Below are positions 1 to 64,000 of a DNA stretch of 64,000 bases, one piece after another. The translations under genes were made by a program, and so were the position numbers. The stretch is from Hyphococcus flavus. Its GTDB lineage: Bacteria > Pseudomonadota > Alphaproteobacteria > Caulobacterales > Parvularculaceae. The number at the start of each line of letters is the position of its first letter. The first letter of the stretch is position 1. The stretch covers positions 511,501-575,500 of the forward strand of contig NZ_CP118166.1 of assembly GCF_028748065.1 (NCBI RefSeq). Direction: 5' to 3'. The notes under the pieces are model-generated. The model was not told the DNA's origin, did no database searches, and saw only the letters and a program-made list of their open reading frames with translations.

Positions 1-989
1 CCGGCGCTGAAAGCTTTCTCGGAACTAAAATGATAACGCCCTTCAGGCTCGTCACTCCACAATGGCAATGCGCCGTCGCCAGATTTCACTCCGAACTCGG
101 CCAACTCATTTTGAGACGTCCAAATTAACTCTGCATCACTTTGTGTCAGGTCTTTAATAGCTGTAAGATAATCAATTAATCGAAACGGTCTCGACATGAC
201 ATTATAAGGACCAGACAGCTCTTTTTCTGCACACGTCACCAGAAATCGACACAATGAAATGATATCTGTAAATTGCGCCAAAGTCTGACCGTCTTCAGGC
301 GCCAGCACTTTGCCGCCACGCCAAATTCTAATGGGCCAGTATGGCTCGTCCCTTGGTAATGGAATTCTTTCGCCACGCATCCCATGCGATCTGAAAATCC
401 CGACATTTCCGTCAAAGTTTTCCTGCAGAACTTTCTCCGCCAATGTCTTACGCAGGAAATAAACCTGCTCGTGGGGCTTTCTGTTAATGGGATGGCCTTC
501 CAGGTCGGATAATCGCGCATCTTCTTTCGTGCCACGAACGCGAAACGCCGTGTTGTGATAAACGGCAATAGAAGAAATATAAAAATACGCGCCGGCATGG
601 CCGCTCAATAACTTTGCCGTATCCTCCACGCATTTCGGGCCTTTTTGCCAGGTGTCGATGACAACGTCCCAGTCGCGTCCGCGCAGCGCGCTGAGATCTG
701 GATCGCCATGATCTTCCTCGCGGTCGCCGCGTAGACGTTCAAGATATTTGAACATATGCGGGTTGGTGATCCCGCGATTGAAAAGAGTGACGTCATGACC
801 GGTATCGAGAAACGTTTCGACAATCGCCGGTCCGAGGAAACCGGTCCCCCCGAGCATCAGAACTTTCAGCGGTTTTGTCGATGTCTTGGAGAACCCTGCC
901 CCTTGTGCGGCAACCGGTTTTGAGCCTTGCCCCAATACCGATCCCGCCGCGGCAACACCCGCAGCGTTCAAAAAATTTCGTCGATGCAT
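1..989 (-). CDS. Tat-exported NAD-dependent epimerase/dehydratase (partial, runs off left edge)
   Basis: The frame is open from an ATG at 989 to the window edge, about 329 codons with no stop, so the C-terminus is missing. The N-terminus begins MHRRNFLNAAG, a twin-arginine signal, followed by an Ala/Gly-rich hydrophobic stretch. After the leader comes a Rossmann nucleotide-binding motif, LMLGGTGFLG, and the order of elements fits an atypical SDR or isoflavone-reductase-like epimerase. In this superfamily such proteins act on nucleotide sugars or small metabolites. A periplasmic, cofactor-loaded version fits Tat export, which carries folded proteins. The substrate is unknown. The next gene on the same strand is a LytTR regulator, 126 bases upstream. 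Confidence 0.8.
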   Translation of the reverse strand, partial: MHRRNFLNAAGVAAAGSVLGQGSKPVAAQGAGFSKTSTKPLKVLMLGGTGFLGPAIVETFLDTGHDVTLFNRGITNPHMFKYLERLRGDREEDHGDPDLSALRGRDWDVVIDTWQKGPKCVEDTAKLLSGHAGAYFYISSIAVYHNTAFRVRGTKEDARLSDLEGHPINRKPHEQVYFLRKTLAEKVLQENFDGNVGIFRSHGMRGERIPLPRDEPYWPIRIWRGGKVLAPEDGQTLAQFTDIISLCRFLVTCAEKELSGPYNVMSRPFRLIDYLTAIKDLTQSDAELIWTSQNELAEFGVKSGDGALPLWSDEPEGRYHFSSEKAFSA

Positions 990-1115
990 AGATACGGCCT
1001 TCCTCGCTGATAAATAACTTTATTATCAGGAAAGATAGAGCCGCAGGCATGATCAAGGCGTTTGTGACGAACTGTCCGGGTGCGGGGATGAACTGTCCCG
1101 AGCCTGTCAGGCGTT

Positions 1116-1955
1116 TTAATTATTCTGCGATCGCACCCAGTCGGCAAACGCATTTTCCAGCGCTGATTTATAATTGCGGCTTACGGGCAAAGTCGATCCA
1201 TCGATAAATTGAACGGCGCCCCCCTTCGGTTTCGCCGCTTTTACCTCGCGCAGATGAGCCAGATTGACCACGTGCTTTCGGCTGATGCGATAAAACCCAT
1301 GGTCCTTGAGCTTGCTTTCCATTGCCTTAAGTGTCGTTCGCTCGAGGTGCTCAGCTTCACCGGTTCGCAAGGCAACATAATTGCCCGCCGCCTCAGCGTA
1401 GCGGATATCGCAAACATTCAAACGCCGAACGCCGTTCGTATCGTTTACCAACAACCAAGATGATACTAGGGGATGAGGCGTAGCATTCGATAAAGCATCG
1501 CCAGCAGCATTCTTATCCGTTTCATTGAATCTCGCCGTCCCAATGCCGGCAAGGCCGATTAAAAAACCCGCCAAAATTCCTTGTGGATATCGCTTCATCA
1601 CCAGGTGAAGCACGTCGTCAACAAAAGGTTGGCCAATTGTTCCGTCGATTGACCAATAAAAAAGCACCACCAGTATTGGATGGATAATCACAGAGCCAAA
1701 TACGACAAAACCGATATAAAACAGCTTGATTCCCGGCGAGTTTTCGCCTGCCCGGATCAAATAACGCCTATACGCATAGATGAAAGCACACGCTAAAACG
1801 CACCAAACGAAACCATCGCCAATACCCCACTTGATAGCATGCGACCAGTCGGCGCCGTAATAGAACCGAAAGTGCGTCACCAGCACGGCGGCAGCGGCAA
1901 GCCAAATTACGCCTATCCAGGCAGGGCCGTAAAACCTTCGAGTTTGATAAGACAT
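1116..1955 (-). CDS. Membrane-anchored LytTR-family transcriptional regulator
   Basis: The protein is 279 residues long. The first roughly 150 residues contain four hydrophobic segments (starting near residues 14, 46, 78 and 128), predicted to be membrane helices. The last 100 residues form a LytTR DNA-binding domain, recognisable from the conserved stretches RYAEAAGNYV, LKDHGFYRISRKHVVN and the terminal SRNYKSAL. There is no receiver domain, so this is the membrane-sensor plus LytTR architecture rather than a classical response regulator. Its target genes cannot be read from the sequence. The Tat-exported epimerase downstream on the same strand is the nearest candidate. Confidence 0.88.
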   Translation of the reverse strand: MSYQTRRFYGPAWIGVIWLAAAAVLVTHFRFYYGADWSHAIKWGIGDGFVWCVLACAFIYAYRRYLIRAGENSPGIKLFYIGFVVFGSVIIHPILVVLFYWSIDGTIGQPFVDDVLHLVMKRYPQGILAGFLIGLAGIGTARFNETDKNAAGDALSNATPHPLVSSWLLVNDTNGVRRLNVCDIRYAEAAGNYVALRTGEAEHLERTTLKAMESKLKDHGFYRISRKHVVNLAHLREVKAAKPKGGAVQFIDGSTLPVSRNYKSALENAFADWVRSQNN

Positions 1956-2115
1956 TCCAACGTTACATTGACACTTGTTCTACCAAGCCTAGCGTTAGGT
2001 TCGCGCCAATCAACCAAATTTTGGAAAATTCCCGCTAACGGCTACTGAAGCTGGCGCATTGTGAACAACGCCGTTAAAAGAACCTTCAGTCATAATACGA
2101 AAAGGTGGCGCCCCC

Positions 2116-2655
2116 GTGAGTGAAGACATAGAGCTTGATTACAGCGAGCTTATTCAGGAAGCCCAGAAAAAGGCTTACCGGTTTTTGATGCGCGATGTGT
2201 TGAACATTGTCGCTGAGATCGGCGACGCGCCGGGCGAACATCATTTCTTCATCGAATTCGGAACCGAAGCGCCGGGCGTGGTCATTCCTGATCACCTGAA
2301 AGAACAATATCCAGAATTGATGACCATCGTGCTGCAGCACCAGTTTGAGGACCTCACCGTTTCCGATGACGGTTTCGGCGTCACGCTGTGGTTCAAAGGC
2401 AAGGAATCGCGTCTCGAAATTCCATATGACGCAGTAACGCAATTCGCTGACCCCAGCGCCCAATTCGGCATACGGTTTGACGCACAGGCAGCACCCGAAA
2501 ACGAAGAGGCAGAGCAAGACGAAAAGCCGGCTGATGAAAAAGGTGATCAGGACAATTCAGCAGAGTCGGCATCAGAGGCAAGCGACGAAGAAAGCGCAGA
2601 AAAAGAAAATGACGGCGCCGATGTCGTCAGCCTGGACGCATTCCGGAAGAAGTAA
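2116..2655 (+). CDS. sspB: SspB-like ClpXP adaptor (alphaproteobacterial type)
   Basis: This 179-residue protein matches the alphaproteobacterial SspB family, whose members bind ssrA-tagged or other substrates and hand them to the ClpXP protease in the cytoplasm. The folded domain spans about residues 8-120, with the characteristic HHFFIEF and GVVIPDHLK segments. It is followed by an acidic Glu/Asp-rich linker and a short C-terminal DVVSLDAFRKK segment, which corresponds to the ClpX-binding tail of the family. The start is GTG, preceded by the ribosome binding site AAAGGTGG at 2101-2108. The gene converges on rmuC with one base between the stop codons. Confidence 0.9.
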   Translation: MSEDIELDYSELIQEAQKKAYRFLMRDVLNIVAEIGDAPGEHHFFIEFGTEAPGVVIPDHLKEQYPELMTIVLQHQFEDLTVSDDGFGVTLWFKGKESRLEIPYDAVTQFADPSAQFGIRFDAQAAPENEEAEQDEKPADEKGDQDNSAESASEASDEESAEKENDGADVVSLDAFRKK

Positions 2656-2656
2656 A

Positions 2657-4081
2657 TTACTCCGCCGCTGTTCGCTTCAACGTGTGCACGGCTTCTTCGT
2701 CTGAGGTCGCAGTCGTTTCTTGCGACAGAAAGGGCGTTTCATCCGCGTCAAGATATTCTTGTGGTATCGTCTTGTTCGCCTCGCCGCCCATGGATTTCAG
2801 TTTTTCAACCTGCCCGACAATATTGCCGCGCCCGGTTGAAAGTTTCTTGAGCGCGCCATCATAAGCCGCTTCAGCTTGACGCAAGCGATCGCCAATTTCG
2901 CTCATATCACCAAGGAAGCCGACAAATTTGTCGTAGAGCTTACCGGCGCGAGAAGCGATTTCGGCAGCGTTTTGATTTTGCCGCTCTACACGCCAGATGG
3001 CGGCGACAGTTTTAAGTGCGATGGTGAGTGTTGTCGGCGTGGCGATGGCGACCTTGTTGTCAGCAGCGAAAAACCCGAGCTCGCCGTCATGCTGTAGCGC
3101 GGCGCCAAGCGCCGCCTCGATCGGAACAAACATAATGACGAAGTCGAGCTTGCCGCCAGCGCGTGAGTGATATTCCTTACCGGCCAGCGTTTTAATGTGA
3201 TTTTTTACAGACGCCGCGTGCCCAGTCAGCCGCGCCTTTCGTTCAGTCTCCTCCTCCGCATTGACGAAACCTTCGAAATCCTGAAGAGAAACTTTTGCGT
3301 CGATGATAATGCGTTCGCCGTTTGGCAGATTGATAATGTAATCGGTGCGGACGCGCTTGCCGTCTTCGCCCGTATGGCTTTCCTGACTTGTATACTCCTC
3401 ACCTTCGCGCAGTCCCGAACGCTGGAGGATTGTTTCGAGGATCATCTCTCCCCAGGCGCCCTGCATCTGCACTTTGCCTTTCAGGGCGCGGGTCAGGTTT
3501 TCCGTTTCTTTCGACATCTTCGCAGACTGTTCGCTTAACAAACGAATTTGTTCTTTCAGCGCAGAATGCTGAGTCAGGCTTTCTTTGTGAGACGCGACAA
3601 CGCCTTTCTCAAACTCCTCAATCTTGGTTTTCAAGGGAGAAAGGAGCTGGCCGATTTGTTCGTGGTTCTGCGTTTTGAACGTTTCGCTCTGCGACTGCAT
3701 GAGCTTGCCGGCGACTTCCTTAAACTCCAGCGCCATCTGATCTTTTGCATCGCGCAGGTCTTTCAACCGCGCTTCAAGCGCTTCAAGTTCCGCAACATCC
3801 TTCACAACACGCCGGTCGAGAGCGTCGCGTTCTTCGGTGATCGCTTTAATCTGTTGTGTCTGGCTTCGCGCCTCCTCCGTCATACGTTCAACTTCTGATT
3901 TCGCATGGCGAAGGTCCGCGGCGGCGGCGGCAAGATCCAATTGCAGCTTCGCGTTCTCACTTCGCAACGTCTCCAAATCGGCTGCGCTCTTGTCTGACGG
4001 TTTGAAAAACCGCAGCGCGATGAAGCCGGCCGCAATGGCGGCGATAAAAACGACAACTCCGGTGATGAGAATTTCCGGCAT
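2657..4081 (-). CDS. rmuC: DNA recombination protein RmuC
   Basis: RmuC proteins limit recombination at inverted repeats and contain a nuclease-like fold. I place the start at 4081, where the product begins MPEILITGVVVFIAAI, a single N-terminal membrane anchor typical of the family. An upstream in-frame start at 4231 would add 50 residues unlike the family. After the anchor comes a long coiled coil (about residues 35-200 of the 474), then the conserved RmuC domain with the motif GAWGEMILE, the segment DYIINLPNGERIIIDAKVSL and a DFVIMFVPIEAAL stretch. The Asp-Ala-Lys in the second motif is the nuclease-like signature. The gene is divergent from fumC. Confidence 0.93.
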   Translation of the reverse strand: MPEILITGVVVFIAAIAAGFIALRFFKPSDKSAADLETLRSENAKLQLDLAAAAADLRHAKSEVERMTEEARSQTQQIKAITEERDALDRRVVKDVAELEALEARLKDLRDAKDQMALEFKEVAGKLMQSQSETFKTQNHEQIGQLLSPLKTKIEEFEKGVVASHKESLTQHSALKEQIRLLSEQSAKMSKETENLTRALKGKVQMQGAWGEMILETILQRSGLREGEEYTSQESHTGEDGKRVRTDYIINLPNGERIIIDAKVSLQDFEGFVNAEEETERKARLTGHAASVKNHIKTLAGKEYHSRAGGKLDFVIMFVPIEAALGAALQHDGELGFFAADNKVAIATPTTLTIALKTVAAIWRVERQNQNAAEIASRAGKLYDKFVGFLGDMSEIGDRLRQAEAAYDGALKKLSTGRGNIVGQVEKLKSMGGEANKTIPQEYLDADETPFLSQETTATSDEEAVHTLKRTAAE

Positions 4082-4267
4082 AAAGAGAAACCTGAGCAAA
4101 GAGAACAAAACGGGAATATCACATTGTTCTCTCTCAATGTCGACCCGCGCGACACACGAGTTTTCAACAGGAAAACGGCTATGCCCGCTGGTGACGGCCC
4201 TGATGGCGCGTGCTAAGGCCCGCGCGAACATCCCGCCCGATTCCTACATTCAAAAAGAGCAATAGCG

Positions 4268-5659
4268 ATGACGAAAACCCGCACCGAATCCGACAGTTTT
4301 GGCAACCTCACCGTACCGGCAGACAAATATTACGGCGCCCAGTCGGCGCGGTCGCTGATCAACTTTCCCATCGGCGATGAAACCATGTCGGCGCCGCTGG
4401 TTCGCGCCCTCGGCATCGTCAAGCTCAGCGCTGCGCGGACCAACATGGCGCTGAAATCAATACCAAAGAAAACCGGCAAGGCGGTTGAAAAGGCTGCACG
4501 AGAAGTCGCCGAAGGCAAGCTGAACGACCACTTCCCGCTTTCGGTCTGGCAGACGGGTTCGGGCACGCAGTCAAACATGAACACCAACGAAGTCGTCGCC
4601 AACCGCGCCATCGAAATTCTTGGCGGCGTCATCGGTTCGAAAGACCCTGTGCATCCAAACGACCATGTGAACATGAGCCAGTCGTCGAACGATACGTTCC
4701 CGACAGCGATGCACATCGCAGCAGCGGAAGAAATCGTTCACACGCTCATTCCCGCGCTGGAACATCTGCACGGCAAGCTCGCAACGAAACAAAAAGCCTT
4801 CGCGAAGATCATCAAGATCGGGCGCACCCATTTGCAGGATGCAACACCGGTAACGCTTGGTCAGGAATTTTCCGGCTACGCCGCTATGGTCAAGAACGGG
4901 ATCAAACGCGTCAAAGCTGTGCTGCCCGCGCTTTACGCACTGGCGCAGGGCGGTACCGCTGTCGGCACCGGCGTCAATTCCAAAAAGGAATTCGCCAAGA
5001 TGTTCGCGAGCGAAGTCGCCGAATACACGAAACTCCCCTTCGTCACGGCGCCGAACAAGTTCGAGGCGCTCGCCACCCATGACGCCATGGTTGAAGCGCA
5101 TGGGGCGCTCAATGAAGTTGCGGTGAGCCTTTTCAAGATCGCTAATGACATCCGCCTGCTCGGCTCCGGTCCGCGTTCAGGGCTCGGCGAAATCTCGTTG
5201 CCGGAAAACGAGCCCGGTTCCTCAATCATGCCGGGCAAGGTGAACCCGACCCAGTGCGAAGCTTTGACCATGGTCTGCGCACAAGTGATGGGCAACAATG
5301 CAACGGTAAGTTTCGCCGGCAGTCAGGGGCACTTTGAACTCAATGTCTTCAAACCGGTAATCGCCTACAACACGCTGCAGTCGATCAGATTGCTTTCAGA
5401 CTCAGCACGGAGCTTTACCGACAAATGCGTCGTCGGGATCGAAGCCAACGAAGCGCGCATCAAGTCGCTGATGGAACAATCACTGATGCTGGTGACGGCG
5501 CTGGCGCCTGAAATCGGTTACGACAACGCCACCAAGATCGCCAAAACGGCGCACAAAAACGGGACAACCCTGAAAGAAGAAGCCGTTAACCTTGGCTTCA
5601 TCAGCGCCGCCGATTACGACCGTATTGTCCGCCCGGAAAAGATGATTGGCCCTAAATAA
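4268..5659 (+). CDS. fumC: Fumarate hydratase class II
   Basis: The 463-residue product is a class II (iron-independent) fumarase of the fumarase/aspartase superfamily. It interconverts fumarate and malate in the TCA cycle. The superfamily signature [13 protein letters not shown] is intact and supplies the catalytic loop, and the substrate-binding motifs SGTQSNMN and QSSNDTFPT are present. Length matches the E. coli enzyme (467). It stands alone in its transcription unit, divergent from rmuC. No clear terminator follows it in the 155 bases before the next gene. Confidence 0.97.
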
Positions 5660-5814
5660 CAAAGCCAAAACAACAAACTATAGGCTGCGGTTGGCCTGTG
5701 AAAAACTAAACCGCGCAACTGGACCGGTTCTTGCCTAACCTTGATGTGAACGCTTCCGCGATCCTCACACTGCGGCGGCGCATAGTATGATTTTGGGACA
5801 AGGACGGAATACCA

Positions 5815-6036
5815 ATGTCTGACGCGAAACCAACCGAAAGCCAGCTCCGGCTCCTGCTCGCGCAATTCCTGTTTGCGCATGATGTAGATATCGAAACCCT
5901 TTATTCAGCCATGGGCACTGATCTTTCGAACGCCGATTCCGAAGCGGTTTCTCACATGGCGGGCATCATAGACGGCGTCACGCTGGCGACATCGAAAATC
6001 CGGGCGCACGGCCTCGACAACTGGGCCAAGAACTAA
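5815..6036 (+). CDS. Small hypothetical protein, 73 residues
   Basis: I do not recognise this protein. The frame starts at an ATG with the purine-rich AAGGACGGA about 9 bases upstream (from 5800), a good ribosome binding site. The product is acidic to neutral and soluble, predicted mostly helical, with no signal peptide, cysteines or obvious motif. It is followed by a strong stem-loop with a T-run (6068-6113), which supports it as a real transcribed unit. It could be a small regulatory or structural protein. Confidence 0.6.
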   Translation: MSDAKPTESQLRLLLAQFLFAHDVDIETLYSAMGTDLSNADSEAVSHMAGIIDGVTLATSKIRAHGLDNWAKN

Positions 6037-6067
6037 ACTTTCCTCTTACTGCTTGCACTTTGCGCCC

Positions 6068-6113
6068 GAACCGGTTTCCTCACTCATGGGGGAGAGGAAG
6101 CCGGTTCTTTTTT
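6068..6113 (+). terminator. Intrinsic terminator or attenuator ending at the next start codon
   Basis: Two 14-base arms (6068-6081 and 6094-6107) pair completely with one G-T wobble, enclose a 12-base loop and are followed directly by six T residues (6108-6113). This is a textbook Rho-independent terminator for the preceding small gene. The last T is immediately followed by the ATG of the ribbon-helix-helix gene, and the purine-rich GAGGAAG that could serve as its ribosome binding site lies inside the 3' arm. Confidence 0.85.
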
Positions 6114-6332
6114 ATGCAGAAACGTTCCATCACCTTGAAGGGTCACCGGACCAGCATCGCGCTGGAGGCAGAGTTCTGGGCAGCGCTCGAAGACCTCGCC
6201 GTCGCGAGAGAGAGATCCCTTCCCTCACTTGTTTATGAAATCGATCGCAACCGGCTGAAACAGGACCCAGCGCCGGGGTTAGCATCCGCGATTCGCGTTT
6301 TTATCCTAGAAAGCAGCAGCTCAAGCGATTAG
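6114..6332 (+). CDS. Ribbon-helix-helix domain protein
   Basis: The 72-residue product begins MQKRSITLKGHRTSIALE and continues with FWAALEDLAVARERSLPSL, matching the small ribbon-helix-helix family (RHH_4 type) common in alphaproteobacteria. Members are presumed DNA-binding dimers or partners of other proteins. I chose the ATG at 6114 because family members start at this Lys-Arg-Ser motif. An upstream ATG at 6060 would add 18 unrelated residues read through the terminator hairpin. The ribosome binding site is sequestered in that hairpin, so expression may depend on its folding. The stop codon overlaps that of glnE by four bases. Confidence 0.82.
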   Translation: MQKRSITLKGHRTSIALEAEFWAALEDLAVARERSLPSLVYEIDRNRLKQDPAPGLASAIRVFILESSSSSD

Positions 6333-9139
6333 TGCGCCGCTTGGGGCATCGCCCCAAGGCAAGGCCGGCCCAAGACAAGTTGCGCATATGAACGGCTGAC
6401 CTCGTCAGCATACCCGCGCATCATGGGACGTACCTGCTCGAACTTTTGAACACCTGCCGCGCGCGCGATCAGTTCCCCAAAGCGTTTGCGCACAGGCGTC
6501 CGCGTCGGGTCAGCCCAGCCTGATAGCGCACGAACCAACTGGAGCCGCGCCCAGAATGCACGCGCAGAAGCAAGCGACTGCGCCGCATCTTCCGTGATCA
6601 ATCCGGACCTCGCCATGGCGACCAGCGCTTCAGCAGGATGCGTGTCCTGCACAAACGGATGCGCCGAAGCGTGTTTGTAGATCAGAGTACTGATGACCAA
6701 TTCCACATCCGTACGGCCGCCTTCGATCCGATCGATGTCCCAATCCGATGTCGCTTTTTCCCGGCGCATGCGCTGGGCGCGTGCGCGGTCGAGGTCGCGG
6801 AACAAAATATCGGCGCGGCGGGCGCCGGCGACAGCCGTACGCAGCGCGTCCTGCGCTTGTTCGGCAATTTTGTTTTCACCCGCGATGACGCGGCCCCGCG
6901 CCAGCATGATCTGTTCGTGCGCGACAGCTTCTGACTGCACGTATGATTTGAAAGCCGCCGCCGCAGGCGCCAACGTTCCCGAAACGCCGGACGGACGATG
7001 GCTGGCGTCAGGCAGGATTGCGAAGACACCGTCATCAAGATCGCTCAGGGTCGCAAGATAGCGCTTGGCGAAGGCTTCGTTCCCTTCGTTGTCCGCGTCC
7101 TGGGCGATAAATCCGAGATAGGTTGCAACTCCTGGCAAATGCGGGCCTTCCGCTTCAAAAACATGGAGTGCGATTTTGTCCCCGGCGCCGGCTTCATCTT
7201 TCGGCGCAAGCTTACGCGCGACTTCGAATACATCAGTTAGCGTCCTCATATGGATCGCATCGAGGGCGTCGACGGCGGCGTCGAAATTCGTGGCGCCGCT
7301 CGCCGCGCTGAACGCTATGCGGGCGATGGCGTCTCGGCGCCAGGCGGCAAGTTCCTTGAGGGCGTCATTGCCCTTAAGCGCAGGCGGGGTGAAGCGCGCC
7401 AACCATTCGCCGCCACTCTGTGGCGTTTCAGCGCCCGGGCGGTCGAGTATGATTTCCGCACCTTCTTCAGTGTTCAAAAGCGGCTCGATCACCGAACCAA
7501 AAGATCCGAATGCATCCACCAGCCCGTCGCGCTGATAGGCATTGTCGCGCATCATGGCGAATACATCGTGCTTGTCGCCACCAGCATCCAACAGTTTATC
7601 AAACAGACGCACAGCATCGTCAGGGTGCTGCGTTTCGCCGAAAGCCGTGAGGAGTCCTGGCGCGAGTGCGGAAAACTTCTGGCTGCCTGCGATGCCGCGC
7701 GCCGATCGCGTCCAGTCATCAATGGCGGCGGACAGAACCGCGCCATTCAGGAAGCCGAGATCTTCAAGCTTTCCTGCATCACCGTCCTCAGAGCCACTTC
7801 TGTATAGCGCAATTTCCGCCTGGATCCCGCCGGTCAGACGTTTTACTGTGTTCGCCGCATCCGTCTGCGCGCCTTTGAGCGCAGCATCAAGACCTTCATA
7901 ATCAGCAAACCCACAAAGCCTTGCAAGCGCAGATTTTTCGTCCTCGCGTTCCACTTCGACGGTGCAAGAGCCTTTAATCATTTGCATCCGGGCGACGGCC
8001 ACATGTGCAAGCTCTTCACCGGCGACCAGACGGCGGGCGACATCGCGAGCCAGCAACCGCGAGCTTGCCGCCGTTTCAAAGATCTGCCGCGCTGACGCAG
8101 TACGGAACACGGGACGCAGACCGCCAATCGTAACCCGGCAAATATCCGCCGCCTTGCGAAAAACACTGCGAGGATCAGCATCGCTGGCTTCAGCAAGGGC
8201 ATTGAGCGCTTCCGAAGGAATTGGGTTTTCACCCCAGACAACCTCCTCCATCTCTTCAAGAAAAACGCCGCCTGCTGTGCGATCCCCGGCAACCACGCGC
8301 GCGCCGCCCAGCCACATTTTAAGCGCTTCGGCTTGTGGCCCAGCGGCAGTGGCTTTCACGCGTGCGGCGTTGTCAGCGAAGCCTGCACCACCAACACCCG
8401 AACCCAATGGCGTGCGCAACGCATAAAGCTGGTGATCGCCTGTCTTGCCTTCGAACGCTTCGCGAATTTCCGCGCCAATACGCACAAAAATTCTATCGGC
8501 GCCGCGCGCCGCTTGTCCTTTAAAGGCGTCCTCCGCATAAAGAATGACAAGATCGAGCGGCCCGTGCGGCGATAAATCTTCGTGGGCGAAGTCACCGCCA
8601 GCTACAATGAAAACACCGCGCAGGAAATTATCCGGATCTTCAACGGCAAGTTCGCCGCGTTTCACCGCCGCCCGGACAAGCCAGCGAATGCCGGTTTCGA
8701 CCATGCGTTCAGCAAAATCCACGCGCGCCGCTGTGGCGTCGGCGACGCTCCATTGTCCGCTGAGTTCCGCGATGGCGATTGCAACATCGACGCGGTTTTT
8801 GATCGGTGCCAGTGCAGCATGCAGAGCTTCAGGTCCGCCAACGCCGCGATCGAGCGCGGTCAAATCACGGGCCGCCTCAGCCAACACCGGCGAGGCTCCA
8901 TCCATCAGCGCTATCGCCGCCGCGTCTGGATGCGTGACGCACAATTCGCCCAGCCGCCGTGTTCCCCCAAAAATTCTTAACATCAGCAATCGCCGGTCAG
9001 GCTGGTCAAGCGGCGCGCCTGGGTCTCCGCCCATAGAGTCCGCAACCGCACGGCGCCAGCGCTCTAAAGCAGCGCTCGCCCGAGACGGATCGATTTTATC
9101 AGCTGAATTGCGGGCGGCATGCGCGGCTGTTGCGGCCAT
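6329..9139 (-). CDS. glnE: Glutamine synthetase adenylyltransferase GlnE, apparently degenerate
   Basis: Length (936 residues) and layout fit GlnE: two nucleotidyltransferase-like halves with helical domains between and after them. GlnE normally adds or removes AMP on glutamine synthetase in response to nitrogen status. The helical C-terminal region has a recognisable IEGGRTDVELVI segment, corresponding to the family's PGGLVDIEF motif, and the RPSG motif is present. The catalytic motifs look eroded. At the first half's usual SDIDL site I read GPLDL (near residue 190). In the second half the usual SDLDL site reads PGVATYLGF. This is judged by eye against E. coli GlnE. It may be a reduced-activity or regulatory relative. 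Divergent from the ClC gene. Confidence 0.82.
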   Translation of the reverse strand: MAATAAHAARNSADKIDPSRASAALERWRRAVADSMGGDPGAPLDQPDRRLLMLRIFGGTRRLGELCVTHPDAAAIALMDGASPVLAEAARDLTALDRGVGGPEALHAALAPIKNRVDVAIAIAELSGQWSVADATAARVDFAERMVETGIRWLVRAAVKRGELAVEDPDNFLRGVFIVAGGDFAHEDLSPHGPLDLVILYAEDAFKGQAARGADRIFVRIGAEIREAFEGKTGDHQLYALRTPLGSGVGGAGFADNAARVKATAAGPQAEALKMWLGGARVVAGDRTAGGVFLEEMEEVVWGENPIPSEALNALAEASDADPRSVFRKAADICRVTIGGLRPVFRTASARQIFETAASSRLLARDVARRLVAGEELAHVAVARMQMIKGSCTVEVEREDEKSALARLCGFADYEGLDAALKGAQTDAANTVKRLTGGIQAEIALYRSGSEDGDAGKLEDLGFLNGAVLSAAIDDWTRSARGIAGSQKFSALAPGLLTAFGETQHPDDAVRLFDKLLDAGGDKHDVFAMMRDNAYQRDGLVDAFGSFGSVIEPLLNTEEGAEIILDRPGAETPQSGGEWLARFTPPALKGNDALKELAAWRRDAIARIAFSAASGATNFDAAVDALDAIHMRTLTDVFEVARKLAPKDEAGAGDKIALHVFEAEGPHLPGVATYLGFIAQDADNEGNEAFAKRYLATLSDLDDGVFAILPDASHRPSGVSGTLAPAAAAFKSYVQSEAVAHEQIMLARGRVIAGENKIAEQAQDALRTAVAGARRADILFRDLDRARAQRMRREKATSDWDIDRIEGGRTDVELVISTLIYKHASAHPFVQDTHPAEALVAMARSGLITEDAAQSLASARAFWARLQLVRALSGWADPTRTPVRKRFGELIARAAGVQKFEQVRPMMRGYADEVSRSYAQLVLGRPCLGAMPQAAH

Positions 9140-9315
9140 AAAAGTCCCCGTGCCTTTGGTTCAGGATCAGCGCCGATCATGGCAAAGCAGGGTGAATTCG
9201 CCGTTAAACAATTGCTGACGATTAGAGGCTCAATAAAAAGAGAGTCCTCATCATCCAGTTTAGACATCTGCTGAATTGCTGATATGTACGACCTTTGTTA
9301 ACCGTTCTAGTGATC

Positions 9316-10950
9316 ATGACGCGGAACGCCGCCAAGTTTTTGATTTTCTCCCGAAAGGTCCTGCGCCGTGTGCAGGGTTACGGCGTTTACAAAGTCTGGG
9401 CGTTTGCTGTCATAATTGGCGCGGCCGCCGCCTACGGCGTGATTGGATTCCGCCATGTCATTGACGCTGTTTCTCTCCTCGCATTTGGCGAAACGGAAGG
9501 CGGCATTGTCAGCGGCGCTTCTTCCTTGCACTTTTTTCGAGCGTGGATGGCCCCGGTAATTGGCGGGCTTGTAGTTTCAGCGATGCTTTATCTGGCGGAC
9601 CGTTTCAAATGGCTCGAAGCAGGACGCCCTCAAGGCGTCGCCGACGTTATAGAGGCTCGCGCCGTCGGCGGAGGCCATGTTTCCCTGCGCACTGGTCTGG
9701 CGACGGCGGCTGTTTCCGCCGTCTCACTGGGCGCCGGTGCGAGCGCCGGTCGAGAAGGACCGGCAGTCCACCTTGGCGCGACCATCGCCTCGATCATCAA
9801 TCGTTATCTAGGCTTCGACGCCAAACAACGGCGTGCGCTGCTCGGATGTGGGGCCGCAGCGGCGGTCTCGGCAAGCTTCAATGCTCCTATCGCCGGCGTT
9901 CTTTTTGCTCTCGAGGTTATTCTCGGGAACTATGCCTTGTCCGTGTTCGGGCCGATCGCCGCCGCCAGTGTTTCCGCCGCTATTGTTACGCGCATTCACC
10001 TTGGCGACTCGCCGGCTTTCACAATTCCCGAATATGGCGCCTCAGGCACGATTGACGTCCCCCTCGCCGCCCTCCTCGGATTGCTTTGCGGGTTTCTCGC
10101 TTCCGGTTTTTTGCAAGCAACCGAACGGATGACGCTGGGCGTGCGCGACTTCGCACAAAAGCGCGGCATATCCTATTTGCTGTTGCCGCCCATCGGCGGG
10201 GTCATCGTCGGTTTCATCGGCGCAGCCTTCCCTGAAACATTTGGCGTTGGCTATCAGGCAGTGACGAAAGCCTTGCGTGGTGATTACGCGATACATCTTT
10301 TGATGGTGCTGGTGCTGATGAAATGCGCCGCGACCGCCATCACTCTCTCCTGCCGGTTTGGCGGCGGCGTCTTTTCTCCTGGTCTTGTTATCGGCGCCTT
10401 CGCCGGCGCGGCCTTTGGCGGCATGCTTGGCGTCATCTTTCCCGGCCTTGCGGCGAGCCCGGTCTATTACGCCATGATCGGCATGGGCGCCGCCAGCGGC
10501 GCTATCCTGGGCGCGCCGATCTCAACAACACTGATTGTCTTCGAAATGACGGGCGATTATTCGATCACCATCGCGCTGATGGTGGCGGTCGCCATCGCCA
10601 CGCTGGTAACGCAATGGCTGTGCGGGCGATCATTCTTCCACTGGCAGCTTTCACGGCGCGGCTACGACCTTTCAGAAGGCCCGCAAGGCATTATTCTGAA
10701 AACCATCCGCGTACGGGAGGTGATGGAGAAGATGCCGCCCGGCGCGCCCCTTTCTGACGATGCAGACCGGCTGGAAACACGGCATTCGCTTGGCGAAGCG
10801 CTGGCGAAGCTGAACGAGGCGGAAGAACACGGGCTTCCGGTTGTTGATGCAGACGAACCAAGCGTCATTGTCGGCTATCTGTCACGGGTGAAGGCGCTCG
10901 CAGCCTATAACAAGGCGCTGATTGATCAAAACATCGAACATCACACGTAA
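9316..10950 (+). CDS. ClC-family chloride channel/transporter with C-terminal CBS-like segment
   Basis: The product (544 residues from this start) is a multi-pass membrane protein with the ClC signature GREGPAVHLG, which includes the gating glutamate, and a second conserved block GGGVFSPGLVIGA. ClC proteins move chloride, sometimes in exchange for protons. After the membrane domain, about 80 residues starting near VREVMEKMP resemble a CBS domain, which often binds adenine nucleotides. I prefer the ATG at 9316. An in-frame TTG at 9295 and GTG at 9310 are alternatives, and none has a strong ribosome binding site. Divergent from glnE and convergent with the gene at 10960 (9-base gap). Confidence 0.9.
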   Translation: MTRNAAKFLIFSRKVLRRVQGYGVYKVWAFAVIIGAAAAYGVIGFRHVIDAVSLLAFGETEGGIVSGASSLHFFRAWMAPVIGGLVVSAMLYLADRFKWLEAGRPQGVADVIEARAVGGGHVSLRTGLATAAVSAVSLGAGASAGREGPAVHLGATIASIINRYLGFDAKQRRALLGCGAAAAVSASFNAPIAGVLFALEVILGNYALSVFGPIAAASVSAAIVTRIHLGDSPAFTIPEYGASGTIDVPLAALLGLLCGFLASGFLQATERMTLGVRDFAQKRGISYLLLPPIGGVIVGFIGAAFPETFGVGYQAVTKALRGDYAIHLLMVLVLMKCAATAITLSCRFGGGVFSPGLVIGAFAGAAFGGMLGVIFPGLAASPVYYAMIGMGAASGAILGAPISTTLIVFEMTGDYSITIALMVAVAIATLVTQWLCGRSFFHWQLSRRGYDLSEGPQGIILKTIRVREVMEKMPPGAPLSDDADRLETRHSLGEALAKLNEAEEHGLPVVDADEPSVIVGYLSRVKALAAYNKALIDQNIEHHT

Positions 10951-10959
10951 TGCCCGGCG

Positions 10960-11682
10960 TTAGAATTTTCCGAAAGCCATCGCCGTGAATAGCCGTACTC
11001 TTTTCAGGAGAGGAAATGGTTTTCGATCATGGCGCGTATAAGATTTTATCAACGACAAGTGCAGCAATGCCGGCGCAATCGACGCTGGCGCCGATGCCAA
11101 CGCAGCGCTTGTTTCCGTACGGATTTTATTCGCCAGACAGCTTACGTCGTCAGCAAGATATGGAGCGACGGCACGCCCCTCCCGCGCGAGCGACAAGCCA
11201 GCCCCAGCCAATCGCGCTGCGTCGGATAACTCATTATCGCCACCGGCAAGCATGACGGCGGCGGCATCGAAAGCCCCGTCAACTTGCGCGAACCATTGCT
11301 TCAGGGAATCCACATCGGGAAACGGCACGCCATAAAGCGGCGCGGCGCCGGCATCGATCGCTTCTTCGAACAACCTTGCGAATTTTACATCCGCCAACCC
11401 AGCGGCAGCAATTTCTTCCACAACAGGATGCGCGCGAGGCGGTTTGTGGTTTCGGATTTCTTCAAGCGCGTCACGCCACCATTGCAGGCGGATTTCTCCT
11501 AGAGGCGGCTCGCTGACGGCGGACGGTATGCGCCTCAACTCAACATGGAACGCATGAAGTGCGCGCAATTTGTTGCGCAATGGCGGCGGGGCGTAGCCGC
11601 TCGCAAGCCATTTATCTTCGTCCTGCGTGCGAACAAGGTTGGAACAGTAGTCTCCGGCTGATCCTGCGGTTGCATCGTTCAT
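10960..11682 (-). CDS. Squalene/phytoene synthase-fold protein, probably non-catalytic
   Basis: About 240 residues. The segment from residue 40 onward (LRALHAFHVELRRI, then LGEIRLQWWRDAL) matches the squalene/phytoene synthase family, but the first aspartate-rich motif (DXXXD in true synthases) reads VELRR here. This pattern is shared with the NDUFAF6-like branch, which in eukaryotes assists respiratory complex I assembly. I therefore do not call it a carotenoid or hopanoid enzyme, and no such pathway genes are nearby. The ATG at 11682, with AGTGG upstream, is preferred over an in-frame GTG at 11694. Confidence 0.78.
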   Translation of the reverse strand: MNDATAGSAGDYCSNLVRTQDEDKWLASGYAPPPLRNKLRALHAFHVELRRIPSAVSEPPLGEIRLQWWRDALEEIRNHKPPRAHPVVEEIAAAGLADVKFARLFEEAIDAGAAPLYGVPFPDVDSLKQWFAQVDGAFDAAAVMLAGGDNELSDAARLAGAGLSLAREGRAVAPYLADDVSCLANKIRTETSAALASAPASIAPALLHLSLIKSYTRHDRKPFPLLKRVRLFTAMAFGKF

Positions 11683-11877
11683 GCTAATAGCCACTGCAAA
11701 AATTGCGCTTTATGCGTCGCTTAGCACATCACGTGGCAGACTGAATGGACTGGCGCGATATTTCCGTGCAAATCTAGCTGGAAGCCGCAACAATTCGACG
11801 CATCAGCATGGCGTCAGCGGAACCGATCTCCTAAATCGTTGTTTCGTGACCGTGTAAAATTCAGAAAGGCATTTGAG

Positions 11878-12477
11878 ATGGCGATTACGCTTCCCGATCT
11901 TCCCTACAAGAAAAGCGCATTGGCGCCGCATATTTCGAAAAAGACTGTTGAATTTCACTATGACAAACACACCAGCGGATATGTGACGAAGACCAATAAA
12001 GCGATTGCAGGTACTGAACTGGATGATGCGTCGCTGGAAGATATTGTGCGCGCCGCAGCCGAACGAGGCGATCAGGGGCTGTTTAATAACGCAGCGCAAT
12101 CCTGGAACCATATTTTTTACTGGAACTCCATGAGCCCGCGCGGCGGCGGCAAGCCAAAAGGCGATATCGCAGCCGCTATCAAGGAAAATTTTGGCGGTGT
12201 CGATGATTTCAAGGAAGCTTTTTCTGCAAAAGGCGGTGGCCAGTTCGGTTCAGGATGGGCGTGGCTGATTGCCAAGAATGGCAAGCTTGATGTCACTAAC
12301 ACGTCGAACGCCGAAACGCCGTTGACGGATGCCGGCGCCACCCCGCTCCTCACCATGGACGTGTGGGAGCATGCGTACTACCTCGATTATCAAAACAGGC
12401 GCCCGGACTACATGACCGCGTTTTTGAACAAGCTCGTCAATTGGGATTTTGTGAACGAAAATCTGTCGAAGGTGTAG
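11878..12477 (+). CDS. sodB: Superoxide dismutase, iron type
   Basis: The 199-residue product carries all Fe/Mn-SOD features: the N-terminal HYDKHTSGYV segment with the first metal histidine, NNAAQSWNHIFYW, GGQFGSGWAWL and the signature DVWEHAYYLDYQ. The glutamine in NNAAQ is the outer-sphere residue typical of the iron form. It dismutates superoxide to peroxide and oxygen in the cytoplasm. I chose the ATG at 11878 (MAITLPDLPYKK), which has AGAAAGG upstream, over an in-frame ATG at 11839 that adds 13 atypical residues. A strong terminator follows. Confidence 0.96.
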   Translation: MAITLPDLPYKKSALAPHISKKTVEFHYDKHTSGYVTKTNKAIAGTELDDASLEDIVRAAAERGDQGLFNNAAQSWNHIFYWNSMSPRGGGKPKGDIAAAIKENFGGVDDFKEAFSAKGGGQFGSGWAWLIAKNGKLDVTNTSNAETPLTDAGATPLLTMDVWEHAYYLDYQNRRPDYMTAFLNKLVNWDFVNENLSKV

Positions 12478-12500
12478 CTGCTGAAATTAAATTCAAAGAA

Positions 12501-12529
12501 AAAGGCCGCCAAAATGGCGGCCTTTTTTT
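12501..12529 (+). terminator. Intrinsic terminator of sodB, probably bidirectional
   Basis: The perfect arms AAAGGCCGCC and GGCGGCCTTT (12501-12510 and 12516-12525) flank a five-base AAAAT loop. The hairpin has a T-run on its right and an A-run on its left, so it can end transcription of sodB and of the convergent secF. Confidence 0.93.
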
Positions 12530-12551
12530 AATGCAGCAGGATAGTCAGCAC

Positions 12552-13520
12552 CTAGGCAGTCTGCGCGGAGACTTTTGACCAATCGCGCTTCACGTTCGTG
12601 GTCAGCAGGAATGGCGATGCAACAAAAACGGACGAATACGTTCCGATGACGATGCCCCAGATCATGGCAAGCGTGAAGCCCCGCAAGACTTCGCCGCCGA
12701 AAATAACCAGAACAAGCAAGGCCAGCATGGTCGTCAATGACGTCATGACTGTTCGCGACAGCGTATCGTTGATCGAAAGATCCAGAAGGTCCGCCAGGGG
12801 TTTTTGCTTGAATTTACGCAAGTTTTCACGAACCCGGTCATAGACCACCACGGTGTCATTCATGGAATAACCAACGATCGTCAGGATCGCGGCGATGATA
12901 GCGAGGTTGAATTCAAGCCGCGTCACCGCAAACATGCCGAGTGTGATGACAACATCGTGCACGAGCGCAACGATGGCGCCGAGCGAGAACTGCCATTCAA
13001 ACCGCAACCAGATGTAGATGAGCATCATGGCGATGGCGAGCGCAACGGCGATGGCGCCTTTCTGGATGAGCTCGCCGGAGACAGTTGGGCCGACGACTTC
13101 AATCTTCCGGAAATCAATGCCATCGCCCAGTAAATTTCTGAGCGTTTCCTGCACCAGTTCATTTGCCTGTTGCTGGGCGTCTTCGTTAGCGTCAGTGTCA
13201 GCCTCCGCTCCTTCAACCTCTTGTTGTTGAATTTTTATCAACACAGCCTCATCGGCGCCGGCGAAGTCCTGGATCGCCTGCACATCGACATTGCCAAGAC
13301 CCAGATCGGAAACCGCCGTTCGCACGGCCCCGATATCAATCGGCTCGGAGTCGGCAACCTCGATCGTCACGCCGCCTCTGAAGTCGACGCCGAAGTTGAG
13401 GCCAATCGTAAAGAGCGCGGCGATAGAGCCGACCACGAGGATGCATGACAGGATTAACGCGGCGAAGCGAAGTTTGATAAATCCGACATTCGTGCGATCG
13501 GGGACGAGTTTGAGCAACAT
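12552..13520 (-). CDS. secF: Protein translocase subunit SecF
   Basis: SecF (322 residues) pairs with SecD to use the proton gradient for late steps of Sec protein export. The protein has an N-terminal membrane helix, a periplasmic domain after residue 40 that contains NFGVDFRGGVTIEV, an acidic Glu/Asp/Gln-rich insertion near residues 115-135, and five further membrane helices with the conserved GYSMNDTVVVYDRVREN motif. It is 12 bases downstream of secD in the yajC-secD-secF operon. Confidence 0.97.
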   Translation of the reverse strand: MLLKLVPDRTNVGFIKLRFAALILSCILVVGSIAALFTIGLNFGVDFRGGVTIEVADSEPIDIGAVRTAVSDLGLGNVDVQAIQDFAGADEAVLIKIQQQEVEGAEADTDANEDAQQQANELVQETLRNLLGDGIDFRKIEVVGPTVSGELIQKGAIAVALAIAMMLIYIWLRFEWQFSLGAIVALVHDVVITLGMFAVTRLEFNLAIIAAILTIVGYSMNDTVVVYDRVRENLRKFKQKPLADLLDLSINDTLSRTVMTSLTTMLALLVLVIFGGEVLRGFTLAMIWGIVIGTYSSVFVASPFLLTTNVKRDWSKVSAQTA

Positions 13521-13532
13521 GGGTTCTTCCCC

Positions 13533-15167
13533 TTAAAGCGTGATTTCTTTTGGTCGTTTGGAAAGCAAAAAGCCGCCCGCGAACAGCCGGGTCAGCACAT
13601 AAGCTGTGAAGACCGACGTGACGACGCCAACAGCAAGCGTAATCGCAAACCCGCGCACCGGCCCTGCGCCAAGCTGGAACATGATGAGCGCCGCAAGGAA
13701 CGTTGTGATGTTGGCGTCAATAATCGCAGACCGTGCTTTGTCATAACCGGTCTCCGCCGCCTTGATCGGCGTTTTGCCGGCCAGCAACTCTTCACGGATG
13801 CGTTCAAAAATAAGGACGTTCGCGTCAACCGCCATGCCGATGGTCAAGACGATGCCGGCAATACCCGGCAGCGTCAGCGTCGATCCCATCAGCGACAAAA
13901 CGCCTGCGATCAAAATGACGTTCGCCACCAAGGCTATGTCGGCATAGATGCCGAAGCGGCCGTATGAGATCACCATGTAGATGATAACGGCGATAAAACC
14001 GATGATCAGCGCCTTGGCGCCCGCCTCCACCGAGTCGGCGCCAAGTTGCGCGCCAACAGATCGTTGTTCCAGCGTTTGCAGCTCTGCCGGGAGCGCGCCC
14101 GAACGGATCAGCAAAGCGGTGTTTGCCGCTTCATAGGCTGAAAAACTGCCGGTGATGCGGCCAGACCCCTGGGTGATGGCTGACTGAATGGTCGGCGCTG
14201 AAATAATTTCATTGTCGAGAACGATGGCGAAGACAGAACCAATATTGTTACGCGTATAGTCGGCAAACCGGCGTGCACCGCGCTGATCAAAAGCGAAATT
14301 GATCTGGAACCCGCCGCCGTCCGCATTCGGACCCGCCGAGGCCGTCTGCACCATATCACCGGTGACTTCCGCATCTTCGTAAAGGACAAGACCCGGTGCG
14401 CCAGACGTGCCCGCCAGTTCACCATAGGGCACAAATATCCGTCCCGGCGGTAAGAGGCCATTCATGGCGTCCTGAAGGCTGACTGTCGGATCATGCCGGT
14501 GAAAACTCAACTGGCCAGTCCTGTTGATCAGGGCCTGTAGCGCCTGCGGGTCGTTGTCCCCAGGCACCTGAACCACGATGCGGTCGGTTCCCTGCGGCGC
14601 GATCAACACTTCCTTGTTGCCGGCCGGGTCGATCCGCCGCCGGACAACTTCAATAGAGTCGCGCACAGCCTCGGTCGAGTAGCGCACCTCGGCTTCCGGC
14701 GTCATGACAATTTCGATGCGCTGATTATTGGCGCTGACCGTATAGTCGCGCTGTCCAAGCATGAGCGCCCCACCGACGCCGCGCGTCAGATCGCGCACGC
14801 GGTCCGCCGCTTCATCAGACTGGTCAGCATTCGCGATTTGCAGGGTGATGATGTTTTCGTTCTGATTAAAGGTCAGCCCATCGATGGAAATCCGCTCACG
14901 GCCAGCGGCGTTATTCGGGCGCATTTCTCGGCGAATGTCACCCATCATCGAGCGCATCCGGTCATCAATTACTTTTTCCGTATCGACGCCAAGCAACAGA
15001 TGCGATCCGCCCTGCAGATCAAGGCCAAGATTTATCGTACCCTTTGGCAGAAAACCTGGAAGATTGTTTCTTGTTTCTTCGCTTAACAGGTTCGGAACGG
15101 CGAACAACGCCGCCAGCACCATCAGCAAAACCACGCCTGCGGTCTGGTATTTTGAAAACTGAAGCAT
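13533..15167 (-). CDS. secD: Protein translocase subunit SecD
   Basis: The protein has about 544 residues, in the usual size range. The N-terminal transmembrane helix is followed by the GLDLQGGSHLLLGVD motif, a large periplasmic P1 domain, and five C-terminal helices with the conserved GMAVDANVLIFERIREE motif. It works with SecF and YajC at SecYEG. The start is probably the ATG at 15167, because the preceding codon is an in-frame GTG at 15170. GGGG lies just upstream as a weak ribosome binding site. It lies 12 bases upstream of secF and about 50 bases downstream of yajC. Confidence 0.97.
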   Translation of the reverse strand: MLQFSKYQTAGVVLLMVLAALFAVPNLLSEETRNNLPGFLPKGTINLGLDLQGGSHLLLGVDTEKVIDDRMRSMMGDIRREMRPNNAAGRERISIDGLTFNQNENIITLQIANADQSDEAADRVRDLTRGVGGALMLGQRDYTVSANNQRIEIVMTPEAEVRYSTEAVRDSIEVVRRRIDPAGNKEVLIAPQGTDRIVVQVPGDNDPQALQALINRTGQLSFHRHDPTVSLQDAMNGLLPPGRIFVPYGELAGTSGAPGLVLYEDAEVTGDMVQTASAGPNADGGGFQINFAFDQRGARRFADYTRNNIGSVFAIVLDNEIISAPTIQSAITQGSGRITGSFSAYEAANTALLIRSGALPAELQTLEQRSVGAQLGADSVEAGAKALIIGFIAVIIYMVISYGRFGIYADIALVANVILIAGVLSLMGSTLTLPGIAGIVLTIGMAVDANVLIFERIREELLAGKTPIKAAETGYDKARSAIIDANITTFLAALIMFQLGAGPVRGFAITLAVGVVTSVFTAYVLTRLFAGGFLLSKRPKEITL

Positions 15168-15220
15168 CACTGACCCCGATCCGGCGCGGCGTAATCCGCG
15201 CTCAGTTTGTTTTATTCAGC

Positions 15221-15550
15221 CTATTGATCGTTCGCCGCCGGCTGCGGTTTGGTGCGCACATCGGAAAGCGTCGCTTTCACCACCTTGACCGTGACGTTAT
15301 CGGCAATCTCAACCATCACTTCATTGTCGTCGAGAATCTTGGTGACCTTGCCGATAATGCCGCCTTGAGTAACGACCACATCATTGCGGCGCACATTTGA
15401 GACCATCTCCATGTGCTTTTTCCGCGCCGTCATCTGCGGACGGATCAGCAGGAAATAAAAAATCACGAAAATCACGATGAGCGGCGCCATCTGGATCAAG
15501 GGATTGGCGGCGCCTTCAGCGGCCTGCGCGTAAGCGGGCGAAATGAACAT
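15221..15550 (-). CDS. yajC: Preprotein translocase subunit YajC
   Basis: The 109-residue protein has one N-terminal membrane helix (about residues 22-40), then the hallmark YFLLIRPQ and a small cytoplasmic domain with the KVTKILDDNEVMVEIADNV segment. YajC associates with SecDF. The ribosome binding site AGGGAG lies about 10 bases before the ATG. First gene of the yajC-secD-secF operon. Confidence 0.95.
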   Translation of the reverse strand: MFISPAYAQAAEGAANPLIQMAPLIVIFVIFYFLLIRPQMTARKKHMEMVSNVRRNDVVVTQGGIIGKVTKILDDNEVMVEIADNVTVKVVKATLSDVRTKPQPAANDQ

Positions 15551-15840
15551 GCGGGTTATTCTCCCTGAGGATTGGTGACCTTATGGGTAGAGACAACTCC
15601 CCACCCGGCCTTGTGAAGTCGGCGGATATATAGCGATCCACAAGGGCGTTGCAATGCGGACGAAAGAGAGAGCGCCCACCCGGGCGACATTGGACACCCG
15701 AATCATCCGCTCCGAGCCTGTCAAAGCCGCCCATTAACACTTTCTTCTGGACAGAACAGACCTCACCCGCCTTGTGGCCGGGATTTTGCTTCTCGTCAGG
15801 GCCAGGGAACCCTGAATTCAAGGACTGAAAGCGCGAGAAT

Positions 15841-17304
15841 ATGGCGGTTAAGACGCTTCTGCTCGGATTTGACGGCGGCGACGGCGAATTCATCGAATCG
15901 ATGATCGCCCGGGGCGATCTGCACCATTTTGCAAGACTGCGGGCCTCTTCCATGGCCCAGCTGATTGAGAATGACCCTGGCCAGGGCAATGTCCAGTTCT
16001 GGAAGTGCGCCGCAATCGGCCGGGGACCTGACCATCACGGGCATTATTTCTACCTTCAATTCGACCCGCGCACGTATGACACAGTCCTGGGCTCTAAACT
16101 TGGCATGCCAAAAGTCACGCCATTTTGGGCGTCGCTCGATCAAGAAGGATACCGCGTCGCTGTCATCGACTGGTACCAAATGCCGACTGCAAAACTGAAA
16201 CACGGCGCGTTCATTCATCGATGGCAACCGCATGAAACGCTGACTGGCGCCGTATATTCATCAGAGGCGTTGCGCAAACTCGCAGATGGATATCTTACTG
16301 ATAATCCAATCGCGGAAAGCTTCGCCACCCGTCCTCGCGAAACACCGGAAGAATTAAAAGATTTCTTCGACCGCGTGATCGGCCGGATCGAAGCTAAGGC
16401 TCGTTTTTTTGCCGATCACATGACGCGCGAGGATTGGGACCTTTACGTCGCCTGTTTTTCTGAAGCGCATAATATTGGTCATTACTACATCCACCTGCAG
16501 GATGAACGTCATGCATTATACAATCCTGACGCCGCAGCGTTGATCAAAGCTCCCCTTGAGCAATGCTATCGCGCGCTCGACAAGGCTGTCGGCATCATGC
16601 TGGATGCTGTCGGCGAAAGCGCAAATGTCTTTATGTTTGCCGGTCCCGGCATGGAGCCGTTTACGAGCGCCAATACAGCCATGGATGAAATCACACGGCG
16701 CATGGATTTAGGGTTCGAGACGCCGAAATCGGCTGCTGAAGTGACAAAAGAAGCGTATCGTTCATTTCTGCCTCCAGAATTGCGCCGCAAAATCGCGCCG
16801 TTTGCGCGTGCCGTACGGCGCAGGTTTGTCGATCACGAATATCGCCGCCGCAGGTTCTTTGCATTGCCTCACGGAGGCGGCGCAGGCGCCATTCGCATCA
16901 ACAAAAAAGGCCGTGAACGATACGGCGTCATCTCGCCAGGCGCCGAATACGAGGCGCTTGTGGAAGAGATCGCAACCGGATTGGCGAGCTTTAAAGTTGC
17001 AAGCGACGAGCGCCCTCTTGTCAAACGCGTTATATGCATGGCGCATGAATATGACGGCCCGCACCTTGATCTGCTGCCGGACATTTTTGTCGAGTGGGAA
17101 CGCGCTGACCGTTGCGGCGGGGTCGCAAAAATTATTTCAGACCGGTTTGGCGAAATCGATGTGCCGCTGCCTGTGCGTACCGGTGATCACAATGAGCATG
17201 GCGTGCTCTGGACGCCGAAAGACGTCAGTGTTTTATCATCGCCTGTACGGCCTGCCGCTGTCGCGGATATTGTTATGAATACGGTTCGCAAAACTCCGCG
17301 TTAA
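15841..17304 (+). CDS. AlkP-superfamily protein, copy 1, likely lacking the catalytic nucleophile
   Basis: The 487-residue product has the overall order of the type I phosphodiesterase/alkaline phosphatase fold: LLLGFDGGDGEF at residues 7-17 (first metal Asp), FWKCAAIGRGPDHHG at 53-67, FSEAHNIGHYY near 200 and a terminal RTGDHNEHG. The position normally holding the nucleophilic Thr/Ser before the conserved Gly is Ile59, and the usual SDHG metal site near residue 260 reads AGPGM. It may therefore be a binding protein or use altered chemistry. The cell location is unclear, with no signal peptide seen. It is followed after 98 bases by a close paralogue. Confidence 0.75.
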   Translation: MAVKTLLLGFDGGDGEFIESMIARGDLHHFARLRASSMAQLIENDPGQGNVQFWKCAAIGRGPDHHGHYFYLQFDPRTYDTVLGSKLGMPKVTPFWASLDQEGYRVAVIDWYQMPTAKLKHGAFIHRWQPHETLTGAVYSSEALRKLADGYLTDNPIAESFATRPRETPEELKDFFDRVIGRIEAKARFFADHMTREDWDLYVACFSEAHNIGHYYIHLQDERHALYNPDAAALIKAPLEQCYRALDKAVGIMLDAVGESANVFMFAGPGMEPFTSANTAMDEITRRMDLGFETPKSAAEVTKEAYRSFLPPELRRKIAPFARAVRRRFVDHEYRRRRFFALPHGGGAGAIRINKKGRERYGVISPGAEYEALVEEIATGLASFKVASDERPLVKRVICMAHEYDGPHLDLLPDIFVEWERADRCGGVAKIISDRFGEIDVPLPVRTGDHNEHGVLWTPKDVSVLSSPVRPAAVADIVMNTVRKTPR

Positions 17305-17402
17305 CCATAAGCGCGGCTTATCAGCGTTTTAACATTGACTGTTGTATCTGTTGGCGAGAACTTTGCTTTTTTCCATGTAACCAGTGTTTTGCAGGCGGGG
17401 CG

Positions 17403-18863
17403 ATGACGGCGAAGACGTTAGTATTTGGGTTTGACGGGGCGGATCACGCCTATATTGATGCCATGATCGCGGACGGCGAATTGCCGGTTTTTGCACGGCT
17501 GAAAGCGTCCTCTCGCGTTTTTAATTTCGAAAATGATGCCGCCATGGGCGCCGCGCAGTTCTGGAATTCAGCTTCCATCGGCGCAGGCCCAGCCCATCAC
17601 GGCCATTATTTTTACATGCAATTCAAACCCGACACCTACGACATCGTGCCGAACCATGATTCTTCCATTCCCGAGATCACTCCGTTCTGGAATACGCTCG
17701 ATGACGAAGGCTTTTCAGTTGGTGTTATTGACTGGCATCGGTTGCAGCCGAAACCATTGAAGAACGGTTTCCTGATCGATAATTGGACTGGTCATGATCC
17801 GCTGACCGATACAGTCTTTTTGCCGGAAACGCTCAAGGAAGAAACAATCCGCTTTTTCAACGGCGACTCGGCTGCCGGTGGATTTGCGTCCAAGCCTCGC
17901 GTAACGGCTGAAGACCAGAATGAATATCTCAGCAACCTTTTTCAGCGCATCGAAGCGAAGACAAAATTCTGCGAAGAAAAACTGGCGCAGAAGGAGTGGG
18001 ATCTTTTCATGACCTGCTATGCGGAAGCGCACGACGTGGGTCATTATTTCTACCACCTGGATGATCCGAACCACCCTCGCTACGACGCGCAGCTCGCCAA
18101 GGATGTAAAAGAGCCGTTGAGGGAGTGTTACCGCCGTCTTGATGAAGCGGTTGGACGGGTCATAGAGGCCGCTGGCGAAGGCGCAAAGGTTTTCATCTAT
18201 GGCGGTCCGGGCATGGAGATGCTGGTTTCTGCAAACAGCGCCACAGAGGAAATGATCCGGCGCATTGACCTTGGCGTCGGCGCGCCGAAATCCGGCGCAG
18301 AAACCGCGCGGCAAACCTACCGCTCATTCCTGCCGCTCAACTTACGCAGGAAGCTGGCCCCGCTGGCGCGTTCAATTCGCAGGCGCTTCGCCAATCATGA
18401 GTATGAACGACGACGTTTCTTTGCTATTCCGCATAATGACAATGCCGGCGCTGTACGCATAAATGTCAAAGGCCGCGAGAAGCATGGCATCGTTACTCGC
18501 GGGGCCGAGTATGACGCTGTTGTCCGTGAAATCGACGAGGCGGTGAGAACCTTTAAAAACGCCGGTACTGGCGCGCCTCTGGTCAAACGCGTTGTTTGCA
18601 TGCCCTATGAGCATGATGGTCCTTTTATTGATGTCCTGCCCGACGTTTTCATCGAGTGGAATCGTGAAGGCGCCACACGCAACGTAACCAAAATTATTTC
18701 AGAAAAATATGGCGAGATTGATATCGAGGATGTTGATCGCACCGGGGACCATAATCCATCCGGCTTTTACTGGACGCCGATCACCTATGAAGGCCCGCCG
18801 GTGACTCTGCCGGAACAGGTCACCGCCCCGATTGTCCAGGCGGTAAAGGGCGCTGGCGCATAG
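17403..18863 (+). CDS. AlkP-superfamily protein, copy 2 (tandem paralogue)
   Basis: The 486-residue product aligns with the preceding protein almost without gaps across its full length, for example LVFGFDGADHAY, FWNSASIGAGPAHHG, SANSATEEMIRRIDLG and a terminal RTGDHNPSG. The pair clearly arose by tandem duplication. Again the nucleophile position is Ile59 and the SDHG-like site reads GGPGM, so the same substitutions are conserved in both copies. This argues for shared selected function rather than decay. No signal peptide. The intergenic gap before it contains a small perfect hairpin (17307-17321). Confidence 0.75.
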   Translation: MTAKTLVFGFDGADHAYIDAMIADGELPVFARLKASSRVFNFENDAAMGAAQFWNSASIGAGPAHHGHYFYMQFKPDTYDIVPNHDSSIPEITPFWNTLDDEGFSVGVIDWHRLQPKPLKNGFLIDNWTGHDPLTDTVFLPETLKEETIRFFNGDSAAGGFASKPRVTAEDQNEYLSNLFQRIEAKTKFCEEKLAQKEWDLFMTCYAEAHDVGHYFYHLDDPNHPRYDAQLAKDVKEPLRECYRRLDEAVGRVIEAAGEGAKVFIYGGPGMEMLVSANSATEEMIRRIDLGVGAPKSGAETARQTYRSFLPLNLRRKLAPLARSIRRRFANHEYERRRFFAIPHNDNAGAVRINVKGREKHGIVTRGAEYDAVVREIDEAVRTFKNAGTGAPLVKRVVCMPYEHDGPFIDVLPDVFIEWNREGATRNVTKIISEKYGEIDIEDVDRTGDHNPSGFYWTPITYEGPPVTLPEQVTAPIVQAVKGAGA

Positions 18864-18971
18864 CCAGCTCTGCGCGGCTTTAAACCACTAAAACCATATC
18901 TGCTTACTTCAGCGGCCCCTCACGCCTTGCCCCTTGAGGAATGCCTCCCCTTTTTCGAACGCCAGAAGTAG

Positions 18972-18988
18972 CTGAGTGAGCGCTCACT
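18972..18988 (+). promoter_or_regulatory. Operator box 1, probable TetR autoregulatory site
   Basis: AGTGAGCGCTCACT (18975-18988) is a perfect 14-base palindrome. The 17 bases here match the reverse complement of box 2 at 15 of 17 positions. The box abuts a TTGACA -35 hexamer at 18988-18993. Confidence 0.75.
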
Positions 18989-19016
18989 TGACATTTATGC
19001 GCCAATGCGACAAAGT
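18988..19016 (+). promoter_or_regulatory. Putative promoter of the tetR-plsC-MFS operon
   Basis: A perfect TTGACA -35 element (18988-18993) is followed after 17 bases by a weak CAAAGT (19011-19016). It is sandwiched between the two operator boxes, so repressor binding would occlude it. Confidence 0.5.
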
Positions 19017-19030
19017 TGAGAGAAATTCAA

Positions 19031-19047
19031 GGTGAGCGTTCACTCAG
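19031..19047 (+). promoter_or_regulatory. Operator box 2, probable TetR autoregulatory site
   Basis: GGTGAGCGTTCACTCAG is an imperfect palindrome matching box 1 in inverted orientation (15 of 17). Its centre is about 58 bases from that of box 1. It lies between the promoter and the regulator gene, as expected for autorepression. Confidence 0.72.
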
Positions 19048-19161
19048 TTATGGCCTCGTTCCCAAGCATTGTTGAGCTTCCGGGAACAGCAGATTGAGCC
19101 CACGGCGGGAACATTTGCGCTGAGAGCGTATTGCGCACGACCGGGCATGAAAGGAATTTTA

Positions 19162-19776
19162 ATGGCAGACAGGCAAGTCGAGGATTTGCGCGGCGTCACC
19201 GCCGCCGCCGGGACCACAAAAGCCCGGATTGAACGAGCCGCCCTCACCCTTTTTTGCCAAAAGGGCGTTGACGCCGTCACTACGCGGGAGATCGCCCAGG
19301 CAAGCAGCATTTCCGAAGGGGCGTTATACCGCCACTATCCGAGCAAAGAGTCGCTCGCCGAAACGATGTTTTTCGCCATACACACGCATCTCGCTGATGA
19401 AATTCACGCTTCGGCGGATCAAGCAGACGGGATAGACGAAAAAGCGCAAGCAATTGTCGCCACCTATGCGCACATTGCAGATGATGATTGGACGTTGTTT
19501 GCCTACCACCTCTTAACGACGCACCGGTTTCTTCCGTTTAAGGAAGAAAAACAACGCACTCACAAATACAACCCGGTTTCGCTCGTCGAAGAAATAATTG
19601 CCGATGCGATGAAGAAAGGCGAGCTTACCGCCGGTGACGCGGCGTTCAAAGCCGCTAACGCGCTAGGTGTTGTTTTGCAAACCGCGCTCCACAAAATATA
19701 TGGCCGCATAGAAGATGATCTTACCAATCGTAAAGCTGAACTGAGCGCCGCTGTCATCGCAGTGCTGAAGGCTTAA
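19162..19776 (+). CDS. TetR-family transcriptional regulator
   Basis: About 204 residues. The N-terminal helix-turn-helix (TKARIERAALTLF, then TTREIAQASSISEGALYRHY) is typical of TetR, and the remaining residues form the variable ligand-binding core. I chose the ATG at 19162, which has GAAAGGA about 7 bases upstream. In-frame starts at 19147 and 19069 are less well placed. It probably represses its own operon through the two inverted boxes upstream. The gene is three bases from plsC, so the regulated function is likely the acyltransferase and MFS transporter, with a lipid or fatty acid as the signal. That last point is inference. Confidence 0.9.
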   Translation: MADRQVEDLRGVTAAAGTTKARIERAALTLFCQKGVDAVTTREIAQASSISEGALYRHYPSKESLAETMFFAIHTHLADEIHASADQADGIDEKAQAIVATYAHIADDDWTLFAYHLLTTHRFLPFKEEKQRTHKYNPVSLVEEIIADAMKKGELTAGDAAFKAANALGVVLQTALHKIYGRIEDDLTNRKAELSAAVIAVLKA

Positions 19777-19779
19777 TCC

Positions 19780-20556
19780 ATGCTGATCACTATTCGCTCA
19801 TTAGTGTTTCAGGCTGCATACTGGCTGACATCGATCTTTTACGTCATCGGCGCCATCCCACTCGTGATTATTCCCAGTCGCAAGCCGCTGATGTACTGGA
19901 TACTCGGTTACACACGGACGATGATGTTCTGGATGCGCGCTATTGCCGGGATCAAAATCCGCATAAAAGGCAGAGACAACATTCCGGACGGCCCATGCAT
20001 CATCGCCGCGAAACATCAAAGCTGGGGCGACGGGTTCGTCATGTTTTCGCAGTTTCGCGATCTTGCCTTTGTCACTGGCGATCATCTCGAAAAATTCCCG
20101 CTGGTGGGCGGGCTGTTGCGCAAGATGGGCGCGATTGTGGTGGACAATTGCGGCGGCGCCTATGCGCGAGCGCGACTTGTGGATGCAGAACTGAAAAAAG
20201 CGCAAGGCCAGAACCGCCGCATTCTGATTTATCCGGAAGGTCATCTTGCGCCTGTTGGCCAACACTACCGATATAAAAAAGGCGTTTATCATATGTACCA
20301 CGTCTATGGTTGCGCCGCCGTGCCGGTCGCCACCAATCTCGGGCTCAGATGGCCGCAACAGAGCTGGCGACTGACGCCAGGAGAGGCCGTTGTCGAGTTC
20401 CTGCCGCCGATCGCGCCGGGGCTTGATAAGGAGACGTTCATGGCCCGCCTTGAGCGCGATATCGAAGCGCGCTCTATTGAGCTTCTAGGCGAGGAGCGCC
20501 CGCAAGGGGTAGAGATCGGCGCCCTTTTGCCCGACCCGGGGAAACAGACCAGTTGA
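19780..20556 (+). CDS. 1-acyl-glycerol-3-phosphate acyltransferase (PlsC-like)
   Basis: The 258-residue protein has an N-terminal hydrophobic segment and the four acyltransferase blocks. These include KHQSWGDG (the catalytic HX4D-type motif) and YPEGHLAPVG (the phosphate-binding block). PlsC enzymes acylate lysophosphatidate at the inner membrane. The gene is three bases after the TetR gene and overlaps the start of the MFS gene by four bases. In this setting it may instead reacylate imported lysophospholipids. Confidence 0.9.
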   Translation: MLITIRSLVFQAAYWLTSIFYVIGAIPLVIIPSRKPLMYWILGYTRTMMFWMRAIAGIKIRIKGRDNIPDGPCIIAAKHQSWGDGFVMFSQFRDLAFVTGDHLEKFPLVGGLLRKMGAIVVDNCGGAYARARLVDAELKKAQGQNRRILIYPEGHLAPVGQHYRYKKGVYHMYHVYGCAAVPVATNLGLRWPQQSWRLTPGEAVVEFLPPIAPGLDKETFMARLERDIEARSIELLGEERPQGVEIGALLPDPGKQTS

Positions 20557-21917
20557 ACAAAACCACTTCTCAGGAAGCCGCAAAGACGCCGTTGTTTTTT
20601 CAAAGGCGTTTCTGGCCCATGTGGACAGCGCTTTCCTTCGGCACGTTTGCAGACAACACGCTGCGTCAGGCGCTCCTTATCGGCATTCCGGCAGGGATTA
20701 TCACGACGCCCTTTTTTACTGACGCCGACAATGCTCTTCCCTTTATTGGCGCTTTGTTGCCGTTAGCGATTTTGATTTTTTCATCAGTATCGGGACAGCT
20801 TGCTGACAAGTATGAAACAGCGTTTATGTTCCGGCGCACAAAATTCGCCGAACTATTGCTGATGCTGACCGCTGCAATTGCCTTTGCGTCAGGCATCGGC
20901 TGGCTCGCCATCGCCATGTTATTCGCGATGGGCGCGCAGTCCGCGTTTTTCTCGCCTGTGCGCGTTGGCGCCATGCCGAAATATCTAAAGCCCAATGAAC
21001 TCGTGCGCGGGAATGGTTTGTGTAATGCGGGGCTCTTTACGTTCATCCTTCTTGGGTACATGGCGGGCGGCGCCTTGATTGTTCAGGAGGGCGGCGGTTT
21101 CATGGTTGGCGCTGTTTTGATCAGCGCGGCGAGCATTGGTTTTCTGGCTGCCCTGCGCACCCCCAAAGCTGCGGCGAACGCGCCGGATCTGAAGCTCAGC
21201 TTTAACGGCGTCACGCAAACTGTCAGGATGTTCAAATTCGTATTCGAGGGTCGCGGCGTCGCCCCGCCTTTGTTGGGGGTTGGCGTCTTTTATCTCCTCT
21301 CGACTGCCGTCACTGTCATCATTCCGCTCTATGGCCGCGATGCGCTTTATGCTGAACCGCTGGTTTGGGCGGCGCTCAACGGATTATTCGCCATTGGCGC
21401 GGGAATTGGCGCCGTGACCGCTGCAAGCCTGCCGAAGGCAAAGTCGAGCCTTGGCGCCTCAACCCTTGCTATCGCCTGCGCCGGCGTTGCGAGTTTCCTT
21501 GTCTATTGTTTGACGCCCCTCGCCGCAGGTAGTGAAGCCAATCCGGTAAGCCTGGCCTCGTTTTTTTCCAGCGCGTCGGGGTTAAGCCTTACATTCATAC
21601 TAATTCTCACTGCCGCACTCGCGGGTGTTTATATCGCACCGTTACAAGCAGCGATGCAAAGGCGCGCCGCGCCAGCCGTCCGTGCCCGGATCATGGCTGC
21701 CAGCGCTTTCGCTAACGCCGCATTCGCAATACCTGGATCATTGTCACTCCTTGCCATCACCGCAACCGGAGTGGACCCGCGTCTTGCCTTCATCGCCGTC
21801 GGCGTCGCCATGCTGATCATTGCAGGAATCATGTTCGCGCGAATGCGGGCGCTGCCCGAGGGTCTCTATGATGAAATGCTCAGTTCTGCAGATGAAAGCC
21901 CCCTCCAAAACGACTGA
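20553..21917 (+). CDS. MFS transporter, possibly lysophospholipid transporter (LplT-like)
   Basis: The 454-residue protein has about 12 hydrophobic segments. It starts with TTG in the tetramer TTGA, whose last three bases are the plsC stop codon, so translation is coupled. The N-terminal layout (an FGTFADNTLRQ segment, then loops with few charges) resembles LplT, which flips lysophospholipids for reacylation by the partner acyltransferase Aas in enterobacteria. The coupling with a PlsC-type enzyme supports that reading, but other MFS substrates remain possible. Confidence 0.82.
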   Translation: MNKTTSQEAAKTPLFFQRRFWPMWTALSFGTFADNTLRQALLIGIPAGIITTPFFTDADNALPFIGALLPLAILIFSSVSGQLADKYETAFMFRRTKFAELLLMLTAAIAFASGIGWLAIAMLFAMGAQSAFFSPVRVGAMPKYLKPNELVRGNGLCNAGLFTFILLGYMAGGALIVQEGGGFMVGAVLISAASIGFLAALRTPKAAANAPDLKLSFNGVTQTVRMFKFVFEGRGVAPPLLGVGVFYLLSTAVTVIIPLYGRDALYAEPLVWAALNGLFAIGAGIGAVTAASLPKAKSSLGASTLAIACAGVASFLVYCLTPLAAGSEANPVSLASFFSSASGLSLTFILILTAALAGVYIAPLQAAMQRRAAPAVRARIMAASAFANAAFAIPGSLSLLAITATGVDPRLAFIAVGVAMLIIAGIMFARMRALPEGLYDEMLSSADESPLQND

Positions 21918-22111
21918 TTTGAGCCGCTCTCCTCAACAGCTATGCCGCTTTTGCCGGGGCTCCGTGCATGCTATTCATAAATTGTTAACGGCGGAACTTG
22001 CTGATTTTGCGGGTAAAAACTTGGAATAGTCGGTTCTCAATCCTGCATTATGGTTGGAATTCCGGTATAATTAACGCACCAGCAAGGACAAAACGGTACT
22101 TTCCACAGGTT

Positions 22112-22621
22112 ATGGAGCTAACGTTCGCCATCATAGCGACCTGCCTCGTCTTCGGCGTCATCGCCGCGGTGGCGTCCGTGCGTCCAAATCTGCTTCCTGA
22201 GATCGGCGCGTCATTGCGCAAGACACAAACGGTCAAAAAATTCTCGCCCCGCAATACGCTTTTCATTATCGGCACATATTCGAACCATCCAGCATGCAAA
22301 ATGCAGCGCCGGTTACTGAAACCTGCGATTGCGGCGCTCATCCGAAACGATGTCACGGTGATGGAAGTTTACGGCGATGACCAGCCGCGACAGAATGGCG
22401 AAGCGATTGACTGGCTAGATCCGGCTTTGCTGCGGCATGCGCTTGATGCTGAAGACGGTTTCTATGTGATCTATGTCGATGCTGACGGAAAAACGCTATT
22501 CCGTAGCGAAGCGCCGATGGTGACATCAGACATTCTGGATCGTGCGAAGCTTGATATCGCGACGCCAGTGCGCGGCGCCAAGAGAAAAAATCCCGTTCTC
22601 AAAAAGCTTCGCGCCGCTTAA
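22112..22621 (+). CDS. DUF4174-like protein with N-terminal membrane anchor
   Basis: From the ATG at 22112 the product is about 169 residues: one membrane helix (MELTFAIIATCLVFGVIAAV), then a soluble thioredoxin-like region that starts SPRNTLFIIGTY and contains FYVIYVDADGKTLFRSEAPM. This matches the DUF4174 family, of unknown function. The single cysteine in HPACKMQRR is not a CXXC pair. An in-frame ATG at 21998 would add 38 unlikely residues. A TATAAT sequence sits at 22066-22071, but I see no matching -35. Convergent with ugd, 11 bases apart. Confidence 0.72.
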   Translation: MELTFAIIATCLVFGVIAAVASVRPNLLPEIGASLRKTQTVKKFSPRNTLFIIGTYSNHPACKMQRRLLKPAIAALIRNDVTVMEVYGDDQPRQNGEAIDWLDPALLRHALDAEDGFYVIYVDADGKTLFRSEAPMVTSDILDRAKLDIATPVRGAKRKNPVLKKLRAA

Positions 22622-22632
22622 AAGCGTTCTGG

Positions 22633-23937
22633 TCAAGGCCTTCCGATTGAATGATAGTCGATACCCGCCTCGGCCATTTCCGAGGGTCGATAGATATTAC
22701 GCAAATCAATCATAATCGGCGCTTTTAAAAGCGACTTGACGCGATCCATATCAAGCGCACGGAATTCGTCCCACTCTGTGATGATGACCACAGCGTCTGC
22801 TCCATCCAGCGTTTGATATGGCCCTTCTACATATTCGACAGAGCCTAACAGTTCTTTCGCCTCATTCATGCCTGCCGGATCAAAGGCGCGCACTTTCGCG
22901 CCGGCCTTTTGCAATGCCGGCACAATATCGAGTGACGGCGCATCGCGCATATCGTCAGTGTTGGGTTTGAACGTGAGGCCCAAAACCGCAATCGTCTTGT
23001 CTTTAAGACTGCCGCCACAAGCGGCGATTACGCGATCGGCCATTTTCTTTTTGCGGGCGTCATTGATATCCACAACCGCTTCGACGATTTTCGTCGGCGC
23101 TTCATTCACCTGCGCAGTGCGCACCAGCGCCAGCGTATCCTTCGGGAAGCAAGAACCGCCATAGCCAGGACCGGCGTGCAAGAACTTGCCACCGATACGG
23201 CCGTCAAGGCCAATACCGCGCGCCACCTCCTGAACATTGGCGCCGACTTTTTCGCAAAGATCAGCCATTTCGTTGATGAACGTAATTTTGGTCGCGAGGA
23301 AAGCGTTTGCTGCGTATTTTATCAGTTCCGATGTTGCACGGTTGGTAAAGACGATCGGCGTCTCGTTGAGATAAAGCGGCCTGTATAATTCTCGCATGAC
23401 TTTTTGCGCGCGCTCGTCCTCAGCACCAACAACGACACGGTCAGGCCGTTTGAAATCCTCAATCGCGGCGCCCTCTCGCAGGAATTCAGGATTTGAGACG
23501 ACGGAAAACGCCGCATCAGGACGGGTTTTTCTAATAATCTCTTCGACTTCCGTTCCGGTGCCGACCGGCACGGTCGATTTGGTGACGACAACAGTGTAGC
23601 CGTCCATCACTTGGGCGATTTCCTCCGCCGCTTTGTAGACATAAGAAAGGTCTGCAAACCCGTCGCCGCGACGCGACGGCGTGCCTACCGCGATGAAGAC
23701 CGCATCCGCGTTCGGTGTAGACGCAGCAAGGTCGAGGCTAAAAGACAGTCGCCCGGCTTTGACGTTTTCGGCCACAAGCGCTTCGAGTCCGGGTTCGTAA
23801 ATCGGAATTTCGCCGCGTTCGAGTTTGTCGATTTTTGCTTCGTCTTTATCGACGCAAACCACATCGTGACCGAAGTCTGCGAAGCAGGCGCCGGACACGA
23901 GGCCCACATAGCCGGTGCCGATCATAGTGACGCGCAT
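22633..23937 (-). CDS. ugd: UDP-glucose 6-dehydrogenase
   Basis: About 434 residues. The start at 23937 gives MRVTMIGTGYVGLVSG, the family's NAD-binding N-terminus. The catalytic cysteine lies in the GPGYGGSCFPKDT motif, and the C-terminal UDP-binding domain contains GLTFKPNTDDMRDAPS. The enzyme oxidises UDP-glucose to UDP-glucuronate, a precursor for acidic polysaccharides. Downstream in the same direction, after 65 bases, lies the start side of the sugar-phosphate transferase gene at 24003-25460, so the two may be co-transcribed and supply the exopolysaccharide locus. Confidence 0.96.
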   Translation of the reverse strand: MRVTMIGTGYVGLVSGACFADFGHDVVCVDKDEAKIDKLERGEIPIYEPGLEALVAENVKAGRLSFSLDLAASTPNADAVFIAVGTPSRRGDGFADLSYVYKAAEEIAQVMDGYTVVVTKSTVPVGTGTEVEEIIRKTRPDAAFSVVSNPEFLREGAAIEDFKRPDRVVVGAEDERAQKVMRELYRPLYLNETPIVFTNRATSELIKYAANAFLATKITFINEMADLCEKVGANVQEVARGIGLDGRIGGKFLHAGPGYGGSCFPKDTLALVRTAQVNEAPTKIVEAVVDINDARKKKMADRVIAACGGSLKDKTIAVLGLTFKPNTDDMRDAPSLDIVPALQKAGAKVRAFDPAGMNEAKELLGSVEYVEGPYQTLDGADAVVIITEWDEFRALDMDRVKSLLKAPIMIDLRNIYRPSEMAEAGIDYHSIGRP

Positions 23938-24002
23938 AACAATATCCTGAGCAAGCAATCGCGCCCGGCACCCGCCGGCCGCTTAATCATCAACCCCGGG
24001 TC

Positions 24003-25460
24003 TTAAACGGCGTTTTTGGGAAAAACCACCGCCCGGACGGTCAAAATCAGGATTTTAATGTCAAACCAGAGCGACCAGTTGTCGACATAGGCAAGGTCAT
24101 AGCGCACACGCCCCGCCATCTGCTCGGTTTCCGAGGTTTCACCGCGAAAACCGTTTACCTGAGCCCAGCCGGTTATGCCGGGCTTGACCTTATGACGGCC
24201 TGAGTAATTCTCGATCATCCTGGCGTATTGGTGATTATGCGCCAGCGCATGCGGACGCGGTCCTACCAGAGACATGTCGCCCTTGATGACGTTGAAGAGT
24301 TGCGGCAACTCATCAAGACTATACCGGCGTAATATCTTGCCAATCGGCGTTATGCGGGGATCGCCGGGCTTTGCCTGTTCTATCACGTCGCCATCATCTG
24401 CGACCGTCATGGTCCGGAATTTATAGACTTTGAACACAGCGTTGTTGAAGCCATGGCGTTGCTGCGCAAACAGTATTGGCCCTTTGCCCTGCGCTTTAAT
24501 AATGAGAGCGATGATGAGCATCACCGGCGACAAGGCAATCAGCGCGAGCGCGCCCAGCACATAGTCTTCAACTGTTTTGATAACGCCGCCCCAGCCCTCA
24601 AGCGGGCGCCGGTACAGCGACAGTACCCGCACGCCACCGACATCAGTAATGGCGCCGCCGAGGTGATCAAGCCAATGAATGTTGGGGCAGATGGCGATCG
24701 AAACCGGCAGGATCGACAAGCGCCGAACGAGTTTCGCCATATCTTCCGGCGCAGCGCGCGGTACGGCAATCACAATATCATCGATCTCCCCGCCGCGCGC
24801 GGCGGTTGCCAGGTCGCCGAGATTTCCTTTCGAGCCTGACAAATGGGTATCGCCGCGGTCGCTCAGCTCTGCATCATAAACGCCGACAATAGAGATACCG
24901 GCGGGCGAATCCGCCGCCATTTCAGCGAATTTCGCGCCGAGCGATGTTGCGCCAACCACCGCAACACGGCGCGCGAAGACGCCGCCATCGCGGCTCATAC
25001 GGCGTACGAACGCTACGGCCGCATAACGCACGCCGATGACTGACCCGAGCGCGACACCGCTCCAGGCAAAAAGCCAGACGCGGGAAAATTCATCCGAGAT
25101 TTTTAAAGCGAAACCGAATGCTAAAAGCCCCAGCACGGTCAGCGCCCAGCGCGAAAAAATCGCCCGGAGCGACCATTCGGCCGAAATCAACTGTTCAAAA
25201 TCATAATAGCCGTCACGGCGCATCAAGGCGGTAAAAACCGTCGCGCCCATGATGCCGGCGGCGGCGTAACTTTGAAAATCAAAAGGCGTTTCCAGCCAGA
25301 ACGTATGATAGAAGAAAGCAACGCCTACGGATGACATGATCACAAGCATGAAGTCTATGAATTGCACCACATCGCCAAAAAGCGCGCGCGCTATCGGCGC
25401 CCGGCGGCGAACGCCGTCGGAGGAAAAACTGTCTGCACTGCTTACGCCGGGTTCCGCCAT
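24003..25460 (-). CDS. Undecaprenyl-phosphate glucose phosphotransferase (WcaJ-like)
   Basis: The 485-residue protein starts polysaccharide assembly by moving a hexose-1-phosphate onto undecaprenyl phosphate. It has four N-terminal membrane helices, a cytosolic Rossmann-like CoA-binding domain (about residues 150-280) and a C-terminal bacterial sugar transferase domain with the conserved [30 protein letters not shown] and [10 protein letters not shown] motifs. The hexose is glucose or galactose by family; the exact one is inferred. Confidence 0.93.
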
Positions 25461-25588
25461 CGGGGGGTCTTATTCCCTAGTCTCTTGAGACGTGCAACAC
25501 TTAACAAGGCCTTCAAATCACGGCCCGAAGCTTGAATGGCAATCATGCAAGAATAAGGCTATTATACGACAGAAGGATAACCTGTGCC

Positions 25589-25813
25589 ATGTCGAAACAG
25601 TTTGCGGCGTTTTACGTAAGCTGGCGGGACGCAAAAGTCCGTCCGCTTGGCCTGGTGGCCGACGAGCGCGATTACGGCCGCGCCGCCGCCGCCGCCCTCC
25701 AGTCGCGACTTAACCAACTCGCCGATGAGGGCTGGATCGTACAGGAGATCATCCCTTCCGGCGGCCTCTCGCCAAAGCAGACTGCAGCGTTCACTATCAT
25801 CGCGTTCCGCTAA
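25589..25813 (+). CDS. Small DUF4177-like protein
   Basis: The product has 74 residues from the ATG at 25589, which has AAGGATAA about 10 bases upstream. A segment near residues 38-55, LNQLADEGWIVQEIIPSGG, resembles the LNXLGXEGWELV core of the DUF4177 family, whose function is unknown. No membrane segment or signal. An in-frame start at 25532 would extend it by 19 residues. It lies alone between two larger genes and divergent from the sugar transferase. Confidence 0.6.
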   Translation: MSKQFAAFYVSWRDAKVRPLGLVADERDYGRAAAAALQSRLNQLADEGWIVQEIIPSGGLSPKQTAAFTIIAFR

Positions 25814-25867
25814 ACGCGCGGCAAATCGCCAGTTGCCTTTTCCGTCCGGCCATAGCATCCGGACCAC

Positions 25868-26674
25868 ATGACCAAGATTTCACCTTCCGATGAAGATCTC
25901 GCACAGGCGCTCTCAGGCTATGCGCTGGAAGCCGGTGCGGCCGCGCTTGAAATTTACAACACCGAATTCACAGCAGACATAAAAGAAGACAAGTCGCCTG
26001 TTACGCAGGCGGACCGCCTTGGCGAAGAGATCATTCTGAAGGGCCTTAAGAGTTTCGCGCCTTCCATCCCCATTCTCGCGGAGGAAAGCGCATCTGAAGG
26101 GAACGCGCCTGACGATCTGGGCAATCTTTTTTTCCTTGTTGATCCGCTTGACGGCACGCGTGAGTTCATCAACCGCACGGGTGAGTTTACCGTCAATATC
26201 GCGCTCATTGAAAATGGCAGAGCCATTTACGGCGTCGTCTATGCGCCCGCATCGAATATTGTCTATGCAGGTGGAAGAGAAGGCGCATGGAAAGCTTTGG
26301 TTGATGAAAACGGCGCTCTTGGCAAGCGGAGTACCATTAATGTCCGTACGACTCCATCAGACGGATTAATCGCGGTCGCAAGCCGCTCGCACCGTTCGCG
26401 TGAGACGGATGAATATTTGAAAACGCTCAATGTGGCTGATTTTACCGCTGCTGGTTCATCTTTAAAATTCTGCCTTTTGGCGGAAGGCAAGGCAGATGTT
26501 TATCCTCGTTTCGGACGCACCATGGAGTGGGACACCGGCGCCGGTCAGGCGGTTTTGGAAGCCGCAGGGGGTAGTGTGCTTACTCATCCCCATGGCGAAC
26601 CGCTAGCCTATGGCAAATCGGCGCGAGGCTATGACAACCCGCATTTTATCGCCTGGGGGCGAATTCCGGGTTAG
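25868..26674 (+). CDS. cysQ: 3'(2'),5'-bisphosphate nucleotidase CysQ
   Basis: The 268-residue product belongs to the inositol-monophosphatase superfamily and has its metal-binding motif DPLDGTREFI, the upstream glutamate block (ILAEESASE) and the late EWDTGAGQAVLEAAGG motif. CysQ hydrolyses 3'-phosphoadenosine-5'-phosphate, a by-product of sulfate transfer. This hints at sulfate assimilation or sulfation of polysaccharide, although no sulfotransferase is seen here. The stop overlaps that of the convergent membrane protein by four bases. Confidence 0.92.
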   Translation: MTKISPSDEDLAQALSGYALEAGAAALEIYNTEFTADIKEDKSPVTQADRLGEEIILKGLKSFAPSIPILAEESASEGNAPDDLGNLFFLVDPLDGTREFINRTGEFTVNIALIENGRAIYGVVYAPASNIVYAGGREGAWKALVDENGALGKRSTINVRTTPSDGLIAVASRSHRSRETDEYLKTLNVADFTAAGSSLKFCLLAEGKADVYPRFGRTMEWDTGAGQAVLEAAGGSVLTHPHGEPLAYGKSARGYDNPHFIAWGRIPG

Positions 26675-28314
26675 CGGTAAAGCGAAGCGTCTGCCGTGGG
26701 AAACAGGTTGGATTGCGACTGCAAATCGCGTCTGACCCAGATATCCCACAATGCCGTGCGTTCCACCATTTTGAACTCTGTATAAAGCAACGCTTCGGAA
26801 CGCCCCTTCGCCGCGGCGGTTTTCGGATCCATATCAAGACGCGGTACAAAGACGACATTGGCGTTGCTCGCCGCGGCAGGACCATCAGCATGACAATCGC
26901 GCTTCGTCGTGATCACACACGCTGTATCAGCACCGGTCAGAAACGCGACATCCAACCCCTGTTCGGCAAGCGTGCGCGCCCGGCTCGCCGCTTCCAACAG
27001 CATCGCAGATTGATCCACTGGCGTGAGAGCAAAAAAATCACGCGCTTCGGGCGTCGAGAAACGGCCCTCTTCAACCCATTTCGCGATTGTTGGACCACCG
27101 GGCTGCACAAGCGCCAGTTCGGTGCGTATGTCCTCGGGCGCATTTTTTGCGGCGCTATACTGAAGCGAGAATTGACCCATGGCGTGAACGGCGATGGCAA
27201 GCGTCCAGAACAAAGTGAGCCCTGCAGCCGTCAGCGCTGTCGCCACGCTGGCGCGATCATGATCGCGGAACAACCCGTCGTAAAAAGGCGACGCCACGGA
27301 GAAACAGGCGAGCCCCGCCGCCAAAGCAAAAACGGGCAAAGCGTTTGCGCCGGCAATGCGGGCCGCCACCAGTCCCGCGATCATCAAACCAAGGGCGGCC
27401 GCCCAGTTTCGGCGGTGCGCGCGCCCTCCAAAAATCATGGCCGAGAAAATCACCAATAGCGCCCCATAGGCCGCGCCTCCCAGCCCCAGCGCGCTTTCCC
27501 CGCCAGTGACAACGTCTTTCATGTTCAAAACGTCAGAAGCGGCGCCGGCGCGTGCGGCGTTCATGCCTGGCGCCATGATTTCGATAGCGATCGCCAGAAG
27601 AACGAAGACGGCAAATGCTGCCGCGTAACGCTGGAGACCGAAACGGCCAGTCAAAAACGGGCATGCCGCCAGAGCAGCAAAACCGACAAGAGCAAAAACA
27701 GGATTCATCATCCACAGGGCGATCAGTCCGCTGCCGCCCAGCGCCCCCTCAAACCAGGCGCGCCCTTTTGACTCGTCCGCAGAAACGGAAACAAAGGACA
27801 AAATACTGACCAGAAATATCGCCAATCCAAGTTCGGCAGGCCCGGAAAATGGCGCCGCCGCGTAAGCCGCTAAAGCGCCCGTAACGGAAGCACTGAAAAC
27901 CGCTGGAAAACGCGAAGCGCAAAGATAGGCAAGCGGATAAAGAACGAGAACTGCACCGAGCGCTTTTGCGATCAGATGCACGCGTCCTGGCGCATCGACG
28001 AAAATGTCAGCGCCCATCAAAAGCATCAGGAAAAACGGCGTATCGTGTTCAACCAGCTTGGCCTCGCCTGCAAGAACAGCTCGTGCTTCCGCAATCGGCG
28101 CAATCATATCGACCGTTGGCGTGAGGCTTAACAACGCCGGTGAAAAGACAGCGGCTGCAGCGAAAAGCAAAGCTGCTGCAATTGCCCACAGAAAAGACCA
28201 GCCAGGCTCTCGCCAGGAAAAGATCACCATGGCCGCAGCGCGGGCACGCGGCGCTTCATTCCGCCAAGCAACTTCGGGAATTGGTTCATCGTAAGGAGCG
28301 TGCGACGTACTCAT
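26671..28314 (-). CDS. Multi-pass membrane protein, GT39/GT-C-like
   Basis: The 547-residue protein has about 11-12 hydrophobic segments and a soluble C-terminal domain of about 150 residues. Near residues 68-100 there is a first periplasmic loop with Asp followed by an HDTPFFLML segment, in the position where ArnT/PMT-type GT-C glycosyltransferases have their catalytic Asp and HPPL block. The second acidic residue of the usual DE pair is missing, so a glycosyltransferase role is not assured. I do not recognise a specific family. It may be part of the polysaccharide pathway or a sensor. Confidence 0.6.
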   Translation of the reverse strand: MSTSHAPYDEPIPEVAWRNEAPRARAAAMVIFSWREPGWSFLWAIAAALLFAAAAVFSPALLSLTPTVDMIAPIAEARAVLAGEAKLVEHDTPFFLMLLMGADIFVDAPGRVHLIAKALGAVLVLYPLAYLCASRFPAVFSASVTGALAAYAAAPFSGPAELGLAIFLVSILSFVSVSADESKGRAWFEGALGGSGLIALWMMNPVFALVGFAALAACPFLTGRFGLQRYAAAFAVFVLLAIAIEIMAPGMNAARAGAASDVLNMKDVVTGGESALGLGGAAYGALLVIFSAMIFGGRAHRRNWAAALGLMIAGLVAARIAGANALPVFALAAGLACFSVASPFYDGLFRDHDRASVATALTAAGLTLFWTLAIAVHAMGQFSLQYSAAKNAPEDIRTELALVQPGGPTIAKWVEEGRFSTPEARDFFALTPVDQSAMLLEAASRARTLAEQGLDVAFLTGADTACVITTKRDCHADGPAAASNANVVFVPRLDMDPKTAAAKGRSEALLYTEFKMVERTALWDIWVRRDLQSQSNLFPTADASLYR

Positions 28315-28481
28315 CTGATACTACCCTGACCTTGCGTTAACCCTAGATTGCGACGACACGCGCCGCTCAGGCCTCACGTTGCAAGTTTTTTGCCGATCAC
28401 TCGCCTTAAACGCGAAAATCCCCTAGGACCGTGGAAAATCGCGCTTTGCCTCGGGCCGTGCGCTGGTATTTATTGGGTCAT

Positions 28482-29165
28482 ATGAGAACGCTCTTCCACA
28501 TGCCGCTCGATCCGGCCTCACGGCTGATACGGATCGTGCTTGCTGAAAAGGGATTGCCGGCGCAGGCGATCGAAAAACGTCCATGGGATGATGAGGACGG
28601 CGCCCTTGCATCTGTTAACCCTGCGCTAACCATACCTGTTCTCATGGACGAACCGCCAACAGGCGGCGAACTCGCCATCTGCCCAACCACAGTCATCATC
28701 GAATACTTGGAAGACGCCTATCCCAATGAGTCGTTGATGCCTTCCACCTCGGCTGCACGGGCTGAAACACGCCGGGTCACGCAATGGTTCATGGACAAAT
28801 TTGACGTTGAGGTCACCGGCAATACAGTCCGTGAGCGTATCAACAGACGCCTCATGCGCCGCGGACAGCCGGATTACGAGAGGTTGAAAATTGGTGCTGA
28901 CTGCCTTGTGTGGCACCTGGACTACTGCGCCTTTTTGCTTGAGCAACGTACTTGGTTTGCGGGCGAGCGCTATACGGTCGCGGATATTGCGGCGGCGGCG
29001 CAATTTTCCTGCCTTGATTATCTCGACCTTGTTCCGTGGGAGAAATTTCCAGGGGTCAAGGAATGGTATGCGCGGATGAAATCGCGCCCTGCTATGCGGC
29101 CAGTGCTGCGTGATCGCCTCGATGGTATTCCGCCCCCCTCGCACTATGACGATCCTGATTTTTAA
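28482..29165 (+). CDS. fzlA: FtsZ-binding GST-fold protein FzlA
   Basis: The 227-residue product is a glutathione-S-transferase fold beginning [19 protein letters not shown] and ending [13 protein letters not shown]. The conserved C-terminal tail and the N-terminus match the alphaproteobacterial FzlA family. In Caulobacter, FzlA binds FtsZ filaments and controls constriction. The start at 28482 is preferred over an in-frame GTG at 28431 because it matches the family N-terminus. The gene overlaps queG by one base (TAATG). A generic GST is the alternative. Confidence 0.68.
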
Positions 29166-30286
29166 TGGCTCGAATAGAGACTGACCCAAAACAACGCATT
29201 AAACAGTCCGCCGCTGAAATTGGGTTTGACTGTGTAGGTTTTTCAAATGCGGATTTGCCCGGTACCGTGCGTGAACGCCTTATGCGGTTTCTGGAGCTCG
29301 GACGCCATGGAACAATGGAGTGGCTTGAAAACCGCGCCGAGCAGCGTACCCACCCGCAATCATTATGGCCCGATGCGCAGAGCGTCATCATGCTGGGTCT
29401 TAATTATGGTCCCGGTCATGATCCTCTTGAAGTGCTACAACAAAAATCGAATGGCGTTATTTCTGTCTACGCGCAAAACCGCGACTATCACGACTTGATC
29501 AAGAAGAAACTGAAACGGCTTGCCCGACAGATCGCCGAAGATCACAATGTAGAGGTCAAAGTTTTTGTGGATACGGCGCCGGTGATGGAAAAACCGCTTG
29601 CCGCCCGCGCCGGACTTGGCTGGCAGGGCAAACACACCAATCTTGTCTCACGCGAGTTTGGATCCTGGTTGTTCCTCGGTGCGATTTTCACAACATTAAA
29701 GTTGGACCGCGACTCGCCCGAGACGGATCATTGCGGTTCGTGCAGCAATTGTCTCGATATCTGCCCTACTGACGCATTTCCAGCGCCTTACCAGCTCGAT
29801 GCGCAGCGATGCATTTCTTATCTGACGATCGAGCACCCTGGCCCGATCCCGCACGAGTTCCGCAAGGCCATGGGCAATCGCATTTATGGTTGTGATGACT
29901 GCCTTGCCGTGTGCCCCTGGAATAAATTCGCCTCGGATGCAAAAGAAACCGCTCTGCATGCACGGGAGGAATTACGGGAGCCTGCGTTGAGTGAACTCGC
30001 GATACTTGACGATGCCGCTTTCAGAGCATTCTTTTCAGGTTCGCCAATCAAACGCACAGGCCGCGACCGTTTTATTCGAAACGTATTGATCGCGATCGGC
30101 AATTCCGGCGATGAGCGGCTGATCAATGCAGCAGAGACATTGCTGGAAGACGAAAGCCCAATTGTACGGGGCGCCGCCATATGGGCGTTGTCGCAACTAT
30201 CGCCGACTCGGCTTAACGAACTCCGGTCGAAGGCACATCATGAAACAGACGCGACTGTTTTAGACGAGTGGAGTCGCGCCAATTAG
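29165..30286 (+). CDS. queG: Epoxyqueuosine reductase QueG
   Basis: The 373-residue protein reduces epoxyqueuosine to queuosine in tRNA, the last step of the modification. The cobalamin-binding N-terminal part is followed by two [4Fe-4S] cluster motifs: [16 protein letters not shown] with a later CISY, and [13 protein letters not shown]. The C-terminus has HEAT-like repeats. ATG overlaps the fzlA stop by one base, and its stop overlaps that of the G8 protein by four bases. Confidence 0.95.
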
Positions 30287-33200
30287 ATATCGACGGTCAC
30301 GGTGACGACATTCTTGGTGAAGTTGCCGTGCTCGTCCTCTACCCAATACATGAACTTGTCCTCGCCTGTAAAATTCGGGTCTGCGAGGTACCGTAAGGTG
30401 CCGTCATCATTGACGAACACAGCGCCGTTATCAGGCGGGCAAATGCCGTCAATATTGATTTCGTCACCGTCCGGATCATAGTCATTAGCCAAAACATCAA
30501 TGTCGACATAACCGCCTTCTTCAACGGTTGCGAAATCTGCGCGCGCAACAGGCGCCTGGCTGTCGAGATCGAGAACCCCGTTATAGCGCGGCGGTTCAGG
30601 GAAATCGCTGAAATTACGCTCCCACTCCACGAACACGCTGACCTTGTCCACGACACCCGTGGCGCGGTCGGCGAAATACTGATCGATCACGGTGACTTTG
30701 CGTCCATCCGGCAGGGTCCAGTACCCTTCTTCCATAATGGCGCCCTGGATAGTGAAGTAGTCAAACCTGATGGGATCCCACGTTGGCGAAACCCGAGCAT
30801 CGCCAATCGAATCTGTTTTCCAGCCGGTCAAGTCGAGATAGCCTCTCGATTCAGGTGTCGGCGCAACGGGAATGTTATCAATATCCGAGTCGAACAGAAG
30901 CCTGCCAGCGGTCAGGTCACCCTCGGTCATGAACGTATCGCGTGCATCAAGATTGGCGAAGTTTGTAGTCGCGCCTTGAACATCAACATCAATGAAGACG
31001 TAGCCCCAGTTCCCGTCAAAAGGAAAGTTCAGGTTGGTTTCCGTCTTTGCCAGATGGACGCCTGTCGGGAACCCGACAATGCTTGCGCCATTTATGACAT
31101 TGTCGATGGAGTTCGGCCCGTATTCGATACCACGCCATGGCGTGTCCGCACCCGCCGACTGATCCGTAGCGAGAAGGTCAATGCCTTTGAGCGTATAGTG
31201 CGCCGTGTATTGCAGGTGGATGCCTGTACGAACCTCCCACCCGGTAAATCCTTCTATGACTGAGCGCACGTCATGCGCCTGTTCCGCACCCGCCTTCACG
31301 ACCTCCAGCCCGATCCCGACTGCAAATGCTTCGTTGTTCTGAAACTGTGAGATAGCCGGATAGTTGATGAAGGCTTCATCCACATAACGAAGCGATTCGG
31401 ACCAGTCCGCTGTCGCTGGGTCAACGGGAATAACGTCGTTCCCCCGTGACATGTACACAAACCCGTGGCCGCCCGGTACGCCAGCCGCAACATTGTCTAT
31501 TGCATCGACAAGACGTCCCTGAAACCAGAAGCCTGCCCCCGTACGGCCGAGATCAAACGCCAAGACATCTTCTTGTTGTTTCGCGCTATTGCGCACGCCA
31601 ATGGACTTAATCGAAATGTTATGAGACCAGCGACCCGTTTCATTCCCTGTCTCAGCCACGAACGCTGCACCAAATACGTCATAGGCCGCGTTATCGGTCA
31701 TAATCGCGTTTGAATCATGATGCACATAACCCCAGCCTGGCGATCCCCAAACGGCGTTGCCGACAATCATCGCTGGATCATCCAGTTCGGACACGCCTGC
31801 ACGGTGCAGGTGCAGTGAATAACGGGCTTTAATATTGGAATCCGCATCGACGCTGTTCAGGTCAGCAACATCAAAAGCGCGTTCCGACTTGTCTGTGCGC
31901 CCAAGTTCAAAGAACTCCGCATAACGCACATCAATGTCATCGGAATGCATAAACATCACATGGCCGCGCTGATGCACCGGCACGCCGTCAGCATTTTCCG
32001 TCAGGATCTGGACGTTGCGGGAATAGTTCGCAACATAGGCCTTCAGGTCGGCGCGCGGTCCCTCATGATCATACTGAAGCGGCCGATCAAAATGGATGAC
32101 ATTGCCGTCGATACGGGTGATGACCAACTCTTCGTCCTGGGAAGTGTCCGGGTGTGGCTCGCCCCAGTCGCCAGTGTCAGCTTCAGTCAAATGCGTGCCC
32201 GTCAGTACAAGCTTGTCGCCGACCTTCCACCCATCTGGCGGACTTTCCAAACTGAGCGAAGTATCGCCCGCCATGGGATCAGAAGCAACTTTAAGGAACG
32301 ATGTTTTCTCGGCGCCGTGAATTTGAACATCACCATGGCTGATGACGCCACGCGAGAACAGCATGGGATCCCATGAAGTGTCTATCGGGCCATTATCCGC
32401 AATTTGAATTATTGTTTCGACATCCGCTGCTACCGGATTGTCGACTGTGCCGATAGTCATTTTACCGCCCGGCGCGACAACAAGCGTGTCCACTTCCATG
32501 AACGTATTCGCATCGGTAGCAAAATCGAGAGAACCATCGACGCGCACAGTGAATAGCGAAACGGCGCTTTGTCCGTCATAGGCGACTTCAATGCCCTCAG
32601 GAATAAGAACTTGCGCGCCCTCCGCCGGCACTTCGCCACCTGCCCAGGTCGATGGATCAAACCAGGAGCCGTTTTTTACGGCAACGTGTGTCGCATCCGA
32701 AACGGGCACAAGGTTAAGAACCGCCATGTGTTCGGTAGCTTTTGCAGGATCGTCCGGGTGCGCATGACCGCCATGGCCACCGTGTCCGCCGCCATGGCCG
32801 GAATCTTCATGACCTCCGCCCTGCTGTTGGTGGTCTCCAACGTGGATCTCAACTTCCGCCCGACTTCTGTTGCCGTTGCTGTCGCGAACTTCGTATTGGA
32901 ACGTCGCTAAGCCCTCATGGCCGTCATGAGGCGTGAAATGGATTACGCCATCATGCAACATGACTGTTCCGTGCTGGGCGCCAAAAACTCTCACCAATTC
33001 AATTGTGGTGCCTGGCGCACGGGCATCATTTGCAAGCAAATCGTCAACAGCAATGTGAACCATTTCACTCGTACTTGCTGTAAAATTCGGATCATCCTCA
33101 GCCTGCACGGCCGTCACCGCGGCTGGCGGCGGCGTCACACCTCCTTGAGCTGGTTCATCGCCGCCGTTTGCGGGACCGCCATTTCCAGGGGCGCTGGCGA

Positions 33201-33414
33201 GAGGCCCCTCACCGCCGCCAATCGTCAAACACCCTTCAGCAGCAAGCAAGGGCGCAATCATACTCGCTTGCGTCATGGTTTTTTTGACTGAACGTCGCCG
33301 CGATCGCTTGCCAGGTTTTTCCGGCGTTTTCAAAAGCCCCGCTTCCGAAGCGTGCAAAATGTCGCGAAGATCAAGGGAAGAATAACTGGTCGAAACATCA
33401 GAACCCGAACGCAT
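30283..33414 (-). CDS. Large G8-domain beta-helix surface or secreted protein
   Basis: The 1043-residue protein has, in order: a basic N-terminus (residues 1-50), a Gly/Pro-rich linker, a cadherin/Ig-like repeat (about 105-192), a His/Gly-rich segment (194-221), a G8 domain (about 243-365, with [19 protein letters not shown]), a long parallel beta-helix region (about 370-850) and a C-terminal cadherin-like repeat (about 950-1043). G8 domains occur in CEMIP/TMEM2-like proteins and bacterial surface proteins. I see no classical signal peptide, RTX repeats or C-terminal sorting signal, so the export route is unknown. The His-rich stretch could bind metal. A substrate of sugar type is plausible. 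Confidence 0.85.
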
Positions 33415-33653
33415 AGCTTTCCCGCGCCTGTACTCAATACTAATGCGCCGCCCCGGCGCGATAACGGGAAAGATATGCGATTACGGGAAACGCAGGATTG
33501 AATGCGTTGTTAGAATTGTTCCTAACTGGACGAAGACGTGTAGAATTCCGCCTACCTTACGGCGTATTAATGACGGCCTTTGTGTGAAAATTTACCGTGA
33601 CTAAAGCCCAGCCTAACAGGCTCTTTAAAAACATAGTAAATGGAAAATTAAGA

Positions 33654-35789
33654 TCATTTTTCGCTATTATCATTCGTAATGCCAAACAGGTTTGCAGCCG
33701 CTATGCCACGGCGTATGAACACCGCCTCATCTTCTTCCGGACGCCAACCGAGAACTGTTTTCGCTTTCTCATTTTGATAGGGCGACAACTGCGCCCGTGA
33801 TTTCCAGTCGCGATAGCTCGGCTTTGTAAGTCCTTGCTTCTTAGCAAGATATCGCTTCAGCACATACTTGAATATATCGACAACAAAATACGTCCAAATA
33901 GGAGTCGGCCGCGCACGTATTGTAACGCCATTGGCTTCACTGATCGCATCAAAATAGTCTCGCGAAGACAACATCGGATCACCGATCAAATTGAATGACT
34001 CACCAACTGCGTTTTCATGTTCGTATGCCAAAACGAGGCCGTCAGCCACATCGTCCACCAGAACAAAGGGCATCATATTGTCCCCGTCGCCCCATAACTT
34101 GCAGGTGGTGGCGTCGCGCCACATGGCGATGCCCCAATGCTGCAGCGGACCGCCTTCGCCAATCACAATGCCTGGCCGGGCTATCACCAATGGAAGGTTT
34201 TTCTCTCGTTCTAGTTTTTTGAGTTCTACTTCACACTTGGCCTTAGAGCGCGCGTAAAGATTGCGGCGTTCAAGGTCGTGGTCAAAGGACGTTGCTTCGT
34301 TGATCGGTCTATCGCTCCGGGACGCGTCGTATGAATCGATTGTACCGGTATAAACAAGACGCTGAACTCCAACAGCTATGCATGCTTCACCGATGCGCCT
34401 TGTTACTTTCACATCATTTTCAAGATACCCGTCCCAGGAGTTTTCCGTCGCCTTGGCTAAATGAAATACGCCGTCAACGCCTTGCATCGCAGTGCATAAA
34501 TCCTCATCAGATTTCAGATCGCCAGTAACAATAGAAATGCGACCGTCATCACGCCCCATGCCGCCGCCCGACCCACGGGACAAGACACAGACTTCGTAGC
34601 CTTTTCTAAACAAGACGTTGACCAGCGCACGACCGATAAAACCTGTGCCGCCGATTACAAGAATCGTTTTTCCATTTCGCGGCGGCGCTTCAGTCTCATT
34701 TTTTTTCGGCGCAACAAGTTTAGGCCGCGCCGCAGCGAGCGTATCTTCAATCATCGCAATTGTCTTGGCTCCAAGCCCTGCTGACAATCGCTGATCCATG
34801 GGTGCGTTATCTGTAAAAACGGCATAAAATCGATCAACTGCGCGCTGAATCGACAAACCGTATGGCGCTAGGCCGTTCAAGGATTTCAATTGGCGGATTG
34901 CATTTCCGGCACCGGCGCTGATCGACTGACTGGCCAGGGAAAGTTGGCGGCTTAATGGGCCGATGACGATATCGCCTGAAGGCGCCATTTCACGACGGTA
35001 TGTATCTTCTGCAAAATTATACTCCGCCAAGGCGCCAAGCCCGCGGAGACGTACGCTGCGGTTATCTGCGCCTTCCACAAGTGAAAGGTTTAAAGTCACC
35101 GACGTGTTGCCTGCAATCCCGCTTACCCTCCAGCTTTGGAAATGCGTAACCCCTCCCGGAAGCGTAATTGGGTTTCGAAATGCGACCTGAATCTCCTTCA
35201 GCTCGCCGAAGAGGTCGGCAACGAATGAAAATAAATGCGGCCCAAGCTCGAACAACAGGTTTTCCGGCTCACGTAACATCCAGAGATTGAACGGTCCAGA
35301 TCGCAACGGCGCCAGGGGAAATTGCCAGTTCGCTTCGAACGTATCGACGGGACCGATCAGCCTGCTTTCAAGGTCTGTTTTCAGCCGGTCATAAGACGGC
35401 AGCATCAGAAAGTTATGGTTTACGCCGACTTTGACACCGTTCTGATCGGCAAGCTGTTCTAACCGGCGGCATTCTTGCGATGTCAACGCAAACGGTTTTT
35501 CAATAAACGCCGAAACGCCCGCGCTAATGATTTTTTCCGCAGCATCGGCATGCAAGTTCGGCGGCGTCAGCACATGGATGCAATCGACGACCTTCGCATT
35601 CAGCATAGCCTCAAGCGAAGTAAAAACATGCGGCGCGCCGTAGCGGTCAGCAATGCTTTGGGCGGCGCCCTTTGAAAGATCGCAAACAGCTACAAGTTCA
35701 ACATTACGGGTGCGTTTTATCGCATCCGCATGCCAGCTTGAAATATACCCGGCGCCGAGCAATCCAACTCTGATCGTTGACTTTGTCAT
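33654..35789 (-). CDS. Gfo/Idh/MocA oxidoreductase fused to NAD-dependent epimerase
   Basis: The 711-residue protein joins two enzymes usually encoded separately. Residues 1-355 are a Gfo/Idh/MocA oxidoreductase with GLLGAGYISSWH and the catalytic EKPF lysine (residue 98). Residues 372-711 are an extended SDR epimerase with VIGGTGFIG at 378-386 and YARSK at 512-516. A basic linker joins them. Sugar-nucleotide modification is the likely role. The start overlaps the upstream GT2 stop by four bases, placing it in the glycosyltransferase operon. No ribosomal slip is needed, because one continuous frame covers both. Confidence 0.88.
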   Translation of the reverse strand: MTKSTIRVGLLGAGYISSWHADAIKRTRNVELVAVCDLSKGAAQSIADRYGAPHVFTSLEAMLNAKVVDCIHVLTPPNLHADAAEKIISAGVSAFIEKPFALTSQECRRLEQLADQNGVKVGVNHNFLMLPSYDRLKTDLESRLIGPVDTFEANWQFPLAPLRSGPFNLWMLREPENLLFELGPHLFSFVADLFGELKEIQVAFRNPITLPGGVTHFQSWRVSGIAGNTSVTLNLSLVEGADNRSVRLRGLGALAEYNFAEDTYRREMAPSGDIVIGPLSRQLSLASQSISAGAGNAIRQLKSLNGLAPYGLSIQRAVDRFYAVFTDNAPMDQRLSAGLGAKTIAMIEDTLAAARPKLVAPKKNETEAPPRNGKTILVIGGTGFIGRALVNVLFRKGYEVCVLSRGSGGGMGRDDGRISIVTGDLKSDEDLCTAMQGVDGVFHLAKATENSWDGYLENDVKVTRRIGEACIAVGVQRLVYTGTIDSYDASRSDRPINEATSFDHDLERRNLYARSKAKCEVELKKLEREKNLPLVIARPGIVIGEGGPLQHWGIAMWRDATTCKLWGDGDNMMPFVLVDDVADGLVLAYEHENAVGESFNLIGDPMLSSRDYFDAISEANGVTIRARPTPIWTYFVVDIFKYVLKRYLAKKQGLTKPSYRDWKSRAQLSPYQNEKAKTVLGWRPEEDEAVFIRRGIAAANLFGITNDNSEK

Positions 35790-36769
35790 TTATATTCAAC
35801 GATCCCGATGCTGCTTGCTGTTCGTTTTTTCCATTTGTATTTCAACATACCAATAAAATTTGGAACCTTTGCTAGTGTTAAAAAAAATGCACCGAGCGTG
35901 GCATGAGCCGGCGCTACGCCGCGCTTGATCAATCCGGTGCGCGTTCTAGCTAGCGACAGCGGGTAAAGAAGAAGCAAAAACAGGCTGAGGCCGTTAGTGA
36001 ATGGCGTACTGAGCAAGCTCACTGCCGGCAGAACGCCTCCCCATCCCAATGACCGTAGCCGCTCCGACCGGAAATACCCGTCATGCAGCTCTCCCAACTG
36101 AGCGAATGCGTGCCCCGCACGCTCCATTCGCCGCCACCATTGTCCAAACTTTCTGATGTCAGCGTCGTGAAGGCACATATCCTGATCGATCCGGACAATG
36201 CGCAAGCCGGCTGACCTGATGCGAATACAAAAATCATCGTCTTCTGCAGCGATGATGTTTTCACGAAATCCATCCACGGTCTGAAAAGCGTGCGCCCGCG
36301 TTACAAAAATCCCGCCGCATGCTTTGATATCGCCAACCGGCCCTCGCCATTCGATCTCGCACAGACGATTATATATGGTTGCATCTGGACGGCGCTCGCG
36401 ACAGCGGCCTGTCACAACGCCTATGGCTCGGTCGCTCATCAATTGGGAAATGGCAGCCTCGACGAAGCCGACAACCAGTTCGCAATCGCCATCGATAAAA
36501 AACACATTTTCCGTGTCCGGCCACTGCTCCTGCAAAGCAGCAAACCCAGCATTGCGTGCTCGCGCGGCGGTAAAAGCTTTGTCCTTATCTAAGACAACCA
36601 CATGAGCGCCGTTATTGCGCGCGAACTTAACACTGTCGTCCGTCGAACCGGAATCAACGTAAACAATTCGTTCACTCTCTTGCTTAAGAGATAACAGGCA
36701 CCGCTTGAAACGGTCGCCTTCGTTGCGTCCGATTGCAACAATTCCAACATGTGAAGACGGTTCATTCAC
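35786..36769 (-). CDS. GT2-family glycosyltransferase
   Basis: The 327-residue protein has the GT2 nucleotide-binding start (VGIVAIGRNEGDRF), the metal motif FIDGDCE and the acceptor-side AAEDDDFCIRIR, followed by C-terminal hydrophobic segments near residues 255-300. It probably adds a sugar to the lipid-linked repeat unit. The absence of a QXXRW motif suggests a non-processive enzyme. It is coupled on both sides by four-base overlaps. Confidence 0.88.
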   Translation of the reverse strand: MNEPSSHVGIVAIGRNEGDRFKRCLLSLKQESERIVYVDSGSTDDSVKFARNNGAHVVVLDKDKAFTAARARNAGFAALQEQWPDTENVFFIDGDCELVVGFVEAAISQLMSDRAIGVVTGRCRERRPDATIYNRLCEIEWRGPVGDIKACGGIFVTRAHAFQTVDGFRENIIAAEDDDFCIRIRSAGLRIVRIDQDMCLHDADIRKFGQWWRRMERAGHAFAQLGELHDGYFRSERLRSLGWGGVLPAVSLLSTPFTNGLSLFLLLLYPLSLARTRTGLIKRGVAPAHATLGAFFLTLAKVPNFIGMLKYKWKKRTASSIGIVEYK

Positions 36770-37965
36770 GCGCCCGGCTCCGCATCATCTTTATTGCGTG
36801 TTGGCGTCCATTGCTCGGCGCTCTTTCGCCCTTCCGCGCCAAACACGCGCAGCTTTGAAGCCAAAAACCCGATTGCACCGCCAAGAGCGGACGGCGGCAA
36901 CGTCTCGCGGCCAAAGGCGATCCAGCCGATCAGGACGGATAGGCCCGTCAGGATGATGCTCCAAAAAGCAAGCACGGCGGCGGCGGAAAATCCTGTGATC
37001 AGCCAGATGCCGAGACAGTAAAGCCAAATCAAGAGCAACAGAACGATGAAGACCGTCAGTGGCGGAATTAACAAATCCACCGCCGCGCCAATCATGCGGA
37101 TATTTGCACCTTTTATTCCTTCGGCAACAAGCGACAGGAAAGACCTTGCGGAATAACGAAGTGAACCAAGCGACCATCGCGCGTTCTGGCGGGCAAGCGC
37201 CTCTTCGTTTTCCGGAAACTCGCTTGTGACTACAGCCTCTCGCGCTAGCAACGGCGCGGCGCCATTGCGAACAAACTGAAAGGTAAGCGCGAGATCCTCG
37301 ACTATCTCTCCTGAAGCAAACTCAACCTGCTCAACGTCACGCCAGGGCGCAGCAAAACCTGACCCCGTAAAGCGGGTCAGGTCGAACATCTTTTGCAGAC
37401 CGCTCATGCGAACAAGATTGATGAAGACCCAAGCAAATGCAGCAACTTGCAATCGGGGACTGGCTCCAATTGGCGCTTTCATCAAATAAAGAGCCTGCAC
37501 GGGCCGTTGCGCGGCTGATGCGCGAGAACTTATACGCTGCAACGCGCCCTCTTCGAACAGACAGTCCGCATCTGCAAAAACAGCAACCGCCGGGGGTGCA
37601 GCGCGCAACACATCGACAGCGTATTGCAGTGCATAGCCCTTGCCGCGTTTATCAGGCTCGTCACGGACCAGCACCTCCGCGTCATGCTTCATTGCGACTT
37701 CAGCAGTATTATCTTCGCAATTATCCGCAACAACGATGAGCCGGTCACTTGCCCGCAGGCTCGATTTGATATTCTCAATCGATGCGCTGATCGTATTGGC
37801 TTCATTATGAGCAGGCATGATGACGGCGATGGCGCCCGCTTCCTCATCAATTTCCCGATTGCTTTGCACGAACAAAGACGCGATCACTTCGGCCAGCAGA
37901 AAAGCGGCGAGAAATAACGCCGCCGTCGCCACTAGAACGGCGATTATGATCAGTAGCAAACCCAT
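36766..37965 (-). CDS. Processive-type GT2 glycosyltransferase
   Basis: The 399-residue protein has an N-terminal membrane helix, an MPAHNE start, FADADC (DXD), the EDLALTFQ acidic pair and QNARW (QXXRW), all diagnostic of processive synthases such as chitin or hyaluronan synthase, plus three or four C-terminal helices. It may build or extend a homopolymer or add one sugar repeatedly. The product is unknown. It overlaps the preceding GT2 gene by four bases. Confidence 0.88.
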   Translation of the reverse strand: MGLLLIIIAVLVATAALFLAAFLLAEVIASLFVQSNREIDEEAGAIAVIMPAHNEANTISASIENIKSSLRASDRLIVVADNCEDNTAEVAMKHDAEVLVRDEPDKRGKGYALQYAVDVLRAAPPAVAVFADADCLFEEGALQRISSRASAAQRPVQALYLMKAPIGASPRLQVAAFAWVFINLVRMSGLQKMFDLTRFTGSGFAAPWRDVEQVEFASGEIVEDLALTFQFVRNGAAPLLAREAVVTSEFPENEEALARQNARWSLGSLRYSARSFLSLVAEGIKGANIRMIGAAVDLLIPPLTVFIVLLLLIWLYCLGIWLITGFSAAAVLAFWSIILTGLSVLIGWIAFGRETLPPSALGGAIGFLASKLRVFGAEGRKSAEQWTPTRNKDDAEPGA

Positions 37966-37977
37966 GTCGCTTTTGCC

Positions 37978-40107
37978 TTAAGGCCGTTCGCCGCCTAACC
38001 AGTAGCGCATGGCGCCGAAAAATTCCGGAAATCGCCCAAAAACGGCGTAAAACCCGCGACGCCAGGAAGCTGGCTTGAAAAGGCCACGCCGAAAGATACT
38101 GGCGAAATATTGCAGCAGATATACCGCCAACCCGACGGCAGCCACACCGCCTGCAGCCATTCCCGGCAATGTCATAGGTGAGAACATTGGAACCACCAGT
38201 GCGGCAAGCCCGGCGCCCGCTGCGACAGTTAACGGAAAGACACAGCCCCAAACAACCGCCTGAACCGTTGCGCCGACACCGTGTCGTTCTGGCGGCCCGC
38301 CATGCAACGACATAGCGTATGCATTGTCGAAACCGCGTTGTCGGCTTCGGCGCCACCAACGACCGATCGTGGGGCGTCGCGTTTCCTCCACCGACATTTC
38401 TTCTTCGATACGCCAGATATGCGCGCCGCGTCTTCGTTGCCGAATGCAAAGATCTTCCATGTCGCGAGCAATAAGGTCGCCGCGAAAGCCGCCCGCAGCT
38501 TCAAAAGCAGAAGCGCGGACCAACGCTGCGCCAGTTGATGTCATCGCAATTTCACCAGGCGCTTCGTTTTGCTTTTGCTCCTGGACTGTTGTGAACTCCC
38601 GGCGGCGACCATGATGATCACGTACTGCACCTTCGATCACGGCGACTTCTGGACGACGCTCAAGAAATTTTTCCCCCGCGGGTATCCAGTCAGGGTCGAG
38701 GACGACGCCTGCGTCAAGAAACTGCACATATTTAAGATGGGGGGCAATTTTTTTCAGCTGCCTGTACCCGGCGTTGCGCGCTCTACCGCCTGTCTGCAAT
38801 CCTTTTCCGGCATTCTCCACAATCGTCGCGCCAGCCTTATTTGCCGCCGCGGCAGCGTCAGGCATGGCGACAAGCGGCGCGAAAACAACAGCACGACCGT
38901 CCGCGATGGAACGTATGGTCGCTTCGGGAGACACTTTCGGATCTGCGCTGACAATCACTGCACCTGTGACAGCCGACGGCGTTTCTTTACGCACCGGTTC
39001 CGGCGCGTTACGCGGCGCAGCTTCTGTTTTGACAGCAGTTGCAGTCGTTGGAGCTGAATGCTGGACAGGCGGGGGCGCCACGGCGGCGGCAGGTTTTATT
39101 TGCGGCTCAATGTCAGCTTTCGTTTTAACCGCCGTCTCTCGCACCCGCTCAAATTCAGTGGCTCTGGGCTCTGGCGTTCGTTCACGCTCAGTCACGACTC
39201 TTTTTTTTGGCGCCTCATCTTCTTCAACAAACGCGTCGGGCCCCTGTTTTGAAGCAGACGGTATCGGCGGCGCGCTCGCATCATCCGAAGCAATCCCGAA
39301 TACGCCATAAGCTTTTTTATCTCGGATAACGTTGCGGATCGTTTCAACGCCCACAACTAAATCCTCAGCGGAAAAAGCGTAAACAAGCGCCGTATCAGCA
39401 ATGACGTTTATGACGCGAGGCACGCCGCGGGATTGCGCAGCGATAAGGTCGAGAGCACGTTCGGTGAATACGCGCCGCCGACAGCCAGCGATAGACAGTC
39501 GCGTTTCAATATAAGCTTGCACTTCATCCCGGCTGAGCGGCGTCAGGTGAAAATCAGAACCGACCCTTTGCGTAAGCTGCAACAGTTCCGGCTTGTTTAA
39601 AACGTCCTTCAATTGCGGCTGCCCGACAAGGATCAACTGCAGAAGCTGATCTTTGCCCGCGTTTATGTTCGACAACAGCCGCAGCTCTTCGAGCATATCT
39701 ATGGAAAGATTCTGCGCCTCATCAATGATGAGAACGATACGCTTTCCTTTCGAATACTCACCGATGAAAAAATTCTGTAATTGCGCGAACAAACCCACAT
39801 GCGAGCTGTCGTCAAAGGGCTGCCCGAAGGACATCAGCACCCAGCTCAAGAGATCGCCGCGTCCAGCCTGAACGTTCGATAAAAGCGCAACTGTATGGCT
39901 GTCGGAAAGCTGATCAAGGAGGCGGTGAATAAGCGTTGTCTTCCCGCAGCCGACCTCTCCGGTTACGACCGAGATGCCTGCGTGATTAAGCACGCCATAT
40001 TCAAGCATCGCATAGGCAAGCCTGTGCGTCCGGCCCCAATAAAGAAAAGACGGGTCGGGCTGAATCGAAAACGGTTTTTCCGAAAGTCCGAAAAACTGTT
40101 CATACAT
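37978..40107 (-). CDS. ExeA-type ATPase fused to a degenerate GT2 domain
   Basis: The 709-residue protein has an N-terminal AAA ATPase (residues 1-270) of the exosortase-associated ExeA/TIGR03015 type, starting MYEQFFGLSEKPFSIQPDPSF, with Walker A GEVGCGKTT (50-58) and Walker B VLIIDEAQNL (125-134). A Glu/Pro/Ala-rich linker runs from 275 to 380. Residues 381-605 form a GT2-like domain and two or three membrane helices follow. In that domain the DXD site reads FLDAG (463-467), so the second Asp is gone, while the acceptor ED pair remains at 551-552. The gene lies 12 bases upstream of the two GT2 genes. I know of ATPases of this kind as stand-alone proteins, so the fusion is unusual. Confidence 0.85.
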   Translation of the reverse strand: MYEQFFGLSEKPFSIQPDPSFLYWGRTHRLAYAMLEYGVLNHAGISVVTGEVGCGKTTLIHRLLDQLSDSHTVALLSNVQAGRGDLLSWVLMSFGQPFDDSSHVGLFAQLQNFFIGEYSKGKRIVLIIDEAQNLSIDMLEELRLLSNINAGKDQLLQLILVGQPQLKDVLNKPELLQLTQRVGSDFHLTPLSRDEVQAYIETRLSIAGCRRRVFTERALDLIAAQSRGVPRVINVIADTALVYAFSAEDLVVGVETIRNVIRDKKAYGVFGIASDDASAPPIPSASKQGPDAFVEEDEAPKKRVVTERERTPEPRATEFERVRETAVKTKADIEPQIKPAAAVAPPPVQHSAPTTATAVKTEAAPRNAPEPVRKETPSAVTGAVIVSADPKVSPEATIRSIADGRAVVFAPLVAMPDAAAAANKAGATIVENAGKGLQTGGRARNAGYRQLKKIAPHLKYVQFLDAGVVLDPDWIPAGEKFLERRPEVAVIEGAVRDHHGRRREFTTVQEQKQNEAPGEIAMTSTGAALVRASAFEAAGGFRGDLIARDMEDLCIRQRRRGAHIWRIEEEMSVEETRRPTIGRWWRRSRQRGFDNAYAMSLHGGPPERHGVGATVQAVVWGCVFPLTVAAGAGLAALVVPMFSPMTLPGMAAGGVAAVGLAVYLLQYFASIFRRGLFKPASWRRGFYAVFGRFPEFFGAMRYWLGGERP

Positions 40108-40176
40108 GTCGGGCGCGCTTCCTGTTGGAGCATCTGCCGTTGCACCAGTCTGTCATAACAACGGCCCAATACACGA

Positions 40177-42591
40177 TTACATCCTGTCCAACAGCGCTTG
40201 TACTTCATTCCTGAAAATAAAGTCCGCTCCGCCGAGCCGCAAAGCCTGTTCAAGGTTGGTGCGGGCCGCATCCTCATCGCCACTGGCGAACTGCGCCGCG
40301 CCGAGATGGTAACGCATCTCCGCGCTTTCCTCGATTTCTTCAACCGCCAGGGACAAATATTCAACCGCACGATCATAGTCACCTGCGCGATAGTAAGCCC
40401 AACCTACCGTGTCGCGGTAAAAAGGATTTTCAAGATCCTCGATAGTCTTGGCGATCTCAAGCGCACGAGCGATGCTGTCCTGATCCAGCCGAAGATCGCT
40501 GGAAAGACTGACAAAGTTATTGGCGATGATGCGATCCTGCGGACGTTCTTCAATCAGATCAGAATAAATCGCCAGCGCATCTTGCCGCTCGCCGCGATTA
40601 AGCAGGACGTCTGCTTTGAAAACCCGCATGGCGTAGTTATCAGGCGCCGCTTCGATCCCGCGATCAATCAGCGCCGCAGCGTCATCGACCCGTCCTTGAC
40701 CGAGATAGTGGCGATACAACAGCTCATACGCTTCCGGCTGTTCTGGTGAGCGCGACACCGCCTCTTCAAGGCTTGCCTCATAGGATTCGCGATCTTCACG
40801 GGCGGCATGAACCCGCGCCATCATGATGCGTGCCTGATAGTTGTCGGGGTCGGCGCCAAGCATACGATCAAGCAAGGCTTGTGCTTCGTCCAGGCGATCC
40901 GTTCTGAGATAAGCGGTTACGAGCGATGACAGTGGACGGCTTTCAAGTGGCGCAACTTCATCCCGCGCGGTTAGAGTCTCAATGACTGAATCATAATCAC
41001 CAAGCCCGAAATAGGCTGCAGACTTTACATTCGCGGCGAGTTCATCCTGCGTTTCGATCTGTTCGATCATGCCGGCGACCTCTTCCGCGCCGCGCCAGTC
41101 CTGTCGCGCCAAACGGATAGTCGCAAGCAACCTCAAGTTTTCCAAATGCCCTGGATGCGCCGCCAGCGAGTCCACCAGGACTTCTTCAGCGCGTTCGGTA
41201 TTCCGGCGGCGCAAGAGAAATCTCGAAAACTGCTGCGCTATCCGCGCCTGACGATCGCTGCTTTCATAAGCTTTTGCGAACTCAGCCTGGGCAAAGCTGA
41301 AATTTTCCTGCTTTTCAAAAGCCGTCGCCATAAGAACCATGGCGTCATATTCGTCGGGACTATTGTCGAGCGCGGTGCGCAAATTGACAATGGCCTGGTC
41401 AAACTCTTCGTCATCAATCTGCAAGGCGGCACGCTTCATCAGCGCATCCGTATTCCGCTCATCTACTTCCAGAATTTCATCAATGAGCGCGATCGCGCTC
41501 TCGCGATCCCCCTCGCCCAGTAACAGGACAGAAATCTTGTTTTTTGCCTTTAACGCGACGTCCTGATCGTCACCGTCCGCAAGCTGGTCCAGCAGCGCCC
41601 GAGCCCTGCCTGGCTCGTCTTCTTCGATGAGAAAATCGACCATGGCGAATTTGAGATCATCGTTGTCTGGATTTGCATCGATAAACTCCTGAAGCTGCGC
41701 TTCGGCTGCCGCAGTACCCTGAACACGATTGGCCAGCCTGACGACGTTCAGTTTCGCGTTGAGGTTTTCCGGTTCAAGGTCGACGATCGCGCGGAACTGT
41801 TCACGTGCAAGTTCCATCTCGTTCCGCTTTACCAATTCCCCGGCATAGACACGGCGATAGGCAGGCTCTTCAGGGAAAAGTTCAATCAGCCCTGCATAAG
41901 CTTCCAGCGTTTCATCGTTGCGTCCTAGCGTCTGAAGAATTTGAATGCGCAACAATTGAAGAACTGCAATCTGCGGATCGACTTCCAACGCTTTGTTGAT
42001 TTCTTCAAGCGCGCCGTTTCTGTCGCCGTTTTGAAACTTATCCGTGGCAAGAACTGTTACCGCCTCGGGGTTTGCCGGATCAGAAGCAACAACGCCGCGG
42101 GCGATCTCTACAGCGCCGGCATTGTCGCCGATCTTGAGAAGCACTGCAGCCTTCAGCGCCCGCGCATCTGGATCATCAGCGTTAATTTCCAGCGCATTCT
42201 CTGCCGACTCAAGGGCGGCGGTTTCATCGCTGCCGACAAGATAGAGCTTGCCAAGCTTGACATGCGATTCGATCTGGCTTGGGTCCAGCCGGACGATGTT
42301 CTGCAACATCTGGAACATCGCCTGATAATCTTTTCGCTGCTCCGCGATTTCCGAAAGACCGATCAGCGAGGGGACGTGCTCCTCATTGATCTTAAGCGCG
42401 TTCCGAAACTGGATATACGCTTTGGGCAGATCGCCGGCCTCGAGAAACTCAGCGCCTTCCTGACTGTAGCGCTGCACTTTCTCCTCAGGAGATGCACACG
42501 CCGCCGCCAGCGCCAGCGCCGATACCGCGAGCAATCGCGCCATGCGGCCGCGCCGCGCCTTGATTCCATTACCGCCGTTCGTCACCGTCAT
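40177..42591 (-). CDS. PrsT-type TPR-repeat lipoprotein of exosortase systems
   Basis: The product is about 804 residues from the ATG at 42591, which has AAGGG about 7 bases upstream. An N-terminal lipoprotein signal with the lipobox LAAAC is followed by an almost uninterrupted array of tetratricopeptide repeats, from AYIQFRNALKINEEHVPSL to the C-terminus. This matches the PrsT (TIGR02917) family that accompanies exosortase and exopolysaccharide loci. The family role is thought to be an envelope scaffold for export, which remains inferred. A second in-frame ATG at 42606 is possible. Confidence 0.9.
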   Translation of the reverse strand: MTVTNGGNGIKARRGRMARLLAVSALALAAACASPEEKVQRYSQEGAEFLEAGDLPKAYIQFRNALKINEEHVPSLIGLSEIAEQRKDYQAMFQMLQNIVRLDPSQIESHVKLGKLYLVGSDETAALESAENALEINADDPDARALKAAVLLKIGDNAGAVEIARGVVASDPANPEAVTVLATDKFQNGDRNGALEEINKALEVDPQIAVLQLLRIQILQTLGRNDETLEAYAGLIELFPEEPAYRRVYAGELVKRNEMELAREQFRAIVDLEPENLNAKLNVVRLANRVQGTAAAEAQLQEFIDANPDNDDLKFAMVDFLIEEDEPGRARALLDQLADGDDQDVALKAKNKISVLLLGEGDRESAIALIDEILEVDERNTDALMKRAALQIDDEEFDQAIVNLRTALDNSPDEYDAMVLMATAFEKQENFSFAQAEFAKAYESSDRQARIAQQFSRFLLRRRNTERAEEVLVDSLAAHPGHLENLRLLATIRLARQDWRGAEEVAGMIEQIETQDELAANVKSAAYFGLGDYDSVIETLTARDEVAPLESRPLSSLVTAYLRTDRLDEAQALLDRMLGADPDNYQARIMMARVHAAREDRESYEASLEEAVSRSPEQPEAYELLYRHYLGQGRVDDAAALIDRGIEAAPDNYAMRVFKADVLLNRGERQDALAIYSDLIEERPQDRIIANNFVSLSSDLRLDQDSIARALEIAKTIEDLENPFYRDTVGWAYYRAGDYDRAVEYLSLAVEEIEESAEMRYHLGAAQFASGDEDAARTNLEQALRLGGADFIFRNEVQALLDRM

Positions 42592-42656
42592 GGCTCCACC
42601 CTTCATTACTCGCGCGCTTCGTTTGCCATTATTGCCAGCGCCTTACAATGCATGTT

Positions 42657-43889
42657 TCAGACCGCCGCCTGGCGCGATGTCGCGCTGTTAACCGATTCCG
42701 CCGCGCATTCCGGCGCGACGGGATAATTCATGCCATTCGCCTTGAATATCGCCCGCTGCGCAGGCTTTGCGTTCTCAAGCGTGATGGCCTGTGGAAGTTC
42801 GCCGAGATGTTTTTCCAGCATGAGCGTCAGGCCCAGAAACGCCCGGTCGAAGGATGAAACCTCCGTCATATTCAACCGGACGGGACGGCCCGTTGCCGCC
42901 GCCGCACGATATGCCTCCCGCACCGGGCGCAAGCCGCCATGCACCAGATCGCCAGTCAACTTGACGACCGTTACAGCACTTTCATTCACTGCTTTCGCGC
43001 CCGCGTGCTGCCCGCCCTTGCCCCGCGCACGGCCAAACTGCGGCGCCATAGCTGTCGTCATCAGTCCGATGAGCCCCAGACCATCCTTGAAGTAGCGTCG
43101 CCACAGGGCCGGCTCCTCTTTTATGCGCCACACCCATTCAAGCCCTGCCCGCTGCATCCAGCGCGGCGCACGCGCGATGCCGCCGCTCGTGAAATCAACA
43201 ACCGCGCCGAGGTGTGCGATAACGGGCGCAGTTAATTTTTCACGATTGCGTTCGATCCACGCTTGCCCCTTGGCAGCGCCCAGCGCGACGACGACAAAAT
43301 CAGGCGCCGCTTTATTGACTGTTTCAATAATATCATCGGCGCTCATGCTATCGACATTCCCGTGCCCGGGGTTGAGCGATCCGACCGCTTCTATGCCGCT
43401 CTCTTCTTTATTGACCCGCTCGACGGCCGCTTTTGCCGCCCCGTCGCGCCCGCCGAAGAAAAAGACCTTTGTCTTGCGTCCCGCAAATGGAGGACGCCGA
43501 CGTATGGCTTCGAAAACATCCGAACCAGCAACGCGCGAAGTGACGGGTACGCCGAGCAGTTTGGCCATCAACACCAGCGGGGCGCCATCGACCAGGCTGA
43601 GATCAGCGTTGAGAATTTCCTGCCGCGCCGCGCTAGACCTGCGCGCCCGGATCAACCAGTTTACATTCGGCGTTACGAAGGAGAGTTTGCGCTTTGCCCG
43701 CGAAGCGGCATCGATAGCGGCCACAGCCTGATCAACATTGCAAATATCGACTGGCAATCCCATGAGACACCAGACATCGCGGTCGAAATCATCCCTGCGC
43801 AAAGCAGCCACACCCGCGCCGCCGTGTTCGGGCTTCTCGGCATCGGCGTATTTGTTCGTATCAGAAATTTCGGGAAGCGGCTCTGCCAT
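42657..43889 (-). CDS. WecG/TagA/CpsF glycosyltransferase fused to STAS-like domain
   Basis: The 410-residue protein has a WecG/TagA domain over residues 40-280 (FVTPNVNWLIRARR, ADLSLVDGAPLV, a HLGAVVDFTSGG motif and RAPRWMQRAGLEWVWR), which in this family transfers a ManNAc- or related sugar to a lipid-linked acceptor. Residues 310-400 resemble a STAS/anti-anti-sigma domain (LNMTEVSSFDRAFLGLTLMLEKHL). Such fusions exist in exosortase-linked clusters. The STAS part may regulate or tether the enzyme. A GAGAG ribosome binding site precedes ATG. Confidence 0.88.
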   Translation of the reverse strand: MAEPLPEISDTNKYADAEKPEHGGAGVAALRRDDFDRDVWCLMGLPVDICNVDQAVAAIDAASRAKRKLSFVTPNVNWLIRARRSSAARQEILNADLSLVDGAPLVLMAKLLGVPVTSRVAGSDVFEAIRRRPPFAGRKTKVFFFGGRDGAAKAAVERVNKEESGIEAVGSLNPGHGNVDSMSADDIIETVNKAAPDFVVVALGAAKGQAWIERNREKLTAPVIAHLGAVVDFTSGGIARAPRWMQRAGLEWVWRIKEEPALWRRYFKDGLGLIGLMTTAMAPQFGRARGKGGQHAGAKAVNESAVTVVKLTGDLVHGGLRPVREAYRAAAATGRPVRLNMTEVSSFDRAFLGLTLMLEKHLGELPQAITLENAKPAQRAIFKANGMNYPVAPECAAESVNSATSRQAAV

Positions 43890-44320
43890 GATCTCTCAGG
43901 TCAACGTTTTGCTTTGGAGACCTGTCCGCAGCGTTTCAGTTCGACACTAAAAACACCATAAACAAAGTCTTGCTGCATTATGCGCAATTATAAGAGCAAA
44001 CATGAGGCCAAATTCACCCTGAACGTGTTTTTAACCATGTCTTGCGCCGAAATTAGGCGAAAAACAAGCAAGCAACCCACGCCGAGGCAAAGCAAGGCAT
44101 TGTTTTTTCTTATGTTTTAAAAAGCTGCCCCGCCCGAGCGACTCTTTTGTCGAAGAACGGCCGATTGCATCGATCACTCAAACAGCTCGCCTGTTCTTTA
44201 CTTCCCCTGAAAAGCCCGCGATTGATCCCCGGCGCCGATTTTGCTGTTTTGTAATGTCCGGCAACCATGTCTCGCCCGCTAGCGAACGGCATGTCCCTTC
44301 GAAGAGAGAATTCAGCTTTT
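43890..44320. other. Intergenic region between divergent wecG-like and exosortase genes
   Basis: This 431-base gap holds no recognisable gene. It must contain promoters for the two divergent units. One TATAAT on the minus strand (43987-43992) is visible but has only a weak -35 at 17 bases spacing. AT-rich tracts are present around 44100. An antisense frame at 44110-44373 overlaps the exosortase start and has no support. Confidence 0.5.
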
Positions 44321-45949
44321 ATGACAGACAAGCCCGCCGAAAATACCCCGCCCAAGAGACAGGGTTTTGTCATCCGACCAGTCTATGTTGTGGGGGCGCT
44401 TGCCGCGATCATTCTGTTTGCGTTTTTTGGCGGCATTGAAAATCTGTTCAAACGCTGGGGCGAACAACAGGAATTAAGTCACGGTTATTTTCTGCCGCTA
44501 ATCGCCGGCTGGATGCTGTGGTCGCGCCGCGAAGCGCTTGAAGCGAGCATCGGCAGGCCGGAGCTGTTAGGGCTTGCAGGCGTCGTCATTTCAGTGATCG
44601 TCCTGATTCTGTCGGAGCTGACGGTTACATCGCTAATGATTTTCCAGCAGCTCGCGATGCTTACGCTGTTTTCGTCACTCGTCCTTGCATTGGGCGGCTG
44701 GAGCCTGTTCTGGCTCAGCCTGCTGCCAATCGGGTTCATGTTGTTCATGGTGCCGCCGCCTTACTGGGCGATTACAGTCTTGTCGCAGCAGTTTCAGTTC
44801 TGGTCCTCTCAACTTGGCGTCGCCATGATTGAAGCGATGGGCATACCGGTGCTACTGACCGGCAATATTATCGACCTTGGCGACTACAAATTGCAGGTCG
44901 CCGAAGCCTGTAGCGGGCTGCGCTATCTGTTCCCGTTTTTAAGTCTTGGCTTCCTGGCGGCGTATTTGTTCAACGCGCCAATGTGGCAACGCGCGATCGT
45001 TTTTCTCGCCACGATCCCAATCACGATCTTGATGAACAGCGTGCGCATCGCGGTCACTGGCATTCTTGTCCAGCAATTCGGTACGGAACACGCCGAAGGT
45101 TTTATTCACCTATTCGAAGGGTGGGTTGTTTTTCTTTTCTGCCTGGCTTTGCTGTTTGGCGTTATCGTCGTTCTGGCGCGCATATCCGGGCGGAAAAATG
45201 TTGGCGATCTGCTTGTCATGCCGGATGTCGCCGCAAAAAAGCCGGCGAAAGAATGGAACAAGTCTGAATTCTTTCGTAATGGCTTCATCTCGCTGGCGCT
45301 CATCGCGGCGGCTGGCGTCTATGTGCACTTTGGCGTTTCAAACATTTTAAAAGTGCCAGAAAGGGTAGATCTCGCGAGCCTTCCATACGAATTTCCGGGA
45401 TGGCGCAGCGATATCGAGGAAATAGATGCGCAAACAATCGAAGTTCTTGGCGCGGACGATTTCCTTGTCACCAACATGACAAGCCCGGACGGCGAACTAT
45501 TTAACCTCTATATCGCTTACCTCAACATGCAGCGTCATGGACATAGCTGGCATTCGCCGCGCCAATGCATTCCCGGCGGAGGCTGGCAGATCACGCAACA
45601 TGATATTGCGCCGATAACGCTCGAGGATGGCGAAAGTTTTCACTACAACCGCATCATCATCGAAAATCGCGGACAGCGGCAGTTGCTGTATTATTGGTAC
45701 GACCAGCGCGGGCGTAAAATCGCCAACGAGTTCATTATGAAGTTTCTGCTCGTTTTTGACGCGGTGAACATGCGCCGGACTGATGGCGCGATGATCAGGA
45801 TCATGACACCCATTCAAAGCAGCGAAACTATTGCAGATGCTGACGCGCGGCTTCTGGGCTATATGAGAAGCCTGCAACCGAAATTGCCGAAATACGTACC
45901 GCCAGCAGGTGTGCCGGCAACAGAGGAATTCGACCCAGACGAATACTAG
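44321..45949 (+). CDS. xrtD: Exosortase-EpsI fusion (XrtD-like)
   Basis: About 542 residues from the ATG at 44321. The N-terminal part has eight or so membrane helices and the exosortase catalytic residues: Cys in AEACSGLRYLFPF, Arg in MNSVRIAVTG and His in GFIHLFEGWVVF. The C-terminal third is an EpsI domain, with the segment LNMQRHGHSWHSPRQCIPG. Exosortases cleave and anchor proteins carrying C-terminal sorting signals. The closest subgroup by memory is XrtD (VPLPA-CTERM); XrtA is the alternative. In-frame ATGs at 44267 and 44291 are possible starts. No target protein with a CTERM signal is visible in the window. Confidence 0.88.
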   Translation: MTDKPAENTPPKRQGFVIRPVYVVGALAAIILFAFFGGIENLFKRWGEQQELSHGYFLPLIAGWMLWSRREALEASIGRPELLGLAGVVISVIVLILSELTVTSLMIFQQLAMLTLFSSLVLALGGWSLFWLSLLPIGFMLFMVPPPYWAITVLSQQFQFWSSQLGVAMIEAMGIPVLLTGNIIDLGDYKLQVAEACSGLRYLFPFLSLGFLAAYLFNAPMWQRAIVFLATIPITILMNSVRIAVTGILVQQFGTEHAEGFIHLFEGWVVFLFCLALLFGVIVVLARISGRKNVGDLLVMPDVAAKKPAKEWNKSEFFRNGFISLALIAAAGVYVHFGVSNILKVPERVDLASLPYEFPGWRSDIEEIDAQTIEVLGADDFLVTNMTSPDGELFNLYIAYLNMQRHGHSWHSPRQCIPGGGWQITQHDIAPITLEDGESFHYNRIIIENRGQRQLLYYWYDQRGRKIANEFIMKFLLVFDAVNMRRTDGAMIRIMTPIQSSETIADADARLLGYMRSLQPKLPKYVPPAGVPATEEFDPDEY

Positions 45950-46917
45950 CTTTTGTTATCGCCGCGCCAGCCGATCCACATATCTGCGTATCGGTTGGCG
46001 CTCAGCTTTGGCGCAGGTCGCCCGACTATGCCTCTGGCTAACGCAACGCCGCGACCAGCAAACCAAAATAAATTCGCTGCTATAGGTCCGAGCGGCCCGT
46101 AGGTTTTTCTGAAATACCGTGAACGCGAACGGTAATAATATTCAGGCAGTCTCGCGCTTTTCGCCTGCCTTTCGCGCAACTTTGTCGACCCGCCCGCATC
46201 ATGTTGAAAGACAGCATCTGGAACGTAACAGATACGGTGACCTTTACCTGTCAGGCGGCGGCAGTAGTCACAGTCCTCGTAATAAAGAAAAAAACCTTCA
46301 TCCATGGGGCCGGCGTCTTCTATCGCCTGACGTCTGATCATTACCGCTGAAAAACTGACCCAGTCAGGTTCGGTATCGATATCTTCTGGGAAAATTGGTG
46401 TTTCCGCTTTCGGAAACACCTTAGTGATCGGACCTGTCTGCGCGCCGTCCACAAACTCACTTAGAAGTCGATGACGACGGAAACGCGATACCTGAGGCTC
46501 GCCGTCCCCATCAACGATCAACGGAGTAAATATGCTTGCCTGCGAATTGTGATCAGCGGCCCTAATGAGCGCAATTAGAGCATCCGGTTTAACCGCCGCA
46601 TCGCTGTTCAACAGTAACACCAAATCGGCGTTCAGATGCTTCAGACCGATATTATTGCCGGCGGAAAACCCGCCATTTTGAGGCGCGGACACGACCATGA
46701 GACGATCGGCAGCGGGAGAAACTTCGCACCATGCTGTCAGCCGATCTAAAGAACCATCCCCCGAGGCATTGTCGACAATGACGCAACACCCATTCACAGC
46801 GCCCAGCTGGGGCGCAAGGGTCGAGAGGCAGGTTTCGACCAGTTCCGGGGTCTGGTAATTTACAATGATGACGCCCAGGCGATAAGGCTGATTTTTCTTA
46901 AATCCCGGATTTTGCAT
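45946..46917 (-). CDS. GT2-family glycosyltransferase, rhamnosyltransferase-like
   Basis: The 323-residue protein has the GT2 start GVIIVNYQTPELVETC, a Ser-Asp-Ala DXD-type motif in LLLNSDAAVKP and FFLYYEDCDYCRRL on the acceptor side, resembling WbbL/RfbF-type rhamnosyltransferases. No membrane segments. The stop overlaps that of the exosortase by four bases. It lies on the strand opposite to both flanking genes. Confidence 0.88.
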   Translation of the reverse strand: MQNPGFKKNQPYRLGVIIVNYQTPELVETCLSTLAPQLGAVNGCCVIVDNASGDGSLDRLTAWCEVSPAADRLMVVSAPQNGGFSAGNNIGLKHLNADLVLLLNSDAAVKPDALIALIRAADHNSQASIFTPLIVDGDGEPQVSRFRRHRLLSEFVDGAQTGPITKVFPKAETPIFPEDIDTEPDWVSFSAVMIRRQAIEDAGPMDEGFFLYYEDCDYCRRLTGKGHRICYVPDAVFQHDAGGSTKLRERQAKSARLPEYYYRSRSRYFRKTYGPLGPIAANLFWFAGRGVALARGIVGRPAPKLSANRYADMWIGWRGDNKS

Positions 46918-47161
46918 TCAAATTCACTATTTTTGCACCGCAGCGCTTGCTAAACTGCCTATCGCGGCCTCCTCTAGCATGCTCGGCGCTTGCCTGCGCA
47001 TCAGATCCGGCCTGTTAACCCCATGAATAGCGATTCGGGGCGTCGAAAATTGGTAATTTAAAAAGGTTAAACGCCTTGAAAGCGGCGCATTTTTTGCAAA
47101 TTACAAAAACGCGCTGGAGCCAAATGGCTCAAGAGGCAAGCTGAGACGGACACAAGAGCGT

Positions 47162-48784
47162 ATGGGTGACGAGTTTACACTTGAAGACGTGCTGATCATT
47201 CTGCAGCGGCGGTTCCTCTATTTTCTGATCCCTGCTTTGCTAATTGCGCCCATCGGCGTCATTACCGTGATGCTGCTGCCGGCAAAATATTCGGCGCAAG
47301 GCACGATCCTGGTTGAATCTCAGCAAATCCCCACAGATTTTGTTCGCTCCACCATAAACGCCTACGCGCAGGAACGCATTCAAACGATCCGTCAGCGCGT
47401 GATGACCCGCAACCGGCTTCTGGAAGTGGCTGATGAATATGAGCTGTTTCCCCGATCGCTTGGCCTTTCTGAGACAGAGCGGGTCAAGAGAATGCGAAAC
47501 AATCTGCGTGTGGACCTGATCACCACCACCGCCAACCGCGGATCAGGCGATGGCACGATCGCCTTCACCGTCGCTTACACGGATCAGGATCCCCGCAAAG
47601 CCTACCTCGTCGCCAATAAGTTCATGACGTTGTTCCTCGACGAAGACGTGCGTTCGCGCACGGCCGGCGCGTCTAATACGACGGAATTTTTCGAACAGGA
47701 AACCGGACGTCTCCGCAGGACGGTCGCTGAACTCGAAAATCAGATTTCCGAATATAAAACCACTAACTCCGGCGCGCTGCCGGAGCAGTTGAATACGAAC
47801 CTCGATATGCTGGAACGGCGTCAGCGTGAGTTGTCGACTGCACAATCGACGATTTCCCAATTGGAAGAAGAACGCCGCTTCCTCGAAAATCAGCTCATCA
47901 GCGGCAGCGCCGGCGACAACAGCATGTCAGCCGAGCTTTCGCGCCTTGAATCGGAACTTGCGCGGCTGCGCGCGACTTATCGCGACTCCTACCCGGAAGT
48001 CGTGGCGAAACGCGATGAAATCGCCGCGCTCAGACGCCAGATGGCGCCAAGTGAAGAAATCAGACGGCTGCGCCGCGCACTCAGCGATTCCGAGGACGCG
48101 CTCGCTGATATCGAGAATACTGAAGAGCCTGATCCTGACGCGCTTGCCCAGGCAGAGGCGGCAGTAAACGACGCCCGGACGGAATTAAGCGAGCGCATTG
48201 AGCAGGAAACAAGGCGCGGATCGGACGACATCGCTGGCGTTCAGATTGAAGGCCGGATCGCCGTTGTCGAAAACCGTATTAAAATGCTGAACAAGCAGAT
48301 TGAAGACGCGCAGGAAAACATCACGAACCTCGAAACACGGATTGCACGCACACCTGAGGTTGAGCGCGGTCTTGCAGCGCTAACCCGCGATTACGAAAAT
48401 ATGTTTCAGGAGTATCAGGATATCCTGACCAAGCAGCAAGACGCGCAATTGGCGGAAAATCTTGAAGAAAGTCAGCAGACAGAAAAATTTTCCATTCTCG
48501 AGCCAGCGCTGAACCCTGAAAGACCGTCTAGCCCTGATCGCGCGAAGCTGATCTTCGCCGCTCTTTTTGCCGCGCTTGGCATTGGCGGGGCGACGGCTAT
48601 GGGTGTTGAACTGGTCAAAGCGCGGCTTCGCGGGCGAAATCACATTGCGAATGTCCTCGACGGGCAACCGATCGCAGTCATTCCATATTTTAGCAGCGAG
48701 CATGACCGCAGACCGCGAGTGCCCTTCATAGGACGCAAATCCAAAAAATCCCGAAAAAGTAAAAGAAAACGCACCGCTGCGTGA
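47162..48784 (+). CDS. Chain-length determinant protein (exosortase-linked Wzz family)
   Basis: The 540-residue protein has two membrane helices (residues about 20-40 and 460-480) flanking a long periplasmic coiled coil, with Asp/Glu/Arg-rich heptads from about residue 160 to 420. The LVESQQIPTDFVRSTINAYAQ segment at 50-75 is typical of the TIGR03007 family that accompanies exosortase loci. It sets polymer length and works with the P-loop protein encoded next. A small perfect hairpin (47117-47130) lies 31 bases before ATG. Confidence 0.92.
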   Translation: MGDEFTLEDVLIILQRRFLYFLIPALLIAPIGVITVMLLPAKYSAQGTILVESQQIPTDFVRSTINAYAQERIQTIRQRVMTRNRLLEVADEYELFPRSLGLSETERVKRMRNNLRVDLITTTANRGSGDGTIAFTVAYTDQDPRKAYLVANKFMTLFLDEDVRSRTAGASNTTEFFEQETGRLRRTVAELENQISEYKTTNSGALPEQLNTNLDMLERRQRELSTAQSTISQLEEERRFLENQLISGSAGDNSMSAELSRLESELARLRATYRDSYPEVVAKRDEIAALRRQMAPSEEIRRLRRALSDSEDALADIENTEEPDPDALAQAEAAVNDARTELSERIEQETRRGSDDIAGVQIEGRIAVVENRIKMLNKQIEDAQENITNLETRIARTPEVERGLAALTRDYENMFQEYQDILTKQQDAQLAENLEESQQTEKFSILEPALNPERPSSPDRAKLIFAALFAALGIGGATAMGVELVKARLRGRNHIANVLDGQPIAVIPYFSSEHDRRPRVPFIGRKSKKSRKSKRKRTAA

Positions 48785-48818
48785 CCTGTTGTTAAAAGAA
48801 CGAGTATAAGGCGAACCC

Positions 48819-49625
48819 ATGGATCGAATTCGTAACGCCGTTACAAGAGCACGGCACGAAAGGGAAAAAACGAGCCCCCCGGCGCAACCGGCCCCGGCCG
48901 CGTCGCCAGCGCGCGCGGACGCTGGCGCTCAGGCCTACGACTTTCCGCCCGCGGTTTGCGATTTTGACAATTTCGGCAAGCATCGAATTATCGCCAACGA
49001 ACAGGATCCTGTGCTGAATGCCTATCGCGTCCTTAGAACGCGCGTTTTGCAAAAAATGGAAGCAAATGGATGGCGGACACTGGCAGTCGTCTCGCCGGGA
49101 TCTGGCGCCGGTAAAACCGTGACGGCGATCAATCTCGCCATCGCAATCGGCTCCAAGACGGGTTCCCGCGCCACATTGATCGATCTTGATTTCTACCGGC
49201 CCAGCGTGGCGCGCTATCTCGGCATGAAAGACTTTCCTTCGGTTCTCGATTTTTTTGAAGACAAGAAAGAGTTACACGAGATCGCACAGCGTCCGCCCTT
49301 GCCTGACGTGCTACTTCTCGCCAACGAGCGCGTCAGTCGGCGGGGCGCCGAACACCTGACATCCCCAAAGGCTGATCAGCTGATCGACACCGCTGTGAAC
49401 AAGTTTGCCTCCCGGGTGGTTATTTTCGATATGTCGCCACTTCTGGGTTGTGACGATACGATTGCTTTTCTACCGAAGGTTGATTGCGCCCTATTGGTCG
49501 CCGCATCGGGAGACACGCGGGTGGATGAACTGAAGGAAGCGCGCCGCGTTCTGGGACAAACCAATATCTTGGGCACGGTTCTGAACAAGGCTCCGGCTGC
49601 TTTCATGCCTAATCAGTACTACTGA
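48819..49625 (+). CDS. Tyrosine-kinase-like P-loop protein (exosortase-linked)
   Basis: The 268-residue cytoplasmic protein has an Ala/Pro-rich N-terminus, then a CpsD/CapB-type ATPase domain: Walker A SPGSGAGKT near residue 95, Walker A' TLIDLDFYRPS, and Walker B-like VVIFDMSPLL. It is separate from the membrane co-polymerase encoded 34 bases upstream. Bacterial tyrosine kinases of this type autophosphorylate a C-terminal tyrosine cluster. Here the protein ends in NQYY, the only candidate. AAGG precedes the ATG. Confidence 0.88.
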   Translation: MDRIRNAVTRARHEREKTSPPAQPAPAASPARADAGAQAYDFPPAVCDFDNFGKHRIIANEQDPVLNAYRVLRTRVLQKMEANGWRTLAVVSPGSGAGKTVTAINLAIAIGSKTGSRATLIDLDFYRPSVARYLGMKDFPSVLDFFEDKKELHEIAQRPPLPDVLLLANERVSRRGAEHLTSPKADQLIDTAVNKFASRVVIFDMSPLLGCDDTIAFLPKVDCALLVAASGDTRVDELKEARRVLGQTNILGTVLNKAPAAFMPNQYY

Positions 49626-49699
49626 CGGGCAGAAATGCTGTTAGTGTATCTTTTTTAACCTCACACTGTAAAATTTGGTATTATTAAGGCGCGCGATCC

Positions 49700-49731
49700 T
49701 TGAAGGGGGCTGGTAAACTTACCAGTATAAT
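49700..49731 (+). promoter_or_regulatory. Promoter with palindrome in a 20-base spacer, upstream of RND genes
   Basis: TTGAAG (-35, 49700-49705) and a consensus TATAAT (-10, 49726-49731) are separated by 20 bases. The spacer contains CTGGTAA-AC-TTACCAG, a perfect palindrome with 7-base arms (49710-49725), abutting the -10. Long spacers of 19-20 bases with a dyad inside are characteristic of MerR-family activation. No MerR gene is in the window. A second inverted repeat GTGAA-N7-TTCAC lies at 49737-49753. Confidence 0.6.
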
Positions 49732-49802
49732 GAACCGTGAAGGAATTGTTCACCTGATCGCTGTTAATACCCTGTTATCCATACTGGAACGAGCCGGCCG
49801 TC

Positions 49803-50879
49803 ATGAAAGTTTCCCAGTCCGTCAAACTCGCCGGCATTTTCGTCGCCCTCATCGCCCTTTACTTCCTCATTTCAGGCTTGTTCGGTTCCGATACGGCGCA
49901 GGAAGCAGAAGCCGCCGAAACAGAAATCTTTTCAGTACTGACCGAAGTCGTTTCGCCGGAAAGCTGGCGTGACGAAGTCATTATTCGCGGCCGTACGGAA
50001 GCAGAGCGTAAAGTCATCGTCCGTGCGGAAACCAGCGGCAAGGTGGCGGCGACGCCTGCAGAGCTTGGCGAACTTGTCGATGAGAGCTCAGTATTATGTC
50101 AGTTGAATGTAGATGCGCGCCGCGCTCAATTAGCGGAAGCGCGAGCGGCTCTTGCAAAAGCACAGCTTGATTATGATGCAGCTGTAAAACTGAATGCTGA
50201 TGGGTTTAGATCCGAAACGAGCGTTGCCGCGGCGAAAGCGACCCGCGACCAGGCCGCCGCCGCTGTCGAGCGCGCCTCTCTCGATCTTGAAAAGAAAGAC
50301 ATCAAGGCTCCTTTCGAGGGCGTTTTTGACAAACGCCATGTTGAAGTCGGTGATTTCATGGGTGTCGGCGATCCTTGCGCGACAGTCATTCAGCGCTCTC
50401 CGTTTCTTGTGGTCGGCGCCATTTCAGAACGAGATGTCGGCAAAATTTCCAAAGGCGATCGTGGCGCCGCGCGCCTTGCGACTGGAGAAACTATTGAAGG
50501 TACAGTTCGGCTGGTTGCAAAGTCTGCTGATCCCGCAACCCGTACATTCGACGTCGAGCTTGAAATTCCAAACGAAGACGGCGCTCTTCGCGACGGCGTC
50601 ACAGCGGAATTCACCGTCTTTGCAGAACAACGCAATGCGCATCGCGTGCCTCGCTCTGCATTAGTCCTGAATGACAATGGCGACATCGGTGTCAGAACCG
50701 TTGGCAGCGATAACATTGTTGGCTTTACGCCTATCAGGCTTATTGGCGAAACCGCATCGGGCGTTTGGGTAGGCGGTCTTGAGCAGGATGTTACGGTGAT
50801 CGTGCGCGGGCAGGAATATGTTTCTGCTGGCCAAACAGTACGTTCCGTTCCCGCCAGCCAAGCGGATAAGCAATCATGA
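49803..50879 (+). CDS. RND efflux periplasmic adaptor (membrane fusion protein)
   Basis: The 358-residue protein has an N-terminal membrane anchor (SVKLAGIFVALIALYFLISG), then the biotinyl-lipoyl half (VIVRAETSGKVAATPAELG), a helical hairpin (about 100-150) and beta-barrel regions (ISERDVGKISKGD). It links the inner-membrane pump to an outer-membrane channel, which is not encoded here. It overlaps the pump gene by four bases. Confidence 0.93.
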   Translation: MKVSQSVKLAGIFVALIALYFLISGLFGSDTAQEAEAAETEIFSVLTEVVSPESWRDEVIIRGRTEAERKVIVRAETSGKVAATPAELGELVDESSVLCQLNVDARRAQLAEARAALAKAQLDYDAAVKLNADGFRSETSVAAAKATRDQAAAAVERASLDLEKKDIKAPFEGVFDKRHVEVGDFMGVGDPCATVIQRSPFLVVGAISERDVGKISKGDRGAARLATGETIEGTVRLVAKSADPATRTFDVELEIPNEDGALRDGVTAEFTVFAEQRNAHRVPRSALVLNDNGDIGVRTVGSDNIVGFTPIRLIGETASGVWVGGLEQDVTVIVRGQEYVSAGQTVRSVPASQADKQS

Positions 50880-53800
50880 CTGGGCTGATCGACGCCGCGT
50901 TTTCGCGAACGCGCGTCGTCATGACCGCCATGGTGGTCATGGTGTTCTTTGGCGTCCTCGCATTCAAAACCATTCCGCGCGAAGCGGATCCGGACGTACC
51001 GGTCCCCTTCGTAGGTGTGACAATCGTTTTGCCGGGCATATCGCCTGAAGACGGTGAGCGATTACTGCTCCGCCCCACTGAACTTGAGCTTCAAAATGTT
51101 GAAGGGCTCAAGCAGATGGATGCGTACGCTTATGACAGCGCAGCGCAGTTCGTTCTGGAATTTCAAACCGAAGTCGACATTGATCAGGCCGTTCTTGACG
51201 TGCGTGAGGCAGTCGATCGCGCAAAGTCGGAATTCCCTACTGACGCCGAAGAACCGGTCGTTCAGGAATTTAACGTGCAAACGCAATTCCCGATCCTCAC
51301 GACAATTATCTACGGCGATGCGCCTGAGCGCGCCCTTTATCAGACAGCCCAGCGTCTCGAAGACAGGCTTGAAAGCATTTCAGGCGTGCTCGAAGCTCGC
51401 CTTACTGGCGCACGCGAGGAGCTGCTTGAAGTCATTGTCGACCCGGAAGTACTGGAATCATATGGCCTGACGGAACTTGAAGTCGTCAATGCCGTCAACG
51501 CCAACAACCAGCTTGTAACCGCCGGCACGGTCAATCTCGACGACGGCCGCTTCACCGTAAAGGCGCCGGGGCTGGTGCGGAACGCTGAAGATCTGGCAGC
51601 CACGCCAGTGCGCGTCAGCGGCGAGAATGTTTTGACCATCGGCGATATCGCGAATGTTCGGCGCACCTTCAAGGATCGTGAGGGATACGCTCTCTTCAAC
51701 GGTCAAATGGCGATCGGTGTTGAGATTTCAAAACGCGCCGACTTCAACATTGTTGAAACCATCGAAGAAGCGCGGCGCGTTATTGAGGAAGAGTCGCAAT
51801 TCTGGCCGGCGACTATCAAATACGAATATATTTCTGACCAGTCTATATTCGTGAAAGACTCTCTGAGCGGGCTCACCGCCTCCGTTATGACTGCAATCTT
51901 ACTGGTCATGATTGTTGTTGTCGCGGCGCTCGGCATGCGTTCCGCCGTGATGGTCGGCATAGCCATTCCAACAACTTTTCTGATGGGCTTCATGCTGCTC
52001 GCGGTGTTTGGCTATACGCTCAACATGATGGTGATGTTCGGCCTGATCCTCGCGGTAGGGATGCTGGTCGACGGCGCAATCGTCATTGTTGAATATGCAG
52101 ATCGTCGTATGGCTGAAGGCGCGCCGCGCCGCGCCGCTTATCTCGAAGCGTCAAAGCGCATGTTCTGGCCGGTCATTACATCCACCGCCACCACACTTGC
52201 GGCGTTTGCGCCATTCCTGTTCTGGCAAGACACGCCCGGCCAGTTCATGAAGTACCTGCCGCTCACGCTCATCTTTGTCCTTTTGTCTTCACTACTCGTC
52301 GCGCTGGTTTTTCTTCCCGTGATTGGCTCGCTTTTCGGCATCCCGGAATGGATGAAGAAAAAGCTGAAGATGAAAGGCAAGACCGAAGGTCCCGCGAAAC
52401 AATACGAAGTCGATGAAATCGACCCCACTACACTCAAAGGGCCTATTGCTGCGTATTCGCGTTTCCTGAAGGCTCTTGTCGCCCGGCCTCTCATGGTGAT
52501 GGCTGGCGGTGTTGGTCTCGCAGCCATCTGCATCGGGTCATTTATCGTTGCCGCACCTGAATCCGAATTCTTCATTCGCAACGATGACGATCAAATCAAC
52601 CTTTTGGTGATGGGTCGCGGCAATCTTTCCGCTGAGCAGAATATCGAAGTCGTCAAAGAAGTCGCGGCGCGGATCGAAGACCATCCGGCGATCAAACATA
52701 TTTACCTGCAGACCGGTCCCGAACTCGGGCGCGGTAATGACACGCCGGTTGAAACGATTGGCCAGGTTGGCCTCAATCTCGTTTATTATTCAGAACGTGA
52801 TCATTCACGCGACGTCGTTGATCAATTGCGTGCGCGCGTCAGCGATATTCCGGGCGTTCACGTAGAAGTGCGCCAGCGCGAAGGCGGCCCGCCTGTTGGC
52901 AAGGACGCGCAACTTGAGATCTCATCACCTGACTTTGACGCCATGGTCGCTGCAGCGAAAAAGAGCAGAGAATTCATGGACACGACGACCATGGAAATCG
53001 ACGGTGTCGAAGTGCCGACCTATATGGATCAGGAAGACACGCTTCCGCTGCCCGGCATAGAATGGACAATGGTCATCGACCGTGCGCTCGCTGGGCGATA
53101 CGGGCTATCGGTTCAACAGGCAGGCGCTGTTCTGCAGTTCGTCACTGATGGTTTGTTGATTGACAAATACCGCCCGCAGGACGCCGATGACGAGGTTGAT
53201 ATTCGCGCGCGATACCCGGAAGAACACCGCAATATCTTCGCCCTTGATCAAGTGCGCGCGCAGACACCGCAAGGCGCTGTGCCGCTGTCGAACTTTGTTT
53301 CCCGGGTCGCCGAACCGCAGGTCGACCGAATTATCCGCCGCAACGGTGCTCGGATCATCGAAGTCAAAGCCAATGGCAACACGCAAGTGGAAGGTCATGA
53401 AGTCAGCCAGGACCGTGCTATCAACCATCTGAAAGGGTGGCTGGAAGCAGGCGCACTGGGTGAGGACGTCTCCTGGGTCATGCGCGGCGCCGATGAAGAT
53501 ACGGCGGACGCAGCTGTGTTCTTCCAGAACGCCATGATCGCAGCGCTTTTCATGATCGCCATGATCCTGCTTCTGGAGTTCAACAGCTTTTATCACGCCT
53601 TTCTAACGCTTAGCGCCGTTATTATGTCCGTATTCGGCGTATTGTTGTCGATCGCACTCACTGGCCAATATATCTCGATTATCATGACTGGCACAGGCAT
53701 CGTCGCGCTTGCCGGAATTGTCGTAAACAACAACATCGTTCTGATCGACACCTATCAGTATTTGCGCAGGAAAGGCCTTTCCGTCGAAGACGCCGTGGTG

Positions 53801-54127
53801 AGAACAGCGGCGCAGCGGATCCGCCCGGTTCTGCTCACTACCGCGACGACCATTCTGGGCCTGTTACCGATGGTTTTCGAGATCAATGTAAACTTTTCCG
53901 CCGGCACCATCACCCATGGTTCTTCCACATCAGACTGGTGGGTGCTTCTTTCATCGGCTGTTGTTTACGGGCTGGCGTTCTCAACTGTTTTGACGCTCAT
54001 TATCACACCTGTGATGCTCGCGGCGCCGACGGTTATTCGCAACCGGTTGTTCCCGAAACATGTATTCGAGGAGCCAAAGCAGATTGGCTCTCTCGATAGC
54101 GAAGCCGCGCCGCAAGCAGCGGAATAG
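50876..54127 (+). CDS. RND-family efflux transporter, inner-membrane pump
   Basis: The 1083-residue protein has the RND layout: 12 membrane helices in two halves, two large periplasmic loops, and a proton-relay Asp in LVDGAIVIVEYADRR (helix 4). AcrB has two aspartates there; here only the first is kept. The second half has GIVVNNNIVLIDTYQ. Substrate class (drug, lipid or metal) is not readable. The ATGA overlap couples it to the adaptor. It converges on the LysM gene with a 4-base gap and no terminator. Confidence 0.94.
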   Translation: MTGLIDAAFSRTRVVMTAMVVMVFFGVLAFKTIPREADPDVPVPFVGVTIVLPGISPEDGERLLLRPTELELQNVEGLKQMDAYAYDSAAQFVLEFQTEVDIDQAVLDVREAVDRAKSEFPTDAEEPVVQEFNVQTQFPILTTIIYGDAPERALYQTAQRLEDRLESISGVLEARLTGAREELLEVIVDPEVLESYGLTELEVVNAVNANNQLVTAGTVNLDDGRFTVKAPGLVRNAEDLAATPVRVSGENVLTIGDIANVRRTFKDREGYALFNGQMAIGVEISKRADFNIVETIEEARRVIEEESQFWPATIKYEYISDQSIFVKDSLSGLTASVMTAILLVMIVVVAALGMRSAVMVGIAIPTTFLMGFMLLAVFGYTLNMMVMFGLILAVGMLVDGAIVIVEYADRRMAEGAPRRAAYLEASKRMFWPVITSTATTLAAFAPFLFWQDTPGQFMKYLPLTLIFVLLSSLLVALVFLPVIGSLFGIPEWMKKKLKMKGKTEGPAKQYEVDEIDPTTLKGPIAAYSRFLKALVARPLMVMAGGVGLAAICIGSFIVAAPESEFFIRNDDDQINLLVMGRGNLSAEQNIEVVKEVAARIEDHPAIKHIYLQTGPELGRGNDTPVETIGQVGLNLVYYSERDHSRDVVDQLRARVSDIPGVHVEVRQREGGPPVGKDAQLEISSPDFDAMVAAAKKSREFMDTTTMEIDGVEVPTYMDQEDTLPLPGIEWTMVIDRALAGRYGLSVQQAGAVLQFVTDGLLIDKYRPQDADDEVDIRARYPEEHRNIFALDQVRAQTPQGAVPLSNFVSRVAEPQVDRIIRRNGARIIEVKANGNTQVEGHEVSQDRAINHLKGWLEAGALGEDVSWVMRGADEDTADAAVFFQNAMIAALFMIAMILLLEFNSFYHAFLTLSAVIMSVFGVLLSIALTGQYISIIMTGTGIVALAGIVVNNNIVLIDTYQYLRRKGLSVEDAVVRTAAQRIRPVLLTTATTILGLLPMVFEINVNFSAGTITHGSSTSDWWVLLSSAVVYGLAFSTVLTLIITPVMLAAPTVIRNRLFPKHVFEEPKQIGSLDSEAAPQAAE

Positions 54128-54131
54128 CCCG

Positions 54132-55109
54132 CTATTGTTCGGTCTCGTCCGCCTCTTCATCAGGAACATCGAATATCTGTCCCGGATAAATCAGGTCCGG
54201 ATCGCGGATCTGGTCGGCGTTCGCTTCATAGATGATTGTATATTGCGCGCCCTGACCATATGCGCGGCGAGCAATACGCCAGAGACTGTTGCCCGGCTGA
54301 ACAATCACCCTGCCATCGCGAAGATCGATATTGTCGGGGTTTGCCCGTTCGAACGGCAGCTCAATCGCATAAGCCGGGCGGCCATCCTCATCGAGCTGAA
54401 TGACGAGGAGCTGATAAACGCCTGGCGCGATTTGCGCTTCCGGCGCAATCGTCCAACGACCATCGGCGTTCGCCGCCGTCTGTCCCAGAAGCTGGCGGTT
54501 GATGAATAGCTGCACGACGCGACCCGGTTCGGCACGGCCCGAGAAAATCACCGCGCCTGTGTCATCGTAGTCGATCACATCGAGCGATAACGGGCCCAAT
54601 CCGTCAGCAGCATCGCGCGGTTCCTGCAACACCTCCGTCGCGCCGCCCGGCGTCGTGCGCAAGACAAGCGGCAAGTCGCCTTCGCGTTCCGGCACGTAAA
54701 TCAGGATCGTGTCTTCGGAACGTATTACCGTTCCGTCTTCGGTGCGCATGGAAAGGCTGAGCTCAACCGGCCCGGCATCGAGCGGCGTGTCCGTGGCGAT
54801 GACCCATGACCCATCGGGCTCAGCCGGTGTTGTCGCAAGCTCTTCATCGTTCGCATATATGGTGACGTCCGATCGCGGCTTGGCGCGACCGGCGATAACG
54901 GCGTACCCGGTGCGGTCCACCCGCACGATATCAAAGCTCGGCAACGAAGCTTCGGCTGGCGCATCGGGCTGCGCATCATCGGGGGTCGCGGGATCACCTG
55001 TCACCACCGCTGGTTCATCGGGACTTTCAATGATCTTGAAGCGTTCCGCCGCTTTCCAGCCGATAAAGCCGAGAATGATCAGTAACAGGATAATAACGAT
55101 GACACGCAC
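54132..55109 (-). CDS. LysM-domain protein with Ig-like repeats
   Basis: The 325-residue protein begins with a membrane anchor (VIVIILLLIILGFIGWKA), followed by an Asp/Pro/Ala-rich linker, two or three beta-sandwich-like repeats (SFDIVRVDRTGYAVIAGRA and LDVIDYDDTGAVIFSGRA) and a C-terminal LysM domain from VQPGNSLWRIARRAYG to the terminus. LysM binds peptidoglycan, so the protein likely sits at the cell wall. Known family members include BON/LysM-type wall proteins. Its function is not established. Confidence 0.85.
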   Translation of the reverse strand: MRVIVIILLLIILGFIGWKAAERFKIIESPDEPAVVTGDPATPDDAQPDAPAEASLPSFDIVRVDRTGYAVIAGRAKPRSDVTIYANDEELATTPAEPDGSWVIATDTPLDAGPVELSLSMRTEDGTVIRSEDTILIYVPEREGDLPLVLRTTPGGATEVLQEPRDAADGLGPLSLDVIDYDDTGAVIFSGRAEPGRVVQLFINRQLLGQTAANADGRWTIAPEAQIAPGVYQLLVIQLDEDGRPAYAIELPFERANPDNIDLRDGRVIVQPGNSLWRIARRAYGQGAQYTIIYEANADQIRDPDLIYPGQIFDVPDEEADETEQ

Positions 55110-55210
55110 GATACCGCGCTCCTTGAAAACTCAGTTCGAATTCCAATTTAGTTTACCTTTAGGAAATTCCGCGTACAATGCCCACCCAACAACAAGAAAC
55201 GTGTAAGTCT

Positions 55211-55765
55211 ATGAAATCTTTATGTGTTTATTGCGGCTCCCGTCCCGGCGCCGATCCCGCCTTTAAGGAAATCGCTATTAACGTCGGCAAGGAAGCAGCC
55301 CGCAGGGGCTGCCGCATCGTCTATGGCGGCGGCAAGCTGGGGCTGATGGGCGCCACCGCTGGCGCGGCGCGCGACGCCGGCGGCCAGGTTTTCGGCGTCA
55401 TCCCGGATTTTCTGGTCGAACTGGAAGGCATTCTCGAAGGCGTCGACCACAAGGTCGTTTCAAACATGCACGAACGCAAGATGCTGATGTTTGAAGAATC
55501 AGACGCGATCCTTACCCTGCCCGGCGGTATCGGCACGCTTGAAGAACTGATCGAGGTTCTCTCGTGGGCGCGGCTGGCGCTTCACAAAAAGCCGATTGTG
55601 GTTTTGAACGTCAATGAATTCTGGAGCCCGCTTCAGGAGCTGTTCAATCATATCGTCAATATGAAGCTCGCCGACGCCGAACTGTTGAGCGATGTCAAAT
55701 TTGTTTCAACAGTCGAGGAAGCTTTTGAGGCTGCCGACACCTGCCTCATACGCGAACGCGCTTAG
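55211..55765 (+). CDS. LOG-family protein (TIGR00730)
   Basis: The 184-residue protein has the lysine-decarboxylase-fold motif PGGIGTLEE and the upstream GGGKLGLMG. LOG proteins release cytokinin bases from nucleotide 5'-monophosphates, and many bacterial ones are nucleotide hydrolases. The start at 55211 (MKSLCVYCGSRPG) matches the family, and an in-frame ATG at 55178 would add 11 residues. The stop overlaps that of gltX by four bases. Confidence 0.92.
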   Translation: MKSLCVYCGSRPGADPAFKEIAINVGKEAARRGCRIVYGGGKLGLMGATAGAARDAGGQVFGVIPDFLVELEGILEGVDHKVVSNMHERKMLMFEESDAILTLPGGIGTLEELIEVLSWARLALHKKPIVVLNVNEFWSPLQELFNHIVNMKLADAELLSDVKFVSTVEEAFEAADTCLIRERA

Positions 55766-57090
55766 GCTTTTTCACCGCGCAATCGGGCGCGCGCTTTTTC
55801 AGCGCCGATCAACGGCAAAAGCGCCGCCATTTCCGGCCCGCGCTCACGGCCCGTTAACGCCAGACGCAACGGCATAAAGAGCGCCTTGCCCTTGGCGCCG
55901 GTTTTATCTTTCAGCGCGCTCGTCAATACGCCCCAGCTATCCGTATCAAGACTATCTGGCACCAGCGCTGCGGCTTCGTTAGCGAACGCCTGATCCTCGA
56001 TCTTCGGCTCTACCTCGCCGTCGATGACGCTGACCCATTCGGAAGCGTCCGCGAGGCGGGTGATGTTGCCCCGCACTACCTCCCACAGCGGCGGCGTCAC
56101 ACCGAGTTTTTGAAGGCGCGAGGAGACGACGTCATAATCGGTTTCGTGAAGCAGCTTTGCGTTCAACGCTTCCAGTTCCGCCATGTCAAAACGCGCCGGC
56201 GCACGGCCAACACGGTCAAAATCGAACGACTCGGCCAGCGCCATCAAATCCCGCTGCGGCAGAACCGGATCGGCGGTGCCGAGTTTAGCGAGGAGGCTCG
56301 TAATCGCTGACGGCTCCAGCCCGTCATTGCGCATGGCCTCGATCGAAAGCGAACCCAAGCGCTTTGAAAGACCCTGCCCGTCCGCGCCGATCAGCAGCGA
56401 GTGGTGAGCGAATTGCGGCGGTTCGCCGCCGAGGGCTTTGAAAATTTCAATCTGCACGCCCGTGTTGGTGACGTGATCCTCGCCGCGCATGACGTGAGTG
56501 ATCTTCAGATCGATGTCATCGACGCAGCTTGGCAGCGTATAAAGATACATGCCGTCTTCGCGGATCAAGACGGGGTCCGACACACTCGCCGTATCGACCG
56601 TCACCTCACCGCGAATAAGATCGTTCCACTGCACCGGCGTTTGCGACAGCTTGAACCGCCAGTGGGGTTTTCGCCCCTCGGCCTCATACTTTGCAATGTC
56701 TTCTTCGGTCAGTTTCAGAGCTGCGCGATCGTAAACGGGCGGCAGGCCGCGGGCGCGCTGAATCTTGCGCTTGCGATCAAGCTCTTCAGACGTCTCGTAA
56801 CAGGGATAGAGCAGCCCGGCGGCTTTCAGCTTGTCGCGCGCGGCATCGTAGTCAGCAAAGCGCGACGACTGGCTGACGGTTTCGTCCCAGTCGAGGCCGA
56901 GCCATTTAAGGTCGGCGCGAATGCCGTCTTCATATTCCTTGGTTGAGCGTTCCTGGTCTGTGTCGTCGATGCGCAACAGAAAGGTCCCGCCGGATTTGCG
57001 GGCGAAGAGCCAATTCCACAGGGCGGCGCGCACATTCCCCACATGGAGCTTGCCGGTGGGCGACGGCGCAAAACGGACTTTGACGGTCAT
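55762..57090 (-). CDS. gltX: Glutamyl-tRNA synthetase
   Basis: The 442-residue class I synthetase charges tRNA-Glu. It has the HIGH-type motif LHVGN, IDDTDQERS, and the KMSKS-type GLSKRLGS. Length is slightly below the 465-500 typical of bacterial GltX. Many alphaproteobacteria carry two gltX copies; this could be either. It runs on the minus strand downstream of nadE. Confidence 0.93.
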   Translation of the reverse strand: MTVKVRFAPSPTGKLHVGNVRAALWNWLFARKSGGTFLLRIDDTDQERSTKEYEDGIRADLKWLGLDWDETVSQSSRFADYDAARDKLKAAGLLYPCYETSEELDRKRKIQRARGLPPVYDRAALKLTEEDIAKYEAEGRKPHWRFKLSQTPVQWNDLIRGEVTVDTASVSDPVLIREDGMYLYTLPSCVDDIDLKITHVMRGEDHVTNTGVQIEIFKALGGEPPQFAHHSLLIGADGQGLSKRLGSLSIEAMRNDGLEPSAITSLLAKLGTADPVLPQRDLMALAESFDFDRVGRAPARFDMAELEALNAKLLHETDYDVVSSRLQKLGVTPPLWEVVRGNITRLADASEWVSVIDGEVEPKIEDQAFANEAAALVPDSLDTDSWGVLTSALKDKTGAKGKALFMPLRLALTGRERGPEMAALLPLIGAEKARARLRGEKA

Positions 57091-57176
57091 CTAAGGTCTC
57101 AAATTAAGTAGGACGCGAGCCATTACCGGGGATGGGGAGTAAGGTCAAATGGGCTTGAAACTAAGGCATTCTCATC

Positions 57177-57197
57177 ATCCCGGACTTCATCCGGGAT
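57177..57197. repeat. REP-like palindrome 1
   Basis: ATCCCGGA-CTTCA-TCCGGGAT: perfect 8-base arms and a 5-base loop. Sequences of this shape are scattered as intergenic repeats in alphaproteobacterial genomes. It sits between nadE and gltX, next to a second palindrome. Confidence 0.7.
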
Positions 57198-57225
57198 CCA
57201 TTAATATTAGCTACATTTGTTCTGG

Positions 57226-57246
57226 ATTGCGGGTTGAACCCGCAAT
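57226..57246. repeat. REP-like palindrome 2
   Basis: ATTGCGGGTT-G-AACCCGCAAT: perfect 10-base arms around one base. It lies 28 bases after palindrome 1. The pair may fold together and act in mRNA 3'-end stability or termination. Confidence 0.7.
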
Positions 57247-57274
57247 TACGGTAGTAGTATTTTCGCCATATCTG

Positions 57275-58945
57275 TCACCTATCCCGCCAGCCATTCGTAA
57301 TTGGATAGCGGCGGTCGCGGCCGAAATTGACGGCGGCGACTTTCGGGCCCGGCGGCGCCTGGCGGCGTTTGTATTCGGCGACATAAAGCAAGTGCTCGAT
57401 GCGCCGCACGGTCGCTTCGTCAAAACCCTTGGCGACAATATCGCGAACCGCCATTTCTTTCTCCACCAGCATTTCAAGAATCTGGTCAAGCGTCTCGTAG
57501 GGCGGGAGCAAGTCCGCGTCTCTTTGATCCTCGCGCAATTCGGCTGAAGGCGGTTTGGTAATGATCCGTTCGGGGATCACCTCTCCCTTCGGGCCTTTAA
57601 GATCGCTTGCGTGATTTGCGTTACGCCAGCGGCAGAGGGCGAAAACCTCCGTCTTGTAGATGTCTTTCAGCGGATTGAACCCGCCATTCATATCGCCATA
57701 AAGGGTCGCGTAACCGACCGACATTTCCGACTTGTTTCCGGTCGTTAAAACCATGTTGCCGAACTTGTTCGACAGCGCCATGAGGATGACGCCGCGCAGG
57801 CGCGACTGGATGTTTTCTTCTGTCGTGTCAGGCGCAAGGTTTCCGAAGGCGGGTTTCATCATTTCATCGAACGCGGCGACGCCTGGCTCAATCGGGATGG
57901 AGCGATAGGAAACCCCGAGCGCATTAGCGCATTGCTCGGCATCCTCAAGGCTTTCGTTTGACGTGTAACGCGAGGGCATCATCACGCAGTGGACTTTGTC
58001 AGCGCCCAGCGCATCGACGGCGATGGCGGCGGTGAGCGCGGAATCAACGCCACCCGAAAGACCGATAACAACGCCCTTGAAGCGGTTCTTCAAAACGTAA
58101 TCGCGCACGGCCATGGTCACTGCGCGATAGATCATTTCTTCGCCGCCGACCCAAGCTGTGTCTGGTCCTTCCGCACACACCCAGCCGCTGTTGTCTTTCC
58201 GCCAATTTGTCAGCATGACTGTCTCGGCAAACTGCGGGCAACGATGCTGAACGGCGCCGCTGGAACTCATGACGAAAGACGCACCCTCAAATACGACTTC
58301 GTCTTGCCCGGCGAGCTGGTTCACAAACATCAATGGCAAGCCGGTTGTGGTGACGCGGTCGCGCGCCGCCATCTCTCGTTCCTGCAACGATGTTTTCCGG
58401 AATGGCGAACCGTGGGGCACGATGAACAGTTCAGCGCCCGCATTCGCCAGATGCTCGCCCGCGCCGGGCAGCCACATGTCTTCGCAAACCATGAGGCCGA
58501 GCTTGACGCCCATGAATTCGGTCGGTTCGGGATAGTCCGGCCCCGGCGTAAACCGTCGCGGCTCGTCAAAGACGCCGTAATTAGGCAAGCGAACCTTGTA
58601 ACGGGTGGCGGCAATCTTTCCGTCCGCCAGCAGGAACACCGCGTTGTAAAGATCGTCATCAAGGGTCCACGGCGCCCCAACAATCATCGCCGGGCCGCCG
58701 TCGCCTGTGTCTTTAGCCAGCGCTTCCACCGCTTCACGGCAGGCGCGCTGGTAGGATGGTTTCTGGACGAGATCCTCGGGCGGGTACCCTGACACAACCA
58801 GCTCGCAGAACACGACAAGATCGGCGCCCAGCTTCAGTGCCTGCGCTCGCCCCTTTCTGATGCGTTCAACATTGCCATCTACATCGCCGACCACGGGGGC
58901 GATCTGGGCGATAGCGATGGCAAGTTTATCGGTCATAAAGGGCAT
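57275..58945 (-). CDS. nadE: Glutamine-dependent NAD+ synthetase
   Basis: The 556-residue protein combines an N-terminal nitrilase-type glutaminase (CELVVSGYPPEDL with catalytic Glu, CEDMW with Cys) with a C-terminal ammonia-using synthetase (GLSGGVDSALTAAI, the ATP PPi-loop). It makes NAD from deamido-NAD in the cytoplasm. The start may instead be ATG at 58936 (MTDKLAIAIAQI). Confidence 0.95.
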   Translation of the reverse strand: MPFMTDKLAIAIAQIAPVVGDVDGNVERIRKGRAQALKLGADLVVFCELVVSGYPPEDLVQKPSYQRACREAVEALAKDTGDGGPAMIVGAPWTLDDDLYNAVFLLADGKIAATRYKVRLPNYGVFDEPRRFTPGPDYPEPTEFMGVKLGLMVCEDMWLPGAGEHLANAGAELFIVPHGSPFRKTSLQEREMAARDRVTTTGLPLMFVNQLAGQDEVVFEGASFVMSSSGAVQHRCPQFAETVMLTNWRKDNSGWVCAEGPDTAWVGGEEMIYRAVTMAVRDYVLKNRFKGVVIGLSGGVDSALTAAIAVDALGADKVHCVMMPSRYTSNESLEDAEQCANALGVSYRSIPIEPGVAAFDEMMKPAFGNLAPDTTEENIQSRLRGVILMALSNKFGNMVLTTGNKSEMSVGYATLYGDMNGGFNPLKDIYKTEVFALCRWRNANHASDLKGPKGEVIPERIITKPPSAELREDQRDADLLPPYETLDQILEMLVEKEMAVRDIVAKGFDEATVRRIEHLLYVAEYKRRQAPPGPKVAAVNFGRDRRYPITNGWRDR

Positions 58946-58998
58946 TTATGCTCTTTTTGAGCAAATGGGAAGGCCGGGCAAACCTGAATTGTCCCGCG

Positions 58999-60408
58999 TT
59001 ACATGGCCGTTCCGTGGGGCATTCCCACAGACTCATAAATTGCTTCAACCAACGGCGTTACCGCTTTCATGGCTGACTGGCCCTCCGGGAGGTTCCGGCT
59101 CATGCCCGTCCTGACGATCACCATGCGCTTGTCGGGAATGATGAAGACATACTGCCCCTCGTGACCGGCGAAGAAAAACATATTCTCCGGCACGCCGGGG
59201 AAGAAGCGCGGCCGTTCCGCACCTTCATTGTTCAGCCAGAATTGCGCCCCGTACTGACCATCTGACGCCGCCGTCGGCGAGCGCACGTAATCGGCCCAGC
59301 CCTCGGGCAGCAAGCGTTCGCCCTCCCAGACGCCGTCCTGCAAATAAAGCTGTCCCAATCGCGCCCAGTCGCGCGCTGTGGCGTAAACGAATGACGAGCC
59401 GATGAACGTACCCGATGCATCAGGTTCAAGCACGACACTGGTAGCGCCAATCGGGTCGAGGATCGCTTCGCGTGCAAAGGCGTGAAAATCAATTTCCTGT
59501 TCGGCCAGAACTTGCCGCAAGGTGCGCACGATCAGATTGGTCGTACCGCTTGAATAGTACCATTCCTCGCCCGGCGCATGCTCCATCGGCGAACGCGCGG
59601 CAAACCCGCCAGCATCGGCGCGCTCAAACAGCATTTGGTTCACGTCAGAGCGTATCTGATCGTAATGCTCGCCAAACGCTAGGCCGCTTTGCATGCGCAA
59701 CAGATCATTCCATGTAATGGCGGACTTTTCAGCATCGCCAGCCCATTCTGGCACTGGCGCGGGTTCGTTTATATCGAGCAGCCCGCGCATAGCAGCAGCG
59801 CCGACCATGGTTGCTGTCACGCTCTTACCCATAGACCACGAAAGAAATGGCGTTGCGCGATCAAAACCGTCCGCATAACGCTCATCAACAATCTTGCCGT
59901 CCACCACGACAAGTACGCTGCGATGGTTCGGCTCATTATTTTCGAATGCCCTGGTAAGAGCGAAGTCAAGCGCGCCATAATCGATGCGTTCAATTGCCTT
60001 GCCTGACACCGGCGGCGCTTCTTCCCAAGCTGTTGGTTCGATAGGCGCTACTGGTTCTGGCAGTGGTGCAACGCGCCCGGCATTGGCGAGCGTGCAGCCG
60101 TAGCCTTCGCGATAAAAAGCGCGGGCGCCGCCAAGCCCCAGCGGCGCGCTCGCCCGGACACGCTTCAGATCCTCATCGACTTTAACGGTAATCAACTCCA
60201 TCGCCGGATCCATGCCAGCGAACTCACTTTCAAGAACGCTCGCCGTGTTGCGCCCTGCAACAAAAATTTCAGAACACGCGATCTTCGCCTGATAACCGGC
60301 GCCAATCCGCGCCATGCGATCGGCCTTGACGCCAGCGTAAATTACCGCGCCGGCTGCGAGCGCACCGGCGGCGACGAAAATCTTGTGATGAAGTTTCCAT
60401 TCTGTCAT
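58999..60408 (-). CDS. Serine hydrolase of the beta-lactamase/class C family
   Basis: About 469 residues. The start at 60408 gives an N-terminal anchor (HKIFVAAGALAAGAVIYAGV). The SXXK motif is SMGK (in LSWSMGKSVTATMVG) and the YXN-like motif is YSSG. Similar proteins are esterases or penicillin-binding protein-like hydrolases; a true beta-lactamase cannot be assumed. An upstream ATG at 60450 would add 14 residues. Separated from nadE by 53 bases that hold a small TGCTC/GAGCA hairpin. Confidence 0.88.
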   Translation of the reverse strand: MTEWKLHHKIFVAAGALAAGAVIYAGVKADRMARIGAGYQAKIACSEIFVAGRNTASVLESEFAGMDPAMELITVKVDEDLKRVRASAPLGLGGARAFYREGYGCTLANAGRVAPLPEPVAPIEPTAWEEAPPVSGKAIERIDYGALDFALTRAFENNEPNHRSVLVVVDGKIVDERYADGFDRATPFLSWSMGKSVTATMVGAAAMRGLLDINEPAPVPEWAGDAEKSAITWNDLLRMQSGLAFGEHYDQIRSDVNQMLFERADAGGFAARSPMEHAPGEEWYYSSGTTNLIVRTLRQVLAEQEIDFHAFAREAILDPIGATSVVLEPDASGTFIGSSFVYATARDWARLGQLYLQDGVWEGERLLPEGWADYVRSPTAASDGQYGAQFWLNNEGAERPRFFPGVPENMFFFAGHEGQYVFIIPDKRMVIVRTGMSRNLPEGQSAMKAVTPLVEAIYESVGMPHGTAM

Positions 60409-60527
60409 GGCGCGAGCATAAGCGCGCAGCGCTTTGGCGCAAAGCGCCAATTTCAGCCTGAAGGCGTACTCATGTGGACGGCACTTTTCTTTTGCGCTAG
60501 TCGATGGCCGACCTTTGGAGGTTTTGC

Positions 60528-61232
60528 ATGAAGAAAATTCAAAATGATGCTGCGAGCGCCCTCGACGGACTTTTATTCGACGGCATGACCATTATGGCGG
60601 GCGGTTTTGGCCTGTGCGGCATACCTGAGAACCTGATCGTCGCCATCCGCGATTCCGGCGTTAAAGACCTGACGGTGATCTCTAACAATGCAGGCGTCGA
60701 TGACTTTGGTCTTGGCCTCCTGCTGCAGACCCGCCAGGTGAAAAAAATGCTTTCCTCTTATGTTGGCGAGAATAAAGAGTTTGAGCGACAATATCTCTCC
60801 GGCGAACTTGAACTTGAATTCAACCCGCAAGGCACGCTCGCCGAACGCTGTCGCGCAGGCGGTGCCGGCATCCCGGGATTTTATACGAAAACCGGCGTCG
60901 GTACGCGCATCGCCGAAGGTAAGGAACACAAAGAATTCAACGGCGAGACCTATATTCTGGAAACCGGCCTTGTCGCCGATCTCGCCATCGTCAAAGCCTG
61001 GAAGGGCGACGAACAGGGCAATCTGATATACCGCAGAACAGCGCGCAACTTTAACGCTGACATGGCGACGGCGGGAAAAGTCACCGTAGCGGAAGTCGAG
61101 GAAATCGTACCGCTTGGCTCGCTTGACCCGAATAACATTCACACGCCGAGCGTGTTCGTTCACCGGATCGTCAAAGGCGAGTTTGAAAAACGCATTGAAA
61201 AAGTCACGACGCGCGAACGGGAGACTGCATAA
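60528..61232 (+). CDS. scoA: 3-oxoacid CoA-transferase subunit A
   Basis: The product is 234 residues from the ATG at 60528, which has TGGAGG 6 bases upstream. [13 protein letters not shown] and the later [16 protein letters not shown] are typical of SCOT/AtoD-like subunit A. With subunit B it moves CoA from succinyl-CoA to acetoacetate or similar acids, a step in ketone-body or polyhydroxybutyrate use. A TAATG overlap couples it to subunit B. Confidence 0.95.
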
Positions 61233-61885
61233 TGGCTGACGAATCGAAAGGTTGGGACCGCAACCAGATGGCCGCCCGCGCCGCGCAGGAACTGAAAGAC
61301 GGGTTTTACGTCAATCTTGGCATCGGTATCCCAACGCTTGTGGCGAATTACATTCCTGAAGGCGTGGATGTTACACTGCAGTCGGAAAACGGCATGCTCG
61401 GCATGGGCCCCTTTCCTTATGAGGATGAAGTCGACCCGGACCTTATCAACGCCGGCAAGCAGACGATTACCGAACTGCGCCGCACATCGTATTTCTCGAG
61501 CGCGGAATCCTTCGCCATGATCCGCGGCGGCCATATCAACATCGCCATTCTCGGCGCCATGGAAGTTTCCGAAAAGGGCGACCTCGCCAACTGGATGATC
61601 CCCGGCAAGCTGGTGAAAGGCATGGGCGGCGCCATGGACCTTGTGGCGGGCGTTAAAAAGATCGTCATTGTTATGGATCACGCGTCTAAATCCGGCTCGC
61701 CGAAACTGTTGCACGAGTGCTCGCTGCCGCTGACAGGCAAGGAAGTCGTCGATATGGTGATCACTAATCTCGGCGTTTTCGAGGTCGAACGCGGGAAGGG
61801 CATGAGGCTTGTGGAGCTTGCGCCTGACGTGACGGTTGATTACGTGAAATCGCTGACGGAAGCGAAATTCGAAGTCGCTGTTTAA
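61232..61885 (+). CDS. scoB: 3-oxoacid CoA-transferase subunit B
   Basis: The 217-residue partner of scoA has the catalytic glutamate in LQSENGMLGMGPFP, the GLGIPT-like LGIGIPTLVANYI and the C-terminal SLPLTGKEVVDMVITNLGVFEV segment. The stop overlaps that of the convergent HxlR gene by four bases. Confidence 0.95.
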   Translation: MADESKGWDRNQMAARAAQELKDGFYVNLGIGIPTLVANYIPEGVDVTLQSENGMLGMGPFPYEDEVDPDLINAGKQTITELRRTSYFSSAESFAMIRGGHINIAILGAMEVSEKGDLANWMIPGKLVKGMGGAMDLVAGVKKIVIVMDHASKSGSPKLLHECSLPLTGKEVVDMVITNLGVFEVERGKGMRLVELAPDVTVDYVKSLTEAKFEVAV

Positions 61886-62592
61886 ACCACCGCTTCCAAC
61901 ATGCGCGCTTCATGGGAGTCCGCATCCCACTCTGCATGCACAATGCAACGCAGCAGATGATTAAGAGCATTCTTGTCGCCATTAAGCTTCATGCGTGATT
62001 TCGCTTCGTCGAGCGTGAGCTCCATGCGAAACGCCTGCATGATCGTCGCGACATCAGACTGTAGCGTGGCAACAGCAGGCGCATCTGCGCCGCGCCGGCA
62101 AATCAATTGACCGTTCATGTTGTAAATTGTGTACGGAAAATCGTCGATAATGATGCGCGCTACGTAATTGAGACTCGCTTCCGGACAGTAAGCGGCGAAA
62201 ATTTCTATGGCCAAAGCGACCGAGTCCGGCTGCAGATCGTTTGAGTAAATGCATTCATGCGCGGAGGAAACTTCCGGCCGATCCATAAAGTACATGATCG
62301 ACCATTTCATAAGGGTGCGAACAGTCGGGCGCAGCCCCTCGCCCGTTTCCGTGAGCCGGTAGCGACCCTTGGTTTCACCAGCCGCACCCGCTGTGGTGAT
62401 CAGCCCCGCCTCTTCCAGCTCTTTGAGCCTTTTGCTCAACAGGTTTGCGCCTATACCGGGCAGACCGGCCTGCAAATCGCCAAAGCGCTGCGGCCCCAGG
62501 AACAGATCCCGAATGATCAAAAGGGTCCAACGCTCGCCCAAAAGGTCGAGGGCATGCGCCAAAATGCAGTCCTGATTATAGGTCCGAGCCAT
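61882..62592 (-). CDS. HxlR-family transcriptional regulator
   Basis: The 236-residue protein has an N-terminal winged helix with the family cysteine in NQDCILAHALDLLGERWT and LIIRDLFLGPQRFGDL. The C-terminal half resembles a SCP2/sterol-carrier-like or ligand-binding domain. Divergent from the small exported protein, it may regulate that gene or scoAB. Confidence 0.9.
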   Translation of the reverse strand: MARTYNQDCILAHALDLLGERWTLLIIRDLFLGPQRFGDLQAGLPGIGANLLSKRLKELEEAGLITTAGAAGETKGRYRLTETGEGLRPTVRTLMKWSIMYFMDRPEVSSAHECIYSNDLQPDSVALAIEIFAAYCPEASLNYVARIIIDDFPYTIYNMNGQLICRRGADAPAVATLQSDVATIMQAFRMELTLDEAKSRMKLNGDKNALNHLLRCIVHAEWDADSHEARMLEAVV

Positions 62593-62796
62593 ATTTCGTT
62601 TCCTCCGGAGCCATTTCCGGCTGTTTTTTTCACTAGCTTAGTGCATTCGTCATTAATTTGTCGTGCACATAACAAAATCGTGCGCCAAGCAAAAATGCAT
62701 TTGACACTTTAAAAAGATATAGTAAAGTCTAATTTGTAATCAATGACCGGATACCAAACGGCGTCGCATCTCGCAAAGAGAAAACGGAGAAACCCA

Positions 62797-63078
62797 ATGC
62801 TTAACAAGACCTTAGTCACAGCCGCAGCCGCTACAGCACTGACTGCCGGGGCTTCTGCCTCAGCCGCCGACTGGACCAAAAATGTCAGTCTGTGCGCCAC
62901 AGCTGCAGAAAACGAAGGCCTAGTCACCGCTGGCGAATATCGCGCGAAATTTCTGCGCGGCGGCGGCGGCGCCACAAAAACCATCTCGATTGAACTCATC
63001 CCCCATGAGGGCGACGCGATGGAAGCGGTATGCAAAATCCGCCGCGGCGAAGTCTCGGAAATCGAGCTCGCTGCTTAA
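62797..63078 (+). CDS. Small exported protein, 93 residues
   Basis: The start at 62797 has ACGGAGA about 8 bases upstream. The product has a clear signal peptide (NKTLVTAAAATALTAGASASAA, cleavage near ASA-A), then a ~70-residue mature protein with two cysteines (LCAT and VCKI) that could form a disulfide. I do not recognise the family. A strong terminator follows. An upstream in-frame ATG at 62743 would put 18 residues ahead of the signal and is rejected. Confidence 0.75.
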   Translation: MLNKTLVTAAAATALTAGASASAADWTKNVSLCATAAENEGLVTAGEYRAKFLRGGGGATKTISIELIPHEGDAMEAVCKIRRGEVSEIELAA

Positions 63079-63105
63079 CACCCCTGCTTACCATCCCTGA
63101 AAACT

Positions 63106-63134
63106 GAGCGCCCCTATTTGGGCGCTCTTTTTTA
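63106..63134 (+). terminator. Intrinsic terminator after small exported protein
   Basis: GAGCGCCC (63106-63113) pairs perfectly with GGGCGCTC (63120-63127) around a six-base loop and is followed by TTTTTTATT. It also overlaps the stop codon of the convergent MBL-fold gene. Confidence 0.93.
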
Positions 63135-64000
63135 TTCAGTCGAAAGTGAACGGTATGCCATGCGCGTCATTCGTTCGCCGTTGATGAATTGCCATGACCA
63201 TTCATCATCAAGGTCCGCAAGCGGAGACGCAGCAACGACTTCATCTTCGCTCATGCCGTCGTCGATCATCCTCTGCACACGAACACGGACCTCTTTAAGC
63301 ATATCCACTGTATTTTGCAGATCGGCTTTCGAAGCAAGCGGACCATGCCCAGGAATGATCCGGGTTTCATCGTCAACCTTGCTCAACACCTTTTCATGGG
63401 TCGAAATGTAGCCGTCCATGTCACCGCCGGATTCAAGATCGATATAAGGGTACCAGCCATTGAAGAAGACATCACCCATATGGACGATGTTCGCATCCTT
63501 AAAAAAGATAATGGCGTCTCCATCCGTGTGCGCATTTTCAGGATGCCAGACGCGAATGTCGTGACCATTCCAGTAGAACAACATGGAATGAGAAAACGTA
63601 ATTACTGGCAGCGCCCCCTCAGGCGCGGCAGGGGTCACGCGTCCATCATCACGTGACATGCCCTCTTTCAGCCTCTGGCGAACATTGTCATGGGCGACAA
63701 TATGCGCGCCGAGATCGCTCATCTCTTCGTTGCCGCCTGTATGGTCGCCATGCCAGTGGGTGTTAACCACAAACTCGACCGGTTTGTCAGAAACTTCAGC
63801 GATAGCGGCGACAATCTTGTCGGCTAGCGGCGCGAACTGATCATCGATGACAAAGGCGCCGTCTTCGCCGACAGAGAGACCAATGTTTCCGCCCGCGCCT
63901 TCGAGCATGTAAACGCCGGCGCCAAGATCGGTTGTTTTAATCTCAACATCGGAAAAGTCGCGTTGGGCTAGCGCAGGGGCCGCTGAGACGACAAACGCAG
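63132..64000 (-). CDS. Exported MBL-fold metallo-hydrolase (partial, runs off right edge)
   Basis: The metal motif HWHGDHTGGN identifies the metallo-beta-lactamase fold, with further metal ligands in NAHTDGDAIIFF and IPGHGP. The frame continues past the first internal ATG (63908) to the window edge, where the residues AFVVSAAPALAQ form the end of a signal peptide, so the true start lies beyond 64000. The protein is periplasmic. Substrate unknown; this subgroup is often annotated as beta-lactamase-like without activity data. Confidence 0.85.
   Translation of the reverse strand, partial: AFVVSAAPALAQRDFSDVEIKTTDLGAGVYMLEGAGGNIGLSVGEDGAFVIDDQFAPLADKIVAAIAEVSDKPVEFVVNTHWHGDHTGGNEEMSDLGAHIVAHDNVRQRLKEGMSRDDGRVTPAAPEGALPVITFSHSMLFYWNGHDIRVWHPENAHTDGDAIIFFKDANIVHMGDVFFNGWYPYIDLESGGDMDGYISTHEKVLSKVDDETRIIPGHGPLASKADLQNTVDMLKEVRVRVQRMIDDGMSEDEVVAASPLADLDDEWSWQFINGERMTRMAYRSLSTE

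Follow-up and report, generated by a model that had tools for sequence, protein, structure and literature searches.

In the promonan cluster of Sphingomonas sp. LM7, deletion of prmE (BXU08_RS00370), which encodes an AAA+ ATPase, results in an EPS-negative phenotype (PMC11340318). This cluster resembles the locus described here in that an AAA+ ATPase is found in an exopolysaccharide cluster together with Wza, Wzz, a CpsD-type kinase and WecG, but in the accessible text of that paper PrmE is termed just an AAA+ family ATPase and no fusion is mentioned. Its gene order suggests that PrmE belongs to the ATPase family studied here. The XrtA/PEP-CTERM-associated ATPase (TIGR03015) shares with our protein homology over nearly the whole profile, the Walker motifs and chain-length and kinase genes as neighbours; in contrast, our protein scores below the profile cutoff, falls in its own clade of fused proteins and carries a pseudo-glycosyltransferase. 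According to the accessible part of PMC9239104, ExeA/GspA, an AAA+ ATPase as well, varies in its C-terminal part and is believed to assist in passing a secretin through peptidoglycan in type II secretion, whereas our protein has no peptidoglycan-binding or C39-like match and sits in a polysaccharide locus.

On the glycosyltransferase (GT) side, membrane-anchored GT2 enzymes such as PcManGT (6yv7) have a GT-A fold followed by helices, as predicted for residues 376-707 of our protein, which however lacks the donor Asp, the DXD and the catalytic base. A GT family member can have a structural role: the catalytic residues of IRX9 are dispensable in plant xylan synthesis and such a role was proposed (PMC4132061), but IRX9 is a plant GT43 and the accessible text mentions no ATPase part. 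Some GTs work without a DXD, GT6 being metal-independent (PMC3961637, accessible part). No description of an ATPase-GT fusion was found in the openly licensed literature on exosortase, ExeA and glycosyltransferase, as far as its text was accessible, and the main text of PMC1569441 contains neither "ATPase" nor "ExeA".

Architecture of the fused protein

The window, a stretch of 64,000 nucleotides from Hyphococcus flavus, carries a gene of 709 codons at 37978..40107. A sequence-only reading of this DNA had reported the continuous frame without its strand; the frame indeed exists and lies on the minus strand with an ATG start, the plus strand from 37978 being interrupted by stops. Since orthologues in many genomes keep the fusion frame open, it is neither due to chance nor an assembly artefact, and a sequencing or frame artefact was rejected; in L025 the frame is interrupted close to an ambiguous base. 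Open reading frame analysis, Pfam/TIGRFAM profiles and AlphaFold2 (AF2) models give the order AAA+ ATPase, disordered linker and membrane-anchored GT-A-fold domain, the folds being predicted, which bears out the proposed ATPase-GT fusion. A phage or defence protein was rejected, the best PHROGs and PADLOC stretches falling in the ATPase part and the linker. Searches of PDB sequences with profiles of the whole protein and of the GT half gave no match at 0.01 and one chance match (E 0.56), and fold comparison was therefore used in their place.

The ATPase half (residues 1-270; 39298..40107, minus strand) was delimited with TIGR03015 and AF2. The alignment places Walker A (GEVGCGKTT, residues 50-58; 39934..39960, minus strand) and Walker B (VLIIDE, residues 125-130; 39718..39735, minus strand) within residues 50-134, where they had been anticipated. 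Walker A residues G50, E51 and G53-T58 are unchanged across 28 aligned sequences including the window, as are the key residues of Walker B, and G53, G55, K56 and T57, with D129 and E130 of Walker B, are invariant among 33 aligned ATPases. AAA_22 matches residues 42-170 (97.9 bits). TIGR03015 matches residues 1-263 with 279.6 bits (282.8 bits in a six-frame search), and both scores fall short of the curated threshold of 324.5 bits. The match spans positions 1-265 of the 269 in the profile and includes both Walker motifs. The term "ExeA-type" used in the sequence-only reading thus stands for a relative only: besides the score below cutoff, the peptidoglycan-binding domain of ExeA/GspA (PF01471) had no match in the protein at E 0.001. 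As this half was poorly predicted in the full-length AF2 model, a separate model was built with 33 ATPases and reached a mean pLDDT of 89.2. This model is predicted to adopt an AAA+ fold of the initiator/TnsC type. It matches ORC/Cdc6, TnsC and MuB structures at Z of about 20, including TnsC (7plh_A, Z 20.1, rmsd 3.4, 245 aligned) and MuB (8xvb_A, Z 19.7, rmsd 3.2, 230 aligned), and the 50 fold matches listed are all ORC/Cdc6 (OCCM included), TnsC, MuB or clamp-loader proteins. TnsC, MuB and Orc1/Cdc6 differ in acting on DNA, and a fold in common shows no function. Sequence and fold make it very probable that the ATPase half binds ATP and hydrolyses it, and that it forms oligomers as other AAA+ proteins of the initiator clade do.

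The linker of about 105 residues (residues 271-377; 38977..39297, minus strand) is predicted to be disordered by its pLDDT, which is below 50 at residues 272-377 in AF2, and its dN/dS is the highest among four regions in all eight computable pairs (nine in total). A pattern match identified a short motif, GPDAF (residues 289-293; 39229..39243, minus strand), and in 20 of 28 rows the linker has a G that is followed, after one or two residues, by D/E, A/S and F.

Pfam, AF2, fold matching and alignment delimit a pseudo-glycosyltransferase domain with a predicted GT-A fold at residues 378-605 (38293..38976, minus strand). Glyco_trans_2_3 matches residues 460-663 (31.3 bits, cutoff 27). From residue 381 onward, the mean pLDDT is at least 86 in 29 of 33 ten-residue blocks and 75-80 in the other four. 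Long helices at 611-642 and 648-674 in the AF2 model, hydrophobic on reading the sequence, are two predicted membrane helices (within residues 611-674; 38086..38277, minus strand). A GT2-like domain with membrane helices, suggested earlier for residues 381-670, is therefore supported by profile and model. The GT-half model matches PcManGT (6yv7_B, Z 20.9, rmsd 3.4, 280 aligned) and SpsA (1h7l, Z 18.8, rmsd 2.6, 188 aligned). The sequence-only reading had left to structure modelling the objection that this part might not adopt a GT-A fold; with that fold predicted, the objection fails.

Catalytic residues and selection in the glycosyltransferase half

In the alignment, P411 (38875..38877) stands in place of the nucleotide-binding Asp (YVDSGS), D465-A466-G467 (38707..38715) in place of the DXD, where DAG had already been noticed, and M550 (38458..38460) in place of the catalytic-base Asp/Glu, all on the minus strand. 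These three features were kept jointly in all 32 stand-alone relatives and in none of 34 fused rows. Taken singly, and again against 32 of 32 relatives, the nucleotide-binding Asp is found in 0 of the 33 fused rows having that column, D-x-D in 7/34 and the catalytic-base Asp/Glu in one of 33 (L029). Among these signs of loss the DXD counts least, because those seven rows retain it. The earlier suggestion of a possibly non-catalytic GT half is well supported by this comparison, and by the loss of its usual residues the domain is judged to be catalytically dead. The row with the base Asp groups among rows without it.

Despite this loss, the GT half is under purifying selection. Nine close pairs gave dN/dS values of 0.04-0.19 for it, as calculated with our own Nei-Gojobori script without standard errors; the pairs overlap in part by sharing members, and dS is near saturation for L022/L027. 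The GT half is in frame in 27 aligned orthologues with 39-64% identity to the window, and many residues of the globular domain are invariant among them. In the RARN segment, which presumably sits by the donor site, G441, R442, N445 and A446 are invariant in 28 aligned sequences. In a quick GT tree (SH-aLRT only, root not inferred, L121 a long branch), the fused GT halves all fall on one side of one branch with an SH-aLRT of 100.

Distribution, genomic environment and related fusions

The fusion was found in 34 of 62 genomes of the host family, as read from frame lengths (G063 from the GT side only), and in none of 384 other sampled genomes of the class, with at most five candidates scored per genome. 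Marinicaulis flavus and Amphiplicatus metriothermophilus are two cultured relatives that possess it. In two other genera of the family (L227, L228), the ATPase is unfused and lies beside the same PrsT-like TPR gene. All fusion genomes but G004 (33 of 34) also encode a stand-alone relative of the GT half at some position.

In the window, a gene for a PrsT-like TPR lipoprotein (40177..42606, minus strand; TIGR02917, 263.5 bits, cutoff 312.2; lipobox by reading) lies directly upstream of the fusion, as it does in 31 of 31 loci (L021-L051). It is preceded by a Pfam-assigned WecG/TagA glycosyltransferase gene with a C-terminal STAS domain (42657..43889, minus strand), an order seen in 28 of the 31 loci, the other three ending too soon. 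Downstream by 12 bp, GT2a, a GT2 glycosyltransferase identified by profile matches (EpsU-like; 36766..37965, minus strand), follows the fusion in 27 of 31 loci (12 directly, 15 past an inserted stretch), and the other four end too soon. GT2b (35786..36769, minus strand) overlaps GT2a by 4 bp; by ORFs and alignment it is a GT2 with intact motifs, and at 27% identity (E 3e-22) it is paralogous to the fused GT half. A Gfo/Idh/MocA dehydrogenase fused to an NAD-dependent epimerase (Pfam; 33654..35789, minus strand) follows. As GT2b is found in 15 of the 27 loci reaching GT2a (some loci ending early, the fused copy of L045 counted) and the dehydrogenase-epimerase gene in eight, the set of partners past GT2a varies between loci. 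GT2a and GT2b are joined as one ORF in Amphiplicatus (L045).

On the opposite strand, outside the operon of the fusion, are genes for a polysaccharide chain-length determinant (PCP; 47162..48784, plus strand; TIGR03007, 219.7 bits, cutoff 278.85) and a CpsD-like P-loop protein (48819..49625, plus strand; CbiA/ParA/AAA_31 matches) named a kinase by context. A gene for the exosortase XrtD, of VPLPA-CTERM type (44267..45949, plus strand; TIGR04152, 488.8 bits, cutoff 400), adjoins the locus, which marks it as an exosortase-linked polysaccharide locus. Only nine of the 31 loci have XrtD next to the fusion; in G060 the two are some 500 kb apart, and no XrtD was found in the incomplete fusion genomes G005 and G035. 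Strict dependence on XrtD was rejected, XrtD occurring without the fusion in genera g2 (7/10 genomes) and g8 (1/1).

Stand-alone ATPases of the family have about 280-320 aa, and family ATPases stand near chain-length and kinase genes. ExeA ATPases had been described as usually stand-alone. In this family that does not always hold, since fusions to a WecB-like domain, to PG_binding and to OmpA occur. A Pfam scan of 17 proteins of the family revealed no GT domain in any. In a quick tree with SH-aLRT support only and several long branches flagged, the fused ATPases group in a clade of their own, next to stand-alone ones from alphaproteobacteria and gammaproteobacteria. This tree took 11 chosen fused rows of 28 and did not include L190, L227, L228 or any fusion from genera g3 and g9; its SA/EXT labels gauge only residues after the match, and L144 (the same gene as L178), tagged EXT since its duplicate was dropped, belongs with the epimerase fusions. 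Another ATPase branch, elsewhere in proteobacteria (Thiomonas and others), has a WecB-like epimerase domain as its fusion partner. Catalytic residues are changed in six of six such domains and intact in 31 of 31 stand-alone ones (L186 and 30 loci from a longer match list; L192 and L194 are not among them). In 5/6 an Asp takes the place of the Glu, which is a mild change, and three rows have a His in the column after the lost His. The words VEAGLR and HRREN are also missing from L192 and L194, two stand-alone NeuC-like epimerases, so that the absence of these words marks the loss of WecB-type catalysis only.

Possible roles of the fused protein

We tentatively propose, at slightly less than an even chance, that the protein joins an AAA+ ATPase for exopolysaccharide assembly, through its flexible linker, to a dead, membrane-anchored GT2 that serves as an adaptor to the live GTs of the locus. 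It would be an ATP-dependent matchmaker for exopolysaccharide assembly, held through this adaptor. The ATPase, with the TPR lipoprotein and the chain-length/export machinery, would assemble or gate polysaccharide export, a role suggested by the conserved neighbours, the ExeA/GspA precedent and PrmE in a like position. The pseudo-GT half would no longer transfer sugar but dock on live GT2 enzymes of the pathway, GT2a foremost, or on the lipid-linked product that they make, thereby keeping the motor at the site of repeating-unit synthesis. Docking is the most likely function because this half has retained its GT-A fold, RARN segment and membrane helices; both this docking and its coupling to the ATPase are inferred.

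Alternatively, the dead GT could bind a nucleotide sugar or lipid-linked glycan and toggle the ATPase, so that export runs only with precursors present. The conserved RARN segment, with its four residues invariant in 28 sequences, is consistent with such a sensor or switch. The WecB-like partner likewise comes from a nucleotide-sugar enzyme, so that ligand binding would be the common feature of both fused partners; yet the nucleotide-binding Asp is gone in all 33 rows with that column, and we consider this explanation somewhat unlikely. It is quite unlikely that the GT half is only a membrane tether for a soluble ATPase, with no specific partner or ligand. Two predicted membrane helices end the GT half, stand-alone ATPases are too short to hold much of an anchor, and C-terminal OmpA or PG_binding domains occur in other members of the family, but one simple helix would be enough for a tether, and the globular, non-membrane domain is under purifying selection (dN/dS 0.04-0.19) with many invariant residues.

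Sugar transfer by atypical residues would agree with D-x-D in seven of the 34 rows, the base Asp in one row and the existence of metal-independent GTs (PMC3961637, accessible part). That the GT half is still an enzyme is nevertheless very unlikely, given the nucleotide-binding Asp in 0/33, the base in 1/33 and all three features in 0/34 rows, when the 32 stand-alone relatives keep them all. The lost catalytic residues would also fit a functionless relic, through decay or misassembly, but with the frame kept in the 27 aligned orthologues and 34 genomes, and dN/dS far below 1, recent decay was rejected and a relic is extremely improbable.

Beyond the proposed adaptor, a general design is possible but doubtful, in which a matchmaker AAA+ ATPase would repeatedly adopt a dead nucleotide-sugar enzyme for sensing or docking and thereby couple precursor synthesis and export. 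Its cases would be the pseudo-GT2 in Parvularculaceae-like alphaproteobacteria and the pseudo-WecB epimerase in Thiomonas and other proteobacteria. If the PrmE-type ATPase belongs to this family, the natural fusions hint at its contacts, a GT fold or a nucleotide-sugar-enzyme fold depending on the lineage. As they would name candidate contacts, the role of the ATPase would become directly testable. The fusion would also add a bacterial, motor-linked example to the glycosyltransferase pseudoenzymes.

Architecture, predicted folds and catalytic residues of the fusion

The fusion gene (37978-40107) is a single frame of 709 codons, as the sequence-only reading had proposed; it lies on the minus strand and has an ATG start. 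Pfam searches matched AAA_22 to residues 42-170 (97.9 bits) and Glyco_trans_2_3 to residues 460-663 (31.3 bits, cutoff 27). In an AlphaFold2 model built from 28 aligned sequences, 29 of the 33 ten-residue blocks that follow residue 380 had a mean pLDDT of at least 86, and the linker (272-377) was below 50; the ATPase half, modelled separately, reached a mean of 89.2. The otherwise variable linker holds a G-P/I-D-A-F-like motif (39229-39243) conserved in 20 of 28 rows, possibly a docking peptide.

The predicted glycosyltransferase (GT) half matched the GT-A enzymes PcManGT (6yv7_B; Z 20.9, rmsd 3.4, 280 aligned, model residues 376-707), a Leptospira GT (6p61_B; Z 20.1, rmsd 2.5, 179 aligned) and SpsA (1h7l; Z 18.8, rmsd 2.6, 188 aligned); these matches favour the GT-A fold on which the earlier reading depended. 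The predicted ATPase half resembled ORC (7jgr_G; Z 21.2, rmsd 2.9, 249 aligned), Cdc6 (1fnn_A; Z 20.9, rmsd 3.4, 254 aligned), TnsC (7plh_A; Z 20.1, rmsd 3.4, 245 aligned) and MuB (8xvb_A; Z 19.7, rmsd 3.2, 230 aligned). TnsC and MuB are ATP-dependent matchmakers acting on DNA, but the likeness is one of predicted fold, which alone is no proof of a matchmaker role here.

We then compared 34 fused GT halves with 32 stand-alone relatives, 13 duplicate rows having been dropped; the roles of the sites are assigned after GT2 enzymes. In the column table, the nucleotide-binding Asp is present in none of the 33 fused rows having that column vs 32/32 stand-alone rows, D-x-D in 7/34 vs 32/32, and Asp or Glu at the base position in 1/33 vs 32/32. 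All three features occur together in 0/34 fused and 32/32 stand-alone rows, bearing out the suspicion of a non-catalytic GT half. The earlier interpretation thus holds for the joining of an ATPase to a GT-A fold and for the lost catalytic residues; its ExeA-type label is less secure, as the match of residues 1-263 to TIGR03015 (XrtA/PEP-CTERM-associated ATPase, NCBIfam) scored 279.6 bits and so falls short of the 324.5-bit cutoff. Among nine chosen close pairs, some sharing members, dN/dS was 0.04-0.19 for residues 378-600 of the GT half, 0.005-0.045 for the ATPase half and, where computable, 0.18-0.46 for the linker. Catalytic loss together with low dN/dS argues that the GT half is conserved for a role other than ordinary catalysis.

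Gene neighbourhood, distribution and origin

The minus-strand order is WecG-STAS, a PrsT-like TPR lipoprotein (PrsT), the fusion, the GT2 glycosyltransferases GT2a and GT2b, and a dehydrogenase-epimerase. GT2a starts 12 bp past the fusion, and the GT2a/GT2b and GT2b/dehydrogenase pairs overlap by 4 bp each. The opposite strand encodes the exosortase XrtD (TIGR04152, 488.8 bits, above the cutoff of 400), a chain-length determinant (PCP) and a CpsD-like P-loop protein. Across 31 related loci (L021-L051), many of which end before every neighbour is visible, PrsT directly precedes the fusion in all 31, WecG-STAS precedes PrsT in 28, GT2a follows the fusion in 27 (12 directly, 15 past an insertion whose content was read in four of them), and GT2b, the dehydrogenase-epimerase and XrtD are found in 15, 8 and 9, respectively. 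GT2a, not GT2b, is the constant neighbour of the fusion.

The WecG/TagA glycosyltransferase (42657-43889) carries a C-terminal STAS domain; counterparts close to it in length, matching over 87-100%, occur in 28 related loci. The protein at 33654-35789 combines a Gfo/Idh/MocA dehydrogenase with an NAD-dependent epimerase, which brings the number of fusions among the six minus-strand genes to three. Adjoining the polysaccharide operon (30283-33414, and in 23 of the 31 loci) is a G8, CEMIP beta-helix and Big_9 protein, which we take to resemble the animal hyaluronan-degrading CEMIP family. About 100 kb away, the genome encodes another member of the fusion's ATPase family, this one above the TIGR03015 cutoff and near a PCP-like gene (22.8% identity, E 2e-9).

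Of 60 genomes searched with the whole protein, 37 gave matches, counting the window's own and ATPase-only hits, and a GT-half profile matched 43 of 62 Parvularculaceae genomes at 1e-10 or better. Judged from frame length and searches, the fusion is present in 34 of these 62 genomes: 23/28 in the window's genus, 8/9, 2/3 and 1/1 in genera g6, g3 and g9; one, at a contig end, shows its GT side alone (G063), one is cut at residue 521 (G004) and one is broken near an ambiguous base (G027). A stand-alone GT-half relative is also present in 33 of these 34. In a named collection of 61 loci, many on the same contigs as these genomes, 29 (L021-L049) hold both halves at least partly, and L050 and L051 break off before this can be judged; among named records, Marinicaulis and Parvularculaceae come closest. 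In a class sample of 385 genomes counting the window's own, with at most five candidates scored per genome, the fusion occurred in none of the 384 genomes from outside the family and a stand-alone GT relative in four.

Two further genera of Parvularculaceae have an unfused ATPase. One locus (L228) has WecG-STAS, PrsT and the ATPase (290-aa open frame) ordered as in the window; the other (L227:8156-11634) has a PrsT-like TPR gene and a stand-alone ATPase (283-aa open frame) as a pair amid unrelated genes, flanked by M48 peptidase/DNA polymerase I and shikimate dehydrogenase/kinase-PPPase genes. We regard the PrsT-ATPase pair as the probable older core and the GT half as a later addition; possibly, these two ATPases instead became unfused through loss of the GT half. 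In a quick tree of 64 rows, one branch (SH-aLRT 100) separates the fused GT halves from every stand-alone relative. In a tree of the ATPases, the 11 fused ones included group together as a single clade, with stand-alone ATPases around them. This pattern fits one origin of the fusion. GT2b is a paralogue of the fused GT half within the window (27% identity, E 3e-22).

ATPase fusions to a WecB-like domain

Thiomonas delicata and three proteobacterial MAGs (L059:6507-8738, L060:1149-3395, L061:7668-9917, L063:8001-10211) encode members of the same ATPase family joined to a WecB-like domain, and genome G685 has two such fusions (L178:2017-4053 and L190). In this small sample of six proteins, some near-identical, the VEAGLR Glu is replaced in all (five Asp, one Gly), the AHRREN-type His is absent from its column in all (one column later in three, column gapped in one), and the N-terminal GTRPE/GARPN word is missing in all. 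All three, presumably catalytic, are kept in 31/31 stand-alone relatives among the matches listed. Besides its fusion, the L063 genome encodes an intact WecB (L186, 383 bits). Stand-alone NeuC-like L192 and L194 also lack these words (61.8 and 61.7 bits to wecB) and read as another epimerase type. Another ATPase of the family (L179:3809-6025) has a C-terminal OmpA domain.

The pseudo-GT and epimerase fusions fall in different starred clades of the ATPase tree (24 rows, 99; 35 rows, 99) and are therefore best read as independent. A general design, in which a matchmaker AAA+ ATPase repeatedly gains a dead nucleotide-sugar enzyme as a sensing or docking domain, is a tentative idea, and the mildness of a Glu-to-Asp exchange slightly lowers its odds.

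Proposed role in polysaccharide export

Among nine alphaproteobacterial loci with stand-alone relatives of the ATPase (L168-L176), five (L169, L170, L171, L175 and L176) show the order ATPase, PCP, kinase; in L052-L055 the order is PCP, kinase, ATPase. In Sphingomonas sp. LM7, prmE, an AAA+ ATPase gene ahead of Wzz-type and CpsD-type genes, is required for promonan, and its authors describe PrmE as an ATPase without earlier association with polysaccharide assembly (PMC11340318). PrmE probably belongs to the family of the fusion's ATPase. GspA ATPases are thought to aid seating of a secretin in the wall (PMC9239104). On these neighbours and precedents, we read the ATPase half as a putative motor or matchmaker and the pseudo-GT as its adaptor.

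Other roles for the GT half were weighed. The dead GT might bind a nucleotide sugar or lipid-linked glycan and switch the ATPase on or off, which we consider rather unlikely, and still less likely is a mere membrane tether of the ATPase without specific partner or ligand. IRX9 is a known example of a GT whose role is structural rather than catalytic (PMC4132061). GT2a and GT2b form a single 753-aa frame in Amphiplicatus metriothermophilus (L045:11395-13653), which lends some support to a physical GT complex. Under the adaptor reading, the ATPase half would serve polysaccharide export as an assembly motor or matchmaker, held at the membrane by a pseudo-GT that would most likely dock on one of the pathway's live GT2 enzymes.
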